From: Phyllobacterium sp. T1293
GTDB taxonomy: Bacteria; Pseudomonadota; Alphaproteobacteria; Rhizobiales; Rhizobiaceae
Direction: 5' to 3'
Length of the DNA: 64,000 nucleotides
Assembly (NCBI RefSeq): GCF_020731415.2
Contig: NZ_CP088276.1
Span: 124,001 to 188,000, forward strand
A program made the position numbers and the translations under genes. The notes below the pieces were generated by a model. It searched no databases, was not told the origin of the DNA, and saw only the letters and a program-made list of their open reading frames with translations. Of this stretch, positions 1 through 64,000 are shown piece after piece. Positions within the stretch are counted from its first letter, which is position 1; every line of letters starts with the position of its first letter.

Positions 1-2
1 AT

Positions 3-494
3 TCTGCACAATATCTGTCACCCGATCCCATTGGGCTGATCGGCGGTTCGCGTCTGCAAGGATATGTGGCCAATCCTGCCACGCGAGTTGATCCGGTAGG
101 CTTGACTGAGTGTGCCACTCATGTAGGTGAACAACCTCGAGATGCAAATGGTAAGTGGAGTGGTCCCGGCACAAAGCCTGGTGGAGTAGCCGAACTTGCT
201 GTCAAAAATAAGTATACCAATGAAGGTTTTGACTACCATGACCAAGTCTATGCCCGAGTGCCAGGCTCCGACAAATACAGTGTTATAGACGGGGTTGCGG
301 TGAAGGACGGTAGTTTTGTGGCTGTTGAATCCAAACCTGAAGGACGTTCTCTCACACCTCAACAAAGGGAAATTCAGCAAGCCATTCAACAAGGCAAGCC
401 GGTCGAACTATATGGCAAAAATGCCGAACAAATAGCCGGTCTTCCAAAAGATGGTGTCGTCACCTTCGATCGTTACGAAGTTAACAGGTATTGA
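3..494 (+). CDS. RHS-repeat polymorphic toxin, C-terminal end (partial)
   Basis: The reading frame is open from the window edge, so the 5' part of the gene is missing. The first 35 codons carry the RHS core terminus (DPIGLIGGSRLQGYVANP followed by RVDPVGL), the conserved boundary after which polymorphic toxin domains begin. The remaining ~125 residues form a variable tip. They contain an Asp (VIDGVAV) followed by an E-x-K (VAVESK) and then a Gln-rich helix (TPQQREIQQAIQQ), an arrangement compatible with a PD-(D/E)xK restriction-endonuclease-like nuclease. The nuclease call is inferred from this spacing only. A small gene with the features of an immunity partner starts 2 bases after the stop. 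A GTG at 66 could be taken as a start, but the upstream RHS match shows it is internal. Confidence 0.8.
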   Translation, partial: SAQYLSPDPIGLIGGSRLQGYVANPATRVDPVGLTECATHVGEQPRDANGKWSGPGTKPGGVAELAVKNKYTNEGFDYHDQVYARVPGSDKYSVIDGVAVKDGSFVAVESKPEGRSLTPQQREIQQAIQQGKPVELYGKNAEQIAGLPKDGVVTFDRYEVNRY

Positions 495-496
495 TA

Positions 497-1093
497 ATGC
501 TCACAGACCTAGACAGTTTCATGAAGGAAGCAGAGACCTTTGGCTTCACTGCTTCTAAGCCGAACGGGGGCATTTTTCGAAGCAAGGACGGCATAGAATA
601 CGGAATAACGCTGGGTGGACGCGATCAGGTATCTGTGAATTCGGTTTATCTGTACAATTCAGAAATGCTCGATGCGGTTTTTGACATTATCGGTCTGAAA
701 AAACCTAAATCAATTGTTCGCCGAGTGACGTTAGGAAACTCATCCTCGTTGTTTTTTCTTACCGGTGAATATTCCAACATAGTATGTCCGCCCGAGCCCG
801 CTGCATTCAAAAGAACCATCGAAACCATTCACACTGAGCTTGCGGCAAAAGCATCTGACCTTGATGTTCTTTTCGATCTGGCCCTTAAGGAAAGAGACGC
901 CGCCGTCAGGGAGAAAAAGAAGTTCCGGGCGGATATTTTTGAGATACTTGCCAATATTTCTGTGTGCCAGGGGCGTTTTAAGGACGCTGTTGATTTCTGT
1001 GAGGCGTATTACGAGTTTTGCGGCATCAGTAAATCACTTGGAAGCAGCATGGTCAGAGACTTGCTGGCCTACGCAAATGGCAAACTTGTTTGA
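497..1093 (+). CDS. Candidate immunity protein for the RHS toxin
   Basis: A 198-residue soluble protein with no signal peptide or membrane segment. I do not recognise its family. It follows the toxin stop codon by two bases (ATG at 497; a TTG at 491 would overlap the toxin by four bases), so the two genes are almost certainly co-transcribed and coupled. In RHS and CDI systems the gene directly after the toxin tip usually encodes the cognate immunity protein, and that position is the only basis for the functional call. The C-terminal half is rich in charged helices (for example LKERDAAVREKKKFRAD). Confidence 0.6.
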   Translation: MLTDLDSFMKEAETFGFTASKPNGGIFRSKDGIEYGITLGGRDQVSVNSVYLYNSEMLDAVFDIIGLKKPKSIVRRVTLGNSSSLFFLTGEYSNIVCPPEPAAFKRTIETIHTELAAKASDLDVLFDLALKERDAAVREKKKFRADIFEILANISVCQGRFKDAVDFCEAYYEFCGISKSLGSSMVRDLLAYANGKLV

Positions 1094-1112
1094 TCAACGC
1101 GCATAATTTTGT

Positions 1113-1583
1113 CTAGGCTTTTACTGCGCAAATGCCGTCAGACAGGTGAATTGCAGCAAATCGCTGATCAAAATCTGACGCCAGGTCGGCAATAGTGATT
1201 GCGGCGAGCCGATCTCGTAATAGCAGTTCGGCATTTCGCAAGGTGTCGTCAAGCGCCGCGTCAACCGCTTGCTCCACAAGGCATGTCGGGTGATCGGAAG
1301 AGGGGCCAATGGCAAATAGGGCTGGCGCTCCGATTGCCACATAAACGTCCAATAGCGAGATCTCGGCGAGACCCCGCGTTAACTCCCAGCCGCCGCCATG
1401 GCCGTTTTCCGAGCGGACATAACCCTGCTTTTTGAGGCCGGCCATCGTTCGACGAATGACGACGGCATTTGTTCCAAGCATCTGTGCTATGGTCTCGGAT
1501 GTCATGCGTTTCGTGTGACGATCCATGTGTATGAGCACATGAAGCATTCTCGATAGGCGGCTGTCGCGTCTCAATCCCTGCAC
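1113..1583 (-). CDS. Rrf2-family transcriptional regulator
   Basis: A 156-residue winged-helix regulator of the Rrf2 family. The N-terminal half holds the helix-turn-helix (SETIAQMLGTNAVVIRRTMAGL) and a wing with Gly-rich turn (GHGGGWELTRG). The three clustered cysteines used for Fe-S binding in NsrR and IscR are absent; there is one Cys (HPTCLVEQ). It therefore resembles the YwnA-type members that do not hold a cluster. It is divergent from a thioredoxin-reductase-like flavoprotein across ~200 bases that include a perfect dyad, so it probably represses itself and that gene in response to a redox or electrophile signal (inference). Confidence 0.85.
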   Translation of the reverse strand: MQGLRRDSRLSRMLHVLIHMDRHTKRMTSETIAQMLGTNAVVIRRTMAGLKKQGYVRSENGHGGGWELTRGLAEISLLDVYVAIGAPALFAIGPSSDHPTCLVEQAVDAALDDTLRNAELLLRDRLAAITIADLASDFDQRFAAIHLSDGICAVKA

Positions 1584-1631
1584 TCCTTATGTTCAGTCAC
1601 AGCATCCGAAACAAAAGAAGTTACGGGTCTT

Positions 1632-1646
1632 GATCTGAATTAGATC
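1632..1646. promoter_or_regulatory. Candidate Rrf2 operator (dyad)
   Basis: Perfect inverted repeat GATCT-GAATT-AGATC between the divergent Rrf2 and flavoprotein genes, about 49 bases upstream of the Rrf2 start. A second palindrome, ATGAGC-TT-GCTCAT, lies at 1680-1693. Either could be the regulator's site. Assignment is from position and symmetry only. Confidence 0.4.
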
Positions 1647-1784
1647 GTAACATATAAAGTGACAAGAACCAAGAAATGCATGAGCTTGCTCATTCTAAAA
1701 GACACAGGAAATCTTGCGCCAGCATCGTTATGAAGCGAGCATTTTCCAGTGCGGCAGGCTCAGAGATACCAGCGGAGCAGATAA

Positions 1785-2681
1785 ATGAAGTTCGATGTTA
1801 TTGTCGTCGGAGGTAGTTTTGCCGGATTATCGGCAACCATGCAGTTGGCGCGGGCGCGGCGCCGCGTTGCGCTGATTGATGCAGCAGCGCCCCGTAACCG
1901 CTTCACGAAAGCGTCGCATGGATTTCTGGGGCAGGACGGCAAGAGCCCGCACGAAATCGTAGCCACTGGTCGCAGTGAACTTGGCCGCTATCCCACGGTA
2001 AAACTCATCGACGCGGAAGTTGTTTCGGCTGTTGCTGAGGGCGACGTGTTCAATGTGACTTTGAGTGGTGGAGAGGTCCTTCAGGCAGCGCGTTTGGTGC
2101 TGGCGACTGGCATGCGGGACGAATTGCCAGATGTGCCCGGCTTGGACTTGCGCTGGGGGCGTTCCGTTTTTGTTTGCCCCTATTGCGATGGATATGAATA
2201 TGGCGACATGGCGTTGGGGGTTCTGGCAGCGGGTCCGCTCTCGGTACATCAGGCAATGCTCGTGTCGGATTGGGGGCCGACAACCTATTTTACACAAGGG
2301 CTTCATGAGCCAGATGCTGAGGGGCTCGCAGCGCTTTCGGCCCGAGGTGTTCGCATCGAACGCTCTCCCGTGGTCGAATTGCTTGGGCCAGTGCCAACTC
2401 TGGAAGCAATGCGGCTGGCCGATGGTCGTGCGGTTCCTCTGTCAGCCCTGTTTATCGCGCCGCAGACGCATATAGTCAGTGACCTGCCGCATCAACTCGG
2501 CTGCGCTTTGGAAAATGGCCCTAAGGGACCTTACATCAAGGTGGACGATTTCAAGCTCACCTCCGTCAAAGGTGTTTACGCCGCTGGCGACGTTGCAAGT
2601 CCGATGCCGAACGCGACGCTCGCGTCAGCTTCCGGCGTACTGGCAGGCGTCGCGGCGCATCAGTCACTCATTTTCCCATAA
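1785..2681 (+). CDS. NAD(P)/FAD-dependent oxidoreductase, thioredoxin-reductase-like
   Basis: A 298-residue pyridine nucleotide-disulfide oxidoreductase of the small thioredoxin-reductase fold. It has an N-terminal FAD dinucleotide site (VVGGSFAGLSA), a central redox-active CxxC-type motif (VCPYCDGYEYGD, residues ~130-141) and the C-terminal FAD motif (GVYAAGDVASP). Length fits stand-alone TrxR-like proteins. The CPYC motif replaces the CATC of true thioredoxin reductase, so its partner is likely a different disulfide or quinone-type acceptor (inference). It is divergent from the Rrf2 gene, a common pairing that suggests induction by electrophilic or oxidative stress. Confidence 0.85.
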   Translation: MKFDVIVVGGSFAGLSATMQLARARRRVALIDAAAPRNRFTKASHGFLGQDGKSPHEIVATGRSELGRYPTVKLIDAEVVSAVAEGDVFNVTLSGGEVLQAARLVLATGMRDELPDVPGLDLRWGRSVFVCPYCDGYEYGDMALGVLAAGPLSVHQAMLVSDWGPTTYFTQGLHEPDAEGLAALSARGVRIERSPVVELLGPVPTLEAMRLADGRAVPLSALFIAPQTHIVSDLPHQLGCALENGPKGPYIKVDDFKLTSVKGVYAAGDVASPMPNATLASASGVLAGVAAHQSLIFP

Positions 2682-2684
2682 GCC

Positions 2685-3728
2685 TTAGAGCAATGAAGTC
2701 ACCGTTTGGCGTTCGATCAGTTCAACGCCAAGATTGACATGCCTCACACTCATGGATGGGTTAGCGATTTTTTCCTGAAGCATAGAGAAGCCAACTCTCC
2801 CCAATTCCATTCGGTCCACTCGAATGGTCGTTAGAGGAGGGCGGCTGTATAGTGCGATTGGCACGTCATCATAACCAATGACCGAATAAGAACCCGGCAC
2901 TGAATATCCAGACTCTTTCAAGCCCTCCATGACACCAAGAGCGACAAGATCGGTGCTGCAGAAAAAAGCTGTCGTGCCTTCAAGCCGCCCGGCTTTCAAG
3001 GCCTGCTTGATAGCGAGTGCCGCCTCAAAGTCCCGGACGCCTTCTTTACCCAAATCCAGAACATGACGAGCAGGATCAAACTGTATACCTGCTTCTTCTA
3101 TTGCATCCCGAAAGCCGTCCATCCGCCGAACCAGTGATGAGCGATGGGGAAGGGTGACATGCACGATATTTCGGTGTCCGGCATCCAGTAAATGGCACGT
3201 AGCCAACCAACCGGCGGACCTGTTGTCAGGCGTTATACTGCTCAGTCGCATCGAGCGATCCGTGCCGTTGATGATAACGGTCGGAACTTCGCTTTGAACA
3301 ATACGCTCGATAATCTCAGGATAATCGAGTCCGACAAGCAGAATAGCAGTCGTGACATCCTCATCCAGAATTTTGGCAATATCGGATTCTGCTTCAGGCA
3401 GGTCACGGGCAACCAGTCGAACGTTTGCCTCAACGCCCTGGGATTTTGCCTGATCGAGTACCCCTTTGATAACGTCGCTGTAAAACAGCGAGTTGGAGTA
3501 ATACTCTCCTGGGGTAACAACCGTCAGGTCTTTGGATTTGACAATAGATTGTCCGCGTGAAGCGCGGGATTGGTAGCCCATTTCATCGGCGATGCCGATG
3601 ATGCGTCTTCGGCTTTCATCGCCCACACCGGGGCGGTTGTTCAACACCTTTGAAACGGAGGCGACCGACACGCCAGCCGCATCCGCAATATCCTGAAGTG
3701 TAACGGCAGCTTCCGTTTTATCTGTCAT
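2685..3728 (-). CDS. LacI-family transcriptional regulator
   Basis: A 347-residue LacI/PurR-type repressor. The N-terminal headpiece is clear (TLQDIADAAGVSVASVSKVLNN, then the hinge region RRRIIGIADEMGYQ) and is followed by a periplasmic-binding-protein-like sugar domain. It lies downstream of the GH88 gene on the same strand, 57 bases away, and its stop is a few bases from the convergent flavoprotein stop at 2681. The likely role is sugar-responsive control of the GH88 gene and the divergent ABC operon starting near 5.1 kb (inference from position). Confidence 0.9.
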   Translation of the reverse strand: MTDKTEAAVTLQDIADAAGVSVASVSKVLNNRPGVGDESRRRIIGIADEMGYQSRASRGQSIVKSKDLTVVTPGEYYSNSLFYSDVIKGVLDQAKSQGVEANVRLVARDLPEAESDIAKILDEDVTTAILLVGLDYPEIIERIVQSEVPTVIINGTDRSMRLSSITPDNRSAGWLATCHLLDAGHRNIVHVTLPHRSSLVRRMDGFRDAIEEAGIQFDPARHVLDLGKEGVRDFEAALAIKQALKAGRLEGTTAFFCSTDLVALGVMEGLKESGYSVPGSYSVIGYDDVPIALYSRPPLTTIRVDRMELGRVGFSMLQEKIANPSMSVRHVNLGVELIERQTVTSLL

Positions 3729-3785
3729 ATTGTGGTATCCAAACCCAGTTGGGCGGCGAAAGCGTCTGAACTCGATCTATCCCGA

Positions 3786-4970
3786 CTACCAGAAGAAATC
3801 TGTGTGGCCAAGCGAACGCATCAAAGCTTCCATGAAATAGTAGTCGCCATAGGGAAGCATTGTGTCGGAATATCCTGCTGTGACATGCGCCGCGCCATGA
3901 GCAAGAAGCCCCTCAGCTTCAGGGTTTCCGCTGATATCGCAGCTGCGCAGCAGGCCGCTTATCAAACGATCGGCCTGCGATTTCCAGTGGGTGGATTCGG
4001 TCTCGTCACTCAGATCGGCGATTATATAAATGCCGGCGGCCATAATTGCGGCAGCTGAACTGTCCCGTGGGGCCTTTGCGTCTGTTACAGAAAAATCCCA
4101 GACGGGCACATCGTCATTGCCCATCAATGCTACGGCTTTTACCGCCAGTCGCTTTGCAATATCCAGATAGGCGCTGTTTCCCGTTGTGCGTGCGGATTGT
4201 GCAAAACCGTGGATCATCCATGCCTGACCCCGTGACCAGCAGGAGCCGTTGGCAAAACCCTGATGGGTTTCGCCGCGGATTGGTTCACCGGTGACAACAT
4301 CAAATATGAAAGTGTGGAAGCTCGTATCATCCGGTCGTACCAGATATTGGGCAGTCGTCTCCGCATGGCCGTCCGCTGCGTCGCGAAAATCCGCGTTTCC
4401 TGTTTCACTCCATGCCCAGTACAGGAGCGCCAGATTCTGCATTGTATCGGCAATCATACGACCGGCAACGAACTTTGCGCGGGTCATATCCTGCTTGGCG
4501 AGAGCATTCCACGCCTGAATATAGCGTCCACGCGGACAATAGCGTGAAACAAGGCCGCGTGCCGCATCCAGAGCCATATCATGCGCCTCTCCTGAACCAG
4601 TCATGCGCCAGTCCGCAACGCAGCTCAGAGAAAACTGAAATCCAAGATCGTGGTTTTGTGATCGGCGATTGCGCAATATATCCCGGAAAGCCGGGCGCCG
4701 GGCGCGTGCGGCGTTGAGGAAAATCGGATCACCAGTCAGTTGAAGCGCCAACCAGAGCTGCCCCGACATGAAACTGATTACCCAGTCTCCGGGTGCGCAA
4801 TAGGACCACTTGCGATTATCAATCCCAATCTTGGGATTGCGTACCCCGATCACAGGCAAAATTTCGCGAACTTTGCCAATGCACCGCTCCAGAGCGATCT
4901 GATGCTCTGCGCGATTAAGGCTGGCTGGGCGTAAGGCATTCGCGAAATAATTGTCCGTGGGCATCTTCAT
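3786..4970 (-). CDS. Glycoside hydrolase family 88 (unsaturated glucuronyl/galacturonyl hydrolase)
   Basis: A 394-residue (alpha/alpha)6-barrel enzyme of the GH88/GH105 type, which removes the 4,5-unsaturated uronic acid left at the non-reducing end of oligosaccharides by polysaccharide lyases. Two acidic residues match the catalytic aspartates of unsaturated glucuronyl hydrolase: Asp108 (NHDLGFQF) and Asp175 (IADTMQNLALLYWA). Other family motifs are NGSCWSRGQAWMIHGFA and APRDSSAAAI. The start at 4970 is preceded by GGAAAGG at good spacing; an upstream ATG at 5024 lacks a ribosome site. No signal peptide, so it acts in the cytoplasm on imported oligosaccharides. It is divergent from an ABC importer and lies upstream of the LacI gene. 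Confidence 0.9.
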   Translation of the reverse strand: MKMPTDNYFANALRPASLNRAEHQIALERCIGKVREILPVIGVRNPKIGIDNRKWSYCAPGDWVISFMSGQLWLALQLTGDPIFLNAARARRPAFRDILRNRRSQNHDLGFQFSLSCVADWRMTGSGEAHDMALDAARGLVSRYCPRGRYIQAWNALAKQDMTRAKFVAGRMIADTMQNLALLYWAWSETGNADFRDAADGHAETTAQYLVRPDDTSFHTFIFDVVTGEPIRGETHQGFANGSCWSRGQAWMIHGFAQSARTTGNSAYLDIAKRLAVKAVALMGNDDVPVWDFSVTDAKAPRDSSAAAIMAAGIYIIADLSDETESTHWKSQADRLISGLLRSCDISGNPEAEGLLAHGAAHVTAGYSDTMLPYGDYYFMEALMRSLGHTDFFW

Positions 4971-5038
4971 GGGTTTTCCTTTCCAATATGATTTATTTTT
5001 CGCATTAAGCGTAAGTTTCGTCAATTATATTTTTTCGT

Positions 5039-5067
5039 TTGACATTTTTTCGTGAAACATACAGTGT
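5039..5067 (+). promoter_or_regulatory. Candidate promoter of the glycan ABC operon
   Basis: A consensus -35 box TTGACA at 5039-5044 lies between GH88 and the permease gene. The -10 match is poor (CAGTGT at 17-base spacing, or TACAGT at 15). Two TTTTTTCG-type repeats flank the -35 box and may be part of a LacI-family site, but no clean palindrome is visible. A purine-rich ribosome site (AAGGGAGGG) follows at 5102-5110. Confidence 0.35.
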
Positions 5068-5114
5068 TGAGGGGCGGAAACGGGAGTTTCGCAATACATA
5101 TAAGGGAGGGTGAC

Positions 5115-5195
5115 GTGGAGTTTGCGAAAAAACAACGAAAGTTTTTCCTAAAGCTTTCGTGTTCCTATCTCTGGTTGTCGGGCTGTATCCAATGA
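5115..5195 (+). CDS. Possible 26-residue leader ORF coupled to the permease
   Basis: Downstream of a very strong ribosome site (AAGGGAGGG, 4 bases before) a GTG opens a 26-codon frame beginning MEFAKKQRKFF. It ends in a TGA that overlaps the permease ATG as ATGA at 5192-5195, the classic translational-coupling arrangement. An inverted repeat (ACGAAAG 5135-5141, CTTTCGT 5154-5160) lies inside it. Alternatively, the true permease begins here and one base has been lost: adding one T to the T5 run at 5142-5146 joins this basic N-terminus in frame to the hydrophobic segment that follows. I cannot separate the two readings from sequence alone. Confidence 0.4.
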   Translation: MEFAKKQRKFFLKLSCSYLWLSGCIQ

Positions 5196-6097
5196 TTGCA
5201 CGCGGTCTAGCCGGGGCCGGATTTCGCAGGCAGGTTGCGAGTTACAGCTTCCTGATCCCCTGGTTGATCGGGTTCTTTGCGCTTACCGTGGGGCCGATTG
5301 CGACCTCAATCTACCTGTCCTTCACCGATTATGGCCTCATGGCGCCACCCCAGTGGATCGGCATGGAGAACTATATCCGCATCGCTTCCGATGACCCGCG
5401 CTTTTGGACTGCGATGAACGTCACTTTCACATTCGTGCTTTTGTCTGTCCCGCTGAAACTGGCTTTCGCGCTGGCGGTGGCTGTGGCCCTGAACAAGGGC
5501 CTTCGCGGACTCGCGGTGTTCCGGGCGATTTTCTACCTGCCATCGCTGTTGGGCGGCACTGTTGCCATAGCTTTCATGTGGCGGCAGATTTTTTCCCGCG
5601 ATGGTCTTTTGAACCGAGGTCTCGAATATCTCTTTGGATATGATGGGCCCGGCTGGGTTTCGAGCCCGTCAACGGCACTCTATACTCTGGTCTTGCTCGC
5701 AATCTGGCAGTTTGGATCGTCCATGATCATCTTTCTGGCCGGGCTGCGGCAGATCCCTCAGGACATGTACGAGGCTGCAAGCATTGATGGTGCAAGCCGG
5801 GCGCGGCAGTTCTTCAAAATTACCCTGCCTTTGCTGACGCCAGTTATCTTTTTCAATGCGGTGATTCAGACAATCGATGCCTTCAAAGCCTTTACCTCAG
5901 CATTTGTCATAAGCGGCGGCGATGGGGGGCCGATCGACAGCACGCTGTTTTACACGCTCTATTTGTTTCAGGAAGCCTTCGTCAATCTGCATATTGGCTA
6001 CGCCTCGGCACTCGCCTGGATACTCGTCATCATCATTGCATTCTTTACAGCCTTGTCCTTCCTGTCCGCCAGATATTGGGTGCATTACGATGACTGA
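5192..6097 (+). CDS. ABC sugar transporter permease (MalF/UgpA type)
   Basis: An integral membrane permease of a carbohydrate-uptake ABC importer, about 301 residues with six predicted helices. The cytoplasmic EAA loop that docks the ATPase is present (YEAASIDGASRARQFFKITLP). The start is uncertain: ATG 5192 overlaps the upstream leader ORF as ATGA, while GTG 5159 would add 11 hydrophobic residues. The second permease overlaps its 3' end by eight bases. With the neighbouring permease, ATPase and binding protein it forms a complete importer, and the flanking GH88 and DUF2264 genes suggest the cargo is a uronic-acid-containing oligosaccharide (inference). Confidence 0.85.
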   Translation: MIARGLAGAGFRRQVASYSFLIPWLIGFFALTVGPIATSIYLSFTDYGLMAPPQWIGMENYIRIASDDPRFWTAMNVTFTFVLLSVPLKLAFALAVAVALNKGLRGLAVFRAIFYLPSLLGGTVAIAFMWRQIFSRDGLLNRGLEYLFGYDGPGWVSSPSTALYTLVLLAIWQFGSSMIIFLAGLRQIPQDMYEAASIDGASRARQFFKITLPLLTPVIFFNAVIQTIDAFKAFTSAFVISGGDGGPIDSTLFYTLYLFQEAFVNLHIGYASALAWILVIIIAFFTALSFLSARYWVHYDD

Positions 6098-6962
6098 AGC
6101 AAGTTTGTCTCGCGGTCGCCAACAGGGCTTGGTCCATAGCTCAAAGCGCGTTTTCTCGTACTGCCTGCTGACGGCGGCGAGCCTTGTTATGCTTTATCCA
6201 TTGCTGTGGATGGTCTCGAGTTCATTCAAACCGAATGATGAGATTTTCACATCGGTCTCTCTGCTACCGGACAAGATCACACTTGATGCCTATGTGCGCG
6301 GATGGAATGGGTTGAGCGGCGGTTTCGGCAGGCTTTTCTTCAATTCGCTGCTTATTTCCGTTCTGGCTGTTATTGGAAACCTTATCTCCTGTTCACTGGC
6401 AGCCTATGCCTTTACCCGGCTCCGCTTTTTCGGGCGTGACTTCTGGTTTGCCCTGATGCTCGGCACGCTGATCATGCCGCAGCATGCAGTGCTGATACCG
6501 CAATATGTGCTGTTTCTGAAGCTGGGCTGGGTCAACACGATCCTGCCGCTTGTTGTACCAAAGTTTCTGGCAATCGACGCATTTTTCATCTTCCTCATGG
6601 TGCAGTTTTTTCGCGGATTACCGAGAGAATTGGATGAGGCTGCCATTATGGACGGCTGTGGCCCGTGGCGGATCTATTTCAAAATCATCCTGCCGCTATC
6701 GGGCCCTGTCTTGGCCACAGCAGCGGTGTTTTCGTTCATCTGGACGTGGGACGATTTCTTTGCACCTCTTATCTATCTCAATGACATCCAGAACTACACG
6801 GTACAACTCGGCCTGCGTTCCTTTGTCGATTCAACGGCGCAATCGGACTGGAGCGCGCTTTTCGCCATGTCCACTTTGACTGTCTTTCCCATTTTCATTC
6901 TCTTCATCGCGTTTCAGCGATTGTTGATTGAAGGCATTGCCACAACAGGAATGAAACGATGA
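6090..6962 (+). CDS. ABC sugar transporter permease (MalG/UgpE type)
   Basis: A 290-residue second permease of the same importer. It starts at ATG 6090, eight bases inside the first permease gene, which indicates coupling. Longer in-frame starts run antisense to nothing useful and lie deep inside the first permease, so they are rejected. The EAA motif is seen as LDEAAIMDGCGPWRIYFKIILP-like sequence around residues 180-200, and the N-terminal helix (YCLLTAASLVMLYPLLW) is typical of MalG-type subunits. Confidence 0.9.
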   Translation: MTEASLSRGRQQGLVHSSKRVFSYCLLTAASLVMLYPLLWMVSSSFKPNDEIFTSVSLLPDKITLDAYVRGWNGLSGGFGRLFFNSLLISVLAVIGNLISCSLAAYAFTRLRFFGRDFWFALMLGTLIMPQHAVLIPQYVLFLKLGWVNTILPLVVPKFLAIDAFFIFLMVQFFRGLPRELDEAAIMDGCGPWRIYFKIILPLSGPVLATAAVFSFIWTWDDFFAPLIYLNDIQNYTVQLGLRSFVDSTAQSDWSALFAMSTLTVFPIFILFIAFQRLLIEGIATTGMKR

Positions 6963-7017
6963 TGCATATCGATCCAGCACCATTCGCCCCTGTGCGTTGT
7001 ATTTCAGGAAGTTCAAA

Positions 7018-8100
7018 ATGATAAATCTTGCACTTAAAGATGTCGTCAAGCGCTTCGGAGCAATCGAAGTCATCAACGGTGTCAATCTTGAAATCAACAA
7101 AGGCGAATTTGTTGTCTTTGTCGGGCCTTCCGGATGCGGCAAATCCACCTTGCTTCGCATGATAGCTGGTCTGGAGCCCATCAGTGGCGGTGAGCTTGTC
7201 ATTGATGATGCCGTCGTGAACAACGTCCCGCCATCAGAGCGTGGAATCGCGATGGTTTTCCAGTCCTATGCGCTCTATCCGCATATGAGTGTTTACAAGA
7301 ATATGGCATTTGGATTGGAGACTGCCGGTCTGCCACGCAAAGATATAAAGGTGCGCGTGGAAAAGGCCGCCGATATTCTTCAGATCGGCCATCTCCTTGA
7401 TCGCAAACCGAAAGCCCTGTCGGGTGGGCAGCGCCAGCGCGTTGCAATTGGGCGCGCCATCGTTCGCGAGCCAAACATTTTTCTGTTCGACGAACCCCTG
7501 TCCAACCTTGATGCGGAACTTCGCGTACAGACGCGCGTCGAAATCGCAAAGCTTCACAAGGAGATCGGCGCCACAATGATCTACGTGACGCATGATCAGG
7601 TTGAAGCCATGACCTTGGCGGATCGCATCGTTGTCCTGCGAAGTGGCAACATCGAACAATGCGGACGGCCGCTTGATCTCTACAACAAGCCTGCAAACCG
7701 ATTCATAGCAGGCTTTATCGGTAGTCCGAAAATGAACTTTCTTGACGTTACGTTCTCAGAGCGCCGACCCCAAGGGTCGGCCTTTGAGCTTGCAGCTGCA
7801 GAAATCGTCGTGAAGACATTGGAGGGCATTCGTGCCGGGACAAAAGCTGTTCTCGGTGTCCGGCCAGAACACATCACGACGGGAAGGGAAGCCGACGTGA
7901 ACCTCGGAACGCTGACTGTAAGTCATGTGGAGCAGCTGGGTGGCCAGACATTGGCCTATGGCCGGCTCGGAGATGACCAAAGTTTGACCATCGTGCTCGA
8001 AGGTCAAAGGGCAATCGCCGCGAATGATACCTTGGATGTCGGTATCGCTCACGAGTATTGCCATCTTTTCGGGGAGGACGGCAACCGCCTGAACGATTGA
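7018..8100 (+). CDS. ABC transporter ATP-binding protein (UgpC/MalK type)
   Basis: A 360-residue ATPase for sugar import. Walker A is GPSGCGKST, the Q-loop lies in MVFQSYALYPHM, the signature is LSGGQRQRVAIGRA, Walker B is IFLFDEPLSNLDAELR and the switch His is in YVTHDQVEAMTLADR. A C-terminal OB-fold (TOBE) domain of ~120 residues follows, as in MalK and UgpC. The start at 7018 is preceded by AGGAAG; an upstream TTG at 6997 is less likely. It is the third gene of the importer operon, 55 bases after the permease pair. Confidence 0.92.
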   Translation: MINLALKDVVKRFGAIEVINGVNLEINKGEFVVFVGPSGCGKSTLLRMIAGLEPISGGELVIDDAVVNNVPPSERGIAMVFQSYALYPHMSVYKNMAFGLETAGLPRKDIKVRVEKAADILQIGHLLDRKPKALSGGQRQRVAIGRAIVREPNIFLFDEPLSNLDAELRVQTRVEIAKLHKEIGATMIYVTHDQVEAMTLADRIVVLRSGNIEQCGRPLDLYNKPANRFIAGFIGSPKMNFLDVTFSERRPQGSAFELAAAEIVVKTLEGIRAGTKAVLGVRPEHITTGREADVNLGTLTVSHVEQLGGQTLAYGRLGDDQSLTIVLEGQRAIAANDTLDVGIAHEYCHLFGEDGNRLND

Positions 8101-8157
8101 GATCGGATAGGGAGGCCGCAGTATCAAAGCATTTTGATCGCAATGATGGAGGAGCAA

Positions 8158-9444
8158 GTGATCAACAGACGCCAGATATTATTGAATGGAGCCATGTTGG
8201 GAGCAGGTGCCATCGCATCGCTCTCAGGTCTTGCAACTGCTGCCGCACAAGAGGCGCGGCTGCGCCTCTACTGGTGGGGAACACCTGATCGCCTGAAGCG
8301 AACGCAGGGTGTCTCGGAACTCTTTTCGCAAAAGCATGCGGGCGTTACCGTCAATGCCGAAACAGCCGGTTCAGATTACTGGACAAAACTGACGACAATG
8401 ATGGCGGGCGGAAATCTGCCCGATATTTTTCAGTTGGAGCCCGGCACATTTGCGGACTACGGACGGCGCAACGCCGCAATGCCGCTTGACCAGTATCTGG
8501 GTAAAACCATCCGCACGGACCGGCTGGCACCGGGTGCTCTGGATCTGGTTCGCGTTGATGGAAAGGTGCGGGGGGTGCCGATTGCGGTGAACGCCTGCGC
8601 CATGCTCTATGATACGGATGTCTTTACAAAATCCGGATTAAAGCCGCCATCCGACGATACGACGTGGGATGAGTTTGCAAAAACCTGCGTTGAATTGACG
8701 AAATTTATCGGCAAGGACAACGTCTGGGCTGTGGGCAACTGTTCCCACTACAATTCGGTGTTCACCGCATGGCTCAAGCAGCGTGACAAGGCCATGTTTA
8801 CGGAAGAGGGTCATCTCGGTTTCACTGCGGAAGATGCCACCGAGTGGTACGAATACTGGAATGTATTGGCCAAGCAAGGTGGTTGCACACCGGCGGAAAT
8901 ACAGGCCATGGACAAACGCCTGGTGGAAACCAATCCGCTGACGACTGGCAATGCTGCCATCGCCCTGACTTATTCGAACCTGCTTCCAGCCTACCAAGCC
9001 GTTTACAAGGGGCCTCTGGAGATCGTTGCGCCGCCGATCAAGGATGCGAAATCTCCAACCGGCCTGTTCTATCGGCCCGCCCTTATATGGAGCATTGCAA
9101 GTACCAGCAAAAATCCTGATCTTGCGGCTGAATTCCTCGATTTTTTCATCAACGATAGAGATGCGGGAAAGACTCTTGGCATTGAACGTGGCGTTCCCAT
9201 CAATCTCGATGTCCAGCAGGCTATAACGCCCGATATCAATGCGATGGCCAAGAAAACGGTCGATTTCATCAATGCGATTGCTGGCCGCGTTGGCTCCTAT
9301 CCGCCTCCCATCCCGCTGGGAGCGGCAGAGTTCGACACAAGGGCTTTCATGCCCGTCGCGCAGAAACTTGCATTTGGCAATTTGACGCCTGCGGAGGCGG
9401 GGAAAGAACTGATCGCGCAAGGCAAGCGCATATTAAAGGGATGA
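8158..9444 (+). CDS. ABC sugar-binding protein (extracellular solute-binding family 1)
   Basis: A 428-residue periplasmic solute-binding protein. The start is GTG 8158, chosen because GGAGGAG sits just before it; upstream TTG/ATG codons at 8134-8146 lack this. The signal peptide begins INRRQILL and ends ATAAAQEA; the twin arginine suggests possible Tat export. The body is a family 1 carbohydrate-binding fold (AGSDYWTKLTTMMAGGNLPDI; PIAVNACAMLYDTDVF). It follows the ATPase gene by 57 bases and is followed by a strong intercistronic hairpin. Confidence 0.9.
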   Translation: MINRRQILLNGAMLGAGAIASLSGLATAAAQEARLRLYWWGTPDRLKRTQGVSELFSQKHAGVTVNAETAGSDYWTKLTTMMAGGNLPDIFQLEPGTFADYGRRNAAMPLDQYLGKTIRTDRLAPGALDLVRVDGKVRGVPIAVNACAMLYDTDVFTKSGLKPPSDDTTWDEFAKTCVELTKFIGKDNVWAVGNCSHYNSVFTAWLKQRDKAMFTEEGHLGFTAEDATEWYEYWNVLAKQGGCTPAEIQAMDKRLVETNPLTTGNAAIALTYSNLLPAYQAVYKGPLEIVAPPIKDAKSPTGLFYRPALIWSIASTSKNPDLAAEFLDFFINDRDAGKTLGIERGVPINLDVQQAITPDINAMAKKTVDFINAIAGRVGSYPPPIPLGAAEFDTRAFMPVAQKLAFGNLTPAEAGKELIAQGKRILKG

Positions 9445-9472
9445 GGTTCCTGCGGTCCTGACTTGCCTTTCA

Positions 9473-9497
9473 GAACGCGGCTGCAACAGCCGCGTTC
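9473..9497 (+). other. Intercistronic stem-loop after the binding-protein gene
   Basis: Perfect 11-bp hairpin GAACGCGGCTG-CAA-CAGCCGCGTTC between the binding-protein and DUF2264 genes. No U-tract follows, so it is not a standard terminator. Such hairpins commonly protect the 3' end of binding-protein mRNA and raise its level over downstream genes. That function is inferred. Confidence 0.6.
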
Positions 9498-9523
9498 TTC
9501 CAGAATAATTATTGGAGTCCAGC

Positions 9524-11386
9524 ATGCCTGATATCGCTTTTCCGGCAAATTCCTTCCGTCCGCTGCAGAACAATCCATTTTTGACGAGGGCAGACGTAGA
9601 ACAGGCACTTGCTACACTTGCCCGCCCTATGGAAGGCTTTCGGTCGGAAGGCGGCGCCCGCGTAAGGTGCGGAATGGGGGCGGCGCATTTCGATCAGGCC
9701 GCTGCTGATCTCGAAGGTTTTTCCAGACTGTTATGGGGACTTGTCCCGGCACAAGTGGGTGGTGCTGACTGGATCGACTGGGAACCCATTGCCCGCGGTC
9801 TTGCCTGCGGAACAAACCCGCAGCATCCGGAATATTGGGGCGCTGTGCCTGATCGCAATCAGCGTCTCGTTGAATTGGCGGCAATCGGATTTGCATTGAA
9901 ACTGGTCCCCTCAAAGATGTGGGAGCCACTGGATGACGAGGCCAAACGGAACGTTACGAACTATCTGGTCACAGCGCATAGTCGTCACTGCCATGACAAC
10001 AACTGGAAGTTCTTTCGCCTGCTGATGGGAATGGGGTTACGCTCAATCGGTGCTGACTATGATCATACACTTGATGACGAGTATGAAGCTGAACTCGAAG
10101 CGTTTTATCTCGGAGAGGGCTGGTACAGTGACGGTCCGATACGGCGTGTTGATTACTACATTCCTTTCGCATTCCATTTCTATGGATTGATCCTCGCGAC
10201 AGTTGGTCAGAAGCCAGCTTATGAGCGATATCGGGAGCGTGCGCGCTTGATCGCTTCAGATATCAGTCGCTGGTTCGCGGATGATGGGGCAGGCATCGTC
10301 TTTGGCCGCTCGCTGACCTATCGATTTGCGCAAGCTGGTTTCTTTGGCGCACTGGCATTTGCAGGCGAAGAAGCTTTGCCTTGGGGCGTAATGAAGGGAT
10401 TGTATCTGCGCCATCTTCGCTGGTGGTCAAGTCAGCCAATGGCCCATAGCGATGGCATACTTTCCATTGGTTATGCTTATCCCAATCTTCTGATGTCGGA
10501 GAGTTATAACTCCCCTCAATCACCCTATTGGGCTTTGAAGGCATTCCTTCCACTTGCGCTGCCGGAAAATCATCCATTCTGGTTGGCTGAAGAAATGGTC
10601 TACCCGGTGGACAGCGCCCCTTCCGTTCAAAAGCACACTGGATTTATAATTGCCAATCCACCAGGCGACGCAATTGCGCTTTCGTCCGGGCAACAGTGCC
10701 TTCACATGCGTCATGGCGCAGAGAAATACGCAAAGTTTGCATACTCTGCACGGTATGGTTTCAGTGTCGAAAGCGATCGGGTCCGTTTTGATGAGGCGGT
10801 GCTAGACGGGATGATTGGCTTCTCGGACGACGGGAAACATTTCCGTGTTCGAGAGACCAATGAAATTGCGGTGATCGCTGATGAAACTCTTTATGCAAGG
10901 TGGCGGCCATATCCCGATGTGGTTGTTCACACTTGGCTCTATTGGGATGGTCCATTTCATCTGCGCGTTCACCAGATTGAAACACCAAGGCCGCTTAAAA
11001 CGATAGAGGGCGGATTTTCAATTGCCCGTGGTGATCCTGATCAAGACCGGACCAACGTCGAAGGCGGTCACGCTTCTATCAGAACAGCGAATGATATCTC
11101 GGCGATAGTTGATATGGGCTCAACTTCTGTTCGTGCTGCCCGGCTCCATCTTGCGCCGCCCAATACCAATCTCGTCTCCGCAAAGACAACGGTGCCGCAA
11201 CTCCTTTGCGAGATTCCGACTGGCGAAAGTGTGTTGATGGCGGCGTTTATTGCTCAGGCGGATGGTCGTCAGGTGGAGAATGTATTGGCTTCTCTGCCGC
11301 AACGTCCTGACGTCGCGGCGCTGCGAAAGCTTGTTGCAGAAAAAGGTGTTCCCATCTCGATTATGAGGAATAATCCAAATCTCTAG
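9524..11386 (+). CDS. DUF2264 family protein (putative glycan-active enzyme)
   Basis: A 620-residue cytoplasmic protein. The N-terminal motifs (RPLQNNPFLTRADVEQAL; EGFSRLLWGLVP; GGARVRCG) mark it as a DUF2264 protein, a predicted alpha/alpha-toroid with a C-terminal beta-domain that resembles heparinase-type lyases and glycosidases. I recall that members related to DUF2264 have been classed as beta-glucuronidases (GH154), but I cannot confirm that this one belongs there. ATG 9524 has TTGGAG six bases upstream; TTG 9512 overlaps that site. Its place after an importer and opposite GH88 fits intracellular breakdown of a uronate-containing oligosaccharide. Confidence 0.8.
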   Translation: MPDIAFPANSFRPLQNNPFLTRADVEQALATLARPMEGFRSEGGARVRCGMGAAHFDQAAADLEGFSRLLWGLVPAQVGGADWIDWEPIARGLACGTNPQHPEYWGAVPDRNQRLVELAAIGFALKLVPSKMWEPLDDEAKRNVTNYLVTAHSRHCHDNNWKFFRLLMGMGLRSIGADYDHTLDDEYEAELEAFYLGEGWYSDGPIRRVDYYIPFAFHFYGLILATVGQKPAYERYRERARLIASDISRWFADDGAGIVFGRSLTYRFAQAGFFGALAFAGEEALPWGVMKGLYLRHLRWWSSQPMAHSDGILSIGYAYPNLLMSESYNSPQSPYWALKAFLPLALPENHPFWLAEEMVYPVDSAPSVQKHTGFIIANPPGDAIALSSGQQCLHMRHGAEKYAKFAYSARYGFSVESDRVRFDEAVLDGMIGFSDDGKHFRVRETNEIAVIADETLYARWRPYPDVVVHTWLYWDGPFHLRVHQIETPRPLKTIEGGFSIARGDPDQDRTNVEGGHASIRTANDISAIVDMGSTSVRAARLHLAPPNTNLVSAKTTVPQLLCEIPTGESVLMAAFIAQADGRQVENVLASLPQRPDVAALRKLVAEKGVPISIMRNNPNL

Positions 11387-11412
11387 GCAGAGTGTTGGAT
11401 TGTTTCGACTAT

Positions 11413-12327
11413 TTATTCCTGCGAACCGAGTTTTTCAATCAACACTCTAAGGTCCGAAATATCGCGCTCGCCACAATCCACCAATGGCGTGCGCACTCGG
11501 CCAGCTGACCGGCCAACGATAGCCGCGCCTGCCTTGACGATGCTGACGGCATAGCCGGGGACGCGATTGCGGATGGCAATGTAAGGCAGGAAGAAATCGC
11601 TGAGCAGTCGCGATGTTGCTTCGTGATCATTGGCCGAAACAGCCTTATAAAAATCAAGAGCAGTGCGGGGAATGAAGTTGAATACTGCCGATGAATAGAC
11701 ACTCACGCCCATGGCCTTGTAGGCTTCCGCGTACACTTCAGCCGTGGGCAGGCCGCCGAGATAGGCGAAACGATCACCTAGCCGCCTGCGGATCGAAACC
11801 ATATTCTCGATCTCGCCAATACCATCCTTGAAGCCGATCAGATTCGGGCATTTTTCCGCAAGTCGCTCCAGCGCATCAGCATTCAGCTTGCAGACATTGC
11901 GATTGTAGACGATGACGCCAAGGCCGGTCGCGGCACAGACGGCCTCGACGTGGCGGCAAATGCCCTCGGCACTGGTTTCCGTGAGATAATGGGGAAGCAG
12001 CAACAGGCCCGCCGCACCATTCTTCTCCGCATTGCGCGCCATTTGCGCGGCGATACGTGTTCCATAAGCTGCCGCCGCGAGAATGGGGACATCTTTTCCA
12101 CACGCTGCAACAGCTGTACGCACGACATCTTCATGTTCGCCGGGTGTCAGCGAGAATCCCTCTCCGGTCCCGCCGCCGACGAACAGCGCGGATGCGCCAT
12201 ATGGCGCAAGCCATTCCAGACGCTTTGTATAGGCCGAAGGCGCGAAATCGTCATTCTGGTCAAAGTCAGTGACAGGGAAGGAGAGAAGTCCGGAACTGAT
12301 TGTCTTCTTAAGCGTCTGGTAATCCAT
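11413..12327 (-). CDS. kdgD: 5-dehydro-4-deoxyglucarate dehydratase
   Basis: A 304-residue class I aldolase-fold enzyme of the DapA superfamily. It converts 5-dehydro-4-deoxy-D-glucarate to 2,5-dioxopentanoate with loss of water and CO2, on the oxidative route from uronic and aldaric acids to 2-oxoglutarate. Subfamily features are the opening [11 protein letters not shown], the Tyr in GVIVYNRN and the Schiff-base Lys in [14 protein letters not shown]. It converges on the DUF2264 gene and is transcribed away from a FadR-type regulator. The upstream region holds a motif shared with the ABC operon promoter at 13.44 kb, suggesting common control. Confidence 0.9.
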
Positions 12328-12359
12328 GAAAGCCTCGCGGGAGATCGAAAGTTGGTTAG

Positions 12360-12419
12360 GCGTATCATCTCATATGTCATCATACAACTGTTAAAATAGT
12401 GAGATACGCTTTTGCGGCC
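12360..12419. promoter_or_regulatory. Upstream region of the dehydratase gene with candidate FadR-type site
   Basis: Contains ATGTCATCATACAAC (12374-12388), which matches ATGTCATACAAC upstream of the ABC operon except for three extra bases. It is enclosed by long imperfect inverted arms, GCGTATCATCTCA at 12360 and TGAGATACGC near 12410. The site lies ~47 bases upstream of the dehydratase start. The FadR-type regulator at 12.4-13.2 kb is the obvious candidate binder (inference). Confidence 0.4.
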
Positions 12420-12439
12420 CCCCATATGATAAGTCGGGA

Positions 12440-13168
12440 TCAGGCTGTCTTTTTACCCGCAGCTGGTGCGTTGGTGCGCAGCCGATCACGACTGCTGCCG
12501 AGATGAAGCCGCATGGCCGCGCGTGCGCCTTCCACGTCCTGTGCTTTAATTGACTGGTAGATCTGGTCGTGTTCGCGATTGACCCGCTCCAGATACTCCC
12601 GTTGCGGCAGGCCATTGATCTTGTGTGTCTGAAGCCGCGTCCGGGGGATCAGCATTTCGCCCAAGTAATTGAACATACTAAGAAAATGTCGATTCTTGGT
12701 TGCGATCGCTATTGCGCGATGAAATTCCAGATCGGCCTGAACGGAGCTTTCGCCCTGTTCGATTGCTGCGTTCATCATATCGAGCGCATTTTTAATGCCG
12801 GCAAGCTCCGTCTCGTCTCGGCGCACGGCTGCCAGAGCTGCCGCTTCCAGCTCGATGCTGATACGCAATTCCATGACGCTGATGATTTCTTCAACCAGTT
12901 CTAGATTGTCTTCTTCGATCCGGAATGGTGCAGTCTGCAGGTCTTTCAGAACGAAAGCGCCGATGCCTTGCTGGGTATGAACAAGCCCTTTTGCCTTCAG
13001 ATTGGCAATCGCCTCGCGAACGACAGTGCGGCTGACGTTGAACTCTGCGATCATTTCCTGCTCAGTCGGTAGGCGTTCCCCTCGCTTGTAATGGCCCGAG
13101 GTTATGCGATCGGCAACAGCCTTAACCAATTGACCTGTAAGGGTTTCTCGCTTGCCAATGCCTGACAT
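12440..13168 (-). CDS. GntR-family regulator, FadR subfamily (FCD domain)
   Basis: A 242-residue regulator with an N-terminal winged helix (RLPTEQEMIAEFNVSRTVVREAIANLKAKGLVHTQQG-type sequence, residues ~30-65) and a C-terminal FCD ligand domain with the metal-binding Asp and His residues (DLEFHRAIAIATKNRHFL). FCD regulators typically sense sugar acids and carboxylic acids. It is encoded between the dehydratase gene (same strand, downstream) and the divergent oligopeptide-type importer, and a shared motif lies upstream of both, so it probably represses the whole uronate locus until an intermediate accumulates. Confidence 0.9.
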   Translation of the reverse strand: MSGIGKRETLTGQLVKAVADRITSGHYKRGERLPTEQEMIAEFNVSRTVVREAIANLKAKGLVHTQQGIGAFVLKDLQTAPFRIEEDNLELVEEIISVMELRISIELEAAALAAVRRDETELAGIKNALDMMNAAIEQGESSVQADLEFHRAIAIATKNRHFLSMFNYLGEMLIPRTRLQTHKINGLPQREYLERVNREHDQIYQSIKAQDVEGARAAMRLHLGSSRDRLRTNAPAAGKKTA

Positions 13169-13411
13169 GGGTTACTCCGCAGTCCGCTCAGACTCTAAGG
13201 GAAGAGGCTGGGCAGTTTTGAAATTATCGGCCTGGTTTGGAAACCAGAGCGAGGTGATCAACAGAAACTCATTTGCAGCATAAGATATCATATATTCAAC
13301 CCTCATTCGCATCAGGGCATTTGCACGCTGTCAGGCCGAAACCCGGACAGAAAACAATGTTATGTCATGACCACTGTCCTGCAACACGACATGTTCCGTA
13401 TAAATTTAGCC

Positions 13412-13452
13412 TTGCCTGCCTGAAAAAACAATACTACGATGTCATACAACAT
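13412..13452 (+). promoter_or_regulatory. Candidate promoter and operator of the oligopeptide-type ABC operon
   Basis: TTGCCT (13412-13417) and TACGAT (13435-13440) are spaced by exactly 17 bases. The partly palindromic ATGTCATACAACAT (13439-13452; half-sites ATGT and ACAT) overlaps the end of the -10 box, a position suited to repression. The remaining part of the 313-base gap between 13168 and 13482 shows nothing else I can support. Confidence 0.45.
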
Positions 13453-13481
13453 AGAAGAAGATGGCTGTAGGGGAGGAAACC

Positions 13482-15086
13482 ATGCCGCATTTTCGTGCCT
13501 GTTTCATTGGGGCAACCGCGGTGGTTGCGGCCTTGGCCGTCAACGTAGCCGAAGCAAAGACGCCGAAGGACCAACTGGTTATCGGGATGAATATGGTGAA
13601 CCTCACCACTCTTGATCCGCACAATGCCAATTCTTACGAATCCTATCACGTTATTGCCAATCTATATGACACGCTCCTACGCAGCGATCCCAATACGCCA
13701 GGTAAAGTCATTCCCGGTCTTGCCAAGTCATGGACTGTGCTACCCGATGGCAGTCTTGAATTTGTGCTTGATGACAAGGCCACCTTTAAGAGCGGCCGCA
13801 AGATAACAGCTGCGGATGTGGCCTATTCATTCCAGCGTGCGGTGAAGCTGGGTCTTCTTGCCAGAGCCTATTATGCCAATTGGGGCTACGATGCCGCCAA
13901 TGTCGAGCAGAAGTTTCGGGCAAAGGACGACAAAACCTTCGTGATGGAAGTGGCGACACCCGTGGCGCCGTCGCTCAAGCTGAACGCACTCACACGGGTC
14001 TATGGTGCAGTTCTCGACAAGGAAGTTATCACCAAGCACGAAAAAGATGGTGATATGGGCAGGGGTTGGCTGGCATCAAATGCTGCCGGCTCCGGGCCGT
14101 TTACCCTCAATCGCTGGAACCCAAACGACATCGTCGTGCTCACCCGCTTTGACGCCTATTGGGGCGGCGAGCCAAAGATGAAGCGCGTCCTCGTGCGGCA
14201 TCTGCCTGAGTCGCAGACGGAACGGCTTCAACTGGAAAAGGGTGATCTGGATGTTGGCTTCCAATTGGTGTCCGCAGACATCGATGGTTTGGCAAAGAAC
14301 CCTGCCATCGTAATTGACCGCCTCGTCGGATCAGGCTTTTACTATCTGATCATGAGCACGAAAGATCCGGAATTTGCCAAGCCGGAAGTACGCAAGGCTT
14401 TGCGTTATTGCATCAACTATAAGGATATTAACGATGTCGTGATGAAAAATTATGGCACAAGCGCCACGACGTTCATTCCTGCCGATATTCCGGGTTACAT
14501 TCCTGATATCGGCAACGTCTATGATCCTGCGAAGTGTAAACAGGGCTTGGCAGCGGCAGGTTATGGCGATGGCTTCAGCAAGCAGTTGCTATCGTTGAAT
14601 TCCACTCCCTATGCGGACATGGCAACTGCGATCCAGCAGAACCTCGCCGTTGCCGGTGTCAAGGTCGATATCCTCACGGGCAATGGCGATCAGACATATG
14701 GACCGATGCGCGATCGCAAATTCCAGTTGGGCGTCGGGCGCACAGCGTCTTCGGCGCAGACGGATGCAGATGGCTGGTTACGGACCCATGTCTATAATCC
14801 AGACAATAAGGACGATGCCAATCTTACCAATCTTCAAGCCTGGCGTGCGTCGTTTGAGTTGCCTGAAGTCAACAAGCTGATGGATGAGGCTCAGGCCATC
14901 ACCGATAACGAGGCGAAGCGCGTCGAACTCTACAAGCAAGCATTAAAATTGTTCGAAGAGTCCGCACCACCCATCATCCCAATTTCACAGCGGGTCGACC
15001 CTTACGCAAAAAGCGCCCGGCTGAAGAACTATGTGGGTGATATTGGCTGGATGACCCGCTGGGATCAGGTCGAAAAGCAGGACTAA
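13482..15086 (+). CDS. ABC transporter substrate-binding protein (family 5, DppA/OppA type)
   Basis: A 534-residue periplasmic binding protein. The start at 13482 follows GGGGAGG; ATG 13461 overlaps that site and is rejected. A Sec signal peptide runs to about AEAK (VVAALAVNVAEAK). The family 5 signature region is LTTLDPHNANSYESYHVIANLYDTL-like sequence near residue 35, and the C-terminal segment EESAPPIIPISQRV is also typical. Family 5 proteins bind peptides, nickel, opines and also oligosaccharides; here the surrounding uronate enzymes suggest a sugar-acid ligand. First gene of a five-gene transport operon. Confidence 0.92.
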   Translation: MPHFRACFIGATAVVAALAVNVAEAKTPKDQLVIGMNMVNLTTLDPHNANSYESYHVIANLYDTLLRSDPNTPGKVIPGLAKSWTVLPDGSLEFVLDDKATFKSGRKITAADVAYSFQRAVKLGLLARAYYANWGYDAANVEQKFRAKDDKTFVMEVATPVAPSLKLNALTRVYGAVLDKEVITKHEKDGDMGRGWLASNAAGSGPFTLNRWNPNDIVVLTRFDAYWGGEPKMKRVLVRHLPESQTERLQLEKGDLDVGFQLVSADIDGLAKNPAIVIDRLVGSGFYYLIMSTKDPEFAKPEVRKALRYCINYKDINDVVMKNYGTSATTFIPADIPGYIPDIGNVYDPAKCKQGLAAAGYGDGFSKQLLSLNSTPYADMATAIQQNLAVAGVKVDILTGNGDQTYGPMRDRKFQLGVGRTASSAQTDADGWLRTHVYNPDNKDDANLTNLQAWRASFELPEVNKLMDEAQAITDNEAKRVELYKQALKLFEESAPPIIPISQRVDPYAKSARLKNYVGDIGWMTRWDQVEKQD

Positions 15087-15110
15087 AGCAGGAAGTCAGG
15101 TCGCCAGCGC

Positions 15111-16172
15111 ATGGTCAATCAAGTGGGAACAGCAATCTCGTCGTCAAAAAGGCGACCGGGGTTGCGAAAATACAGTCGATTTGGCGGTTCGCTTTTCAGC
15201 GTCCTGACAACGCTGTTTCTTTTGGTGCTTTTGACATTTGTCATCGGCCGCCTGATGCCTGTCGATCCTGTTATTGCAGTTGTGGGTCCTGATGCGGATC
15301 AGGCAACCTATCTCAAGGTCAAAGAGGAGCTGGGTCTGAATCTGCCTGTTATGCAGCAGTTCTGGATATTCCTGAAGAACCTGCTGCATGGTGATTTTGG
15401 AACGACGCTGCTGACCGGCAGACCTGTTATGGAAGACATAGTCCGTGTGCTTCCGGCAACGGTCGAACTGGCAACCGTAACCATTATTCTGGGCGCTGGC
15501 ATCGGAATTCCGCTCGGTGTTTATGCGGCTGTTAATCGCGGACGGTTTGCCGATCACGCGGTGCGGTTGATCGCTTTGCTCGGTCACTCGACCCCGATTT
15601 TCTGGATCGGCATGGTTGGCTTGATGCTGTTTTATGCAAAGCTCGGCTGGGTTGGCGGTTCAGGAAGGCTCGATCTGTTCTATGAGGACGTTGTTCCGGG
15701 TGTTACCGGCTTTCTGTTGATCGATTCTCTGCTTGCTGGTGATATGGACGTATTCTGGAGTGCAGTGACGCACATCATTCTGCCCGCATCCGTCCTTGCC
15801 TATGCGTCCATTGCCTATATCAGCCGCATCACACGCAGCTTCATGCTGGAGCAACTCAGCCAGGAATATGTCATCACCGCCCGGGCAAAAGGCGTGTCGC
15901 GACGTGGGGTGATCTGGCTGCACGCATTCAAAAACATTCGCGTTCAACTCGTCACGGTCGTGGCTCTTTCTTACGGCGGCATGTTGGAAGGCGCAGTGCT
16001 TATCGAGACAGTCTTTGGCTGGCCGGGTTTCGGTCAGTATCTGACCAATGCGCTTGTTATCGGCGACATGAATGTTGTCGTCGCCTGTACGCTGATCATT
16101 GGCTGCGTCTTCATCGCACTCAATGTGATTTCCGATCTGCTCTACAAATTTTTAGACCCGAGGATCAAATGA
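15111..16172 (+). CDS. ABC transporter permease (DppB type)
   Basis: A 353-residue inner-membrane permease of the dipeptide/oligopeptide class. It has the first transmembrane segment (TLFLLVLLTFVIGRLMP), the conserved DPVIAVVG stretch after it, the large periplasmic loop, and the EAA-type cytoplasmic motif (YVITARAKGVSRRGVIWLHAFKN). The C-terminus ends FLDPRIK, as usual. The next permease overlaps it by four bases (ATGA). Its ribosome site is weak. Confidence 0.92.
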   Translation: MVNQVGTAISSSKRRPGLRKYSRFGGSLFSVLTTLFLLVLLTFVIGRLMPVDPVIAVVGPDADQATYLKVKEELGLNLPVMQQFWIFLKNLLHGDFGTTLLTGRPVMEDIVRVLPATVELATVTIILGAGIGIPLGVYAAVNRGRFADHAVRLIALLGHSTPIFWIGMVGLMLFYAKLGWVGGSGRLDLFYEDVVPGVTGFLLIDSLLAGDMDVFWSAVTHIILPASVLAYASIAYISRITRSFMLEQLSQEYVITARAKGVSRRGVIWLHAFKNIRVQLVTVVALSYGGMLEGAVLIETVFGWPGFGQYLTNALVIGDMNVVVACTLIIGCVFIALNVISDLLYKFLDPRIK

Positions 16173-17077
16173 GTACCGCAAGCAAAGGGCTGACAGCCTG
16201 GCTGACGACGGAAGAGCCGAGCAGCGCCAGACACGCGGCGTTGCAAAATGTCTGGCGCGTGTGGACGCGATTTGCCTCCAATCCGCTAGGGGTCGCCGGT
16301 CTCGCCATCATTTTGCTTCTGGTGTTCATTGCTGTCTTTGTGCCTTGGCTCGCGCCCTATTCGCCACTCGACCAGAACCTGCGCGAAACGCTGGTCGCAC
16401 CAAACGCACAGCATCTTCTCGGCACCGATGAGCTTGGTCGCGATATTCTCAGCCGTATTCTCTGGGGCAGCCGCATCACCCTCTCGATTGTTGCAATTGT
16501 CAGTGTCATTGTTGCGCCAATTGGCCTGATCGTCGGCTGCCTGGCCGGTTATTACGGCGGCTGGCTCGATACGATCCTGATGCGTGTCACCGAACTGTTT
16601 TTATCCTTCCCAAGTCTCATTCTCGCGCTGGCCTTTGTTGCGGCGCTCGGACCAAATCTGAACAATGCAATCATTGCCATTGCGCTCACCCAGTGGCCGC
16701 CAATCGCCCGATTGGCGCGTGCAGAGTCATTGAGCCTGCGCAACCGTGATCATATTTCTGCGGTGCGGTTGATGGGTGCTTCCAGCCTGCACATCGTCAT
16801 TGCTCACATCGCACCCCTGTGCATCCCCTCGGTCATTGTGCGGATCACACTCAACATGGCCGGTATCATTCTGACCGCAGCGGGTCTTGGCTTTCTTGGC
16901 CTCGGTGCGCAGCCACCAAGCCCGGAATGGGGTGCCATGGTTTCAACCGGACGGCGTTTTATGCTGGATAGCTGGTGGGTCGGCACCATGCCCGGTCTGT
17001 CGATCCTCTTTGTCAGCCTTGCCTTTAATCTGGTCGGCGACGCCCTGCGCGATGCGCTTGATCCGAGGCAGGAGTAA
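16169..17077 (+). CDS. ABC transporter permease (DppC type)
   Basis: A 302-residue second permease of the oligopeptide-type importer. Family markers are FASNPLGVAGLAIILLL in the first helix, LGTDELGRDILSRILWG after it, the EAA loop (HISAVRLMGASSLHIVIAHI) and the C-terminal GDALRDALDPRQE. It overlaps the preceding gene as ATGA and is followed after five bases by the first ATPase gene. Confidence 0.92.
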   Translation: MSTASKGLTAWLTTEEPSSARHAALQNVWRVWTRFASNPLGVAGLAIILLLVFIAVFVPWLAPYSPLDQNLRETLVAPNAQHLLGTDELGRDILSRILWGSRITLSIVAIVSVIVAPIGLIVGCLAGYYGGWLDTILMRVTELFLSFPSLILALAFVAALGPNLNNAIIAIALTQWPPIARLARAESLSLRNRDHISAVRLMGASSLHIVIAHIAPLCIPSVIVRITLNMAGIILTAAGLGFLGLGAQPPSPEWGAMVSTGRRFMLDSWWVGTMPGLSILFVSLAFNLVGDALRDALDPRQE

Positions 17078-17082
17078 GCGCG

Positions 17083-17913
17083 ATGACTGACACGCTTCTT
17101 TCTGTACGTGATCTAAAAATCAGCTTTCACGGTGCGGCTGGAATATTCGACGCTGTTCGCGGTGTATCCTTCGATCTTGGTCGCGAGAAACTTGGTATTG
17201 TTGGCGAATCCGGTTCGGGCAAGAGCATGACAGGCAGGGCAATCATGCGTTTGACGCCGCCCGCTGCCAAGGTCAGCGCCGAACACATACAGCTTGGCGA
17301 TGTGAATATTCTTGGTGCTTCGGAAGCAACCATGAATGATATTCGCGGTCGCCGTATCGGGCTTATCATGCAGGACCCGAAATATTCGCTTAATCCTGTT
17401 GTGACCGTGGGAGAGCAGATCGCCGAGGCCTACCGCATTCACACACGCTCTTCATCGTCTGAGGCGCGGGAAAGGGCGGTCGCCATGCTTGGTGCGGTGC
17501 AAATCCGTGAACCTGAGCGGGTCTATCGCATGTATCCGCATGAAATGTCAGGCGGCATGGGACAACGCATCATGATTGCCATGATGCTGGTGTCAGAACC
17601 GGAAATTCTTATCGCCGATGAGGCAACCTCGGCACTCGATGTGACGGTGCGGCTGGAGATTCTCAATCTTCTTAATGATCTCGTGCGAAAGCGCGGTCTT
17701 GGCCTGATCTTCATCAGCCATGATCTCAATCTGGTTCGCCGCTTCTGTGACCGTGTGCTGATTATGTATCGGGGCAGGGTGGTCGAAACTTTGAAGGCAA
17801 GTGAACTCGATCATGCAACGCATCCCTATACCAAGGGACTGTTGGATGCGATGCCGCGTATTCATATACCACGCGAGCGTCTGCCTGTCCTTACGCGCGA
17901 TACGGCATGGTGA
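17083..17913 (+). CDS. ABC transporter ATP-binding protein (DppD type)
   Basis: A 276-residue ATPase. Walker A is GESGSGKS, the signature is MSGGMGQRIMIAMML, Walker B is ILIADEATSALDV and the switch region is LIFISHDLNLV. At 276 residues it lacks much of the ~60-residue C-terminal oligopeptide-transporter extension that carries an Fe-S site in full-length DppD proteins; it ends shortly after HPYTKGLLDAMP. Short forms occur in this family, so this need not be a defect. Overlaps the next ATPase gene by seven bases. Confidence 0.9.
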   Translation: MTDTLLSVRDLKISFHGAAGIFDAVRGVSFDLGREKLGIVGESGSGKSMTGRAIMRLTPPAAKVSAEHIQLGDVNILGASEATMNDIRGRRIGLIMQDPKYSLNPVVTVGEQIAEAYRIHTRSSSSEARERAVAMLGAVQIREPERVYRMYPHEMSGGMGQRIMIAMMLVSEPEILIADEATSALDVTVRLEILNLLNDLVRKRGLGLIFISHDLNLVRRFCDRVLIMYRGRVVETLKASELDHATHPYTKGLLDAMPRIHIPRERLPVLTRDTAW

Positions 17914-18713
17914 ATGGTATGAGCGAAGCTGTACCAATCATTGAAATTGAGAACCTGTCCGTCACTTTTGGTGAATATGGCGATGAACGCCGCGCCGTGG
18001 ACGGCGTTAGCTTTTCCGTCAATCGCGGCGAGACATTCGGACTTGTCGGCGAATCCGGCTCGGGCAAATCAACGATCCTGCGGGCGGTCACAGGACTTGT
18101 CGCCAACGAAGCCAGTGTGTTGCGTGTTGCAGGCGCCGACATCCGCAAAACACGTGGCAAGGATTTCTATCGTAAAGTGCAGATGGTTTTTCAGGACCCC
18201 TATGAAGCCTTGCACCCGCGCCATACCGTTTGGCGGCAACTGATGGAACCGGCGCGTATCCAAAAGCTTCAAGGTGCGGAGGCGCGTGGTCACGCGGCGC
18301 TTGACGCTGTGGGTCTCAGCCGCAGCCTGTTGTGGCGCTATCCGCATCAACTTTCCGGAGGGCAGAGGCAACGCGTTGCCATTGCGCGGGCGCTGATGTC
18401 CGAGCCGGATATCCTGCTTCTCGATGAACCGACGTCGGCGCTCGATGTGTCGGTACAGGCGGAAATTCTCAATCTTCTCTGCGATCTGCAGGATGAGCGC
18501 GGCCTGACCTATCTCATGGTCACGCATGATCTGGGTGTGGTTGCACATATGTGCAGGCGCACCGCAGTCATGCAGGCTGGGATCATTGTCGAAACGCTCA
18601 GCGTCGATGCGCTCGTCAATGGTGGAGCGACGCAGGGATATACGAAACGTTTGATCGCAGCGAGTGAAGCCTACGGGGAAGACCCGCGCGACCTCGTTCA
18701 GGTGTTGGCTTAA
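17907..18713 (+). CDS. ABC transporter ATP-binding protein (DppF type)
   Basis: A 268-residue ATPase that pairs with the preceding one. Walker A is GESGSGKST, the signature LSGGQRQRVAIARAL, Walker B ILLLDEPTSALDVS and switch MVTHDLGVVAHM. Two starts are possible, ATG 17907 or ATG 17919; both overlap or abut the upstream stop. The C-terminal extension is again short. It is followed after 12 bases by the mannonate dehydratase frame, so transport and catabolism are co-transcribed. Confidence 0.9.
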   Translation: MVNGMSEAVPIIEIENLSVTFGEYGDERRAVDGVSFSVNRGETFGLVGESGSGKSTILRAVTGLVANEASVLRVAGADIRKTRGKDFYRKVQMVFQDPYEALHPRHTVWRQLMEPARIQKLQGAEARGHAALDAVGLSRSLLWRYPHQLSGGQRQRVAIARALMSEPDILLLDEPTSALDVSVQAEILNLLCDLQDERGLTYLMVTHDLGVVAHMCRRTAVMQAGIIVETLSVDALVNGGATQGYTKRLIAASEAYGEDPRDLVQVLA

Positions 18714-18725
18714 CAGGAGTAAGGT

Positions 18726-19705
18726 ATGTTTCTTGGGACGCAGTTTCGGGCGCGAGACGATGATGATTATCGCATCATGGCCCAGCTCGGTATTGAGCAC
18801 ATCTGTGCCGATCCGGCTGGAAATCCGCATGACTGGACACTTGATGTCCTCAAGCGGCATCGCGATCATCTCGCAGGCTTCGGTCTGTCTGTTGATATGA
18901 TCCAGTTGCCGCTGAGTTCCCAAGTAATCGAAAAACAGTACAGCCCCGATATCCTCTCGGCAGGTCCGGAACGTGACCGGCAGATTGATTCAATTTGCCG
19001 TCTGATTGAACGCACCGCACAGGCAGGAATTCCGGCCGTGAAATACAATCTGAATATTATCGGCATTCCGCGCACGGAAATGGAAACAGGTCGCGGCGGA
19101 TCGCGCAACGAAGCGTTCCGTTGGGACAAGGCTGACCACGATGCTCCACCAACTCTAGCGGGTGTTCTCGATGAAGACGAGAACTGGGAACGGATCGACT
19201 ATTTTCTGGAGCGGGTCATTCCGGTCGCGGAAGCCAACAAGGTAAGGCTGGCGTGCCACCCGCACGATCCCTATACACCGCCCGGCTATCGCGGTGTGAC
19301 GCGGGTTCTCGGCACGGTTGAGGGCCTGAAGAAATTCGTTCAACTGCGCGAAAATCCCTATCATGGGCTGAATTTCTGTCAGGGAACTGTTGGTGAAATG
19401 CTGGATAATCCGGCTGATGAAATCTCGGATATCATTCGTTGGTTCGGTACGCGCGGTAAGCTCTTCAATATCCATTTCCGCAATATTCGCGGCGGCAAGC
19501 TTTCGTTCATGGAAACCTTCCCGAGGAGGGTGATATGAATATGTGGAAATCGCTGCGGACCTATGCGGAGGTCGGTTATCAATACATGATCATGCCTGAT
19601 CATGTGCCGCAACTATCTGGTCGTGACCCTGAGAATACCGCCTTTGCATTCAGCTACGGTTATATTGCAGCACTCCTACAGGTGCTTGGCAGCAGAGGAA
19701 ACTGA
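18726..19705 (+). pseudogene. uxuA: Mannonate dehydratase UxuA, interrupted by a frameshift
   Basis: A TIM-barrel enzyme that dehydrates D-mannonate to 2-keto-3-deoxygluconate. The first frame encodes most of the enzyme (AGIPAVKYNLNIIGIPRTEM; RLACHPHDPYTPPGYRGVTR; HIHFRN-like IHFRNIRGGKLSFMETFP) and stops at 19538. The missing C-terminal ~60 residues continue without interruption in the next frame from 19523 (EEGDMNMWKSL, then MPDHVPQL and FAFSYGYIAALL) to the stop at 19705. Adding one C to the CCC run at 19520-19522 restores a 326-residue protein. The metal and substrate motifs on both sides look intact, so the lesion is recent or a sequencing error. Spacing from the ATPase gene (12 bases) and to the IolB-like gene (2 bases) shows it is part of the operon. 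Confidence 0.85.
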
Positions 19706-19707
19706 GT

Positions 19708-20541
19708 ATGTCGTCGCAAATGATCCGGGCTCACGACAACGCCAACAAGCCTATAGTTGAAGGTGATGAACCGGCAAAACTCATTCATTTTAATCTCGTC
19801 AAACTTGCTGCCGGGAAGTCGCACACCTATCGCTTGCCGGGTTTTGAAACGGCAGTCGTTCCGCTATCCGGTCGCTGTGATATCAAGATTGATGCAACGA
19901 AGTTTGAGGCAGTCGGTGGACGTGCAGGCGTGTGGGACGGATTGGCGGACTCTGTTTATGCAGGCCCCGATGCCGCCGTTACTATCACCGCGCTTGATGA
20001 TTGCGAAGTTGCCGTTGCGGGCGGACGCTGGGACAAGCCAATGGAACCATTTCGCGTTCTGCCTGAAGACGTCGATATGGTTGATGTCGGCTCAAACGAG
20101 ACAAAATCCCGCCGCCGCATCTTCCACATTCTCGGCAACAAACAGGCTGATCGGGTAGGACGGTTACTCGTCAGCGAACTTTATGCCGATGAAGGGTGCT
20201 GGTCCGGTTATCCGCCGCACAAGCATGACACAGACCAGCCCGGCGAGACTGCTCACGAGGAACTTTATCACTGGCGTTTTGATCCGCCGACGGGATTTGG
20301 TACGCAGCTTTGGTATGAAGAGAGGCAGGAGCCCCATGCTCATGTCACCCGTCATGGTGATACATTTGCCTTTTCAACCGGCTATCATCCGACATCGACA
20401 TCGCCGGGCCATGCATCCTATATTTTCACCATTCTCGTTGGCAGAACGCAGCGCTCTCTCGTTCAGAATTTTGAAGAGAGACACCGACCGTTGATGGCGA
20501 AAATTCCAGGGATTGATGCGATGCGCGCAAAGTTCCGTTGA
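19708..20541 (+). CDS. IolB-like 5-deoxy-glucuronate isomerase family protein
   Basis: A 277-residue bicupin of the KduI/IolB family. The cupin metal motif is well kept (CWSGYPPHKHD, later a Glu in EELYHWRF, and GYHPTSTSPGHASYIF). IolB normally isomerises 5-deoxy-D-glucuronate in inositol catabolism. No other inositol genes are present here and the partner is mannonate dehydratase, so this member may act on another uronate, perhaps opening or isomerising the imported sugar acid (inference). It starts two bases after the uxuA frame and is the last gene of the operon, converging on an AraC-type gene. Confidence 0.8.
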   Translation: MSSQMIRAHDNANKPIVEGDEPAKLIHFNLVKLAAGKSHTYRLPGFETAVVPLSGRCDIKIDATKFEAVGGRAGVWDGLADSVYAGPDAAVTITALDDCEVAVAGGRWDKPMEPFRVLPEDVDMVDVGSNETKSRRRIFHILGNKQADRVGRLLVSELYADEGCWSGYPPHKHDTDQPGETAHEELYHWRFDPPTGFGTQLWYEERQEPHAHVTRHGDTFAFSTGYHPTSTSPGHASYIFTILVGRTQRSLVQNFEERHRPLMAKIPGIDAMRAKFR

Positions 20542-20561
20542 TCCTATAAACATGCGATGTG

Positions 20562-21344
20562 TCAGTGGCCCAGATTTGCTGGATGTAACTGAGGATGACA
20601 GAGGCCGAAGCGGTAGCTGCTCGGAGTTTCCCCGGTAAAGTCCAGAAAAGCCGCATTGAAGGCGGAGAGCGAGCTATATCCAACCGCAAAAGCGGTTTGT
20701 GTAATGCTGGCGACGGGGTCAGCGAGCAATTCCAACGCCCTTATCATTCTCAGCCGTCGCAGTGCTTGCCGCCATGTCATTCCCATCTCGTCTTCAAACC
20801 GACGAGCCAGGGAACGGGGTGTCATTGCTACGTCGCGCGCAAGGGTCTCGAAATCGGGTGCATTCGCCATTCTCTCCTCGGTCAAGGCCATGGCATGGAT
20901 CAACCCGCGTGACTTGGGTGCAGGCATGGAAGATCGTGATGGCGTTTCGGCCAATTTTGAAATGACAGCTGCAAGGGTCGAAAACAGCTGATGGCCGTAT
21001 GTATCGAGAGCACCGTTCGGATCGGTCCATTTGCTGCAGGCAAGAACAAGCTCACGGGCCAGTGGTGACATATTCACGATGGTGAGGGTTGCTGCTGGCT
21101 GCGCTAAATAAGCGGGATCAAAAAGCACTGAACACGCCACAACAGGGCGTGGGAGCGTGACATAGATGGGTTTGCCTGCCGTAATAAATGCGGCCCTAGC
21201 GGGGGGTAATGCCCAGACTCTACCCTCCGCCTCAAGCCGCAATGCGCCCGAAGCGCAATAGAGGAGGTAATGCCGCTCAAAGGTAAATTCGCTGCGCGGC
21301 GCTGCCGGAAATGTTTGAAACACACTGTAAGCGTCAGCTTTCAC
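20562..21344 (-). CDS. AraC-family transcriptional regulator
   Basis: About 260 residues: an N-terminal cupin-like effector domain (FERHYLLYCASGALRLEAEGRVWALPPARAAF-type sequence in the first 60 residues) and a C-terminal pair of helix-turn-helix motifs (FETLARDVAMTPRSLARRF; ITQTAFAVGYSSLSAFNAAF). I prefer GTG 21344, which has GGGGGA seven bases upstream, over GTG 21359. It follows the monooxygenase-fold gene by a short gap on the same strand, so the two probably form an operon. Confidence 0.85.
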   Translation of the reverse strand: MKADAYSVFQTFPAAPRSEFTFERHYLLYCASGALRLEAEGRVWALPPARAAFITAGKPIYVTLPRPVVACSVLFDPAYLAQPAATLTIVNMSPLARELVLACSKWTDPNGALDTYGHQLFSTLAAVISKLAETPSRSSMPAPKSRGLIHAMALTEERMANAPDFETLARDVAMTPRSLARRFEDEMGMTWRQALRRLRMIRALELLADPVASITQTAFAVGYSSLSAFNAAFLDFTGETPSSYRFGLCHPQLHPANLGH

Positions 21345-21377
21345 AAACGTGTCCCCCACTGCGTTTTGCCATGGCTG

Positions 21378-21680
21378 TCAGCTTACTGTTTCCAGTATCT
21401 GTGCCGTAAAGCGTCGGCTGACCGGTGTTGTCGTCATCAATGGTCGCAGCGCCTGACCCGAAGATTGGAATGTGTCCGACGAGGCGTAGGCTTTAAAGCT
21501 CTCAATATCCTCCCATTCGTGAATAATGCAAAGTGCTTCCGCATTATCCGGATCGGCATATGTCCGAAATGCCATATTCCCCTGCATAGCGCGAACGGCG
21601 GGCTCTTCAGCAAGAAGTATATTGAGGGCAGCGGCACGATCCTCGGCCGCTACCGTAAAATCCACTATGGCAATAAACAT
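21378..21680 (-). CDS. Antibiotic biosynthesis monooxygenase (ABM) domain protein
   Basis: A 100-residue dimeric ferredoxin-like-fold protein of the ABM/YgiN class (MFIAIVDFTV at the start; CIIHEWEDIESFKAYASSDTF in the centre). Relatives include quinol monooxygenases and haem-degrading enzymes, but short members without flavin or haem ligands are hard to assign. The ribosome site GGAGGAAATC before the ATG is strong. Upstream partner of the AraC-type gene in a likely two-gene operon. Confidence 0.8.
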   Translation of the reverse strand: MFIAIVDFTVAAEDRAAALNILLAEEPAVRAMQGNMAFRTYADPDNAEALCIIHEWEDIESFKAYASSDTFQSSGQALRPLMTTTPVSRRFTAQILETVS

Positions 21681-21792
21681 GATTTCCTCCGGTTGTTACA
21701 TCGGGAAAAAACTAATACGCGATGCTCATTGCAACTTCCGTCAAACGGTCAAATCTGCGCGTCTATCTGACACCATCATTACCGAATGGAAC

Positions 21793-22578
21793 TTATTTGA
21801 ACCATTTGTTGTAGATCTCATTATAGGCGCCGGTTTCAATGGATTGATGCAGCCACTGATCGACAAAGGCCTTGAGACCGATATCGCGTTGTACCCAATA
21901 CGCCTTCTCGGCAAAGTTGAAGGGCTCGTCAGGATGTATTGCACACAGGACACCGGAGTGCAGTTTCTCCTGATAACGGGTTTCCGAAGCATCGGTCATC
22001 ATGAGGTCCGCCCTGCCTGCAGCGACTTCGTCAAATATCTTCGTATTGTCAGGAAAAATGACAATCTTTGCTTGTTTCAGACTGGCACGGGCAAATTTCT
22101 CATTGGTGCCACCCGGATTGGCAATAACCGTTGTTTCCGGCTTGTCGATATCGGCCAACGTCTTGAATTTATCCTTGTCGGTGCAGCGGGCAATCGGTGT
22201 CTTTCCCTCACGCATATAGGGAATAGAGAACAGGCCCTTCTTCTGCCGGTCGAATGTGATCGACACGCCGCCCATAGCGACATCAAATTTCCCTGCCTCG
22301 AAGTCCTGCAACATCTGCGGCCAAGACGTCGGTACGATTTCCAGTTTTACACCCAGTGCGCTGGCTAAGCTCTCTGCCTGATCGATGTCGAAGCCGGAAA
22401 ATGCACCGCTCGTGGGGTCCTTGAAGCTGAATGGTTTATAATCGCCGGTAGAGCCAACCTTCAGAATGCCCGTTTCAAGGATTGTATCCAATCGGGAGAC
22501 CGGCAGCGCGTCTTTGGCGAAGGCGGAGGGCAGGTTTGCGAGAAGCAGACAGATGCAGATAACAATGGGACGAAGCAT
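21793..22578 (-). CDS. pheC: Periplasmic cyclohexadienyl (prephenate/arogenate) dehydratase-like protein
   Basis: A 261-residue protein with a Sec signal peptide (ICLLLANLPSAFAKDA) and the fold of a family 3 amino-acid-binding protein. Several segments follow the cyclohexadienyl dehydratase pattern rather than that of ordinary binding proteins: GDYKPFSF, a Trp in VPTSWPQML, GKTPIARC, IANPGGTNEKFARA and MMTDASETRYQ. That enzyme makes phenylpyruvate or phenylalanine from prephenate or arogenate in the periplasm. No permease or ATPase gene is adjacent, which also fits a stand-alone enzyme. A plain amino-acid-binding protein is the alternative. Confidence 0.75.
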   Translation of the reverse strand: MLRPIVICICLLLANLPSAFAKDALPVSRLDTILETGILKVGSTGDYKPFSFKDPTSGAFSGFDIDQAESLASALGVKLEIVPTSWPQMLQDFEAGKFDVAMGGVSITFDRQKKGLFSIPYMREGKTPIARCTDKDKFKTLADIDKPETTVIANPGGTNEKFARASLKQAKIVIFPDNTKIFDEVAAGRADLMMTDASETRYQEKLHSGVLCAIHPDEPFNFAEKAYWVQRDIGLKAFVDQWLHQSIETGAYNEIYNKWFK

Positions 22579-22849
22579 TCAACTTACCTCATTAACACTA
22601 TATCGGATGATCAGACGCGAAAACAACTCAATGAATCTTTCCTTACAATGACTGCAAAGCGGTCGGCTGACCAGATATTTTCCAATGCTTGGTTTGTCTC
22701 GATCAACAGGGTGGCTTCCACTACTTGGCGTCCTTCGGAGTTGGTGTTAAAAACAACGCGAGTGAGCAAATGCTGCTTGTGCATCGTTTGACACCTTCTC
22801 GTCTCACCCATTCGACGGGCTCAGTGGGACTCCACGATTAGGAGCGACT

Positions 22850-23806
22850 ATGCGTGCACTCTTTCTGGCCTTCACTATTTTGGCCACGTGTTCCATATCG
22901 ACGGTTTGGGCGAAGGCCGCGCCGTTTCGCGCCGGTATCGTCCGGATTACGGTTTCGGCAAGCACACCTTTCGATACTTTGGTCTGGTATCCGACTCAGG
23001 CTGAGGAAGTGGCGTGGCAGATCGGCCCGTTTACAATTGCAGCAAGCCGTGATGCACCGATTGCTGCCGGGCCCTTTCCCATCGTTTTAATCTCGCATGG
23101 GGGAGGCAAGACCGGGGGCAGTCCGCTCACTCTGCGTGATCTTTCAACATCCCTTGCCCGTCAGGGGTTTATCGTTGTCGCACCGATGCATGGCAAAACT
23201 GATCTTTCTGGTCGGATGGTTCAGGTCGACAGAGCGTTTAACACCGTGCTGGCTGATCCCCGCTTCCATGCGCACGCCGCGTCAGACAAGGTCGGCATGC
23301 TTGGGTTCTCGCTTGGCGGTGCGGTCTCGCTTGGCCTTGCGGGTGGCGTGCCAGACTTCAGGCACCTTGCCAGTTATTGTGCTGCGCATCCGGATGATGT
23401 CCAGTCATGCAATGCAGGTCCCGGTGGCAGTAAGGGCAAAGCTGCCGACAAAGAGATGCGACAACCGGCATCAAACATTGCCTTGAAGGCGCTTGTCTTG
23501 CTCGATCCGTTCAGCATCCCGTTTAGTCGAGAGGGCTTGAAAAACGTAAGCGCACCGGTCTTTCTCTTCCGTCCAAGACAGAGCAAACTTGGTGAAGAGA
23601 ATACGCGCGCGCTTGTGAAAAATTTGCCCGTTTCACCACCACTTCAATATGTGGCTGGGGGACATTTTGTTTTCACAGACACCTGTCCGCCTGCTTTGAA
23701 GGCCGAAGCTTCTGACATATGCGAGGATGCAAAAGGTGTTGATCGCACAGCTGTTCATAAGGAAGTTGAGACCAAAGTTGGGAGTTTCTTCCGGGATAAT
23801 CTCTAA
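22850..23806 (+). CDS. Secreted alpha/beta hydrolase (dienelactone hydrolase/PAF-acetylhydrolase-like)
   Basis: A 318-residue exported serine hydrolase. A signal peptide ends near VWAKA. The nucleophile elbow is GMLGFSLGGAVS (GxSxG), with an oxyanion region at VLISHGGGKTGG and a likely catalytic His in VAGGHFVFTD; LLDPF may place the acid. Such proteins hydrolyse short esters or lactones in the periplasm; the physiological substrate is unknown. AGGAGCGACT precedes the ATG. The gene stands alone. Confidence 0.8.
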   Translation: MRALFLAFTILATCSISTVWAKAAPFRAGIVRITVSASTPFDTLVWYPTQAEEVAWQIGPFTIAASRDAPIAAGPFPIVLISHGGGKTGGSPLTLRDLSTSLARQGFIVVAPMHGKTDLSGRMVQVDRAFNTVLADPRFHAHAASDKVGMLGFSLGGAVSLGLAGGVPDFRHLASYCAAHPDDVQSCNAGPGGSKGKAADKEMRQPASNIALKALVLLDPFSIPFSREGLKNVSAPVFLFRPRQSKLGEENTRALVKNLPVSPPLQYVAGGHFVFTDTCPPALKAEASDICEDAKGVDRTAVHKEVETKVGSFFRDNL

Positions 23807-23874
23807 TAAAAGAACGCAATCCCGTAGGTATTCATAATTTCTAATATGGCAGTTTGGCTGACATTCTTGTTGCA

Positions 23875-24000
23875 TGTGTCAGACAGCGGGATTACATCGA
23901 AAACGTTGGCGCAATTTACTCCAATTGTGCTGACACCCACCCCAAGGGAAGGCTTTGGCCTTCACAACTTAGCCGGGCCATTTGGTCCGGCTCTTTTTTG
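23875..24000 (+). ncRNA. Candidate small RNA ending in a terminator
   Basis: This intergenic stretch has the layout of a structured transcript. GTGTCAG (23875-23881) can pair with CTGACAC (23929-23935), enclosing a small hairpin (CAATT/AATTG). A second perfect hairpin GAAGGC-TTTG-GCCTTC follows at 23948-23963, then a 9-bp terminator with a U-tract. No gene lies between 23806 and 24110 to need that terminator apart from the hydrolase 165 bases upstream, so the structures may instead be its 3' UTR. No convincing promoter was found. Confidence 0.35.
23971..23999 (+). terminator. Rho-independent terminator
   Basis: Stem AGCCGGGCC-ATTT-GGTCCGGCT (one G-U pair) followed directly by CTTTTTT. It reads on the + strand, downstream of the hydrolase gene or of the candidate small RNA. 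Confidence 0.8.
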
Positions 24001-24110
24001 GGATGGTGGGCGACTATAGTATGAGCGATTCCGGGATGGCATTGTTTCGGGCCATGGCTATAATCGGGACTGTAGTGAGCATTCAGCAAATGGGGGCAGG
24101 TGGTAACAGT

Positions 24111-24641
24111 ATGATGTGGCGTTTCGGTTTCGTATTTGTAGTCCCATTCCTCATGTCTACCCAGAGCTTTGCTCAAGCACCAACGCCTTCAACGCTTCCT
24201 GGCGGCGCTTCCTCTATTCAAGAAACGTATCAGGATTGGCGGGTTTCCTGCGTTCAGCAGCAAGCTGGAAAAAGTTGTTCATTCTCACAGCAACAAACCC
24301 AGCAGAATGGTCAGGTCATTCTGAGCATCGAATTGACGACGAATGATGCCAAAAGCGTGACTGGCAATCTTGTATTGCCTTTCGGTCTTGCGCTGGCTTC
24401 GGGTGCAACTTTGCAGGTGGATGAGGGCAAGCCAGATGCAACGATGCCGTTCAGGACCTGTTTTCCTGTTGGATGTGTCGTTCCCCTGTCATTCAGCGCC
24501 GAAAAACTGGCCGGAATAAGAAAAGGCAAAGTCCTGAAAGTAAACGCCGTTGCGAGCGCCGATAATAAGCCAGTCGTCCTCAACGTATCATTGAACGGGT
24601 TTGCTGAAGCGCAGGATCGTGTTTCGGTACTCGCGAAATAG
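24111..24641 (+). CDS. Invasion-associated locus B (IalB) family protein
   Basis: A 176-residue exported protein with a signal peptide ending SFAQA. The IalB family pattern is clear: ETYQDWRVSCVQQ, a second Cys in KSCSFSQQQ, then GNLVLPFGLAL and FRTCFPVGCVVPL, giving four cysteines for two disulfides. The start ATG 24111 was chosen because it begins the signal peptide and has a purine-rich site before it; upstream in-frame codons run through the terminator. IalB was named in Bartonella for erythrocyte invasion, but family members are widespread in free-living alphaproteobacteria. A paralogue lies at 47.1-47.7 kb. Confidence 0.88.
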   Translation: MMWRFGFVFVVPFLMSTQSFAQAPTPSTLPGGASSIQETYQDWRVSCVQQQAGKSCSFSQQQTQQNGQVILSIELTTNDAKSVTGNLVLPFGLALASGATLQVDEGKPDATMPFRTCFPVGCVVPLSFSAEKLAGIRKGKVLKVNAVASADNKPVVLNVSLNGFAEAQDRVSVLAK

Positions 24642-24669
24642 CGACTGAATCGGCATAAAACGCGGCCGA

Positions 24670-25659
24670 TCAAACTGTTACGACAATTTTGCCGAATTGC
24701 TCGTTCGACTCGAGAAACCTATGCGCCTCGACAATCTGGTCGAACGGAAATGTTTTTGCGATTACAGGTTTGAGCGCCCCCGACATGAGACCATCAAGGA
24801 TGAACGCCTTGGCGGCTTCCAATCGTGCGGGGTCGCCGATAATCTCATGAACCAGATAGCCACGAAGCGTCAGCACCTTGCTTAGCACGGCAAACAGTGG
24901 AAAAGGCGTCGGATCGGGGCTCAAGCCGCCATATTCAATGAGAATGCCACCGCGCGACATTGCAGCTGTTAAAGGTTCGAATATTGGGCCACCGACCGGG
25001 TCGAGTACGACCCGCACCCCATCCGGGCCGGTAATCTCCTTCAGCCTGCTTTCCAGATTTTCTTCAGCTGACGCGATAACATGCGCAGCGCCATGGCTGA
25101 GCAGGGCATTCTTCTTGAAGGATGTCCGCGTGACTGCGATCGGAGTAGCACCAACCATGTTGGCGATCTGGATTGCCGCAAGGCCGACACTGCTTGATGC
25201 GGCTGTAATGACAACAAAATCGTTCCGGTGCAGTTTGGCGATGTCTATCAGGGCGCCGTAAGCCGTGAGATATTGCATCCACATCGCTGCGGCAGTTTCC
25301 CAGCTAAAGGACGGTGGGTGCTTGACGACAAACGCGGCAGGAAATGTCACAAGTTCACCATAGGCTGGCCAACGGACCATTGATACCGGCGGCACAATAC
25401 TGACAGCGTCGCCGGGCACGATATCCCGTACGCCTTCGCCGACCGTTTCGACGATACCAGCCGCTTCCAGACCAAGTCCGGAGGGGAAGGCAGGCGTTTC
25501 GATATAATTCCCGGAACGCAAGAGTGCTTCAGCCCGATTGAGACCCAGCGCCTTGACATGGATGCGAACCTCCCCCCGGTCAGGCTTCGGGATATTGATG
25601 TCTTCGATACGCAGGACTTCGGGACCACCATGCTCATGAAAGCGAACAACGCGCGCCAT
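24670..25659 (-). CDS. Quinone oxidoreductase-like MDR-family alcohol dehydrogenase
   Basis: A 329-residue medium-chain dehydrogenase/reductase. It opens with the quinone reductase pattern (VVRFHEHGGPEVLRIED) and holds a GroES-like domain followed by a Rossmann domain (VVITAASSSVGLAAIQIANMVGA). The Cys and His zinc ligands of classical alcohol dehydrogenases are missing, so it should be an NADPH-dependent quinone or enone reductase. It is divergent from a LysR gene that starts ~100 bases away, the usual arrangement for a regulator and its target. Confidence 0.88.
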   Translation of the reverse strand: MARVVRFHEHGGPEVLRIEDINIPKPDRGEVRIHVKALGLNRAEALLRSGNYIETPAFPSGLGLEAAGIVETVGEGVRDIVPGDAVSIVPPVSMVRWPAYGELVTFPAAFVVKHPPSFSWETAAAMWMQYLTAYGALIDIAKLHRNDFVVITAASSSVGLAAIQIANMVGATPIAVTRTSFKKNALLSHGAAHVIASAEENLESRLKEITGPDGVRVVLDPVGGPIFEPLTAAMSRGGILIEYGGLSPDPTPFPLFAVLSKVLTLRGYLVHEIIGDPARLEAAKAFILDGLMSGALKPVIAKTFPFDQIVEAHRFLESNEQFGKIVVTV

Positions 25660-25761
25660 AGCTATAACTCCAAAACAATTGAACTGAATAAGCTATGCCA
25701 TTGGGTATAGAATGGATAAATAGGACAATATGAAGAAGAGCAGAAACCAGGAGTTTTGAAT

Positions 25762-26661
25762 ATGGATCGCCTTACAAGCATGGCTGTCTTCGTCAAAGCC
25801 ATTGATCTGGGATCGTTTGCGGCTGCCGCTGATGCGCTTGAACTCTCTGGCCCGATGGTGGGCAAACATATAAGGTTTCTTGAAGAGCGGCTTGGCGTAC
25901 GCCTCATCAATCGCACCACGCGTCGCCAAAGTCTTACAGATTTCGGACGCGCCTATTACGAGCGCTGCCGGGTGATTCTGGCCGAAGCCGAGGCAGCTGA
26001 TGCTCTTGCAGCCGATCAACTGTCTGAGCCTCACGGGAAGTTGCGTGTCACCATGCCTGTACATTTCGGGCGGTGCTGCGTTGCCCCTGTTTTGCTTGAA
26101 CTTGCGCAGCAATATCCATCGCTGGAACTTGATCTGTCTTTGAATGATCGTTTTTCCGATCTCGCTGAGGATGACTATGACCTTGCCATTCGAACCGGCG
26201 ATCTGGAGGACAAGGCCGGTGTGATTGCCCGCCGCGTTGCACGCCAGCGCATGGTCGTCTGCGCGTCACCCTCCTATATTGAGAGGCAGGGCCAGCCGCG
26301 GCAGATAGATGAACTGGGCAGGCATCAAACCATCATCTACCACCGGTCCGGACGTGTTCGGCCCTGGCTATTTCCCCAAAAGGATCAACCTCCTTTAGAG
26401 ATCATGCCAGTTGGCCGGCTAAGGCTCGATGACCTCGACGCAATCGCTGACGCCGCGATCACTGGCATGGGGCTTGCCTGGCTTCCATATTGGCTCGTTC
26501 GCGACCGCATTCAAGCGGGCGCGCTTATCCAACTCCTGCCGGATGAGCCGGAATTTCCTTATGATGTCTACGCGCTGTGGTTACAGACACCGCACTTGCC
26601 GTTGAAGGTCCGTCTGGCTGTTGATGCACTGGCGGCCGCGCTGCCAAAGTTCATGACTTGA
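25762..26661 (+). CDS. LysR-family regulator (AaeR/DsdC-like subgroup)
   Basis: A 299-residue LysR-type regulator. The winged helix is in the first 60 residues (FAAAADALELSGPMVGKHIRFLEERLGVRLINRTTRR-type) and is followed by a periplasmic-binding-protein-like effector domain. CAGGAG lies eight bases before ATG 25762. It probably controls the divergent quinone oxidoreductase gene; a small inverted repeat CTAT-N10-ATAG lies in the 102-base intergenic gap. Confidence 0.9.
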   Translation: MDRLTSMAVFVKAIDLGSFAAAADALELSGPMVGKHIRFLEERLGVRLINRTTRRQSLTDFGRAYYERCRVILAEAEAADALAADQLSEPHGKLRVTMPVHFGRCCVAPVLLELAQQYPSLELDLSLNDRFSDLAEDDYDLAIRTGDLEDKAGVIARRVARQRMVVCASPSYIERQGQPRQIDELGRHQTIIYHRSGRVRPWLFPQKDQPPLEIMPVGRLRLDDLDAIADAAITGMGLAWLPYWLVRDRIQAGALIQLLPDEPEFPYDVYALWLQTPHLPLKVRLAVDALAAALPKFMT

Positions 26662-26682
26662 AACATGATCGGGCATTTCGGA

Positions 26683-27585
26683 TCATACCTCTGGAACAGT
26701 TGATATCTCTGCGAGCAAGCCAGTGAGGAAAGCCTGAACAACGACAGGCAATGTGCGCCCCTCCATGGTCAGAATTTGCAGAACACTATCGGTCATAACA
26801 TCGTCTGAAACGGGGATAGCGACATATTCTCCAATTACTATCCTGCCGGGGATGCGTATGGCGCTGCTAAAGTGGATGCAACCTTCAGCGTCCGCAAAAC
26901 GCCGCAACGCTGAAATGGAATTGGTCGATAGCACGGGATCAATCGTGAGGCCCTGCATGGCAAAGGCCGTATCGATCAGATGACGTTGAGTTCTGTCCTT
27001 GTCAGGCAGAGCGACAGGATAGGGGAGGGTATCGGCCATTGTAATGCTCTGGCGGTCTGCCAGCGGATGATGACGCGGGATCAGTGCATGCATTGGCCGG
27101 CGGATGATCTGCTCGATCTTAACACCACGCGGCGGGGCGTAGTTGAACGTCATGCCAATATCCGCCTCACCATCATGGATGAGGCGCGCAATCTCGATCG
27201 AATTGCCAACCCAAAGATGAAAACGCACGCTTGGATAGTCTCGGCGGAATCTGGCCATAGCTTCGGGCAGAATATCGACTGCAAAACCCTCATAGCTCGC
27301 AAGACGCACAAAGCCCCGATGCGGTCCCTGCAGATCGCGGATATCCGCGATCACCCGTTCTGCATCCAGTGTAGTTCTGCGGGCATGGGCAGCCAGCACT
27401 TCCCCCGCAGCGCTTGGCACCATTCCTCTTGGCCGGCGTTCGAACAGTTCGACACCCAGTTCACGTTCCAGTTTGGCGATTTGCCTGCTGATAGCTGATC
27501 CGGCAACGTTCAGGCGAGCCGACGCGTCGGCAATAGATCCCGATCGGGCAACCTCCAGAAAATAACGCAGTCCAGTGCTTTGCAT
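26683..27585 (-). CDS. LysR-family regulator of the amidohydrolase/AbgT genes
   Basis: A 300-residue LysR-type regulator with an N-terminal HTH (SIADASARLNVAGSAISRQI) and effector domain (GFVRLASYEGFAVDILPEAM). It is divergent from the M20 peptidase/AbgT operon, with 142 bases between, so control of that operon is likely. It converges with the upstream LysR gene, the two stops being about 20 bases apart. Confidence 0.9.
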   Translation of the reverse strand: MQSTGLRYFLEVARSGSIADASARLNVAGSAISRQIAKLERELGVELFERRPRGMVPSAAGEVLAAHARRTTLDAERVIADIRDLQGPHRGFVRLASYEGFAVDILPEAMARFRRDYPSVRFHLWVGNSIEIARLIHDGEADIGMTFNYAPPRGVKIEQIIRRPMHALIPRHHPLADRQSITMADTLPYPVALPDKDRTQRHLIDTAFAMQGLTIDPVLSTNSISALRRFADAEGCIHFSSAIRIPGRIVIGEYVAIPVSDDVMTDSVLQILTMEGRTLPVVVQAFLTGLLAEISTVPEV

Positions 27586-27727
27586 GAGAACCTTTTGTCT
27601 TGCCGTTTCGGCAATGATTTATGCGAATTAAAGCGATTGTGGCATCAAAATGCTGTTGGTATCAACGAAAAAAACCGGAGCTGCATGCAACCGGCAGGGA
27701 ACTATCGATTGAAAACAGGAGGGGGCC

Positions 27728-28912
27728 ATGACCGTCTTTTCGGCCGAGGCTATTGCAGAGGCAATAGCGACACGTCAGCACTTGCATGCCAATCCCGAAC
27801 TCAAATACGAAGAACACGCAACCGCTGAGCTGGTGGCGTCACGTCTGCGCGGGTTGGGCTATGATGTTTCCACCGGTCTTGCGGAAACCGGGGTGGTTGC
27901 AATCCTCGATACGGGTCGTCCCGGCCCGACCATTGCATTTCGCGCCGACATGGATGCATTGCCCATTATTGAAGAGACTGGTCTGCCTTATGCCTCGCGC
28001 AATCCGGGCAAGATGCATGCCTGCGGGCACGATGGGCACACCGCATCGCTTTTGCTGGCAGCCAATGGACTTGCCGGACTGCATGATCGCCTTAGCGGTA
28101 AAATCAGGCTGCTGTTTCAGCCAGCTGAAGAGGGTGGCCTTGGCGCTGCACGCATGATTGAGGCTGGTGCGCTAAAGGGAGTCGATGCCATCTACGGCTA
28201 CCATAACCGTCCGGGATATCCGCTCGGCCGCGTGTTTGCCAAAACAGGTCCTGCCATGGGCGGCAGCACGCTGTACGAGGTGACGATTTCCGGCAAAGGT
28301 GGCCATGCCTCGCGGCCGGATCTGGCGGTTGATCCGATCTTTGTTGGCACTGCAGTGGTGCAGGGGCTGCAGAGTGTCATTTCCCGGCGTCTGTCACCGT
28401 TGGAATCCGGCGTTGTTACCGTTACCCAGTTCCACGGCGGCAATAGCCACAACATCATTCCGGTTGCGGTGAAGCTATCAATCAATACCAGAGATGGTTC
28501 GCCCGCCGCTTATGAACTCATCGACCGGGAGTTGCGCCACGTTGTGACGCAGATTTGCGACGCACACGGTGCCGTTGCAACGGTCGAACAGCAGATGCGC
28601 ATTCCGCCTGTGGTCAATGACGCTGATGAGACCGACTTTACCCTTGCCACGGCGATCGCAACCTATGGTCCCGATAAGGCAGGCCGGATTGATACATTGC
28701 CGACGATGGGCGCCGAGGACTTCGCCTTCTATCTGGAGCGTGTGCCCGGCTGCTTTTTCTTCGTCGGCAATGGCGAGGACGGTGCCTATCTGCATCACCC
28801 GCTTTACAACTATCGCGATGAGATTTTGCCGGTTGCTGCGGGAATGTTTCTAGCCATCGCCGAGCGCCGCCTCGCCAGTTCGGGTCAAGCTGTTTCCAAC
28901 GTGTCATTTTAA
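27728..28912 (+). CDS. M20-family amidohydrolase (aminoacylase/hippurate hydrolase type)
   Basis: A 394-residue cytoplasmic metallopeptidase of family M20D. The metal site is recognisable: MHACGHDGH, EEGGLGAARMIEAG, IYGYHNRPGYPLG and the C-terminal HHPLYNYRDE. A dimerisation (lid) domain starts at GGSTLYEVTISGKGGHASRPD. It hydrolyses N-acyl amino acids. The AbgT transporter gene follows after 14 bases, which parallels E. coli abgAB-abgT, where p-aminobenzoyl-glutamate is imported and cleaved. GGAGGGGG precedes the ATG. Confidence 0.9.
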   Translation: MTVFSAEAIAEAIATRQHLHANPELKYEEHATAELVASRLRGLGYDVSTGLAETGVVAILDTGRPGPTIAFRADMDALPIIEETGLPYASRNPGKMHACGHDGHTASLLLAANGLAGLHDRLSGKIRLLFQPAEEGGLGAARMIEAGALKGVDAIYGYHNRPGYPLGRVFAKTGPAMGGSTLYEVTISGKGGHASRPDLAVDPIFVGTAVVQGLQSVISRRLSPLESGVVTVTQFHGGNSHNIIPVAVKLSINTRDGSPAAYELIDRELRHVVTQICDAHGAVATVEQQMRIPPVVNDADETDFTLATAIATYGPDKAGRIDTLPTMGAEDFAFYLERVPGCFFFVGNGEDGAYLHHPLYNYRDEILPVAAGMFLAIAERRLASSGQAVSNVSF

Positions 28913-28926
28913 GGATACCCAGGTCC

Positions 28927-30417
28927 ATGCAACGTTTGCTTAATGTGATTGAACGCGCCGGAAACCGGCTTCCTCATCCCTTCATCCTGTTTCTGATACT
29001 CTGTGTCGTTGTCGCCATCGTGTCCTGGCTGATGGCACTCAATGGTGCGGCAGGGGTCAATCCGAAAACCGGCAAGGAAATCTATGTTCAGAGCCTGATA
29101 TCAGGCGATGGACTTGTCTTTGCTCTGACGTCACTAGCCAAGAATTATATCAACTTTCCGCCGCTTGGTGTGGTCCTTGTCATCATGCTGGCTATTGGTG
29201 TTGCTGATCGGGCGGGCTTGATCGCCAGCTTAATGCAGGTCAGCGTCATGAAGGCACCGAGGCATCTGACAACCTTCGTCATCTTTCTGGTGGGGATGTG
29301 CAGCCACGTAGCTTCCGATGCTGCCTATATCGTCCTGATCCCGCTTTCGGCGATGATCTTTCAGGCGGTTGGCCGAAATCCACTGGTTGGCGCGGTCACG
29401 GGTTATGTTGCTGTGGGTGCCGGTTATGATGCCAGCCTGTTAATTACTCCGGTGGACGTTATCCTGTCCGGTATCACCACCAGCGCGGCTCATACAATTG
29501 ACCCCAAGGCCTATGTCTCACCGCTGGATAATTACTACTTCATCGCCTGCTCTGCATTGCTCCTGTCAGTTGTCGGAACATTCGTCATCGAGCGCATTGT
29601 TGAGCCGATGGCCGGTAAATATACGGGCGATGTTGCGTTGGATATTCAACCAATTGGCGTGTTGGAAATGCAAGGCCTGAAACGTGCCGGTTGGGCAGCT
29701 TTGGCTTTTGCTGTGGTTATCCTGGCAGCGATCCTGCCTGCCGGATCACCATTGCGCAATGAAACGGGTGGGTTTGTACCTTCCCCATTGATCGAAAGTG
29801 TTGTGGCAATCCTCGCGGTGTTCTTCCTGTTGCTCGGTTGGATCTATGGTGTGGCTGTCGGCAAGATCAAAAGTGCCCGCGATGGTGTCGGGTTCATGGT
29901 TGACGCGGTGAAGGAACTGGCGCCGACATTGGTGTTGTTCTTTGCCATCTCGCAGTTTCTGGCATGGTTCAAATGGACCAATCTTGGCGAGTGGATTGCG
30001 ATCAGCGGCTCGCATTTGCTGGACGCCAGCGGGTTTGGCGGCACGCCGCTTGTCCTTGCCTTTATCCTGCTGGCAACAGTCATGAGCATCTTCATTACAT
30101 CAGGTTCCGCCCAGTGGTCGCTCATGGCGCCGATCTTCGTACCGATGATGATGCTTGTCGGAATGGAGCCGGCTCTGGTGCAGGCAGCCTTCCGTATCTC
30201 GGATTCGGCTACCAATGTGATCTCGCCGATGAGCCCTTATTTCGCTGTGTGTCTTGCCTTTTTGCAGCGTTACCGGAAGGACGCTGGCATCGGGACCCTT
30301 GCGGCAATGACACTGCCGATCTCGGTCGGCTTTCTCGTTGCATGGACAGCTTTCCTGGTGTTTTGGATCGAGGTTGGTTTGCCACTGGCGCCGGGCGTCG
30401 GATTGTTTCTGAAGTAA
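28927..30417 (+). CDS. abgT: AbgT-family transporter
   Basis: A 496-residue inner-membrane transporter with 11-12 hydrophobic segments. AbgT family markers include RAGNRLPHPFILFLILC at the N-terminus, the re-entrant region around SDAAYIVLIPLSAMIF and the conserved SAQWSLMAPIFVPMMM and SDSATNVISPMSPYF stretches. Members take up p-aminobenzoyl-glutamate or export sulfonamides. Its pairing with an M20 amidohydrolase supports uptake of an acylated amino acid. Confidence 0.92.
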   Translation: MQRLLNVIERAGNRLPHPFILFLILCVVVAIVSWLMALNGAAGVNPKTGKEIYVQSLISGDGLVFALTSLAKNYINFPPLGVVLVIMLAIGVADRAGLIASLMQVSVMKAPRHLTTFVIFLVGMCSHVASDAAYIVLIPLSAMIFQAVGRNPLVGAVTGYVAVGAGYDASLLITPVDVILSGITTSAAHTIDPKAYVSPLDNYYFIACSALLLSVVGTFVIERIVEPMAGKYTGDVALDIQPIGVLEMQGLKRAGWAALAFAVVILAAILPAGSPLRNETGGFVPSPLIESVVAILAVFFLLLGWIYGVAVGKIKSARDGVGFMVDAVKELAPTLVLFFAISQFLAWFKWTNLGEWIAISGSHLLDASGFGGTPLVLAFILLATVMSIFITSGSAQWSLMAPIFVPMMMLVGMEPALVQAAFRISDSATNVISPMSPYFAVCLAFLQRYRKDAGIGTLAAMTLPISVGFLVAWTAFLVFWIEVGLPLAPGVGLFLK

Positions 30418-30435
30418 CGGCAGTGTTCATGACAC

Positions 30436-30467
30436 AACCCCGAGGTCGCGTCCGCGGGCTCGGGGTT
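30436..30467. repeat. Inverted repeat after abgT
   Basis: AACCCCGAG (30436-30444) and CTCGGGGTT (30459-30467) form a 9-bp stem with a GC-rich loop 18 bases after the abgT stop. No U-tract follows, so this may be a Rho-assisted or weak terminator. Confidence 0.4.
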
Positions 30468-30633
30468 GGTGCATTTCGCCAACACCTATGAACAACCAAA
30501 TGTTTTATTTGCTGCCTTTGCAAAAAATTGCAGTATCATTGTCGAAATCTCGTCAGTTCAAACGTCCTTGGCTTTAAGGAGCGCATAGTTCATCAAATTC
30601 ATGGCGCTTCTCTTGATCGCAATGAGGAGTTAC

Positions 30634-31848
30634 ATGAACATGAATACTTCCTATCGTTGGGTCATCGTCGCTTCAGGCGCATTGATGACATGCGTTGCTC
30701 TCGGAGCAATGTTCTCGCTGGCAATTTTTCAGGAACCGATCGCATCGGATACTGGCTGGTCGCATGTGGGTATTTCCAGCGCGATGACACTCAATTTCAT
30801 TGTCATGGGGATTGGAGGCTTCCTGTGGGGCGCGGCAAGTGATCGCTTCGGTCCTCGCATTGTTGTCCTCATCGGAGCTGTCGTTCTTGGGCTGGCGCTT
30901 GTCCTTGCAAGTCGCGCCGGGTCGCTTCTCCAGTTTCAATTGACCTACGGCATCCTCGTTGGCCTTGCTGCCAGCACATTTTTTGCACCAATGATTGCAG
31001 CCACGACCGCATGGTTCGATACGAATAGAAGCCTTGCCGTCTCGCTGGTCTCTGCCGGCATGGGTGTCGCGCCGATGACCATATCGCCGTTCGCGCGCTG
31101 GCTCATTACAGCCTATGATTGGCGAACCGCCATGCTGATTATCGGCATTTCAGCCTGGGTTCTACTCTTGCCAGCAGCTTTGCTCGTCCGCCGGGCACCG
31201 GCCGAATCCAGCGATTCCGATACCACTTTGTCTGCTCAGAGCGCTGCGCCGTCACTGTCAAAAGTATTCAAGTCACCACAGTTTCTTGTGCTCGGTTTTA
31301 CTTTCTTTGCTTGCTGCGCTGCCCACTCAGGGCCGATCTTCCATATGGTGAATTATGCCACTATCTGCGGTATCGCGCCGATGGCGGCGGTCAGTATTTA
31401 TAGTGTGGAAGGATTGGCCGGCCTTGGCGGTCGTCTCCTCTATGGTGGATTGGCGGATCGGATCGGGGTGAAGCCTGTCCTGATTGCCGGGCTGCTGGTG
31501 CAGGCCATTGTGCTGGCCGCATATCTCTTTGTCAGTCAACTGGGTGAATTCTATGCCCTCGCAGTGATTTTCGGCAGCGCTTATGGCGGCGTGATGCCGC
31601 TCTATGCGGTGCTTGCCCGGGAATATTTCGGCCCGCGTATCATTGGGACGGTCTTCGGGGCTGCAACGATGCTCTCAAGCATCGGCATGGCATTTGGACC
31701 ACTTATCGGCGGCTGGATATTCGATACATTCAACAATTATTCCTGGCTCTTTATCGGCTCGGCTCTGGTTGGACTTGGAGCGGCGGCTATTGCGCTTGCG
31801 TTCCCGTCGCTGCCCGCCAAAAACAAACCGGTATTTGACGCCGCATGA
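30634..31848 (+). CDS. MFS transporter (oxalate/formate antiporter-like)
   Basis: A 404-residue major facilitator with twelve predicted helices. Loop 2-3 carries the MFS signature (GAASDRFGPRIVV) and loop 8-9 its repeat (GGLADRIGVKPVL). The start at 30634 is placed after GAGGAG; ATG 30601 lies upstream of that site. OFA-type members carry monocarboxylates or dicarboxylates; the substrate here is unknown. It stands alone, 14 bases before the convergent LytTR regulator. Confidence 0.85.
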   Translation: MNMNTSYRWVIVASGALMTCVALGAMFSLAIFQEPIASDTGWSHVGISSAMTLNFIVMGIGGFLWGAASDRFGPRIVVLIGAVVLGLALVLASRAGSLLQFQLTYGILVGLAASTFFAPMIAATTAWFDTNRSLAVSLVSAGMGVAPMTISPFARWLITAYDWRTAMLIIGISAWVLLLPAALLVRRAPAESSDSDTTLSAQSAAPSLSKVFKSPQFLVLGFTFFACCAAHSGPIFHMVNYATICGIAPMAAVSIYSVEGLAGLGGRLLYGGLADRIGVKPVLIAGLLVQAIVLAAYLFVSQLGEFYALAVIFGSAYGGVMPLYAVLAREYFGPRIIGTVFGAATMLSSIGMAFGPLIGGWIFDTFNNYSWLFIGSALVGLGAAAIALAFPSLPAKNKPVFDAA

Positions 31849-31856
31849 TCGTATGG

Positions 31857-32630
31857 TCATGCACCGATAAATACGCGTACCGTTTTTGAATAAGTCCGGC
31901 CGACGCGGATTTCACTGCCGTCGGCCAGAACTGCAATCAACGCTGAAAAAGGCGCTTGTTTCAATTTGGCAATGCAGCTTCGGCGAACAATTGCGCTTCG
32001 GTGAATGCGAATAAACTCGGAGATATCAAGCCTCCGTTCCATGGACGCAAGGCTTTCGTGGTGAAGAAAATGTCTGTCGCTGGTGTGGATGCGCACATAA
32101 TCGCGTTCCGCTTCGATCCAGTTTATCTTCTCCAGCGGAAGCCGGATGGAATCGCCGTGATGCTTGATCCAGAGATCAGTATTTCGTGGCTCGTCCCTGT
32201 GCAATGCTTGTCGTAATGCCGCAATAGTTTCCTGCAATTCTTCGACGTGTTCGACGCTGCTGCGTGCTTCGACAGCCAAGCGGGCCCGGATCAAAGCGGA
32301 ATGCAATCGGGAAGGCTCAATGGGTTTGGTGACATAGTCGACCGCGCATGCATCGAATGCCCGAAGGGCATGGTGATCAAACGCTGTCACGAAGATCACA
32401 ACAGGCACATCTGTTCCCAATTGTTCAAGCACATCAAACCCGTTGCCGCCGGGCATCTGAATATCGAGCAGCATAATATCCGGTGATAATTCGAGGGCAC
32501 ATTCATAGGCCTGACGAACGTCGCCAGCTTCGCCTATTTTCCGGAACCCCTGGATCGTCTCCAGCATGCGCATCAGTCGTCGGCGCGCCAAAGGTTCATC
32601 ATCTACAATCAGGACGGAAAGCTCTTTCAT
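31857..32630 (-). CDS. LytTR-family response regulator
   Basis: A 257-residue regulator. The receiver domain has the acidic pair (VLIVDDEPLARRRLM), the phosphoacceptor Asp (DIMLLDIQMPGGNG), a Thr in VTAFDH and Lys in YVTKPI. The C-terminal half is a LytTR DNA-binding domain (RDYVRIHTSDRHFLHHESLASMERRL; RIHRSAIVRRS). The start overlaps the kinase stop as ATGA, so an upstream start that extends the protein into the kinase gene is rejected. It forms a LytSR-type pair with the kinase gene before it. Confidence 0.93.
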   Translation of the reverse strand: MKELSVLIVDDEPLARRRLMRMLETIQGFRKIGEAGDVRQAYECALELSPDIMLLDIQMPGGNGFDVLEQLGTDVPVVIFVTAFDHHALRAFDACAVDYVTKPIEPSRLHSALIRARLAVEARSSVEHVEELQETIAALRQALHRDEPRNTDLWIKHHGDSIRLPLEKINWIEAERDYVRIHTSDRHFLHHESLASMERRLDISEFIRIHRSAIVRRSCIAKLKQAPFSALIAVLADGSEIRVGRTYSKTVRVFIGA

Positions 32631-33715
32631 GCGAGCCTCAAAGGCATGGTCAATGACGCCCTGAACCGGCTGGGCGCCACATACCCTGCGACGCACGAAC
32701 CCGCGCCCGGAAAACGTGTTTCGATGCGATGGGCCACATTTTTCAATCCGATACCCATACCCTGCATACGGCTCTGCCTTGGGGTCTCAGAAACATCATT
32801 TTCGACCGAAAGATTCAAGATCTCACCGACACGACCAGCGCTGATGAGAATCTCGACCATGCCGGGCTTGTCACTGACACCGTGCTTGACAGCATTTTCG
32901 ATAAGCGGTTGGAGAATGAGGCTTGGCACAAGGGCGTTCTCCAGTTCTTGTGCCACGTCGAGACGCACTTTCATCCGGTCTGAGAAGCGTTCTCCTTCAA
33001 TGTTGAGATATCCGGTTTGCAACGTCAGTTCTTCCGCCAGCCTCACATCGTTAAGGGGGTCAAGCTCGAGCGTGGTGCGTAAAAATGAAGAGAGCGACAA
33101 GACCATGCGGCCCGCTCCAACGTTGTTTCCTTCCTCAACCAGACCCGCGATAGAATTCAGCGTGTTGAAAAGGAAATGTGGATTTACCTGATAGCGCAGA
33201 GCACGCATTTGAGCTGACAGGGCCTCTTCACGCGATGCGGCCAGCCGCCGTTCGTTCTCGCGTATCTCAAAACTGTAGAGTAGAGCAACGAAAAGGCAGG
33301 ACCACCCCAGAAAAAGGGACATGCCATAAACAAGTGTATAGCCAAAATTGGTCCAGTTGAACACCGCCACCTGAGGCAGAATACAGACCAAATATATAAT
33401 GAAATCAACAACTGCGCCGATTGCCGCTGCAGCCAGAGCCAGTGCGAAACAGGTCACTATTTTAACCGCCAGATGCACATTGTGGAGCTTGTAAATGACG
33501 AATGAAATGGCCAGCGTCATGCCGATTCCATACAGCATCAAAACGAATTTACCCGGAGCGGCCTCCATCGGATCTACGCCGAGAATTCCCCACATGATAC
33601 TGCTGATGATAAATTCGGTTGCCCAATAGCAAATGCCCAACCAAAGCGTGGCACGGCGTACGGTGTCGCTGTAATAGCTGCCATTTGGCAATGTCGCACT
33701 GTTTGCCTGTTCCAT
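32627..33715 (-). CDS. LytS/YehU-type sensor histidine kinase
   Basis: A 362-residue kinase with four to five hydrophobic N-terminal helices (residues ~20-150) and no large periplasmic sensor. The catalytic part is the LytS class: His in NPHFLFNTLNSIAGLVEEG, a short coiled segment, then the ATP site (LILQPLIENAVKHG; GMGIGLKNVAHRI). Translationally coupled to the LytTR regulator. A close paralogue lies at 34.8-35.8 kb; both end in the sequence LTMPLRLA. Confidence 0.92.
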   Translation of the reverse strand: MEQANSATLPNGSYYSDTVRRATLWLGICYWATEFIISSIMWGILGVDPMEAAPGKFVLMLYGIGMTLAISFVIYKLHNVHLAVKIVTCFALALAAAAIGAVVDFIIYLVCILPQVAVFNWTNFGYTLVYGMSLFLGWSCLFVALLYSFEIRENERRLAASREEALSAQMRALRYQVNPHFLFNTLNSIAGLVEEGNNVGAGRMVLSLSSFLRTTLELDPLNDVRLAEELTLQTGYLNIEGERFSDRMKVRLDVAQELENALVPSLILQPLIENAVKHGVSDKPGMVEILISAGRVGEILNLSVENDVSETPRQSRMQGMGIGLKNVAHRIETRFPGAGSCVAGYVAPSRFRASLTMPLRLA

Positions 33716-33942
33716 ATGTCTTTATCTTCCAACGCGTCCTTTCTGTCGAGAAGCGCTCGTCGATCAAAATCAGCCGTTCGTAGAAAAACCGCGCGCTTCG
33801 TCCAGTGGCGTCGCCGTTCGTAGAAAGCTGAATCCTTACCGGTTTTGGGTTTGCTATAGCGCCGCAGAGAGATGCTCCCCCGGAGCCAATCCGAAGGGCA
33901 TCCCCCGCTCTTGGTCGAAGCTTCATTGCTTGTGGAATAAAT

Positions 33943-34590
33943 GTGACGGAACGATCAGAAAAAAGCCGAACGATCATAGCCGACGATCATCCCTTGTTCC
34001 GCGAAGGATTGCGCCGGATTGTTCAGCGTCTGTATCCATTTGCCGAAATACAGGAAGCGGGAACCATGGGGGAGATGCTCGCACTGGCGCGCACCGGACC
34101 AGCGCCACGGACATTCATTCTTGATTGGGTTTTTCCCGGTCTCGACCCGGCCAGATCAATCACAGAGTTGCGGCAGGAGTTCAGACATTCCTCCATCATC
34201 ATTCTGTCAATGCTGGATGATGCGGCCACAATTGATCGGATAACGGGTATGGGTGCGAATGGCTTTATCAACAAAGCTGTTATGCCTGACGAAGTGAGCG
34301 CCGCCATACGCAGCATTGAAGATGGTGAGTTTGTTATCAAGCGGTCGTCATCAGTAATGCCGCCTCCCACCAGTCGCCGCACGGACATCTCTTTCCTGAC
34401 AGCGCGGCAACGCGAGGTCTTACGTTTGATTACCGAAGGAAAGACCAACAAGGAAATTGCCCGGAAACTCGATATCTCGCCCTATACTGTCAGTATCCAT
34501 GTTTCCGCTCTCTTGCGTGTTCTGAGTGTGAGTTCAAGATCAGCAGCTGCGGCAAAGGCAGTCCTTGCCGGATTCGATAGTCGGGCATAA
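33943..34590 (+). CDS. NarL/LuxR-type response regulator
   Basis: A 215-residue regulator with a receiver domain ([14 protein letters not shown]; Asp in [12 protein letters not shown]; Lys in GFINKAVMP) and a C-terminal LuxR HTH ([35 protein letters not shown]). It is divergent from the LytS kinase gene and has no NarX-type kinase next to it, so its phosphodonor is unclear. It is a paralogue of the regulator at 51.2-51.8 kb, with matching blocks throughout (SSIIILSM versus SSIIIVSM; both [16 protein letters not shown]). Confidence 0.92.
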
Positions 34591-34770
34591 CCCAATTTTG
34601 AGTTTTGGAAACATTGATAGGCTTCGCTGACTGTCAGCGATCAATTTCGTATCCAACATATTGCTGATGCTTATGCTGCCAAAGCAGGAGCGTTTTATGA
34701 TACACAAACGCGAGTGTAATCTTCAGCGCAAATCCGGTGGCCTTACCGAAATTAATATCGGACAATCGAT

Positions 34771-35847
34771 ATGAAAAATTTAGATACAGACAGAAGTGCC
34801 GGGGAGATTTTTCGTACAACCCTCTTGCTTGTTTCCGGCTTTTGGGCTGCAGAATTCTTGATTTGTTGTCTGCTCTGGGTCACTCTGGGCGTCAATCCGA
34901 TAGAATATATACCGATAAAGCTTATAATACTTTTGCTATCCATCGCTATTACCATGATAATAACGTATATTATCGCGTATATGAGAAATATAAATCTAAT
35001 TATTCAGGTTTTTATATGCTTCATTTTATCTATAATTGCGTCTACTATTACATCAACTTCGGATTATTATCTATTTAATACCTTCCATCCTTCACTTTCT
35101 ATCGAGTACAATTTGGAGAATTTTTGCTATACGCTTTTTTACGGTCTATCATTATTCTTCGGCTGGTCCAGTTTTTTTGTCGCGTATTTGTACAATTTGG
35201 AAATACGTGCGCACGAGCGTCGGCTGGCCGCATCTCGGGAAGAAGCTTTGGCAGCAAAGATGCAGGCTCTGCATTATCAAATTAACCCGCATTTTCTCTT
35301 TAACACGCTTAATTCTGTTGTAGGTTTGATTGAAGAGGGTGCCCCGGCCAATGCGAGCCGAATGGTTATGTCGCTCTCATCGTTTTTACGCAGCACGCTG
35401 GAGCTCGATCCCTTGCGCGATCTGCCGCTTGCAGATGAGTTGGCGTTGCAGGCTGAATATCTCAGGATTGAGAATGAACGCTTTTCTGATCGTATGAAGG
35501 TAACGCTTCGTGTTCCCCCCGAGCTGGAGGGAGCACTTGTTCCCAGCCTGATTTTGCAGCCTTTGGTCGAAAACGCTGTGAAGCATGGCTTGGGATACTC
35601 TTCCGGAAACCTGGAGATCGTCATCAGTGCCTTTCGGGAGGGGCAATCCCTAAAGTTGCTGGTAGAGAATGCTTCCATGGTTACTGAGGAGTTCAACGTC
35701 GAAAAGAAAGCGGGACTAGGCATCGGCCTTTCGAATGTTGCCCTTCGCATTCAAACGCGTTTCCCTCAGGCGGGAACTTTAGTGGCAGGTCCCGTATCGC
35801 CATCCCGTTTTCGTGCGCTGCTCACCATGCCGCTGAGGCTCGCGTGA
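34771..35847 (+). CDS. Second LytS/YehU-type sensor histidine kinase (orphan)
   Basis: A 358-residue paralogue of the kinase at 32.6-33.7 kb. Catalytic motifs are intact (NPHFLFNTLNSVVGLIEEG; LILQPLVENAVKHG; GLGIGLSNVALRI) and the C-terminus LTMPLRLA is identical. There is no LytTR partner next to it. The membrane half (codons ~30-120, about 34.86-35.15 kb) is strikingly rich in A and T and in Ile and Tyr codons, while the catalytic half has the base composition of the neighbours. This suggests fast divergence or replacement of the sensing domain. It may signal to the LytTR regulator of the first kinase (inference). Confidence 0.88.
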   Translation: MKNLDTDRSAGEIFRTTLLLVSGFWAAEFLICCLLWVTLGVNPIEYIPIKLIILLLSIAITMIITYIIAYMRNINLIIQVFICFILSIIASTITSTSDYYLFNTFHPSLSIEYNLENFCYTLFYGLSLFFGWSSFFVAYLYNLEIRAHERRLAASREEALAAKMQALHYQINPHFLFNTLNSVVGLIEEGAPANASRMVMSLSSFLRSTLELDPLRDLPLADELALQAEYLRIENERFSDRMKVTLRVPPELEGALVPSLILQPLVENAVKHGLGYSSGNLEIVISAFREGQSLKLLVENASMVTEEFNVEKKAGLGIGLSNVALRIQTRFPQAGTLVAGPVSPSRFRALLTMPLRLA

Positions 35848-35921
35848 ACGGTTGCCGGCTTTGTTGGGGTATGGTGCTGCGAAAACTGTCACTCACACCG
35901 GTTATCATGCAGGACGAATAA

Positions 35922-36419
35922 ATGAATGCCCAACCCTATTTGTTTGTTGTGTTCTTTTGTCTGGTTGCTTGTGGAGTCGGCCTGACTTTCTGGCTCATCA
36001 TCACAGTTTTTCGCGCCAAGCAACGGCAAGTGGAACGTGAAGGTCTCACCAAGCGGCCGGATGGCGGGATAAATGTGCCTCTGGTCGCTGCCTTTGGTGG
36101 ATGGAAATATGTATTCTGGATCGCCAGGACCAGCTCATCCATTGCACCCTTGCTGGTATTGCATGAGAGCGATCTGGAGTACAGGGTGATCCGTCTGAAG
36201 CGGCAGCCTTACACCGACGTGTCCGCTGTGGATCTGCGCACTACCATCGGCACAGTGAATATTGTTTTCGAGTTTCGGGCATCCATTCGTACATTTGCAG
36301 CCAATACAGCCAGCCGGAGAAATGCCATGGAAGCTCTTGCAATATTGAAAGGCAAAGGGTGTCCCTTGACCGAAAGGGCCGAAGCGCTGCTTGCGGCAAA
36401 GGAGATCAATTCCAAATGA
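35922..36419 (+). CDS. Hypothetical membrane-anchored protein
   Basis: A 165-residue protein I do not recognise. One strong hydrophobic helix at residues ~5-30 (FVVFFCLVACGVGLTFWLIITVF) is followed by a basic stretch (RAKQRQVER) and a ~120-residue soluble domain predicted to lie in the cytoplasm. AGGACGAATAA precedes the ATG. It lies 74 bases after the orphan LytS gene on the same strand and might be co-transcribed with it. Confidence 0.7.
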   Translation: MNAQPYLFVVFFCLVACGVGLTFWLIITVFRAKQRQVEREGLTKRPDGGINVPLVAAFGGWKYVFWIARTSSSIAPLLVLHESDLEYRVIRLKRQPYTDVSAVDLRTTIGTVNIVFEFRASIRTFAANTASRRNAMEALAILKGKGCPLTERAEALLAAKEINSK

Positions 36420-36530
36420 TACGTCGCACGGAAATTACCGTTTATTATGCCGCTATTGGGAAGGTTGCCGAATAAGACCGATGGATGGAGCCGCATCTGG
36501 CGGTTCAATCCATCTGATCATTGCTTATAC

Positions 36531-37265
36531 TCAATGGGGACTGGCTGTTGGCCGGATAATGATTTCACTCACATCAACGTCTTCCGGCTGACTGATCGCA
36601 TAGAGGATAGCATTGGCAACGGCCTCGGAGCTGATCGTGATTGCGCGCCAGGCTTTCATGGCGTCGCGGGCCAAAGGATCGCTGATGTTGTCGGCAAGTT
36701 CGGATGTCGTCGTGCCCGGCGAGATGATCGTTACCCGCAATTGATCGGTTTCCTGTCGCAGCCCATCAGAAATCGCGCGGACTGCAAATTTGGTCGCGCA
36801 ATAGACTGCCGCTGTGGGAGATACACTGTGACCGCCGATGGAAGCGACGTTGATAACATGTCCAGAGCCTTGCCTTTTCATATGGGGTAAAGCAGCCGCT
36901 ATCCCATACAGAACGCCTTTGATGTTAACATCGATCATCTGGTCCCACTCACTGACTTTGAGCGCTTCAAGTGGGGAGAGGGGCATAACACCTGCATTGT
37001 TGATAATAACGTCCAACCGGCCAAATTCCGATTTGGCGAAATCCACAAAGCCCTGCACATCCGGTTGATCGGTAACATCCAGCCGTCTTGTGCGAACTGT
37101 CCCGCCAGCTTCGGAGATTTCTCTGGCAAGCTGCTGCAGGCGATCAACACGACGAGCGCCGATGACGACATGAGCACCGGCCGCAGCGAGCACCTTTGCA
37201 GTGGCTTCGCCGATGCCGCTGCTTGCGCCGGTTATGGCAACAACTTTTCCTTTAATATTCAACAT
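36531..37265 (-). CDS. SDR-family oxidoreductase
   Basis: A 244-residue classical short-chain dehydrogenase. The nucleotide motif is [12 protein letters not shown] is present ([14 protein letters not shown]), and the active site has Ser ([22 protein letters not shown]) with YxxxK as YCATK. The start at 37265 follows GGAG by six bases; the ATG at 37277 overlaps that site. The substrate is unknown. It lies downstream of the Atu4866-domain gene on the same strand, 44 bases away. Confidence 0.9.
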
Positions 37266-37309
37266 TTTATACTCCATTTATTTTGGATTGCTCGAGATCG
37301 CGGCTTGCA

Positions 37310-37687
37310 TCATTTGCGGCGGAGGATCATGCCACCATGCTGGAGGGTGTTGGCATCAACGAAGTCACCATCGGCGGTAAAGCCGGTATCGTCCCAATAC
37401 TCGATGTGATTGCCGGATACTTCGTAACGGCCCTGATATGCACTTTCCCGGACACCGCGCGCTTCGTCATAGCGTCCATCTGGCAGCAGTTCGTGGCGCA
37501 CATGGCCATCATCGGTAATCCATAGTCCAACATAAGGGTGTTCTGGCATTGTCTTCTCACTTGTCTGTTGATGTCTCTGTAGTGCTTTGTTCGTGGTTTC
37601 TCCCGATGCGGGCATCACGACTGCGCCAATCGTTGTAAACGCGACCAGGAGACCGAGCGCTGCGTTGTTGGAAGGCTGTGCAACCAT
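37310..37687 (-). CDS. Exported Atu4866-domain protein
   Basis: A 125-residue protein with an N-terminal hydrophobic segment (ALGLLVAFTTIGAVVMPASG) likely to be a signal peptide. The C-terminal ~75 residues match the Atu4866 family, a small beta-rich domain first seen in Agrobacterium (YVGLWITDDGHVRHELLPDG; RESAYQGRYEV; DTGFTADGDF; HGGMILRRK). Its function is unknown. AGGAGCTTACA precedes the ATG. It forms a probable operon with the SDR gene and is divergent from a LysR gene. Confidence 0.85.
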   Translation of the reverse strand: MVAQPSNNAALGLLVAFTTIGAVVMPASGETTNKALQRHQQTSEKTMPEHPYVGLWITDDGHVRHELLPDGRYDEARGVRESAYQGRYEVSGNHIEYWDDTGFTADGDFVDANTLQHGGMILRRK

Positions 37688-37821
37688 TGTAAGCTCCTGT
37701 GGCTGGGATCACCGGTGCGATGTGGCTCCGCGTTTCCCGTTGTTGATTAATATGAAATACCGCTCCTCTCTGGTGAGATCGAGTTGCTAATCCTGAATAG
37801 TTTGGTTAGTAAATATAACCA

Positions 37822-38718
37822 ATGGTAGATGATCTCGAAGGTATTTCGGTATTTCTTGCAGTGGCCGAAGCGCGGAATTTTCGTATTGCGGGCGAGAGGC
37901 TCGGCGTTACGCGATCAGCGGTGAGCCAAGCGTTGCAGCGTCTCGAAGATAGGGTGGGAGTGGCTCTGGTTCAGCGCACGACCCGCAGTGTTCGCCTGAC
38001 CGAAGCGGGTGAAATATTCTACGAAACAGTTCGACCTTCCGTGACGCAAGTCGGCAGCGCTTTGCAGGCCCTGCGCGAGATGCAGAGCCGCCCGAGTGGA
38101 ATGTTGAGGATCACCGCATCCTCCATTGCAGAGAATTTTTTGTCAGGCCCACTCCTCGCTGGATTTCTGGAAGCCTATCCGGACGTGAAATTAGATATCA
38201 CGATCACTGATGATGAATTCGACATTGTTGAAGCGGGTTTTGATGCGGGTGTCCGGCTCGGTGAGGTTATCGAACAGGATATGATTGCGGTGCCTGTTTC
38301 ATCGGAACAGAAGCAATGTGCCGTTGCGTCTCACGAATATCTGACGCGCCGTGGCATTCCGAAGCATCCACGCGATCTTTCCTCCCATATATGTATTGGA
38401 TGGCGGCCGCGCCCTGATGCAGCACCCTATCGCTGGGAGTTTGCGGAGAATGGCCATGATTTCGATGTTGCAGTTGATCCTGCAATAACCACCAACGATA
38501 TGGGAGTAATGATCCGCATGGCATGTGCTGGCGCGGGGATCACCTTCGGCATGGCGGAGACGTTCAAGCCATATATCGCTCGCGGAGAGTTGAAGCCCTT
38601 GCTGGAAGACTTTGGTCCTCCGTTCCAGGGCTTTTACCTCTATTATCCCAAGCGACAGCGGCAGCCTTTGAAGCTTCGGGCGCTGGTCGATTACATCCGC
38701 AAATACCGTAAGCTTTAG
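37822..38718 (+). CDS. LysR-family regulator
   Basis: A 298-residue LysR-type regulator with HTH (FRIAGERLGVTRSAVSQALQRLEDRVG-type, residues 17-45) and effector domain (MLRITASSIAENFLSGPLLAGF). It starts 134 bases from the divergent Atu4866/SDR pair, which it most likely controls. Confidence 0.92.
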   Translation: MVDDLEGISVFLAVAEARNFRIAGERLGVTRSAVSQALQRLEDRVGVALVQRTTRSVRLTEAGEIFYETVRPSVTQVGSALQALREMQSRPSGMLRITASSIAENFLSGPLLAGFLEAYPDVKLDITITDDEFDIVEAGFDAGVRLGEVIEQDMIAVPVSSEQKQCAVASHEYLTRRGIPKHPRDLSSHICIGWRPRPDAAPYRWEFAENGHDFDVAVDPAITTNDMGVMIRMACAGAGITFGMAETFKPYIARGELKPLLEDFGPPFQGFYLYYPKRQRQPLKLRALVDYIRKYRKL

Positions 38719-38754
38719 CCTAATACGTCCATCGTGCTTTCGCAGATAAGGGCC

Positions 38755-39525
38755 TCACATCCTTCGCCGGGATTGGGTCAGCGACAATGGATAACGTACG
38801 GGATGATATGCCATGGAACTGACATTAACCGGTCGATATTCATTGTCGTAGGCGATTTGATCAAGTGTAAGAACCGCCGCCGGGAGATCCAGTTGCAACA
38901 GCTTTGCCTCCTGTTCGGATGCAAGCCGCGCGCTCAGGGTTGATTGGCCCCGTGTTGGAACGACGCCGTAACGGGTGTTGAATTCTGCATAGAGCGATCT
39001 GTTTCCATTGTTCCAGTTAATATCAAGAATTCCGGGCGCGATCGCTTCGGCAAACCAGTCCCGCTGCACCACAACAGGCAAATCGTCCAGAAAGCGTAAC
39101 CGCTCGATGAAAACAACATTCGAGCCGGCGGGCAGAGAAAGCGGTCGTGTAATATCCAGATCGGCCTGAATGATAGCGCCCGTCAGCAATTGCATCCCCG
39201 GCTTGCGGTTATTTGCTTCGGCGGTCTCTGTAAAACTGCGGACGATCTCGATTTCGTAGGTGGGCTTTGGTTCTGTGACGTAAATGCCTTTTCCTGCGCG
39301 CGTCTGAAGAAATCCGAGATTCTCCAGATCCTTTATTGCCTGTCGCACGGTAATGCGGCTCACCCCATACAGTTGAACGAGTTCACGCTCGGACGGGAGT
39401 TTGTCATTGAGTTGCAGTTGCCTTGCGTCGATCATGGATTTCAGGATGATGCGCAATTGAACGTAAAGCGGCTCCGGATGATTGCGATCTATCAAGGTGC
39501 CACCGGGCGGCGCTGTCATTGCCAT
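38755..39525 (-). CDS. GntR-family regulator with UTRA domain (HutC subfamily)
   Basis: About 256 residues: a winged helix (KLPSERELVQLYGVSRITVRQAIKDLENLGF-type, residues ~40-70) followed by a UTRA ligand domain (VVFIERLRFLDDLPVVVQRDWF). I place the start at 39525; in-frame codons further upstream would run through the promoter of the divergent operon. A perfect palindrome of HutC type lies in that promoter, so this gene almost certainly encodes the repressor of the GH4-PfkB-ABC operon. Confidence 0.88.
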   Translation of the reverse strand: MAMTAPPGGTLIDRNHPEPLYVQLRIILKSMIDARQLQLNDKLPSERELVQLYGVSRITVRQAIKDLENLGFLQTRAGKGIYVTEPKPTYEIEIVRSFTETAEANNRKPGMQLLTGAIIQADLDITRPLSLPAGSNVVFIERLRFLDDLPVVVQRDWFAEAIAPGILDINWNNGNRSLYAEFNTRYGVVPTRGQSTLSARLASEQEAKLLQLDLPAAVLTLDQIAYDNEYRPVNVSSMAYHPVRYPLSLTQSRRRM

Positions 39526-39669
39526 CTCAACTCTTTGCTTTCCTGGATTTCGGTATCCATTGTTCAGATTGCACCTTCGCCAATTCAATACAAGCCGCTG
39601 GAAAATTTGCCTGTGAATGCCGCCCTGAAGCCTAGAATTCCAAGTTCGAAGATTGTTGGTTTCGATTGA

Positions 39670-39698
39670 TTGACATAACTGGTTATAACCAGTACCGA
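39670..39698 (+). promoter_or_regulatory. Promoter with embedded GntR/UTRA operator
   Basis: TTGACA at 39670-39675 is a consensus -35 box; a weak -10 (TACCGA) sits 17 bases on. Between them is a perfect 16-base palindrome, ACTGGTTATAACCAGT (39678-39693), whose GTTATAAC core agrees with the GT-N-TA-N-AC pattern known for HutC-type regulators. Binding would block RNA polymerase directly. Confidence 0.75.
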
Positions 39699-39726
39699 TA
39701 GCACAATTGGAGCATTGGAGCAATCG

Positions 39727-41112
39727 ATGAAGCTTGCGTTGGTTGGTGGTGGCGGTGTCCGCGCGCCGTTGTTTGTAGGGTCAGCGCTCAGGCGTGCAGA
39801 AAGAAGCGGCCTGACGGAAATATGCCTGCAGGATATCAACGAAACGAAGCTCGAACTGTTTGGCCGGATCAGTCAGGAACTTGCACGCCGCAGCCAGTCG
39901 CCGGTCAGGATTTCCATGACGAGCGATGCCGAGCGAGCACTTGAAGGCGCAAGCTATGTTGTGACAACGGTGCGACCGGGCGATGAGGAAGGCCGCATCA
40001 AGGATGAGCGCATTGCCTTGTCCCATGGCGTACTCGGGCAGGAAACCACGGGCCCCGGTGGTTTTGCCATGGCTTTGCGCAGTATCCCCGTGATCTTGAA
40101 ATATGCGGAACTATTGAAGAAGGTCAGCCCCGATGCGTGGCTTTTCAACTTTACCAATCCCGCTGGTCTGGTCGCCCAAGCGCTGCAGGACGAAGGCTAT
40201 CATCGGACAATCGGCATCTGCGATGGTGCAAATGGCGCCCAGGAAGCGCTGGCGCGCTGGTTCAAGGTTCCCCAAAACGATGTGCATGCGGAGGTGGCTG
40301 GGCTGAACCATCTTTCCTTTACACGCAGCGCCAAAATCAACGGGAAAGAGGTGCTGCAGCCGCTCCTCGATGATGACAGCTTCTTGAGTGCAACATCGCA
40401 GCGCATGTTCGATGCAAAGCTGATCCGTCATCAGCGCAACTGGATCAATGAATACCTCTATTACTACTATTATGCCGAAAAGGCGGTGGAGGCCTTGAAC
40501 TCGGATGAACGCACACGCGGTGAAGAGGTCAAGGATCTCAATAAGGCACTGATGGCGACGCTGGGTACGATCAATCTCGATACCAGTGCGGATGAGGCGC
40601 TGGCACGTTATTACGCCTATGAACGCCGGCGCAGCGCCACCTATATGCATTATGCGCTCGACGATGCGCCAACCATGGAAGAAGCCGATCATCTGGCTGA
40701 CGTCCCTGCGGCAGGGGATCATGGCGAGGAAGGGGAAGGTTATGCGGGCGTAGCGCTCAATCTCATTGATGCCCTGCAGACAGGAAAACCTTGCTATAGC
40801 GGGCTGAATGTTCGCAATGAGGGCGCTATTGATGGATTGCGCGCGGATGATGTGGTGGAGGTTAGCTGCGTGGTCGACAAGGATGGAATAAGGCCCTTGA
40901 AGATGGGGGCAATGCCTGAAGCGCAGTTCCAGCTCGTTCAGAACGTAAAGCGCTATGAGCGTCTTGCCGTGCGGGCGATCAGGGAACGCAGTCGCGATGT
41001 TGCGGTAGAAGCGTTGATGGCCCACCCGCTGGTCCTATCCTATTCCCGGGCAGTACCGCTCGTGGATGAATATCTCGCCGCGCATGCACAGTACGCAGGA
41101 GAGTGGAAGTGA
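39727..41112 (+). CDS. Glycoside hydrolase family 4 (NAD+/Mn2+-dependent glycosidase)
   Basis: A 461-residue GH4 enzyme. It has the N-terminal NAD motif (LALVGGGGVRAPLF), a Rossmann acidic residue (CLQDINETKLE), FNFTNPAGLV and the metal-site Cys and His regions (GICDGANGAQ; AGLNHLSFT). GH4 enzymes cleave alpha- or beta-glycosides, often 6-phosphorylated, by an oxidation-elimination route. The nearest type appears to be 6-phospho-beta-glucosidase, but an ABC importer delivers unphosphorylated sugar, so the true substrate is open. TTGGAG lies six bases before ATG 39727. First gene of the operon, overlapping the kinase gene. Confidence 0.88.
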   Translation: MKLALVGGGGVRAPLFVGSALRRAERSGLTEICLQDINETKLELFGRISQELARRSQSPVRISMTSDAERALEGASYVVTTVRPGDEEGRIKDERIALSHGVLGQETTGPGGFAMALRSIPVILKYAELLKKVSPDAWLFNFTNPAGLVAQALQDEGYHRTIGICDGANGAQEALARWFKVPQNDVHAEVAGLNHLSFTRSAKINGKEVLQPLLDDDSFLSATSQRMFDAKLIRHQRNWINEYLYYYYYAEKAVEALNSDERTRGEEVKDLNKALMATLGTINLDTSADEALARYYAYERRRSATYMHYALDDAPTMEEADHLADVPAAGDHGEEGEGYAGVALNLIDALQTGKPCYSGLNVRNEGAIDGLRADDVVEVSCVVDKDGIRPLKMGAMPEAQFQLVQNVKRYERLAVRAIRERSRDVAVEALMAHPLVLSYSRAVPLVDEYLAAHAQYAGEWK

Positions 41113-42038
41113 CTGCAAAGGCCTCAAAGTCGCTTTATGACGTGATGGTGGTCGGCGAATATTACTTCGACCTGATCTTTCGCGGTTTGCCTGATGTACC
41201 GAAAATTGGCGCCGACCTTTGGGCAAAGGAATTCGAGTGGGTCCCCGGCGCAGCATTTTCAACAGCCCTTGCCCTGACGAGGCTCGGCACAGAGGCAGGC
41301 TGGTGGTGTGCATTCGGCAATGATGTGTTCAGCCAGATGATTATCGAGGAGGCGCGCCGTGAGGGTATCGACGAAGGGCTTTTCATACATTTCCAGAAAC
41401 CGTGGCGTCGTCTCAGTTCTGCTTTCTCGTTCACCCATGACCGTGGCTTCATCAGCTACAGCGAAGATCGCGATCCGAGCCCACTTCCTGCGGACCTGGA
41501 GCGTATACGGCCTCAAATTCTGCTCCTACAGGGATTTTCATTAGCACCGGAGCGCCTCGCACTCGTGGATGCGGCCCGGCGGCTTGGCATCAAGGTCTGT
41601 TCCGATTGTCAGCACATTGAAATGGATTTGTCTGCACCGGGTTTGATTGGAGCCCTTCGGCAGATCGATGTGTTCCTGCCTAATGAGAGCGAGGCGAAGG
41701 CGCTGACGGGTGAAAGCGATATCAACGTCGCGCTGAAGATTCTTGCGCAATATTGTCCGACTGTTGTCATCAAGTGCGGTGCCGACGGTGCAATCGCTTC
41801 GGAAAACGGGCAGATCTACCATGTTCCTGCACTGGCTGTAGACGTCTTCGATACCACAGGGGCTGGAGATAGTTTCAATGCTGGCTTTGTGCATGGGATA
41901 TTGCATGAACCGGATTTTTATTCGGCGCTCGAAGTCGCGGTCATTTGCGGCTCGCTGGCCGTCACCGGTTATGGCGGTCGCAATTTACCCTTTCATTCCG
42001 ATCTCGACCAATATCGACGGCGCAGAGCCGCGATCTAA
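41109..42038 (+). CDS. PfkB-family carbohydrate kinase
   Basis: A 309-residue ribokinase-like kinase. The C-terminal PfkB signature with catalytic Asp is DTTGAGDSFNAGFVHG, and the N-terminal sugar site is in ADLWAKEFEWVPGAAFSTALAL. The start is GTG 41109, overlapping the GH4 stop as GTGA and seven bases after AGGAG; GTG 41103 is too close to that site. It probably phosphorylates the sugar released by GH4. Confidence 0.88.
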   Translation: MTAKASKSLYDVMVVGEYYFDLIFRGLPDVPKIGADLWAKEFEWVPGAAFSTALALTRLGTEAGWWCAFGNDVFSQMIIEEARREGIDEGLFIHFQKPWRRLSSAFSFTHDRGFISYSEDRDPSPLPADLERIRPQILLLQGFSLAPERLALVDAARRLGIKVCSDCQHIEMDLSAPGLIGALRQIDVFLPNESEAKALTGESDINVALKILAQYCPTVVIKCGADGAIASENGQIYHVPALAVDVFDTTGAGDSFNAGFVHGILHEPDFYSALEVAVICGSLAVTGYGGRNLPFHSDLDQYRRRRAAI

Positions 42039-42073
42039 TTCGCTTCAACAAACAAGAAAAGCAGGGAACGATC

Positions 42074-43336
42074 ATGAAACATAAATTCAAGGCACTTGCA
42101 GGTCTCGCGGTTTTGGCAATGACGGCGGCATTTCCGGCCAAAGCTGAAACAATCTCCATGTTCTGCTCAGCCACCGATTATGAACTCTGCGAGGAGGGCG
42201 CACAGAAATGGGCAAAGTCATCGGGCAATGAAGTCAAGATTAACCGGACGCCACAAAATCTTGACGATGCCATTCCGATCTACCAGCAATTGTTCGCGTC
42301 GAATTCCCCGGATGTCGATCTGCTCTATGTGGATGTCATCTGGCTCGGCATGATGAAATATCATTTCGAGGATATCAGCAAGCTGGTCCCGGAAGCCGAA
42401 GTAAAGGCGCATTTCGCATCTGCTGCCGAGGCGGCGCGCATCGATGGCAAGCTGCTTGCCATGCCTTTTTACATCGATACCGGATTGATGTTTTACAGGA
42501 AGGATCTTCTGGAAAAATACGGCAAACAAGCGCCGAAGACCTGGGACGAGCTGACAACAACTGCCAAGGAGATTCAGGATAGCGAACGCAAAGCAGGCAA
42601 TGCCGATATGTGGGGCTATTCGTGGCAGGGACGCAGCTATGAAGGGCTCACCTGTGATGCCATTGAATGGATGGCTTCGAGCGGCGGCGGAACAATTCTA
42701 TCCGACAAGGGCGCTGTCACGGTCAACAATCCTCAGACTCTTGCCGCATTGACACGGGCGAGGGGATGGATTGACACGATCTCACCGAAGGGCGTTCTCA
42801 ACTATGACGAGGAGAGTTCCCGGGCACTGTTCGAAAGTGGCAATGCGGTGTTTCATCGAAACTGGCCTTATGTCTGGGGTACCTCGCAGGCCGATGGTGG
42901 CAAGCTCGTAGGCAAGGTCGGTGTGTCGGCGCTTCCTGTCGGCGCTGAAGGCCAGAAGTCCAGTGGTACACTTGGAACAGCCTATCTTGCCGTTTCCAAA
43001 TATTCGAAGAAGAAGGAAAAGGCCGCTGATCTCTTGCGTTATATGGTTGGTCTGGAAGATCAGAAGATGCGTGCTATCAAGGGCGGCTATAACCCGACGG
43101 TCGAAGCCCTCTACAGCGATGCGGAGGTTCTGGCTAAAATTCCTTTCCTGCCAATGGCAAAAAGCGCATTTGAAGAATCTGTCGCACGCCCATCGGCGGT
43201 TACGGGGAAGGATTACAATCGTGTCTCACGTTCTTTCTACCGCTCGGTCCATGATATCATTTCTGGAACTGGCGACATCGGTGCGGAACTGGCGCAACTG
43301 GAGAAGCGGCTGAAACGCGATGTGAAGGCCAACTGA
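42074..43336 (+). CDS. ABC sugar-binding protein (trehalose/alpha-glucoside type)
   Basis: A 420-residue periplasmic binding protein with a Sec signal peptide (AGLAVLAMTAAFPAKAETI). The domain is solute-binding family 1 (SPDVDLLYVDVIWLGMM; MPFYIDTGLMFYRKDLLEKYG; FHRNWPYVWGT). CAGGGA precedes the ATG, and longer in-frame starts overlap the kinase gene. It resembles the binding proteins of the rhizobial trehalose/maltose systems in layout, but the ligand is not decided by sequence. Confidence 0.9.
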   Translation: MKHKFKALAGLAVLAMTAAFPAKAETISMFCSATDYELCEEGAQKWAKSSGNEVKINRTPQNLDDAIPIYQQLFASNSPDVDLLYVDVIWLGMMKYHFEDISKLVPEAEVKAHFASAAEAARIDGKLLAMPFYIDTGLMFYRKDLLEKYGKQAPKTWDELTTTAKEIQDSERKAGNADMWGYSWQGRSYEGLTCDAIEWMASSGGGTILSDKGAVTVNNPQTLAALTRARGWIDTISPKGVLNYDEESSRALFESGNAVFHRNWPYVWGTSQADGGKLVGKVGVSALPVGAEGQKSSGTLGTAYLAVSKYSKKKEKAADLLRYMVGLEDQKMRAIKGGYNPTVEALYSDAEVLAKIPFLPMAKSAFEESVARPSAVTGKDYNRVSRSFYRSVHDIISGTGDIGAELAQLEKRLKRDVKAN

Positions 43337-43353
43337 GTTTCGGAATCGCAGAT

Positions 43354-43386
43354 ATTGCCAGCCTGTCTCTCCGGCGGGTTGGCAAT
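43354..43386 (+). other. Intercistronic stem-loop after the binding-protein gene
   Basis: ATTGCCA (43354-43360) pairs with TGGCAAT (43380-43386), 17 bases after the binding-protein stop and before the ATPase gene. No U-tract. It occupies the same position relative to its binding-protein gene as the hairpin at 9473-9497 and is probably an mRNA stabiliser. Confidence 0.45.
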
Positions 43387-43426
43387 GATCGCAAACAGTG
43401 GCCGAAGAATATCCAGGGACAGTGAA

Positions 43427-44533
43427 ATGGCATCCGTCACTCTGAAGGAAGTAAGCAAAAGCTTTGGCGCATTCGATGTCTTGCAGTCGATCGATCTGAC
43501 AATTGAAGACGGCGAGTTTATTGTCTTCGTTGGCCCTTCCGGCTGTGGAAAATCGACCCTGTTGCGGGCGATTGCGGGCCTCGTGCCTGTTTCCAAAGGC
43601 GATGTCTTTATCGGTGGTGAGCAGGTTACGGATGTTCCCGCGTCAAAACGCGGTATCGCCTTTGTCTTTCAGTCCTATGCGCTCTATCCGCATATGAATG
43701 TGGCGCGAAACATCAGCTTTGCCCTCGAAACTGCACGTATGGCCAAGGCTGAAATCCGCCAGCGCCTGACGAGAGTGGCAGACATGTTGAAGATCGGCCA
43801 CCTCTTGGACCGGCGGCCGAAGCAGCTTTCCGGTGGGCAACGCCAGCGTGTCGCCATTGGGCGTGCTCTCGTCAGCCAACCGCAACTGTTCCTATTCGAC
43901 GAGCCACTGTCAAATCTTGACGCCGATTTGCGTATGGAGATGCGGTTCGAGATTGCCAAGCTGCATGCCGAGATCGGCACCACAATGATTTATGTTACGC
44001 ACGATCAGACCGAGGCCATGACGCTTGCCGACAGGATCGTTATTCTCAATCATGGACGTATCGAGCAGGTTGGAACTCCGCGCGAGCTTTATGACCGCCC
44101 CGCAAACTGGTTCGTTGCCGGTTTCCTTGGAAGTCCGCGCATGAACTTCGCACCCGTGCATACTGATACGTCTTCCGGTCTTTTGCATGGGCCCTCGGGC
44201 TTTGTTTTTGCAACAAGCGGTGGCGGAAATGCCCAGCCTGTGACACTGGGGCTGCGACCGGAGGCGTTGGAAATTGTCGATGCAGGAACAGCTCAATCCA
44301 TTGGCGGCACCTTTGAAAGAGCTGAAGACCTTGGCTACGAACACATTGCCTATGTTCGTTTGTCTGAAGATCTGGTGTGGACAATTCGTTCGACGGAACC
44401 TCTTACGGGACATGCGCCCGGGCAAGCCGTCGGATTGGGTTGGAAGATAAAGGATCTTTATCTGTTCAATGAGGCTGGAATACGTGTCGATGTTGAAGTG
44501 GCACGCGGTCCTGTCGTGGCTGTGCAAAGTTGA
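43427..44533 (+). CDS. ABC transporter ATP-binding protein (UgpC/MalK type)
   Basis: A 368-residue ATPase: Walker A GPSGCGKST, Q-loop FVFQSYALYPHM, signature LSGGQRQRVAIGRA, Walker B LFLFDEPLSNLDADLR, switch YVTHDQTEAMTLADR, then a TOBE domain. ATG 43427 follows AGGGACAG; the ATG at 43385 would start inside the intercistronic hairpin. A paralogue of the ATPase at 7.0-8.1 kb. Confidence 0.92.
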   Translation: MASVTLKEVSKSFGAFDVLQSIDLTIEDGEFIVFVGPSGCGKSTLLRAIAGLVPVSKGDVFIGGEQVTDVPASKRGIAFVFQSYALYPHMNVARNISFALETARMAKAEIRQRLTRVADMLKIGHLLDRRPKQLSGGQRQRVAIGRALVSQPQLFLFDEPLSNLDADLRMEMRFEIAKLHAEIGTTMIYVTHDQTEAMTLADRIVILNHGRIEQVGTPRELYDRPANWFVAGFLGSPRMNFAPVHTDTSSGLLHGPSGFVFATSGGGNAQPVTLGLRPEALEIVDAGTAQSIGGTFERAEDLGYEHIAYVRLSEDLVWTIRSTEPLTGHAPGQAVGLGWKIKDLYLFNEAGIRVDVEVARGPVVAVQS

Positions 44534-44547
44534 GGATAGGCATTCCA

Positions 44548-45423
44548 ATGCGCAATCGGGAAACGAGGACAGCATGGCTTTTTCTTCTGCCGCTTCTCGT
44601 TGCACTGGCGGCTGTCGCGGTTTGGCCGCTTGCACGCAATGTGTATTTTTCCTTCACCAATGCCTTTCTGGATAATCCGTCTGAGTACAGCTTTGTTGGT
44701 CTGCAAAATTTCATAACCGTCATGGAAGACCCGGTTTTCTGGGGCGCCGTGACGAATACCATGATCTTCACACTTATATCTGTCAGCTTCGAAACGGTGC
44801 TCGGCTTCGGTATTGCACTTCTCTTGCACCGCGCCTTCGCTGGACGCGGTCTGGTGCGCGCCGCCATTCTGGTGCCTTGGGCGATGCCGATGGTTGTGTC
44901 GGCCAAGATCTGGGAATGGATGCTGAATGATCAATTCGGCCTGATCAACAAGGCGCTTATCTGGCTGGGTTTTCTGGACAAAGGTATCGCCTGGACAGCC
45001 GATTCATCGCTCATTCTCGGCACAGTCATCTTCATCGATATCTGGGTCACGACACCGTTTATGGTGCTTCTCATTCTTGCCGGATTGCAACTTATCCCCG
45101 AGGAAATCTATGAAGCTGCCGAAGTGTCCGGCGTACCAGCCTGGAAACGATTATGGTCGATAACCCTGCCATTGGCGGCCCCTGCAATCGGTGTCGCCGT
45201 GCTCTTCCGCACGCTTGATGCACTGCGCATGTTTGACTTGAGCTATGTGATCGCCGCTAACAATGAAAAAGCCATGACGATGTCGATCTATGCGCGTGAC
45301 CAGCTCATCGGGTTTCAGGATCTTGGCGTCGGTTCTGCGGCTTCGACGTGGGTGTTTCTGATTGTCGGGCTGATTGCCATCCTGATTGTCAGCCTGTTGC
45401 GGCTTGACCGGAGCACGGCATAG
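44548..45423 (+). CDS. ABC sugar transporter permease (MalF type)
   Basis: A 291-residue permease with six predicted helices, opening TAWLFLLPLLVALAAVAVWP. The EAA loop is YEAAEVSGVPAWKRLWSITLP. I prefer ATG 44548 to TTG 44530, which would overlap the ATPase gene by four bases; either is possible. Its stop overlaps the next start by one base. Confidence 0.88.
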   Translation: MRNRETRTAWLFLLPLLVALAAVAVWPLARNVYFSFTNAFLDNPSEYSFVGLQNFITVMEDPVFWGAVTNTMIFTLISVSFETVLGFGIALLLHRAFAGRGLVRAAILVPWAMPMVVSAKIWEWMLNDQFGLINKALIWLGFLDKGIAWTADSSLILGTVIFIDIWVTTPFMVLLILAGLQLIPEEIYEAAEVSGVPAWKRLWSITLPLAAPAIGVAVLFRTLDALRMFDLSYVIAANNEKAMTMSIYARDQLIGFQDLGVGSAASTWVFLIVGLIAILIVSLLRLDRSTA

Positions 45424-46289
45424 TGACCCAAACATCTGACCGTTACTCGAACAGAACCTATCGCAGATTGAAGGCCCTCAAGCGTATCGGTCTTTATGCT
45501 GGCGTCGCACTCGTTCTCATCTATATGCTGTTCCCATATTATTGGGCGATCATTTCCTCCACCAAAACCCGTGAGAGCCTCTATAGTTTCAGTCTGGTGC
45601 CGTCGCTGGATTTCAGCAACTATATCAGCCTGTTCAACAATCCTATCTTCATGGGTGCGATCGTCAATTCGGCTATCGTTGCGATTTCCAGCAGTGTCTT
45701 ATCGCTGATCATCAGTCTTTTTGCGGCTTATGCGCTTGGGCGTCTGCATTTCAAGCTCAGCCGGATCATTCTCATCTGCGTTCTGATGATTTCAGTGTTT
45801 CCGCAGGTGGTGGTTCTTTCCGGCATGTTCGAGGTCATTGGCTGGCTCGGATTCTACAATCGACCTGCGGCTCTCATTTTTTCCTATCTGTTGCTGATCC
45901 TGCCTTTTACGACCTGGGTTCTGACGAGCTTCATCCGCGATCTGCCTGTTGAGCTTGAAGAAGCCGCGTTGATTGATGGATGTTCGCGGATGCGGATACT
46001 GACACATGTCCTGTTGCCGCTAATGGGTCCGGCCATTGCAAGCACCGGTCTGCTTGCATTCATTCTGGCGTGGAATGAGTTCCTGTTTGCACTGACATTC
46101 ATCCTGACTGATGAGAACAGAACGGTTCCGGTTGCCATCGGTTTGCTGACCGGCAGCAGCCGTTATGAATACCCGTTCGGGCAGATTATGGCGGCATCCG
46201 TGACTGTCACGTTACCCCTGCTCATTCTCGTTCTTATCTTCCAGCGGAAGATCGTCGCCGGACTGACATCCGGAGCCGTCAAAGGCTAA
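45423..46289 (+). CDS. ABC sugar transporter permease (MalG type)
   Basis: A 288-residue permease, the last gene of the importer operon. It starts at GTG 45423, sharing one base with the preceding TAG. The EAA motif is LEEAALIDGCSRMRILTHVLLP, and the helix YAGVALVLIYMLFPYYWAIIS is typical of MalG-type N-termini. Confidence 0.9.
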   Translation: MTQTSDRYSNRTYRRLKALKRIGLYAGVALVLIYMLFPYYWAIISSTKTRESLYSFSLVPSLDFSNYISLFNNPIFMGAIVNSAIVAISSSVLSLIISLFAAYALGRLHFKLSRIILICVLMISVFPQVVVLSGMFEVIGWLGFYNRPAALIFSYLLLILPFTTWVLTSFIRDLPVELEEAALIDGCSRMRILTHVLLPLMGPAIASTGLLAFILAWNEFLFALTFILTDENRTVPVAIGLLTGSSRYEYPFGQIMAASVTVTLPLLILVLIFQRKIVAGLTSGAVKG

Positions 46290-46320
46290 TCAAAACCACA
46301 TCAAATGCATGCTGAATCGA

Positions 46321-46336
46321 TCAGGGGTGTCCCTGA
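46321..46336 (+). terminator. Weak terminator-like hairpin after the GH4 operon
   Basis: Perfect stem TCAGGG-GTGT-CCCTGA, 31 bases after the last permease stop. Only a short mixed T-rich stretch (TTATGTCT) follows, so termination strength is doubtful. Confidence 0.4.
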
Positions 46337-46446
46337 TTATGTCTATAAGATAGGATTCCCCCTTGTTTCAGGGATCACTCAATTTTGCGAGATTCGTATG
46401 ACTGAGTGTGAAAAATCGCAGGCGTAGAAACGATAGGCATGGCAGT

Positions 46447-47085
46447 ATGACAGAACTCCTTACTCCCGAGGCACTTTCAACCCTTTTCCAAGTTGTTATG
46501 ATGGATCTGGTTCTGGCCGGAGACAATGCGGTCGTCATTGGTCTGGCGGCTGCCGGATTACCACGCGAGCAGCGAAACAAGGCCATTCTTGTCGGGATTA
46601 TTGCTGCCACGGTATTGCGGATTCTTTTTGCCACGGTCGCCAGCCAGATGCTGCAGATCATTGGTCTTCTTCTTGCCGGCGGCATTCTCCTGCTGTGGGT
46701 GTGCTGGAAAATGTGGCGTGAATTGCACAATGGCAGTGCAGACGACGTGGATATTGACGGCACACTGGATGAAGATACGACCTCAGGTGAAAAGATCGGG
46801 CGTAAAACGTTTGCTCAGGCAGCGTGGCAGATTGTCATTGCAGATGTGTCGATGTCACTGGACAATGTGCTGGCGGTAGCCGGTGCAGCACGCGAGCATC
46901 TGGCCGTTCTGGTGTTTGGCCTGATATTATCCATTGCCCTTATGGGGCTGGCCGCAAGTTTTATTGCCCGCCTGCTGCAGAAACATCGCTGGATTGCTTA
47001 CATTGGCCTTGCGATCATTCTCTATGTCGCTCTGGAAATGATCTATCGGGGAACCCTCGAAGTTCTGGCTTATCTGCATAGCTAG
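46447..47085 (+). CDS. TerC-family integral membrane protein (YjbE/YceF type)
   Basis: A 212-residue membrane protein with seven hydrophobic segments. The two acidic TerC motifs are present: DLVLAGDNAVVIGLAA in the first helix and ADVSMSLDNVLAVAGAA in the middle. These acidic clusters are linked to metal handling; characterised relatives export Mn2+. AGGCATGG lies before ATG 46447. The upstream 157 bases hold a weak terminator, and I see no clear yybP-ykoY-type Mn2+ riboswitch there. Confidence 0.88.
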   Translation: MTELLTPEALSTLFQVVMMDLVLAGDNAVVIGLAAAGLPREQRNKAILVGIIAATVLRILFATVASQMLQIIGLLLAGGILLLWVCWKMWRELHNGSADDVDIDGTLDEDTTSGEKIGRKTFAQAAWQIVIADVSMSLDNVLAVAGAAREHLAVLVFGLILSIALMGLAASFIARLLQKHRWIAYIGLAIILYVALEMIYRGTLEVLAYLHS

Positions 47086-47119
47086 CCGATAAGCTTTGCT
47101 GGGAAGGTTTTTCTGTTCG

Positions 47120-47650
47120 TTACCTCAGAAGTTCTATCGTTCTGTTGAGTGCGGGCTCGAACCCCTTGAGAGATATGGAGAACGTAACGTCCTTTTCGGT
47201 GTCACTCGCGAAGGCTCCAAGGTTCAGGGCTTTTCCCTTACGCAGGACTTTGGTGGTTGCATCGGTGAAAGTCAGCGGGACAATGCAGCCGGTGGACATA
47301 CAGGTTCGAAACCGGGAAGGTTTTCCTGCCGGATTGTCATCGATGCGGAATGTGACGCCTTTCTCAAGATAAAGGCCAAAGGGCATGGCAAGATTGCCCT
47401 TCAATCCCGTATCACCGTCAGGCACGAACTCTATTGTCAATACGCGCTGCCCGCCCTTGTGCATCTGTTGCTGCGACAGGGCACAACGACGTGTACCGCT
47501 CTCCTGAACTGCACAATTTACGCTCCAATCCTCGTAGGTTTCGGAAAGGGAGGAGGGGGTGGCAACCGGTTTGGCTTCGGTCTGGGCATAAAGCGGTGTG
47601 GTGGCAAGCAAGCTTGCCACCACACCATAGATCACAGTGCGCAGACGCAT
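47120..47650 (-). CDS. IalB-family protein coupled to the autotransporter
   Basis: A 176-residue exported protein, paralogue of the one at 24.1-24.6 kb. The signal peptide ends TPLYAQTEA. IalB motifs are ETYEDWSVNCAVQ, TRRCALSQQQM, GNLAMPFGLYL and FRTCMSTGCIVPL. Its ATG shares one base with the autotransporter stop (TGATG), so the two proteins are made from one transcript. The coupling suggests that this IalB protein acts in the biogenesis, stability or host-contact role of that surface protein (inference). Confidence 0.88.
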   Translation of the reverse strand: MRLRTVIYGVVASLLATTPLYAQTEAKPVATPSSLSETYEDWSVNCAVQESGTRRCALSQQQMHKGGQRVLTIEFVPDGDTGLKGNLAMPFGLYLEKGVTFRIDDNPAGKPSRFRTCMSTGCIVPLTFTDATTKVLRKGKALNLGAFASDTEKDVTFSISLKGFEPALNRTIELLR

Positions 47651-50600
47651 CAGAATTTCACGCCGAGCTTCGCATCAACGGCATTTTGCGTAAGACCCGA
47701 GCCGTACTGTCCGGTATAGGTGAGACCGAGCGTTGCATTGCGGCTGAGCTTGAAGTCGACACCTGCCTCAACCATCGCCGTATCCTCGGCAATCGGCACA
47801 CCCGCCACCGAGAAAGCATTGCCGGTGGCAAAGGCAAGTGTCGAGTTTGGTGTAATATCACCATAGGCATGCTGCCAGCCGATTGTTCCGCGCGCTTCGA
47901 TATCCATCGTTCCCAGTGCAAAGGGTGCCGATGCGCGAAGACCCAGCGTGGTGAAGGTCGTATCGGTGGTATCGCTTCTGGCTGTCAGTGCTGCTGCACC
48001 GCCCTTTTCCGTAAAGCCATCGGTCTTCACCCGGACATGTGCCAGATTGGCAAAGGGTTCAAAGGCAACCCTGTTTGTATCGATCCGGTAGCCCAGTTCG
48101 CCAAAGGCCTGGAAGGTTGATGCATCATAATCGGCATTCAGATGTTCGGCAAAGCCGGGGAAGGCAACCGAACGGGCCGTTTCGATTGAATGCCAGCTAT
48201 AGGCAAGACCGGAGCGCAGGGACAGACCGCCCCAATGACCACCGCCATAGACACCGACATGATAATTGTCGCTGTTGCCGGAAGAGCCCTTGCCATCGAC
48301 ATCAAAGGTCGAGCGGCTATAGCCTGCCATGACACCCAGACGCCAGCTTTCGGCGATCGCCGTATCAAAGCCGGTGACAAAGCCGCCGGTTGACTGATCA
48401 AGCTTGGAGGCATTGCCATTGGACTTTGTCTCACTCCACACACCGAAGGCCTGACCCCAGGCGGCCATGACAGGTGCATCGGACGGAACCAGCGCCTTGG
48501 CATCCGGGCCGTAGCCCATGACGGGGACATCAACAGCCGCCACATCGCCAAAGGCTGCCCTGATCCGGTCATTGGCCGCATTGCGCAACAACTGGCTGCT
48601 ATTGACCAGTGCTGTCTTGGTTGAGGCATGTGCCTCACCCGACAACCGGCCAAATGCAGCACGCGCTTCATCGGCGCTCAGCAACGCTACGCGGTTATAC
48701 AGCGCCAGCGACGGCTCGCTCTGTGCAAGGCTGCCCAATGCACCTGCGGTATTATACTGATTGTCCGTCTGCGTAACTGTCTGGAACACATGGTTGATCG
48801 GACGTGGATTCGGTTTGGGCTCTGGCTTGGGTTCTGGTTTAGGCTCAGGTTTAGGTTCCGGCTTGGGTTCGGGTTTCGGTTCCGGTTTGGGCTCGGGGTT
48901 GACATCTTTGACGGCGATCTTCAGGTCAACCTGCTTTTCCTTCTGGTCCAAAGTAACGTCCAGAAATGCCGATTTGGATACAGCCTGCGCAAATTTGCCT
49001 TCAATACCCGTTTCTGCAGTCAAAATGGTGTATGTCTGCCCATTCTGATAGCTCGTTGCAGAATCTAGAGCGTTCACCTCGACGTTCACATTATTGCCGA
49101 TTTGCGCTACACCGCTGGGGCGGAAAAGTCCAATGATCGCATTTGGACCAATATCTTTTACGATAATCAAATCACTGGTACCGTTGCCCATGACATCGGC
49201 TTCATAAATCGAGCCATCTTTGAATTGCAGGGTGCCCATGACAGTCAGCGTTCCGGCCGAATTATTACCCGGTGAAATTCTGGCATTTGTTTCCAGTGTG
49301 ACTGAGCCAACTGTACCCGAGCCGCCCAGACGTCCAAAAAGAGTTGGATCGCGATCATCAAGTGCATTGTTGGATTGCGCCCCCCAAACCTCGATGTCAT
49401 TACTATAGTGGGTATATTCGTCTCCAAAAGAGGTTGTCTTATACGTACGCCCTACAATCCCATCGACGATAAGTGTACCGCTTTTTACGGTGAACTTAGA
49501 TTTGCTGTTATCTTCGGGATCGGGATCGAAATCTGTTGTGTCCAAATTACTCTTGATGACGAGTTTCGTGTCCTTACCGTCAACGTTGACTGTCCCGTCA
49601 CCGCCGTTCCCGGTATAAAATTGTGAAAGGTCACCCGTTATAATCGTTTCACCGGAGGTTGCATTGATGGTGCCGCCTCCCACTATGGTGTTTGAAAATA
49701 CATAACCCGAGCTGTTGTGATTAAACCAAATACTCGAATTTGATAGTGGGTCATTTACAAGTGTAACGATGGCATCGGAATTGATTGAGCCCGCCGCCTT
49801 GGTTTCACCAAAAACGACATCGCCATTTTGATTCTCAACAATGCCGCCAATGATCAGCGAGCCATCGATACGGATGCCGTTTCCAGCTTGAATGTGCCCG
49901 CCATCGCCCACGGCAACAACGCCGTTTGAAGACAATTTGCCCGTGACGTCAAATATTGAATTGGCGCCCTGCACCGAAAGGTAGGCCAAATCACCTACGC
50001 TGGCAGAATCCGCTTTTACCGATCCGCCACTTTCAACCTTGAAGCCGCCTTGCGAAACGATTGATAGCTTCGTCGCCTCCAAGCGACCGCCTTGTGAAAC
50101 CGCAATATGGCCGGTTTCGAAGGCACCTGTCAGGCGAAGTTCATCGTCTGCGTGAAGCAGAGAGTCTTTTCCAGATACGTTTGTTGTGCCACCCAATGTG
50201 AGGGTTTTGGTCTTTACTTCACCACCCTGTGCGATCGAGAAGCCGCTGGCATTCAACATGCTTCCGTTGTTCAGCCATTTGGAGCCCGCACCGCTTACAA
50301 GTGCAGGTCCGCCCTGTCCACCCAAGGAAACAGAGTTGGTGTTGATCTGTCCTTTATCAAGAATTGAGATCGGGTCAATGATACGGTCTGATCCGGAAAG
50401 GCCAACAAGCTCGTTGGCATTCAGAGCCGAGCCTTCCCCTTTGACAACAAGGACGCCTTGGGAACTATCGAAAATCGCGCTGCTCAACTGCAGAGAATTG
50501 ACGTTCACCTGCCCGCCATTCTCGATGACTAACTTGCCTTTTCCATAGGTATTTCCGAGACCTCCGATATAGAGAAGATCGCCTGTCAGATTCCATTCTG

Positions 50601-50997
50601 CGCCGGGTCCAGAAACCGTAACAACGCCAGAATAAGGGTTGTCATGGCTGCCACCCTGACCAATATAACCGTTTTTGCTGTAGGCCTTGACGCCCGATAT
50701 CAACAGCTCCGCTTGACTGCCGTTAACTGCCCCGACCCTTAGATCCCCGTTTATCGCACCATTCGTGCCATATGCAGATGTCCAACTATCTGTGCCCGTT
50801 GCCAAGGTGCAATTGGTGATATCCGAAGCATTTGTCTCGCATACAGTTTGCGCCTGCGCGCCGTTAATACCGATTCCCGCGGCAAGTGCTACGGTCGACA
50901 AAGTCAACCCAGAGACAAATCTCGTCCGTACACGTCCCAAAGCCGTCGTATTCAGAAGCGTATGCTTCACTCGTTTCGATCTGATTGTCCCGCTCAA
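47650..50997 (-). CDS. Type V autotransporter with Pro-Glu-Pro-Lys linker
   Basis: A 1115-residue surface protein. The first ~48 residues form an extended signal peptide (basic start, then LTLSTVALAAGIGINGAQAQ). A long passenger of beta-helix type follows, with many repeats of the form G-G-x-[VL]-x-[VA] (GGQVNVNSLQLSS; GGSVKADSASVGD) and a rare Cys pair near residues 53-63. A linker of seven EPKP units precedes the translocator barrel (~residues 830-1115), which opens near MAAWGQAFGVWSETKSNGN and ends in the terminal Phe motif (KLGVKF) recognised by BamA. There is no obvious protease triad, so it is probably an adhesin. It is coupled to IalB and divergent from a NarL-type regulator. Confidence 0.92.
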   Translation of the reverse strand: MSGTIRSKRVKHTLLNTTALGRVRTRFVSGLTLSTVALAAGIGINGAQAQTVCETNASDITNCTLATGTDSWTSAYGTNGAINGDLRVGAVNGSQAELLISGVKAYSKNGYIGQGGSHDNPYSGVVTVSGPGAEWNLTGDLLYIGGLGNTYGKGKLVIENGGQVNVNSLQLSSAIFDSSQGVLVVKGEGSALNANELVGLSGSDRIIDPISILDKGQINTNSVSLGGQGGPALVSGAGSKWLNNGSMLNASGFSIAQGGEVKTKTLTLGGTTNVSGKDSLLHADDELRLTGAFETGHIAVSQGGRLEATKLSIVSQGGFKVESGGSVKADSASVGDLAYLSVQGANSIFDVTGKLSSNGVVAVGDGGHIQAGNGIRIDGSLIIGGIVENQNGDVVFGETKAAGSINSDAIVTLVNDPLSNSSIWFNHNSSGYVFSNTIVGGGTINATSGETIITGDLSQFYTGNGGDGTVNVDGKDTKLVIKSNLDTTDFDPDPEDNSKSKFTVKSGTLIVDGIVGRTYKTTSFGDEYTHYSNDIEVWGAQSNNALDDRDPTLFGRLGGSGTVGSVTLETNARISPGNNSAGTLTVMGTLQFKDGSIYEADVMGNGTSDLIIVKDIGPNAIIGLFRPSGVAQIGNNVNVEVNALDSATSYQNGQTYTILTAETGIEGKFAQAVSKSAFLDVTLDQKEKQVDLKIAVKDVNPEPKPEPKPEPKPEPKPEPKPEPKPEPKPNPRPINHVFQTVTQTDNQYNTAGALGSLAQSEPSLALYNRVALLSADEARAAFGRLSGEAHASTKTALVNSSQLLRNAANDRIRAAFGDVAAVDVPVMGYGPDAKALVPSDAPVMAAWGQAFGVWSETKSNGNASKLDQSTGGFVTGFDTAIAESWRLGVMAGYSRSTFDVDGKGSSGNSDNYHVGVYGGGHWGGLSLRSGLAYSWHSIETARSVAFPGFAEHLNADYDASTFQAFGELGYRIDTNRVAFEPFANLAHVRVKTDGFTEKGGAAALTARSDTTDTTFTTLGLRASAPFALGTMDIEARGTIGWQHAYGDITPNSTLAFATGNAFSVAGVPIAEDTAMVEAGVDFKLSRNATLGLTYTGQYGSGLTQNAVDAKLGVKF
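48811..48894 (-). repeat. Seven 12-base repeats encoding EPKP units
   Basis: Seven consecutive 12-base units, each encoding Glu-Pro-Lys-Pro in the autotransporter linker. The units differ at synonymous positions, so the array is old and not strongly slippage-prone. The alternating Pro and charged residues would form a stiff spacer across the peptidoglycan or above the outer membrane. Confidence 0.85.
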
Positions 50998-51194
50998 AAT
51001 ACTGCCCCTTGAAGTCTATAGGATCTACATATGTCAGGCCGGGCTGCGATATTCAGAGTAAAAGGACTCTCTGACACCGCCTCCCGGCTCACTGATTCAA
51101 TGTATAGGGAAGAGGCTAGGTGTTGAGCCATTAGTGAAGGTTCACTACAAGCCGCGCCTTGGCTTATCTTTACTGTGACTATAGAAGCTTGCGG

Positions 51195-51839
51195 ATGAAT
51201 TCTGCGGAGAGAGAGCGTATTATTGTTGCAGACGATCATCCCGTATTCCGGGATGGCTTGCGGTTCGTGCTGCAACGAGTTTTCCCTATGGCAGACATAA
51301 CAGGCGTCGGCACCATGAGCGAAGTCCTTGAACTTGCTCGAAAAGGAAAGGCGCCGGATACTTTTGTGCTTGATCTGCTCTTCCCGGGGATGGCCCCGGA
51401 CAGATCGATTGGAGCGCTGCGGCAAGAATTTATGAGATCATCCATCATTATTGTCTCGATGGTTGATGATCCTGCGACGATCGACATGATCATGGCGCAA
51501 GGTGCTGATGGTTTCATCGGCAAAACCGTTCCGCCGGAAGAATTCAGTGCTGTCGTCACTGAAATAAGGAACGGAACCTTTGTTATCAGGCCTCATCCCA
51601 TCAGCATAAAAGAGCCGCCGCGTAGTTCCGGTGGTCTTTCAACATTGACACCGCGTCAGCTCGAAGTCCTGCGATTGATTGTTGAGGGAAAATCGAACAA
51701 GGAAATCGGCCGTGCGCTCGATATCTCACCCTATACGGTCAGCATCCATGTCTCGGCATTGTTGCGAACGCTCAATGTCGGATCGCGGGCCGCAGCCGCG
51801 GTCAAGGCCGCCAGCGCCGGTATTGGCTCGGGCAACTGA
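51195..51839 (+). CDS. NarL/LuxR-type response regulator
   Basis: A 214-residue regulator: receiver domain ([14 protein letters not shown]; Asp in [12 protein letters not shown]; Lys in GFIGKTVPP) and LuxR HTH ([38 protein letters not shown]). I start it at ATG 51195; an ATG at 51159 adds twelve residues before the receiver fold. It is divergent from the autotransporter gene across ~200 bases and convergent with a hybrid kinase, which makes autotransporter control by this pair a reasonable guess. Paralogue of the regulator at 33.9-34.6 kb. Confidence 0.9.
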
Positions 51840-51846
51840 TTGATAC

Positions 51847-53537
51847 TCATGCGTGGATGGGTTGTTGTTCTGTCTGAAGTTTCAGCGCCAGAATGGTTGA
51901 GCGCAGTTCGGCCGGGCGGATGGGCTTTGACAGGATTGGTATCTGCGGATCGCCGACATCATCACGCACACGGTTTTCGTCATGACCGGTTACAACAATT
52001 GCCGGGATCTTGCGGCCATTGGCCCGGCGGATATAGGCAATGCAGTCCGTCCCCGTGGTCTTGGCACCAAGGTCGAAGTCCGTGATGATGAAGTCGCAGG
52101 TCACATCCTTGCCTTCAGGAAGCGCATCCTCCTGTTGAACAATGCAGCCCCACTTCTCCAGAAGTATCCCGGTTGCCATGAGAATATTGACGTCGTCCTC
52201 CACCAAGAGCACGCGCAGGCCGTGCAGCAGGGAAGCAGGCTTGGCCCTGACCGTCTCAAGTGAACGAACCGGCTCTGCGACCATCTCAAAGCCATCGATG
52301 ATAACGGTCGTGCCCTGGTTCTCCACCGATCGCAGCGATACGTCCAGTCCCATGAGCGTGGCAAGACGCTGCACAATCGACAGGCCAAGGCCAACCCCTT
52401 CCGTGTCCTTGTCGCCGCGTTCGCGTACCTGATAGAATTCCTCGAAAAGCCGCGGCAGATGTTGTGCGGCAATACCGGGGCCGCGATCATGCACCTCGAT
52501 CGACAGTTTGCCGTCGCGCACCCGGCATCCCAGCAGAACAGGGCCACCCGGGCATATTTCAAGGCATTGGAAACAATGTTCTGGATCATGGTGGTCAGGA
52601 GGCTGGGATCGGTGCGCACGAACCTATGCGTTGCCACGACGGTGAGGGTCACACCGGCCCATTGGGCCGCTTCGGAATTCTGCCGTGCGATATCCTGCAG
52701 GATCTCACCGATGGCAACAGCTTCGGGCTGCGCCGATATCTTGCCGCTGTCGAGGGTCGAGATGTCGAGGAGGGACTGGAACAGGCGTGAAACGCTCTGC
52801 AGTGACCGGTCGATATTGTTGACCATCTGCTGTTCTTCAACGCCCAGTCTGGCATCGCGCAGGCAGGCGATGAACAGACTGATGGCGTGGATGGGCTGGC
52901 GCAGATCATGGCTTGCCTGTGCCAGAAACCGCGACTTGGCAAGGTTGGCTTCCAGCGCTGCATTGTAGGCCTTGTGGACACGCGTGAGCAGAATATAGAC
53001 ATAGGCGGGAACCAGAATGGCGGTCATCACAAGGGTGACGACAACATAGGGTTCACTGCGCCAGAAACTGTTGAAATAGGTGGTGGCTGCCAGGGCAACC
53101 AGCGCAACGACCGTCGCCGCTATCAGATAGCGTGGCCCATACCGCAACCCGTTGCCAACAGTGACCCATAACAATATGGCATATACCGGTAGGGCGGTCT
53201 CGCCGCCTGCGGACATTGCAAATGTCATCGCCAGATAGTCATGCGACATTGAAAAAATGCGGCGCAGTAAGTACGTCCCCGGCCAGGCAACGATACACAA
53301 GAACAGGATTGCCGATGAAATCACATAATACACCCAATAGGATACGTATATCGCCCTGAACTGGGGGGAGAACTCCTGAGATAGTCCAGCATATACAAGA
53401 TAACTGACAAAAAATGGGATGATGATAAGCCGAACGACAGCCTGTGCGCGTTCAGTGTCCTGTTCTTTCCGTTTGTAACGCTGAAACAACCCGCGGAATT
53501 TGGCGGGTATGTTTACCAAAGTGGCGTTCCTTTCCAT
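51847..53537 (-). pseudogene. Hybrid sensor histidine kinase, interrupted by a frameshift
   Basis: The first frame (from 53537) encodes membrane helices (~residues 30-180), the HisKA box (QASHDLRQPIHAISLFI) and the N box (TMIQNIVSNALKYA), then goes out of frame. The second frame picks up directly with GPVLLGCRVRDG, the ATP-site boxes (DRGPGIAAQHLPRLFEEF; GVGLGLSIVQRL) and a C-terminal receiver (VLLVEDDVNILM; Asp in FIITDFDLG; SKPI) and ends at 51847. Restoring one base in the CCC/GGG run near 52552-52554 gives a continuous ~563-residue hybrid kinase. Either the kinase is inactivated or the read lost a base. Its likely partner is the convergent NarL-type regulator. Confidence 0.85.
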
Positions 53538-53633
53538 AAGAACCGGTGACCCTTTGTATCGATCTCGATTATCGAAAAGTGGTTTTCTGAGAATTGCGTA
53601 TAGATTTAAAGTAAAAAAGGTTGTGATGACAAT

Positions 53634-53734
53634 GTGCGGGATTTTACTTTTTAATCCCGCACAGAATGTGCTGTGCCGAAATCACCCGGCAAGTACAACC
53701 CCCATCATCCAGATTGACTGAATGATGGTGGTTG
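53634..53734. repeat. Two inverted repeats between the hybrid kinase and the lipoprotein gene
   Basis: GTGCGGGATT (53634-53643) pairs perfectly with AATCCCGCAC (53653-53662). CAACC-C-CCATCAT (53696-53708) pairs with ATGATGG-T-GGTTG (53722-53734) with one mismatch. Both lie just past the stop of the minus-strand lipoprotein gene and could act as its terminator region, although neither is followed by a strong U-tract. Confidence 0.5.
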
Positions 53735-53759
53735 CACCCGGTTTTCAAACTATTCGTTC

Positions 53760-54068
53760 TCAGTAATAGCACCCCCAAGGGCCGCAACGCCGATAATATC
53801 CCGGATAGTTGTTTCGCTCGACAGCGGCTCCAAGCGCTACGCCGCCCAGAACGCCCACGGCAGCGCCAAGAGCGGCTGCGTTGCCCGCTTCGTTGGACTG
53901 ACGGCGGTTCTGGTCATAGCTTGCTGTAACGCAGCGACGATGTGCCTTTGAACCGGGCTTTAGCCCTGCTGCGTCGCATGTGTTTTTTGCTTCGACGGCT
54001 GATTCCTGGGCAGTCTGACACCCAGCCAGCATCAAAGCGATGCAGCTGATAAATACTATCTTTCTCAT
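53760..54068 (-). CDS. Small predicted lipoprotein
   Basis: A 102-residue protein with a type II signal peptide: MRKIVFISCIALMLAGCQ gives a lipobox LAGC with Cys at residue 17. The mature part has a Gly/Ala-rich stretch resembling a glycine zipper (AALGAAVGVLGGVALGAAV) and an aromatic, Cys-containing tail (YYRRCGPWGCYY). Function unknown; similar small lipoproteins are common in rhizobia. GGGGGAA precedes the ATG. Confidence 0.8.
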   Translation of the reverse strand: MRKIVFISCIALMLAGCQTAQESAVEAKNTCDAAGLKPGSKAHRRCVTASYDQNRRQSNEAGNAAALGAAVGVLGGVALGAAVERNNYPGYYRRCGPWGCYY

Positions 54069-54329
54069 AAGTTCCCCCGATTGCGATATGCAATTAATAC
54101 TTTTATTTCCCTAGATTACGGAGTAACTCAGCGTCAATGAAGTTCGTGTAGTGAATATTAGCTATTGCTAAACTCAAAAATATTCTTGCTTTGCGATAAA
54201 TTTCCAAGAATTTAGTCAAACTGAGGAGCCAATGCGCAGCTGTTGAGATTGCACCGCAGCGGTTACCGGTTATGTGGCTGATGGCAATGAAACTCGCCGT
54301 GTATCGATCAATCTGAAGTCGACAATAAA

Positions 54330-54359
54330 AAACACCGGTCTGGGAGCAGACCGGTGTTT
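54330..54359 (-). terminator. Strong Rho-independent terminator (minus strand)
   Basis: A perfect 13-bp stem around AAACACCGGTCTG with a four-base loop; on the minus strand it is followed by TTTATTG, giving an uninterrupted run of six U residues. It lies ~180 bases downstream of the minus-strand DUF4167-like gene. On the + strand the stem is followed by GAATAAC, so it acts mainly leftward. Confidence 0.85.
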
Positions 54360-54400
54360 GAATAACTTAAATCTATAGGTCATTGAGAAAGGAGCACTAC

Positions 54401-54469
54401 ATGAAGATCAAATCTTCATGTGCCACTTTATCAAGCTCTCACGGTTTGAAAATCCGTAGTTCCACCTAG
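54401..54469 (+). CDS. Possible 22-residue small ORF
   Basis: AAGGAG seven to eight bases before ATG 54401 opens a 22-codon frame starting MKIKSSCATLSSSHG and ending at TAG 54467. A perfect 10-bp hairpin (ACATGAAGAT-CAA-ATCTTCATGT, 54399-54421) covers the start codon and could control translation. The peptide is Ser- and Lys-rich with no membrane segment. Support is limited to the ribosome site and hairpin. The rest of the gap 54069-54537 shows nothing beyond this and the terminator. Confidence 0.35.
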   Translation: MKIKSSCATLSSSHGLKIRSST

Positions 54470-54537
54470 TTTATGAATTTATTATGGGGCTGCTATACAG
54501 CGCGATCTGTCAGTGGTTGTTTTGCTTACCAGCTGTT

Positions 54538-54765
54538 CTAGTTGCTGTCTGCATGGATTGAACGGAAATAGTGTTCAGCATGCTGATAGTAGTTTTCTGC
54601 GTCGACCTGATTGCCAACAAGTGCTGCTGCGCGTGCTTGCGTGAGGTAGCGCTCGTAATTCAGCTGTGCCTTTTGGTAATTTGCAGGTTGCGAGGTCGCA
54701 GAGTTCTTAAGGATTTGTGTCGATCGCGTGCGCGACGTGTTTGATTTTGTCTGGTTCATATTCAT
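54538..54765 (-). CDS. Small DUF4167-like protein
   Basis: A 75-residue protein whose C-terminal ~45 residues match the conserved core of the alphaproteobacterial DUF4167 family (YERYLTQARAAALVGNQVDA, then ENYYQHAEHYFRSI). Full-length family members are usually 200 residues or more, with a long basic, low-complexity tail, so this is a minimal version. The N-terminus is polar (Asn, Thr, Ser rich). Function unknown. No good ribosome site is visible before the ATG. Confidence 0.75.
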   Translation of the reverse strand: MNMNQTKSNTSRTRSTQILKNSATSQPANYQKAQLNYERYLTQARAAALVGNQVDAENYYQHAEHYFRSIHADSN

Positions 54766-54823
54766 TGTTGTTTTGGAGCCATAAGCAGCTCTTTCCTGTT
54801 TGATTTATAAATCCGGAATCCGG

Positions 54824-54988
54824 TCAATCGATTAGATCAGCTACAATCTGGCGCAGTTCCTCGCGCGTGAGCCCTGAAGTGGTAACTTCCCGGCGTTTGG
54901 CAATTTTGCCTTCGGATTGATCCTTGCTAATCAAGTGTATTGGCACAGGCCGCAAGATTGCGGCCTTCGTTTGAATCATTTCTTGCAT
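54824..54988 (-). CDS. Possible 54-residue small protein
   Basis: A frame on the minus strand starting MQEMIQTKAAILRPVPIH and ending TREELRQIVADLID. The last 40 residues look like a real protein (charged, with an amphipathic C-terminal helix). No family recognised. The upstream GGACC is a weak ribosome site. Its first 62 bases overlap the 3' end of the next entry in another frame, so the pair may be two coupled genes or one frameshifted gene. Confidence 0.35.
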   Translation of the reverse strand: MQEMIQTKAAILRPVPIHLISKDQSEGKIAKRREVTTSGLTREELRQIVADLID

Positions 54989-55058
54989 ATTGGTCCATGG
55001 CTGCCGCGATAAAGTCGCGCAGCGTTTCTGTTAAAATAGGTCTTTTGGAAACTGCCAT
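54927..55058 (-). CDS. Possible 43-residue small protein
   Basis: A minus-strand frame starting MAVSKRPILTETLRDFIAAA and ending at TAG 54927. The helix-forming, charge-balanced sequence suggests real coding. It overlaps the preceding entry by 62 bases in a different frame. No homologue recognised. Confidence 0.3.
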   Translation of the reverse strand: MAVSKRPILTETLRDFIAAAMDQYARNDSNEGRNLAACANTLD

Positions 55059-55149
55059 AACAAGCCGCAGATTCAGCCACAGCAAATGGTGTCATTCTCA
55101 TGGGGAAAAACGCGAGCTCATCAGAGAGCTCCAAAGACAGCCGAGATAT

Positions 55150-55368
55150 TTTCATCGGCTTGATACACATATGACCATGCTGTGCGGCTATTTCAAGGCC
55201 AATGGTACAGTGAGGGCGCGTCGTCGGCCGCGATCTTTGAGTTTTCCAATGGTGCGATTTTTACCTATCGCGGCTAGGGTTGGAAAAGACAGCGAGATCA
55301 TCCTCCATATCTCGCCAAACAATGTTCATCTGTTCGATGCTGAAACGGAACTTGCCATTCGTTGATAA
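55150..55368 (+). pseudogene. Remnants of a Gfo/Idh oxidoreductase and an ABC ATPase C-terminus
   Basis: Two decayed pieces lie side by side. From about 55171 to 55261 one frame reads GQWYSEGASSAAIFEFSNG and then AIFTYRG before a stop, the pattern of the C-terminal half of Gfo/Idh/MocA sugar dehydrogenases (which usually continues YRGSWC). From about 55290 another frame reads ILHISPNNVHLFDAETELAI, matching the last strand of the TOBE domain of MalK/UgpC-type ATPases, and stops at 55365. Neither has a start or a complete domain. They look like the fused ends of a deleted sugar-transport operon. The rest of the 54766-55481 gap holds the small frames listed above. Confidence 0.55.
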
Positions 55369-55436
55369 TTTGGAGTGTGCAAGACAGCTGATTACCGTGG
55401 GCGGGCATCTTACCGCCATTTTAGTCGATGTGCTCA

Positions 55437-55455
55437 ATGCAACATCTTGCAACAT
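55437..55455 (+). promoter_or_regulatory. Tandem DeoR-type operator repeats upstream of deoR
   Basis: TGCAACAT occurs at 55438-55445 and again at 55448-55455, exactly 10 bases (one helical turn) apart, about 30 bases before the DeoR-family start. The complementary form TGTTGCA recurs upstream of the flavoprotein gene, which supports a common regulator. Confidence 0.55.
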
Positions 55456-55481
55456 TGGCCACGCTCAGACACATTGAGCGC

Positions 55482-56276
55482 ATGTCTGAATCAACCCCCC
55501 CAGCGGCGCGGGCTCTTGCTCCTCGTCGGCATGATGAAATCCTCAAGCGCGTCGCAGCTGACGGTTCCGTAAGCATTGCGGAATTGGCGAGGTTTTTTGA
55601 CGTCTCGCGCGAAACCATCCGCCGCGATCTGAAAGTGCTTGCCGATAAAGGGCTGTTCGAACTTATTCACGGCGGGGCTGCGCGATCGGATGCGGTAGAA
55701 CCCGGATTAAGCGAGCGTTCTCGCGAAAATGCGCAGGGCAAGGCCGTTATCGGGAAGCTTGCGGCAGATATGGTTGAGGAGGGGATGGTTGTTTTTCTCG
55801 ACTCAGGAACGACCACTTTGGCTATAGCGCATGCATTGGCTGCGTCTCGTCAGAACGTGACAATCTGTACCTCCAGTTTGGCCATCGCTCTTTTCACCTG
55901 TCATCTGCCAAATGTGCGGACACATGTGCTGGGCGGCGAAATCAATCCTGAGGAAGAAGCTGCATCTGGCATGGATGTTGTACAGGCTGCAGAGGCCTTC
56001 CGGATTGATGTGGCATTTCTGGGTGCGGGCGCCGTTACATCTGAAGGCGACATTACCGATTTTACAAAAGCAGGCTCTTTGTTGCGATCCCGGATGATTT
56101 CAATGGCGCAAGCGAGTTACTTCGTCATCGACGGTTCCAAATTTGGCCGCTCGACGCCGCTTAAAATACCAAACTCGCAGGATGCCACAGGGATCATTAC
56201 GGATCGGAATCCCAGCGATATTCTGGCCAATGTTCTCTCGCTAAAGGGCTTGGGCGTAATAATTCCTGCGGATTAA
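55482..56276 (+). CDS. DeoR-family transcriptional regulator
   Basis: A 264-residue repressor: N-terminal DeoR HTH (VSIAELARFFDVSRETIRRD, then GLFELIHGGA) and a C-terminal sugar-phosphate-sensor domain of ribose-5-phosphate-isomerase fold (VVFLDSGTTTLAIAHAL; HVLGGEINPE; VAFLGAGAVTSEGDITDF). The ATG 55482 is preceded by GAG; codons from 55428 would run through the operator repeats. It is followed after 86 bases by the flavoprotein gene and is likely to control it through the TGTTGCA motifs. A DeoR regulator in a phosphonate cluster suggests a phosphorylated effector (inference). Confidence 0.9.
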   Translation: MSESTPPAARALAPRRHDEILKRVAADGSVSIAELARFFDVSRETIRRDLKVLADKGLFELIHGGAARSDAVEPGLSERSRENAQGKAVIGKLAADMVEEGMVVFLDSGTTTLAIAHALAASRQNVTICTSSLAIALFTCHLPNVRTHVLGGEINPEEEAASGMDVVQAAEAFRIDVAFLGAGAVTSEGDITDFTKAGSLLRSRMISMAQASYFVIDGSKFGRSTPLKIPNSQDATGIITDRNPSDILANVLSLKGLGVIIPAD

Positions 56277-56314
56277 ATGTTGCATAATGTGATATTTAAT
56301 GTTGATTTGTTGCA
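56277..56314 (+). promoter_or_regulatory. DeoR-type operator repeats upstream of the flavoprotein gene
   Basis: TGTTGCA at 56278-56284 and 56308-56314 (30 bases, three helical turns, apart) with a variant TGTTGAT at 56300-56306. Same motif as upstream of the DeoR gene, in inverse orientation. Located 50-85 bases before the flavoprotein ATG. Confidence 0.5.
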
Positions 56315-56362
56315 AATCTACGCATAGTGTGGCGACCATCTCTTACGGATGGATGGATCGTT

Positions 56363-58840
56363 ATGGCAAAAGCTTTTCCAACACAGGCGCGCGTGGTCAT
56401 TGTCGGAGGGGGCATCATCGGTTGCTCCGTCGCTTATCATCTGACGAAGCTCGGCTGGACCGACGTTGTTTTGCTGGAGCAGGGGCAACTCAGCGGCGGT
56501 ACGACATGGCACGCGGCGGGCCTTGTGGGGCAGCTTCGCAGTCATGCCAACATGACCGGGTTGATCAAATACTCGACCAAGCTTTACAGCGAACTTGAAG
56601 CTGAAACCGGTCTGGCGACAGGCTGGAAGAATTGTGGCTCTCTTGCTGTTGCCCGAACACAGGACCGCATGACGGTGCTGAAGCGGACAGCGGCGTCGGC
56701 GCGTGCGCAGGGCGTTGATGTCGATGTAATCTCGCCTGAAGAGGCTGCGAATATCTGGCCCGTTATGGCATCTGATGATCTCGTCGGGGCGGTCTGGCTG
56801 CCGGGAGATGGCAAAGCCAATCCAACTGATCTGACGCAATCGCTGGCCAAGGGTGCCCGCAATCGCGGTGCCCGCGTCGTCGAACGCGTCAAGGTGACGG
56901 GTATTACCGTCAAAAACGGTGTGGCCTGCGGTGTGGAAACCGACCAAGGGAATATAGCAGCCGAAATTGTCGTCAATTGTGCTGGGCAGTGGGCAAGACA
57001 AGTCGGATTGATGTGCGGCGTATCGGTCCCGCTGCATTCGGCAGAGCATATGTATATCGTGACCGGAAAGATCGAGGGTGTTCATCCCGATCTTCCCGTT
57101 TTGCGTGACCCTGATGGCTATATCTATTTCAAGGAAGAAGTGGGTGGTCTTGTCATGGGCGGTTTCGAGCCGGAGGCCAAGCCATGGGGGATGAACGGTA
57201 TCCCGGAGAACTTTGAGTTTGCACTTCTGCCTGACGATTGGGATCAGTTCGAGATATTGATGCAGAATGCGCTCATTCGCGTTCCGCAGCTCGAACATGC
57301 GGAAGTGCGCAAGTTTTACAATGGTCCTGAAAGCTTCACGCCTGATAACAATTTCATTCTGGGCGAGGCACCTGAGCTGAAGAACTTCTTTGTCGGGGCG
57401 GGGTTCAATTCCATGGGTATCGCCAGTGCGGGCGGTGCGGGCAAGGCGCTTGCCGAGTGGATCGTCAATGGCGCACCAACGATGGATCTTTGGCCCGTCG
57501 ATATCAGGCGCTTTGCTTCCTTCAACAACAATCCGCGCTGGCTGCATGACCGTGTGAAGGAAACGCTTGGCCTGCACTATGCCATGCCGTGGCCGAACCG
57601 CGAATTGGATACCGCGCGGCCATTCCGGCGCTCGCCACTCTATGATCGGCTTGCCGCCAAGGGTGCGTGTTTCGGTTCGAAGATGGGCTGGGAGCGTGCC
57701 AACTGGTTCGCCGCAGCAGGTGAAAAGCCCGAAACGCAATACGCCTTCGGCCGGCAGAACTGGCACGACGCAGTGAAGCGCGAGATGAAGGCAACACGCG
57801 AAACCGCAGCGCTTTTTGACCAGACATCCTTTGCAAAACTGCTCATACAGGGGCAGGACGCATGCACATTGCTCAACCGTCTCTGCGCTGCGGATGTGGA
57901 CGTGGACATTGGCCGCTCTGTCTATACCGGTATGCTCAATGAGCGCGGCGGCTATGAAACCGATCTGACCGTCATGCGGCTTGCCGCCGACCGGTTCCTG
58001 ATTGTGACAGGTTCCGCGCAAGCCGTGCATGATGCCGACTGGATCCGCAAGAATACGCCCGCTGATTGGCATGTTTCGCTGACCGATGTGACATCAGCCT
58101 ATTCCGTTCTCGCGCTGATGGGTCCCAACGCGCGTGACATTCTGAGCAAGGTTACTTCGGCGGATTTGTCGAATGAGGGTTTTCCATTCGCAACGATCCG
58201 CGAGATCGATATTGGCTATGCCACAGCCTATGCCAACCGTATGACCTATGTGGGGGAACTCGGCTGGGAACTGATTGTCCCGACAGAATTCGCCGTCGGT
58301 GTCTATGAGACCTTGCATGAAGCGGGGCGCGATCTCGGTCTCATCGATGCTGGATATTACGCGCTGGAAGCGCTGCGCCTTGAAAAAGGGTTCCGCGCAT
58401 GGAGCCGCGAGCTTACCCCCGATATCAATCCTTTCGAAGCGGGTCTGGCATTTGCGGTTTCGTTCGATAAATCGAGTGCGTTTATCGGCAAGGAAGCACT
58501 CGTGAAAGCGAAGCAAACAGGTGTGCCGCATCGCAAGATTGTGCAGTTCACCGTTGATGATGGCGAGCCGATGCTGTGGGGCGGTGAACTGATCCTGCGC
58601 AATGGCAAGCCGGTGGGCGAGGTGCGCTCGGCAGCCTATGGGCACACTCTTGGCCGCTCGGTTGCTCTGGCGCTGATTGAGAATGCAGAAGGGGTGAGCA
58701 AGGAATTCATCGAAAGCGGCGAATTCGCGATCGATCTCGCTGGCGCGCTTTATCCGGCAACCGCCCATTTGCGCAGTCCGTATGATCCAAAGTCGGACCG
58801 TGTGAAGGCCGATACAATCAAGGTGCAGGCGGCAGCCTAA
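56363..58840 (+). CDS. FAD-dependent dehydrogenase fused to a GcvT domain (dimethylglycine/sarcosine dehydrogenase-like)
   Basis: An 825-residue two-part enzyme. Residues 1-~430 are a DAO-type oxidoreductase: FAD site VVIVGGGIIGCSVAYHL and TTWHAAGLVGQLRSH, in which His50 matches the residue that binds FAD covalently in dimethylglycine dehydrogenase. Then comes an FAO_M linker, and residues ~430-820 form a GcvT-like aminomethyl-tetrahydrofolate domain (RETAALFDQTSFAKLLIQG; YVGELGWELIVPTE; EALRLEKGFRAWSRELTPD). Such enzymes oxidatively remove N-methyl groups and pass the C1 unit to tetrahydrofolate. Here it sits between DeoR and the phnWAY genes, so N-methylated 2-aminoethylphosphonate is a plausible substrate; this is inference, and sarcosine or dimethylglycine remain possible. 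Confidence 0.85.
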   Translation: MAKAFPTQARVVIVGGGIIGCSVAYHLTKLGWTDVVLLEQGQLSGGTTWHAAGLVGQLRSHANMTGLIKYSTKLYSELEAETGLATGWKNCGSLAVARTQDRMTVLKRTAASARAQGVDVDVISPEEAANIWPVMASDDLVGAVWLPGDGKANPTDLTQSLAKGARNRGARVVERVKVTGITVKNGVACGVETDQGNIAAEIVVNCAGQWARQVGLMCGVSVPLHSAEHMYIVTGKIEGVHPDLPVLRDPDGYIYFKEEVGGLVMGGFEPEAKPWGMNGIPENFEFALLPDDWDQFEILMQNALIRVPQLEHAEVRKFYNGPESFTPDNNFILGEAPELKNFFVGAGFNSMGIASAGGAGKALAEWIVNGAPTMDLWPVDIRRFASFNNNPRWLHDRVKETLGLHYAMPWPNRELDTARPFRRSPLYDRLAAKGACFGSKMGWERANWFAAAGEKPETQYAFGRQNWHDAVKREMKATRETAALFDQTSFAKLLIQGQDACTLLNRLCAADVDVDIGRSVYTGMLNERGGYETDLTVMRLAADRFLIVTGSAQAVHDADWIRKNTPADWHVSLTDVTSAYSVLALMGPNARDILSKVTSADLSNEGFPFATIREIDIGYATAYANRMTYVGELGWELIVPTEFAVGVYETLHEAGRDLGLIDAGYYALEALRLEKGFRAWSRELTPDINPFEAGLAFAVSFDKSSAFIGKEALVKAKQTGVPHRKIVQFTVDDGEPMLWGGELILRNGKPVGEVRSAAYGHTLGRSVALALIENAEGVSKEFIESGEFAIDLAGALYPATAHLRSPYDPKSDRVKADTIKVQAAA

Positions 58841-59709
58841 GCTGCCGGTGCCATTGATTTTGCGATGTCCAGAAACACCCGCACGAGTTTGCCGGCGCTT
58901 CGTTCGCGCAGGCAGATCAGCGCTTCGTCCATAAGCACTTCGGGACCGGCAATCGGAATTTGCACAAGTCTTGTATCCTGACCGAATTCTGCGGATGAGA
59001 CGAAACCAACACCGGCACCCGAAGCGACGATTTCACGGACAGCTTCGCGGCCTTCCGCTTCAATTGCCGACCTGAGTTCAAAGCCCTGACTTGCCGCATG
59101 ATCCTGCAGCTTTTGCCGTGTCTTCGAACCGCGTTCGCGCATGACCAGCGGCAGGCGTGTCAACTCTTCCAAGGTCAGGGATTGGGCCGTTGCCAGCGGG
59201 TGCTCATTGGAAACGAAGGCAACGATAGGGGTGGAATTGAGTTTCAGTATCTCGAAATCGCGCCCGGTTGGAATTTCGCCGAGAACGCCGATATCAGCCT
59301 CATAGCTGTAGAGACTGCTGATAACAGTTTCCGTATTGCCAGCGCGTACAGAGACCTGAATGCCCGGATATTTTTCGCGGAACGTCCCCAGAATATGCAG
59401 GAGATGGTGCGCCGCATCGGCGACAATGCGAAGGGTTCCCGCACGCAATGCACGGGATTCCGAAAGCAGTTCCAGAGCCTGTTGTTCGGTATCGAACATA
59501 CGGTGGGTTATTTCAAGGAGCCGCTGTCCGGCTTCCGTCAGAGTGACCTGCTTCTTGTGACGGTTGAACAGCAGAATATCATATTCTTCTTCCAGCTTGC
59601 GGACCTGATCCGAGATGGCGGGCTGAGTCAGGAAAAGCATTTCTGCAGCGCGTGAAAAGCCGCCGCATACCGCCACATGATGAAATGCGCGAAGCTGGAC
59701 ATAGCGCAT
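58837..59709 (-). CDS. LysR-family regulator of the phosphonate genes
   Basis: A 290-residue LysR-type regulator: HTH (GGFSRAAEMLFLTQPAISDQVRKLEEEYD-type, residues 16-44) and effector domain (AGTLRIVADAAHHLLHILG). It is divergent from phnW with ~165 bases between, and its stop overlaps the convergent flavoprotein stop by a few bases. LysR activators linked to phnWAY-type operons are known to respond to 2-aminoethylphosphonate; that role is likely here. Confidence 0.92.
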   Translation of the reverse strand: MRYVQLRAFHHVAVCGGFSRAAEMLFLTQPAISDQVRKLEEEYDILLFNRHKKQVTLTEAGQRLLEITHRMFDTEQQALELLSESRALRAGTLRIVADAAHHLLHILGTFREKYPGIQVSVRAGNTETVISSLYSYEADIGVLGEIPTGRDFEILKLNSTPIVAFVSNEHPLATAQSLTLEELTRLPLVMRERGSKTRQKLQDHAASQGFELRSAIEAEGREAVREIVASGAGVGFVSSAEFGQDTRLVQIPIAGPEVLMDEALICLRERSAGKLVRVFLDIAKSMAPAA

Positions 59710-59875
59710 GAATATCTCCTTTGACGGCCTGCCTTGTCATATCTGGGTTGCCGAACTGATATAGAGTGTATCGTCTCAGCTTATAGATCAATACAAAATA
59801 ACGATTTTACATATATATCGCACGCATGTGAAATGGCGGGCAAGAGCAGATCATGCCAGTCAGGAGGAAATGACA
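59710..59875 (+). promoter_or_regulatory. Divergent lysR-phnW control region
   Basis: A 166-base AT-rich gap between the divergent genes. It holds TATC-N14-GATA (from TATCTGGGTTGCCG to GATATAG, ~59740-59765) as a possible LysR half-site pair. No confident -35/-10 pair was found. AGGAGG at 59862-59867 is the phnW ribosome site. Confidence 0.35.
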
Positions 59876-61075
59876 ATGTTGGCCGGAAACCAGATTGCGA
59901 CAGCGCCATTCGATGAACCAGCGCTTGGCGAACCCTATCTCCTGACACCCGGTCCTCTCACTACGTCCTATGCGGTCAAGGAAGCAATGCTGCGCGACTG
60001 GGGTTCATGGGATGGCGATTTCCGCGCCATGACCGCTGAGCTTCGTCGCCACCTCCTCTCCCTGACAGGTGATACAAAGGACGAATTCGACTGTGTGCCG
60101 ATGCAGGGCAGCGGCACCTTTGCCGTAGAGGCGATGCTGGGCAGCCTTCTGCCGCGTGACAGCAAGACACTGGTTCTTGTGAATGGCGCCTATGGCCAGC
60201 GCATTGCGCAGACGCTTGACTATCTCGGCAGAGCCCATTCCGTTATCGACAAGGGCGATTATATGCCGCCACGCGGCGCCGAAGTTGCCGCTGCGCTGGA
60301 TGCTGATCCGGCGATTACCCACGTCATCATTGTCCATTGCGAGACAAGTTCAGGCATTCTCAATCCGGTGCATGAAATCTCGGAAGCGGTTTATGCCAAA
60401 GGTCGTAAGCTGCTGATCGACTCCATGAGTGCCTTCGGCGCCATATCGCTGGATGTGAACGAAATCCGCTATGAAGCCATGGTTTCATCGGCCAATAAAT
60501 GCATCGAAGGCGTTCCGGGTTTTGGTTTTATCATTGCGCGTAAGAGCGAGCTTGAAGCCGCCAAAGGCCGCAGCCATTCGCTCAGCCTTGATGTGTATGC
60601 CCAGTGGGCGCACCTCAACAAGACAGGGCAGTGGCGCTATACGCCGCCAACCCATGTGGTTGCGGCATTTCTCGTCGCGCTGCGCCAGCACGAAATCGAA
60701 GGCGGTGTAGCCGGACGGGGCGGCCGCTATACCCATAACCGCGATGTTATGGTTGCCGGAATGCGCGAACTTGGGTTTGAAACGCTGCTCAAGGATCACT
60801 GGCTTTCGCCCGTCATCGTCACTTTCTTCAACCCTGCTCATCCGAACTTTGCATTCGACCGCTTCTATGGGCTGATGAAGGACAAGGGTTTCATCATCTA
60901 TCCCGGCAAATTGACCGTGGTTGACAGTTTCCGTGTCGGCTGCATTGGCCGCATGGACGAGCATGTCATGCGCCGCGTGGTCAAGGCCGCCGGAGAATCC
61001 CTGCGCGAGATGGGTGTCGATACTGCCGCACCTCCCGCTGCTGCCATCGCTGAACGCGCCAAACTTGCGGCTTGA
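59876..61075 (+). CDS. phnW: 2-aminoethylphosphonate-pyruvate transaminase
   Basis: A 399-residue class V PLP aminotransferase that converts 2-aminoethylphosphonate and pyruvate to phosphonoacetaldehyde and alanine. Markers are [18 protein letters not shown] at the start, [13 protein letters not shown] around the cofactor phosphate site, the PLP-facing Asp in [10 protein letters not shown], the Schiff-base Lys208 in [14 protein letters not shown] and an Arg near [13 protein letters not shown] 59876 is eight bases after AGGAGG; ATG 59870 is too close to it. First gene of the phnW-phnA-phnY operon. Confidence 0.95.
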
Positions 61076-61102
61076 GCCGCTCCGTAAACAAGGAATACCC
61101 CG

Positions 61103-62359
61103 ATGAACCAGATGTCTCCTGTCAATGTCAGCGTCAATGGCCGCAATTATGCCTGGCCGCGCGTGACAGCTATTGCAATCTGCCTTGACGGCTGCGAGCC
61201 AGCCTATCTCGATGAGGCAATCAAGGCTGGCCTGATGCCCGCTCTGGTGAAGATCAAGGAAAAAGGCACGGTGCGCATGGCGCATAGTGTCATTCCAAGC
61301 TTCACCAATCCCAACAATATGTCGATTGCGACAGGACGCCCGCCAGCAGTCCACGGCATTTGCGGCAACTATCTCTATGAGCGCGAAACCGGTAAGGAAG
61401 TGATGATGAACGATCCGCGCTTCCTGCGCGCGCCGACCATTTTCAAAGCCTATTACGATGCTGGTGCTCGCGTCGCGGTGGTGACGGCCAAAGACAAGCT
61501 GCGCGCCTTGCTTGGCCATGGTCTGTCATTCGATGATAACCGCGCAATCTGCTTCTCCTCGGAAAAATCGGACACATCAACCAAAGCAGAGCACGGTATC
61601 GACAACGCATCCGCTTGGTTGGGCAGGCCGGTGCCGGAAGTCTATTCGGCTGAACTGTCAGAGTTTGTCTTTGCTGCCGGTGTCAAGCTGCTTGAGACGT
61701 TCAAGCCTGATGTGATGTACCTCACCACAACTGATTATGTGCAGCACAAATATGCGCCGGGTGTTCCTGAAGCCAATGCCTTCTACGAAATGTTCGACAA
61801 ATATCTGGCAGAGCTTGATGCGTTGGGGGCAGCTATTGTGGTCACCGCCGATCATGGCATGAAGCCCAAGCACAAGGCCGATGGATCGCCTGATGTGATC
61901 TATGTTCAGGACCTGCTCGATGAGTGGCTGGGCAAGGACGCGGCCCGGGTTATCCTGCCGATCACTGACCCCTATGTCGTCCATCACGGTGCGCTCGGTT
62001 CCTTCGCCACTGCCTATCTGCCTGAGGGTGCGGATCAGGCCGATATCATGGCGCGGCTGGCGAAAATTGAAGGGATCGACGTGGTTCTGGACAACGCCGC
62101 CGCCTGCGAGCGCTTCGAACTGCCGAATGATCGCATCGGCGATATTGTTTTCCTCTCCACGGAAAACAAGACACTCGGCACCAGTGAACACCGGCATGAT
62201 CTGGCTGCGCTTAATGAGCCATTGCGCTCGCATGGCGGGCTGACGGAGCAGGTCGTGCCGTTTATCGTCAACAGGAAACTGCCTGATCTGCCCAATGCAC
62301 CGGAACTGCGCAATTTTGATGCCTTCCATTATGCGGCGATGGCCGCGGCCCTGGTTTAG
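61103..62359 (+). CDS. phnA: Phosphonoacetate hydrolase
   Basis: A 418-residue zinc enzyme of the alkaline phosphatase superfamily that cleaves phosphonoacetate to acetate and phosphate. The catalytic residues fall at the positions recalled for S. meliloti PhnA: nucleophile Thr68 (IPSFTNPNNMS) and zinc ligands Asp29 (CLDGCEP), Asp211 and His215 (TTTDYVQHKY), Asp250 and His251 (VVTADHGMKP), plus a C-terminal His in RSHGG. It starts 27 bases after phnW. Confidence 0.95.
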   Translation: MNQMSPVNVSVNGRNYAWPRVTAIAICLDGCEPAYLDEAIKAGLMPALVKIKEKGTVRMAHSVIPSFTNPNNMSIATGRPPAVHGICGNYLYERETGKEVMMNDPRFLRAPTIFKAYYDAGARVAVVTAKDKLRALLGHGLSFDDNRAICFSSEKSDTSTKAEHGIDNASAWLGRPVPEVYSAELSEFVFAAGVKLLETFKPDVMYLTTTDYVQHKYAPGVPEANAFYEMFDKYLAELDALGAAIVVTADHGMKPKHKADGSPDVIYVQDLLDEWLGKDAARVILPITDPYVVHHGALGSFATAYLPEGADQADIMARLAKIEGIDVVLDNAAACERFELPNDRIGDIVFLSTENKTLGTSEHRHDLAALNEPLRSHGGLTEQVVPFIVNRKLPDLPNAPELRNFDAFHYAAMAAALV

Positions 62360-62377
62360 GCGGCGGAGAACACGATC

Positions 62378-63835
62378 ATGGTCAAGGCAGAAGCGGAATT
62401 CAGGGTACGTCACGAGCCGATGCGTATCGCGGGACGCAAAGTCGACGCGGATGATGTGATTGACGTTCACTACCCCTACACCAATGCGGTGGTGGGGACA
62501 GTTCCGGCAGGCCGCACAGAACATGCCCGGCAGGCTTTCGAGATTGCCGCCAATTATCAGCCGAAGCTGACGCGCTACGAGCGTCAGCAGATATTGTTCC
62601 GTACAGCCGAAGCGCTGGCCAGTCGCCGGGAAGAGATTGCCGATCTGATTACGCTGGAACTTGGCATTTCCAAAGCGGATTCCCTTTATGAAGTAGGCCG
62701 TGCCTATGATGTGTTCACCCTGTCAGCGCAGATGTGCATTCAGGATGATGGCCAGATTTTCTCCTGTGATCTGACCCCGCATGGCAAGGCACGCAAGATT
62801 TTCACGATGCGCGAACCGCTGAAGGCGATCTCGGCGATCACGCCTTTCAATCATCCGCTCAATATGGTGTCGCACAAGATTGCACCTGCCATCGCGACCA
62901 ACAATTGCGTCGTCTGCAAGCCGACGGAACTGACACCAATGACGGCGCTGGTGCTGGCTGATATTCTTTATGAAGCTGGTCTTCCGCCCGAGATGTTGTC
63001 GGTTGTCACCGGCTGGCCTGCGGATATCGGCATGGAAATGATTACCAATCCGAACATCGAGCTTATCACCTTCACCGGCGGTGTGCCCGTCGGCAAAATG
63101 ATTGCCAATACAGCCGGTTACAAGCGCGCCGTGCTTGAACTTGGCGGCAATGATCCCCTGATCATTCTCAATGATTTGAGTGACGATGATCTGGCCAAGG
63201 CGGCTGATCTGGCGGTTGCCGGGGCAACCAAGAATTCCGGACAGCGCTGCACGGCGGTCAAACGCATTCTCTGTCAGGAAAAAGTGGCTGACCGTTTCGT
63301 GCCGTTGGTACTGGAGCGGGCCAAGAGACTGCGGTTTGGCGATCCAATGGACCGCTCAACCGATCTTGGCACCGTGGTTCACGAAAAGGCCGCCACCCTG
63401 TTCGAAGCTCGTGTGCATATGGCTGCGGAGCAGGGGGCTGATATTCTTTACAATCCCGGTCGTCAGGGCGCGCTGTTGCCGCCCATTGTTGTCGATCGTG
63501 TACCGCACGCATCGGAACTGGTCATGGAAGAGACCTTCGGGCCGATCATCCCGATTATCCGGGCGCCTGATGATGACGATGCTTTGATTGCGCTTTCCAA
63601 TTCCACCGCATTTGGCCTTTCCTCCGGTGTCTGCACCAATGATTTCCGCCGTATGCAGAAATATATTGCCGGTCTTCAGGTTGGCACGGTCAATATATGG
63701 GAAGTACCTGGTTACCGGATCGAAATGTCGCCCTTCGGCGGGATCAAGGATTCCGGCAATGGCTATAAGGAGGGCGTTTCCGAAGCCATGAAGAGCTACA
63801 CGAATGTGAAAACCTATTCACTTCCCTGGTCCTGA
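62378..63835 (+). CDS. phnY: Phosphonoacetaldehyde dehydrogenase
   Basis: A 485-residue NAD-dependent aldehyde dehydrogenase that oxidises phosphonoacetaldehyde to phosphonoacetate, linking PhnW to PhnA. The catalytic Cys291 ([10 protein letters not shown]) and general base Glu254 (AVLELGGND) match the S. meliloti PhnY numbering as I recall it, with the NAD Lys in [10 protein letters not shown] and the anchor [12 protein letters not shown] near the C-terminus. It starts 18 bases after phnA and is followed by a terminator, closing the operon. Confidence 0.95.
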
Positions 63836-63857
63836 GCGAACGGATCACACTGGTTGA

Positions 63858-63883
63858 AAAAGGGAGCCTCTAGGCTCCCTTTT
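63858..63883 (+). terminator. Rho-independent terminator of the phn operon
   Basis: Perfect 11-bp stem AAAAGGGAGCC-TCTA-GGCTCCCTTTT, 22 bases after the phnY stop; the 3' arm supplies the U-tract. The A-tract and U-tract symmetry would let it work in both directions. The remaining bases to 64000 are AT-rich with no gene seen. Confidence 0.88.
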
Positions 63884-64000
63884 CTCATATTGAATGGGCA
63901 TTTCCCGCGTGAATCATCTTCGTCACATCATCGACTTTTCCAATGATAATATAAGATAAATAGATTTTACTTATCGATTGCCGTTCCCCACTATTGCAGT

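Follow-up and report, generated by a model that had tools for sequence, protein, structure and literature searches.

A predicted folate-linked N-methyl-2-aminoethylphosphonate demethylase encoded at a phnWAY locus of Phyllobacterium sp. T1293

Described enzymes acting on N-methylated aminophosphonates

N-methylated 2-aminoethylphosphonate (AEP) is a common natural phosphonate which PhnW cannot use (passages of PMC10590968). The closest systems described for it are PbfB, PbfC and PbfD, DAO-domain (PF01266) enzymes recurring in phnWX and phnWYA clusters, for which N-methyl-AEP (M1AEP) is the demonstrated substrate in the case of PbfC and PbfD and a strongly evidenced one in the case of PbfB (passages of PMC10590968). 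The initial annotation of the locus studied here had pointed to the recurrence of DAO-family enzymes in phosphonate clusters, and that recurrence stands, although the purified PbfC and PbfD bind FAD non-covalently and yield methylamine and phosphonoacetaldehyde, with undetectable formaldehyde, rather than AEP (passages of PMC10590968). For trimethyl-AEP the same passages give a route through two iron oxygenases as the only one known. The words folate and GcvT are absent from the main text of that paper, and among the literature matches listed, supplements aside, the passages found hold no description of a GcvT-fused enzyme in AEP use. The same is true of passages from the literature on trimethyl-AEP and Rieske enzymes, and of those from PMC8316502, PMC4748535, PMC12366243, PMC10574752 and PMC12239276.

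The Phyllobacterium locus and its FAD-GcvT protein

In the window (the whole 64,000-nucleotide stretch of DNA analysed) a gene for an FAD-GcvT fusion protein accompanies a complete PhnWYA hydrolytic AEP pathway, all three enzymes of which score above their curated NCBIfam cut-offs (Table 1), with PhnW also above that of TIGR03301 (466 versus 361 bits). Open reading frame and profile checks reproduced the gene identities and coordinates first assigned to this phosphonate locus, which nevertheless proved longer than described: a DeoR gene lies 86 bases upstream of the FAD-GcvT gene in the same direction, and, about 93 bases after window position 64000, AEP transporter ORFs begin (position 10094 of locus L098). 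The ends of the LysR and FAD-GcvT genes overlap by 4 bases. The gene order is identical on an annotated plasmid of Phyllobacterium sp. 628, and an 87% orthologue is carried on pSymB (1060537-1063011) of Sinorhizobium meliloti 1021, in which Borisova and colleagues reportedly studied phnWAY.

Table 1. Features of the locus, in window coordinates
Feature	Position	Strand	Remarks
DeoR/GlpR-type regulator	55428..56276	+	PF00455 143 bits, PF08220 58 bits
FAD-GcvT gene, alternative in-frame GTG start	56327	+	product then 837 aa
FAD-GcvT fusion gene, 825 aa	56363..58840	+	predicted folate-coupled N-methyl-AEP demethylating dehydrogenase
His50 codon (TTWHAAGL)	56510..56512	+	equivalent of covalent-FAD histidine; aligned to WHAAGL of human DMGDH
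LysR regulator, aminoethylphosphonate type	58837..59709	-	TIGR03339 376.7 bits, cut-off 341.1
phnW, 2-aminoethylphosphonate--pyruvate transaminase	59870..61075	+	TIGR02326 478 bits, cut-off 400.8; start picked by eye (ATG before TMLAG), ORF list begins at GTG 59828
phnA, phosphonoacetate hydrolase	61103..62359	+	TIGR02335 541.5 bits, cut-off 407.55
phnY, phosphonoacetaldehyde dehydrogenase	62378..63835	+	TIGR03250 828.9 bits, cut-off 635.65

The protein joins PF01266 (residues 10-366), PF16350 (369-424), PF01571 (426-697) and PF08669 (724-808), a combination of DAO, FAO_M, GCV_T and GCV_T_C in one chain which is the architecture of the dimethylglycine dehydrogenase (DMGDH), sarcosine dehydrogenase (SarDH) and dimethylglycine oxidase (DMGO) type, and the predicted fold (structure model pLDDT 86.7) matches that type across its full length. 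Since the relatives are dimethylglycine dehydrogenase and oxidase, the label 'methylamine-type' given at first does not fit; identity as a methylamine dehydrogenase was rejected, that being the wrong family. The mitochondrial DMGDH (rat 4PAB, human 5L46) has the same full-length DAO-FAO_M-GcvT chain, covalent-FAD histidine and His/Tyr dyad but is only 35-36% identical and lies outside the clade of the window enzyme, which is set among genes of AEP use. DMGO from Arthrobacter globiformis (AgDMGO; 1PJ5/1PJ6/3GSI), at 32% identity, shares the architecture, the folate aspartate (Asp552) and the dyad (His225/Tyr259), yet is an oxidase with a proline in HAPGL where the window enzyme reads HAAGL. The alanine of this motif and Ile353, as placed by our own alignment, form the Ala/Ile pair which passages of PMC5082570 give as typical of dehydrogenases, as in DMGDH.

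In alignment A1 (32 rows, with 23 clade rows and nine paralogue rows) His50 of the covalent-FAD motif TTWHAAGL, already recognized in the initial annotation, is invariant in 32/32 rows, and the retained motif points to covalent attachment of FAD. The dyad is kept as His229/Tyr255, aligned to His225/Tyr259 of AgDMGO, while the folate residue Asp534 aligns to AgDMGO Asp552 and is a glutamate, like that of human DMGDH, in two of the 23 clade rows; together with Arg626, Tyr629, Glu632 and Glu636 this acidic residue is retained in every clade row (23/23). Four residues set the clade apart: Ile68, Lys151, Ser226 and Ala227 never vary across its 23 rows, and none of the nine paralogue rows has any of them. 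In place of Ala227, on the predicted strand 225-234 that also bears His229, those nine rows have Val, Met or Cys. His225 of the same strand is kept in 22/23 clade rows, but is common to the own-genome paralogue L003. In the tree the phosphonate-linked enzymes form a separate clade with a support of 99, from which human DMGDH is excluded, and the nearest paralogues beyond the clade include L003, which adjoins a GbcA-like Rieske gene.

Gene neighbourhoods and genome co-occurrence

Neighbourhoods were compared for the best 80 of 335 loci, a sample which is biased to close relatives and in which several loci are genomes of the family sample used below, and for five extra loci, chosen because each contains a relative sharing 64% identity or more (L093 among them repeats L018). 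AEP genes, counted as PhnW, PhnA, PhnY, AepX, AepW or PbfA, lie no more than 10 kb from the enzyme at 71/80 of the former loci and at 5/5 of the latter. Because of this frequency and because enzyme, phnWAY and transporter are kept together in at least six different arrangements, the phosphonate link of the FAD-GcvT enzyme is not a local chance. As far as the genes scored go, the homologues do not appear to lie mostly in betaine or sarcosine loci, a distribution which the initial annotation had named as counting against its proposal. The two betaine-type genes scored, a GbcA-like Rieske gene and a GbdR-like regulator, were present at 7/85 and 15/85 homologue loci, which could speak for a link to betaine use. 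Over the 85 loci the counts were PhnW 60, PhnA 58, PhnY 54, AepX 49 and PbfA-like (hydroxy-AEP lyase) 30, the L022 copy of the last scoring 683 bits against NF049939 (cut-off 525); a DeoR gene at least 40% identical to that of the window was found at 53, and Na/Pi-cotransporter-like genes at 36. No AEP gene lay within 10 kb in nine of the best 80 loci, four of which are cut by contig ends; the full-length loci are L049, L050, L053, L079 and L086, three of them Pseudochrobactrum-type and matching by coordinates the genomes G243, G316 and G375, where PhnA and PhnW are encoded elsewhere. The only folate-enzyme gene seen to recur near the enzyme encodes a RibD_C protein, in Aminobacter.

Among 247 genomes of the family the enzyme is carried by 19, the window's own genome included, and PhnA is found in all 19 (expected 3.6) against 47 of the 247 overall, while by genus it is present in 11/11 enzyme genera against 29/109, with hypergeometric values, which ignore phylogeny, of 6e-16 and 9e-8 respectively. 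As PhnA lies more than 15 kb away in five of the 19 (on the enzyme's contig in three, on a different one in two), co-occurrence does not reflect adjacency alone. PhnW exceeded its cut-off in 19/19 enzyme genomes, the only ones scored for it, which is weakly consistent with AEP as the product, since release of AEP by the enzyme would create the need for PhnW. In the order sample, genome G002 (enzyme at 69%) gave no PhnA match, and its locus L087 carries PhnW-like and AEP-transporter genes. A paralogue control, restricted to rows at E 1e-220 or better with up to six candidates scored per genome, placed 5/8 enzyme rows of at least 64% identity (own genome included) within 20 kb of PhnA, as against 0/114 paralogue rows at 43-56% identity and 0/51 of those in PhnA-bearing genomes. 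The window's own genome also has FAD-GcvT paralogues in betaine-like settings: a tandem pair adjoins a GbcA-like Rieske gene, one paralogue is near a GbdR-like gene, and another has MttB-like, betaine-homocysteine methyltransferase and ProV genes in its vicinity.

Proposed reaction, alternatives and a putative trimethyl-AEP cascade

Judged from sequence and genomic context, the enzyme is probably a folate-linked N-methyl-AEP demethylase (M1AEP + THF -> AEP + methylene-THF) which passes AEP to PhnW, a dimethylglycine/sarcosine-dehydrogenase-type flavoprotein that would have been recruited to aminophosphonates. What we observed is the gene content, the co-occurrence, the fold of the model, the conservation of catalytic and folate residues and a clade of its own; from these we infer the substrate, product, direction of oxidation and electron acceptor. 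The DAO half, with a predicted covalent FAD, would oxidize the N-methyl group of M1AEP (possibly also of M2AEP) to a methylene iminium. This would travel via an internal chamber to the GcvT half; there tetrahydrofolate would accept the carbon as 5,10-methylene-THF and AEP would be released, to be converted to acetate and phosphate by PhnW, PhnY and PhnA. The electrons would most likely be taken up by an acceptor protein or a quinone and not by O2, and control is presumably exerted by the DeoR and LysR regulators. The folate-coupled demethylase feeding PhnW that was first envisaged for this locus is in this way partly supported, by neighbourhood, co-occurrence, the paralogue control and the kept folate and flavin residues.

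PbfC and PbfD, which like the window enzyme are PF01266 proteins encoded in AEP degradation clusters, provide the precedent for a different outcome, in which the ethyl side of M1AEP is oxidized directly to phosphonoacetaldehyde and methylamine, with the GcvT half retained only as a structural remnant. A stand-alone DAO ORF of 90-700 aa is absent from the 85 loci (E 1e-6), so the FAD-GcvT enzyme could fill the PbfC/PbfD slot; a control run of this search returned 107 matches in 97 loci, of which two were below 700 aa, both from short own-genome loci with cut ends. The GcvT residues are, however, retained throughout the clade, a direct ethyl-side route needs no PhnW for methylated substrates although every enzyme genome encodes it, and the window enzyme has the covalent-attachment motif with its invariant His50 whereas the PbfC and PbfD flavins are not covalent, all of which makes this reading improbable. 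Against TIGR03364, the only such model compared and the one that annotates the tested PbfD1, the window enzyme reaches 72 bits (cut-off 285), which speaks against PbfD1; at E 1e-40 this model matched in 0/19 enzyme genomes and in none of the control genomes either, a weak indication.

The same chemistry might instead act chiefly on another N-methylated phosphono compound, for example N-methyl-1-hydroxy-AEP, M2AEP or a lipid-derived N-methyl phosphoethanolamine, as the PbfA-like and Na/Pi-cotransporter-like genes could indicate; PbfA is nevertheless rarer than PhnW, PhnA, PhnY and AepX at these loci, and we regard such a substrate as unlikely, if somewhat less so than oxidation of the ethyl side. 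That an ordinary dimethylglycine or sarcosine dehydrogenase has come to lie in an AEP cluster by chance seems very unlikely, given PhnA in all enzyme genomes, AEP neighbours at most of the best 80 of 335 loci, a clade apart from DMGDH, and betaine-type genes that adjoin other own-genome paralogues.

For some relatives the predicted demethylation of M1AEP may be one step of several. Seven of the 80 relatives (best 80 of 335) carry a GbcA/Stc2-like Rieske oxygenase together with a second FAD-GcvT enzyme, which suggests a cascade that demethylates trimethyl-AEP after the pattern of betaine catabolism; by this analogy we tentatively raise, as a possibility somewhat short of even, that some relatives have a complete 'phosphonobetaine' pathway mirroring that of glycine betaine. 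From trimethyl-AEP (M3AEP) the Rieske oxygenase and its own reductase would take off one methyl as formaldehyde, the second FAD-GcvT enzyme would take the second as methylene-THF and the window-type enzyme the third, and AEP would be finished by PhnW-PhnY-PhnA. The Rieske protein resembles the GbcA/Stc2 N-demethylases in its Rieske and Ring_hydroxyl_A domains and has GbcA as its best NCBIfam match, but scores 350-360 bits where the cut-off is 670; its PDB relatives are 3N0Q and the demethylases 3VCA and 4QUP, of the type that we take to be named Stc2. Its gene was found in 1/247 family genomes, adjoining the window-type enzyme, and in 6/10 genomes sampled from the genus to which G199 belongs, in each of the six 5.3-5.5 kb from that enzyme, and across the 247 + 10 genomes sampled it occurs only alongside the phosphonate-linked enzyme. 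These counts overlap: G199 is one of the six, and no fewer than three of the six, G393, G394 and G396, also gave loci in the neighbourhood sample, matching L014, L024 and L045 by coordinates. The second FAD-GcvT enzyme (E 1e-290) gave matches in 3/247 genomes, in G199 alone at 87% and there flanked by the Rieske gene and the window-type enzyme, the other two matches being more distant (G150 56%, G182 54%). On plasmid pUSP1 of Aminobacter sp. MSH1 the demethylase genes form one run, with the phn genes about 5-8 kb further on and six genes between.

The methylamine formed by the known FAD route has to be dealt with by the cell in a separate process. If the proposed reaction is correct, the methyl carbon would instead be saved as a one-carbon unit and AEP returned to PhnW, making N-methylated AEP usable for phosphorus, nitrogen and carbon, and the Rieske extension, if true, would add a demethylation route for trimethyl-AEP. 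S. meliloti 1021, through its orthologue, would then possess the folate-coupled route as well. The enzyme would represent a fourth, independent solution to one metabolic problem, testable with compounds already synthesized, and would link the use of phosphonates with folate metabolism in rhizobia and roseobacters.

Phosphonate gene neighbourhoods of the enzyme and its relatives

The genome totals 5.07 Mb, and the window with its FAD-GcvT enzyme belongs to contig C4 (476,847 bases). The enzyme shares 98% identity with its counterpart in Phyllobacterium sp. OV277 and 93% with a copy that Phyllobacterium sp. 628 carries on a plasmid of 612 kb. Beyond the window end three ORFs (locus L098) have the position and lengths of 2-aminoethylphosphonate (AEP) transporter genes, and at that position the annotated relative, Phyllobacterium sp. 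628, carries putative AEP transporter genes; TIGR03261 gives 504 bits (cut-off 393) and TIGR03262 773 bits (cut-off 593) with the transporter proteins at L011 and L010. Elsewhere in the window, inspection by eye reveals a sensor kinase/receiver protein apparently broken across two overlapping frames, such as a frameshift or an error in the sequence would produce, and an autotransporter adhesin-like ORF with repeats, a proline-rich linker and a C-terminal barrel.

Features of the window and of related loci (window genes of the enzyme locus assigned with Pfam and NCBIfam)
Feature	Location	Position	Strand
DeoR-type regulator	window	55428-56276	+
FAD-GcvT fusion	window	56363-58840	+
LysR regulator of aminoethylphosphonate type	window	58837-59709	-
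phnW, phnA, phnY, in that order	window	ending 63835	+
Apparently broken sensor kinase/receiver (ORFs 52101-53537 and 51847-52521)	window	51847-53537	-
Adhesin-like ORF, 1115 residues	window	47650-50997	-
GbdR-like regulator	L041	7891-8994	
GbdR-like regulator	L031	7895-8953	
RibD_C-domain gene, Aminobacter	L101	15126-15785	-
Rieske fragment, Ensifer	L034	3927-4247	-
Tandem FAD-GcvT pair and GbcA-like Rieske gene, own genome	L095 (G000:C1:1392000-1411000)	6926-13097	

Neighbourhoods were compared for the best 80 of 335 relatives from a scan of species genomes (69-98% identity, mostly Rhizobiales and Rhodobacterales), each locus extending at most 10 kb to either side and being searched by BLAST, with set identity limits, for PhnW, PhnA, PhnY, the AEP transporter and PbfA. 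The proximity to AEP genes that the initial annotation had noted recurs in these relatives, 71 of the 80 loci containing at least one AEP gene. When five loci chosen for containing a relative are added (one of them, L093, duplicating L018), the 85 loci yield PhnW in 60, PhnA in 58, PhnY in 54, the transporter protein AepX in 49, PbfA in 30 and any of the set in 76. Within the same 10 kb limits BLAST found no AEP gene in nine of the 80, four being truncated at contig ends (L060, L064, L065, L070) and five of full length (L049, L050, L053, L079, L086). The enzyme (E) and its partners (D, DeoR-type cluster; L, LysR; xvw, transporter) occur in at least six arrangements, namely D-E-L'-WAY, WAY-xvw-D-E, L'-WAY-D-E-xvw, L'-WAY-E-xvw, D-E-xvw-L'-WAY and the inverted Y'A'W'-L-D-E, and because the association survives such rearrangement a functional tie between the enzyme and the AEP genes is favoured.

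GbdR-like regulators of the AraC/GlxA type adjoin the enzyme in L041, L031 and other loci (15 of 85 at 40% identity or more; the L041 protein scores 286 bits, the cut-off being 480), which suggests induction by a methylated amine. The enzyme of L052, a record titled Bacillus subtilis SK6B4, falls within the Pseudochrobactrum group in a gene order nearly that of L051; the record is probably mislabelled or mixed.

Paralogues and genomic co-occurrence

Several further FAD-GcvT proteins are encoded in the window's genome: a tandem pair (51% and 36% identity) adjoining a GbcA-like Rieske gene together with a GcvA-type regulator, and others near a GbdR-like regulator (38%), near a GlpR-like regulator (51%) and amid MttB-like, betaine-homocysteine methyltransferase and ProV genes (32-35%). 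The tandem cassette, flanked on one side by arginase and ornithine aminotransferase genes, is probably a separate quaternary-amine demethylation unit. In a tree of 100 proteins, built by a quick method with a program warning of long outgroup branches, the 86 window-clade rows group together with support 99. Outside this group, human DMGDH joins own paralogues L004, L005 and L006; L002 and L003 are the closest of the own paralogues, and L003 belongs to the tandem pair.

Genomes sampled from the order and the family were picked irrespective of neighbourhood, several being common to the 80-locus set. Among 150 order genomes, five of eight enzyme rows (at least 64% identity; the window's own genome among the five) lie within 20 kb of PhnA. 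Not one paralogue row does so, out of 114 with 43-56% identity (threshold E 1e-220, up to six candidates per genome scored) of which 51 are in PhnA-bearing genomes (Fisher 3e-7). In two exceptions, G044 and G080, PhnA is distant, ORFs of transporter size and order adjoin the enzyme and the loci contain AEP genes; for the third, G002, no match to PhnA was obtained, and its enzyme locus (L087) carries PhnW-like and transporter genes. Across 247 family genomes the enzyme (at least 72%) is present in 19 and PhnA in 47, including all 19 enzyme genomes (6e-16, or 9e-8 by genera, with phylogeny ignored and the own genome one of the 19). PhnA is within 15 kb of the enzyme in 14 of these; in the remaining five it is 81-266 kb away on the same contig (three) or on other contigs (two), so that the link is one of co-occurrence beyond adjacency. 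PhnW exceeds its cut-off in all 19 enzyme genomes.

Predicted chemistry and a proposed larger demethylation system

Genomic context, predicted fold and conserved residues point to a folate-coupled reaction in which N-methyl-AEP, tetrahydrofolate and an acceptor would give AEP, 5,10-methylene-tetrahydrofolate and reduced acceptor, the AEP released then passing to PhnW. This demethylation is most likely the working mode of the enzyme, although we infer substrate, product and acceptor. According to the main text of PMC10590968, PbfC and PbfD were checked for AEP and formaldehyde and actually produce phosphonoacetaldehyde and methylamine, and their flavin is released by heating and hence non-covalent; from its sequence, the present enzyme is predicted to differ in both products and flavin attachment. 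That main text makes no mention of folate, GcvT or Sinorhizobium, and some window-clade members may be in its supplementary list.

An additional Rieske oxygenase and a second FAD-GcvT enzyme occur together in seven of the 80 loci, four from Aminobacter, two from Shinella and one from Ensifer. With the Shinella zoogloeoides proteins (L031) as reference, the Rieske proteins of the other six loci are 78-85% identical and the second FAD-GcvT enzymes 86-89%; the latter form their own tree group with support 100. The Rieske protein is closest to GbcA, Stc2 and 3N0Q, while scoring far under the GbcA cut-off. On plasmid pUSP1 of Aminobacter sp. MSH1 a first run comprises, in order, genes for a GlxA-type regulator, GcvA, the Rieske protein, a PDR/VanB-type reductase with a Fer2 domain, the second FAD-GcvT, DeoR, a RibD_C protein and the window-type FAD-GcvT; six other genes spanning about 5 kb separate it from LysR, a Na/Pi cotransporter, phnW, phnA, phnY, a DMT transporter and the AEP transporter. 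All four Aminobacter loci have the reductase, which was not found in the two Shinella and one Ensifer Rieske loci. Of 10 genomes sampled from the genus to which G199 belongs, three of them matching Aminobacter loci of the 80-locus set by coordinates, six have the Rieske gene, invariably 5.3-5.5 kb from the window-type enzyme, two have the enzyme without it and two have neither. The single Rieske gene among the 247 family genomes adjoins the enzyme in G199 itself.

Three demethylases for three methyl groups would parallel the series from betaine through dimethylglycine and sarcosine to glycine. From gene order alone we propose trimethyl-AEP as the entry substrate of this system; glycine betaine may instead fill that role.

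A RibD_C-domain gene, annotated as 'dihydrofolate reductase family' and possibly serving folate, directly adjoins the enzyme in Aminobacter (L101, L014, L015, L016, L024, L045). In L034 a fragment aligns with the phosphonate-linked Rieske oxygenase over 49 residues (88%) and BLAST of the locus found no second FAD-GcvT enzyme, which may reflect a joint loss of the two.

Both the FAD-GcvT architecture and the presence of DAO enzymes in AEP clusters are already known, the latter in agreement with the initial annotation's statement that this family recurs in phosphonate clusters. No literature on the two combined, with a different predicted chemistry and strict co-occurrence, was among the matches listed. 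A GcvT-fused AEP-linked enzyme provides a concrete claim that is fast to test in model rhizobia.
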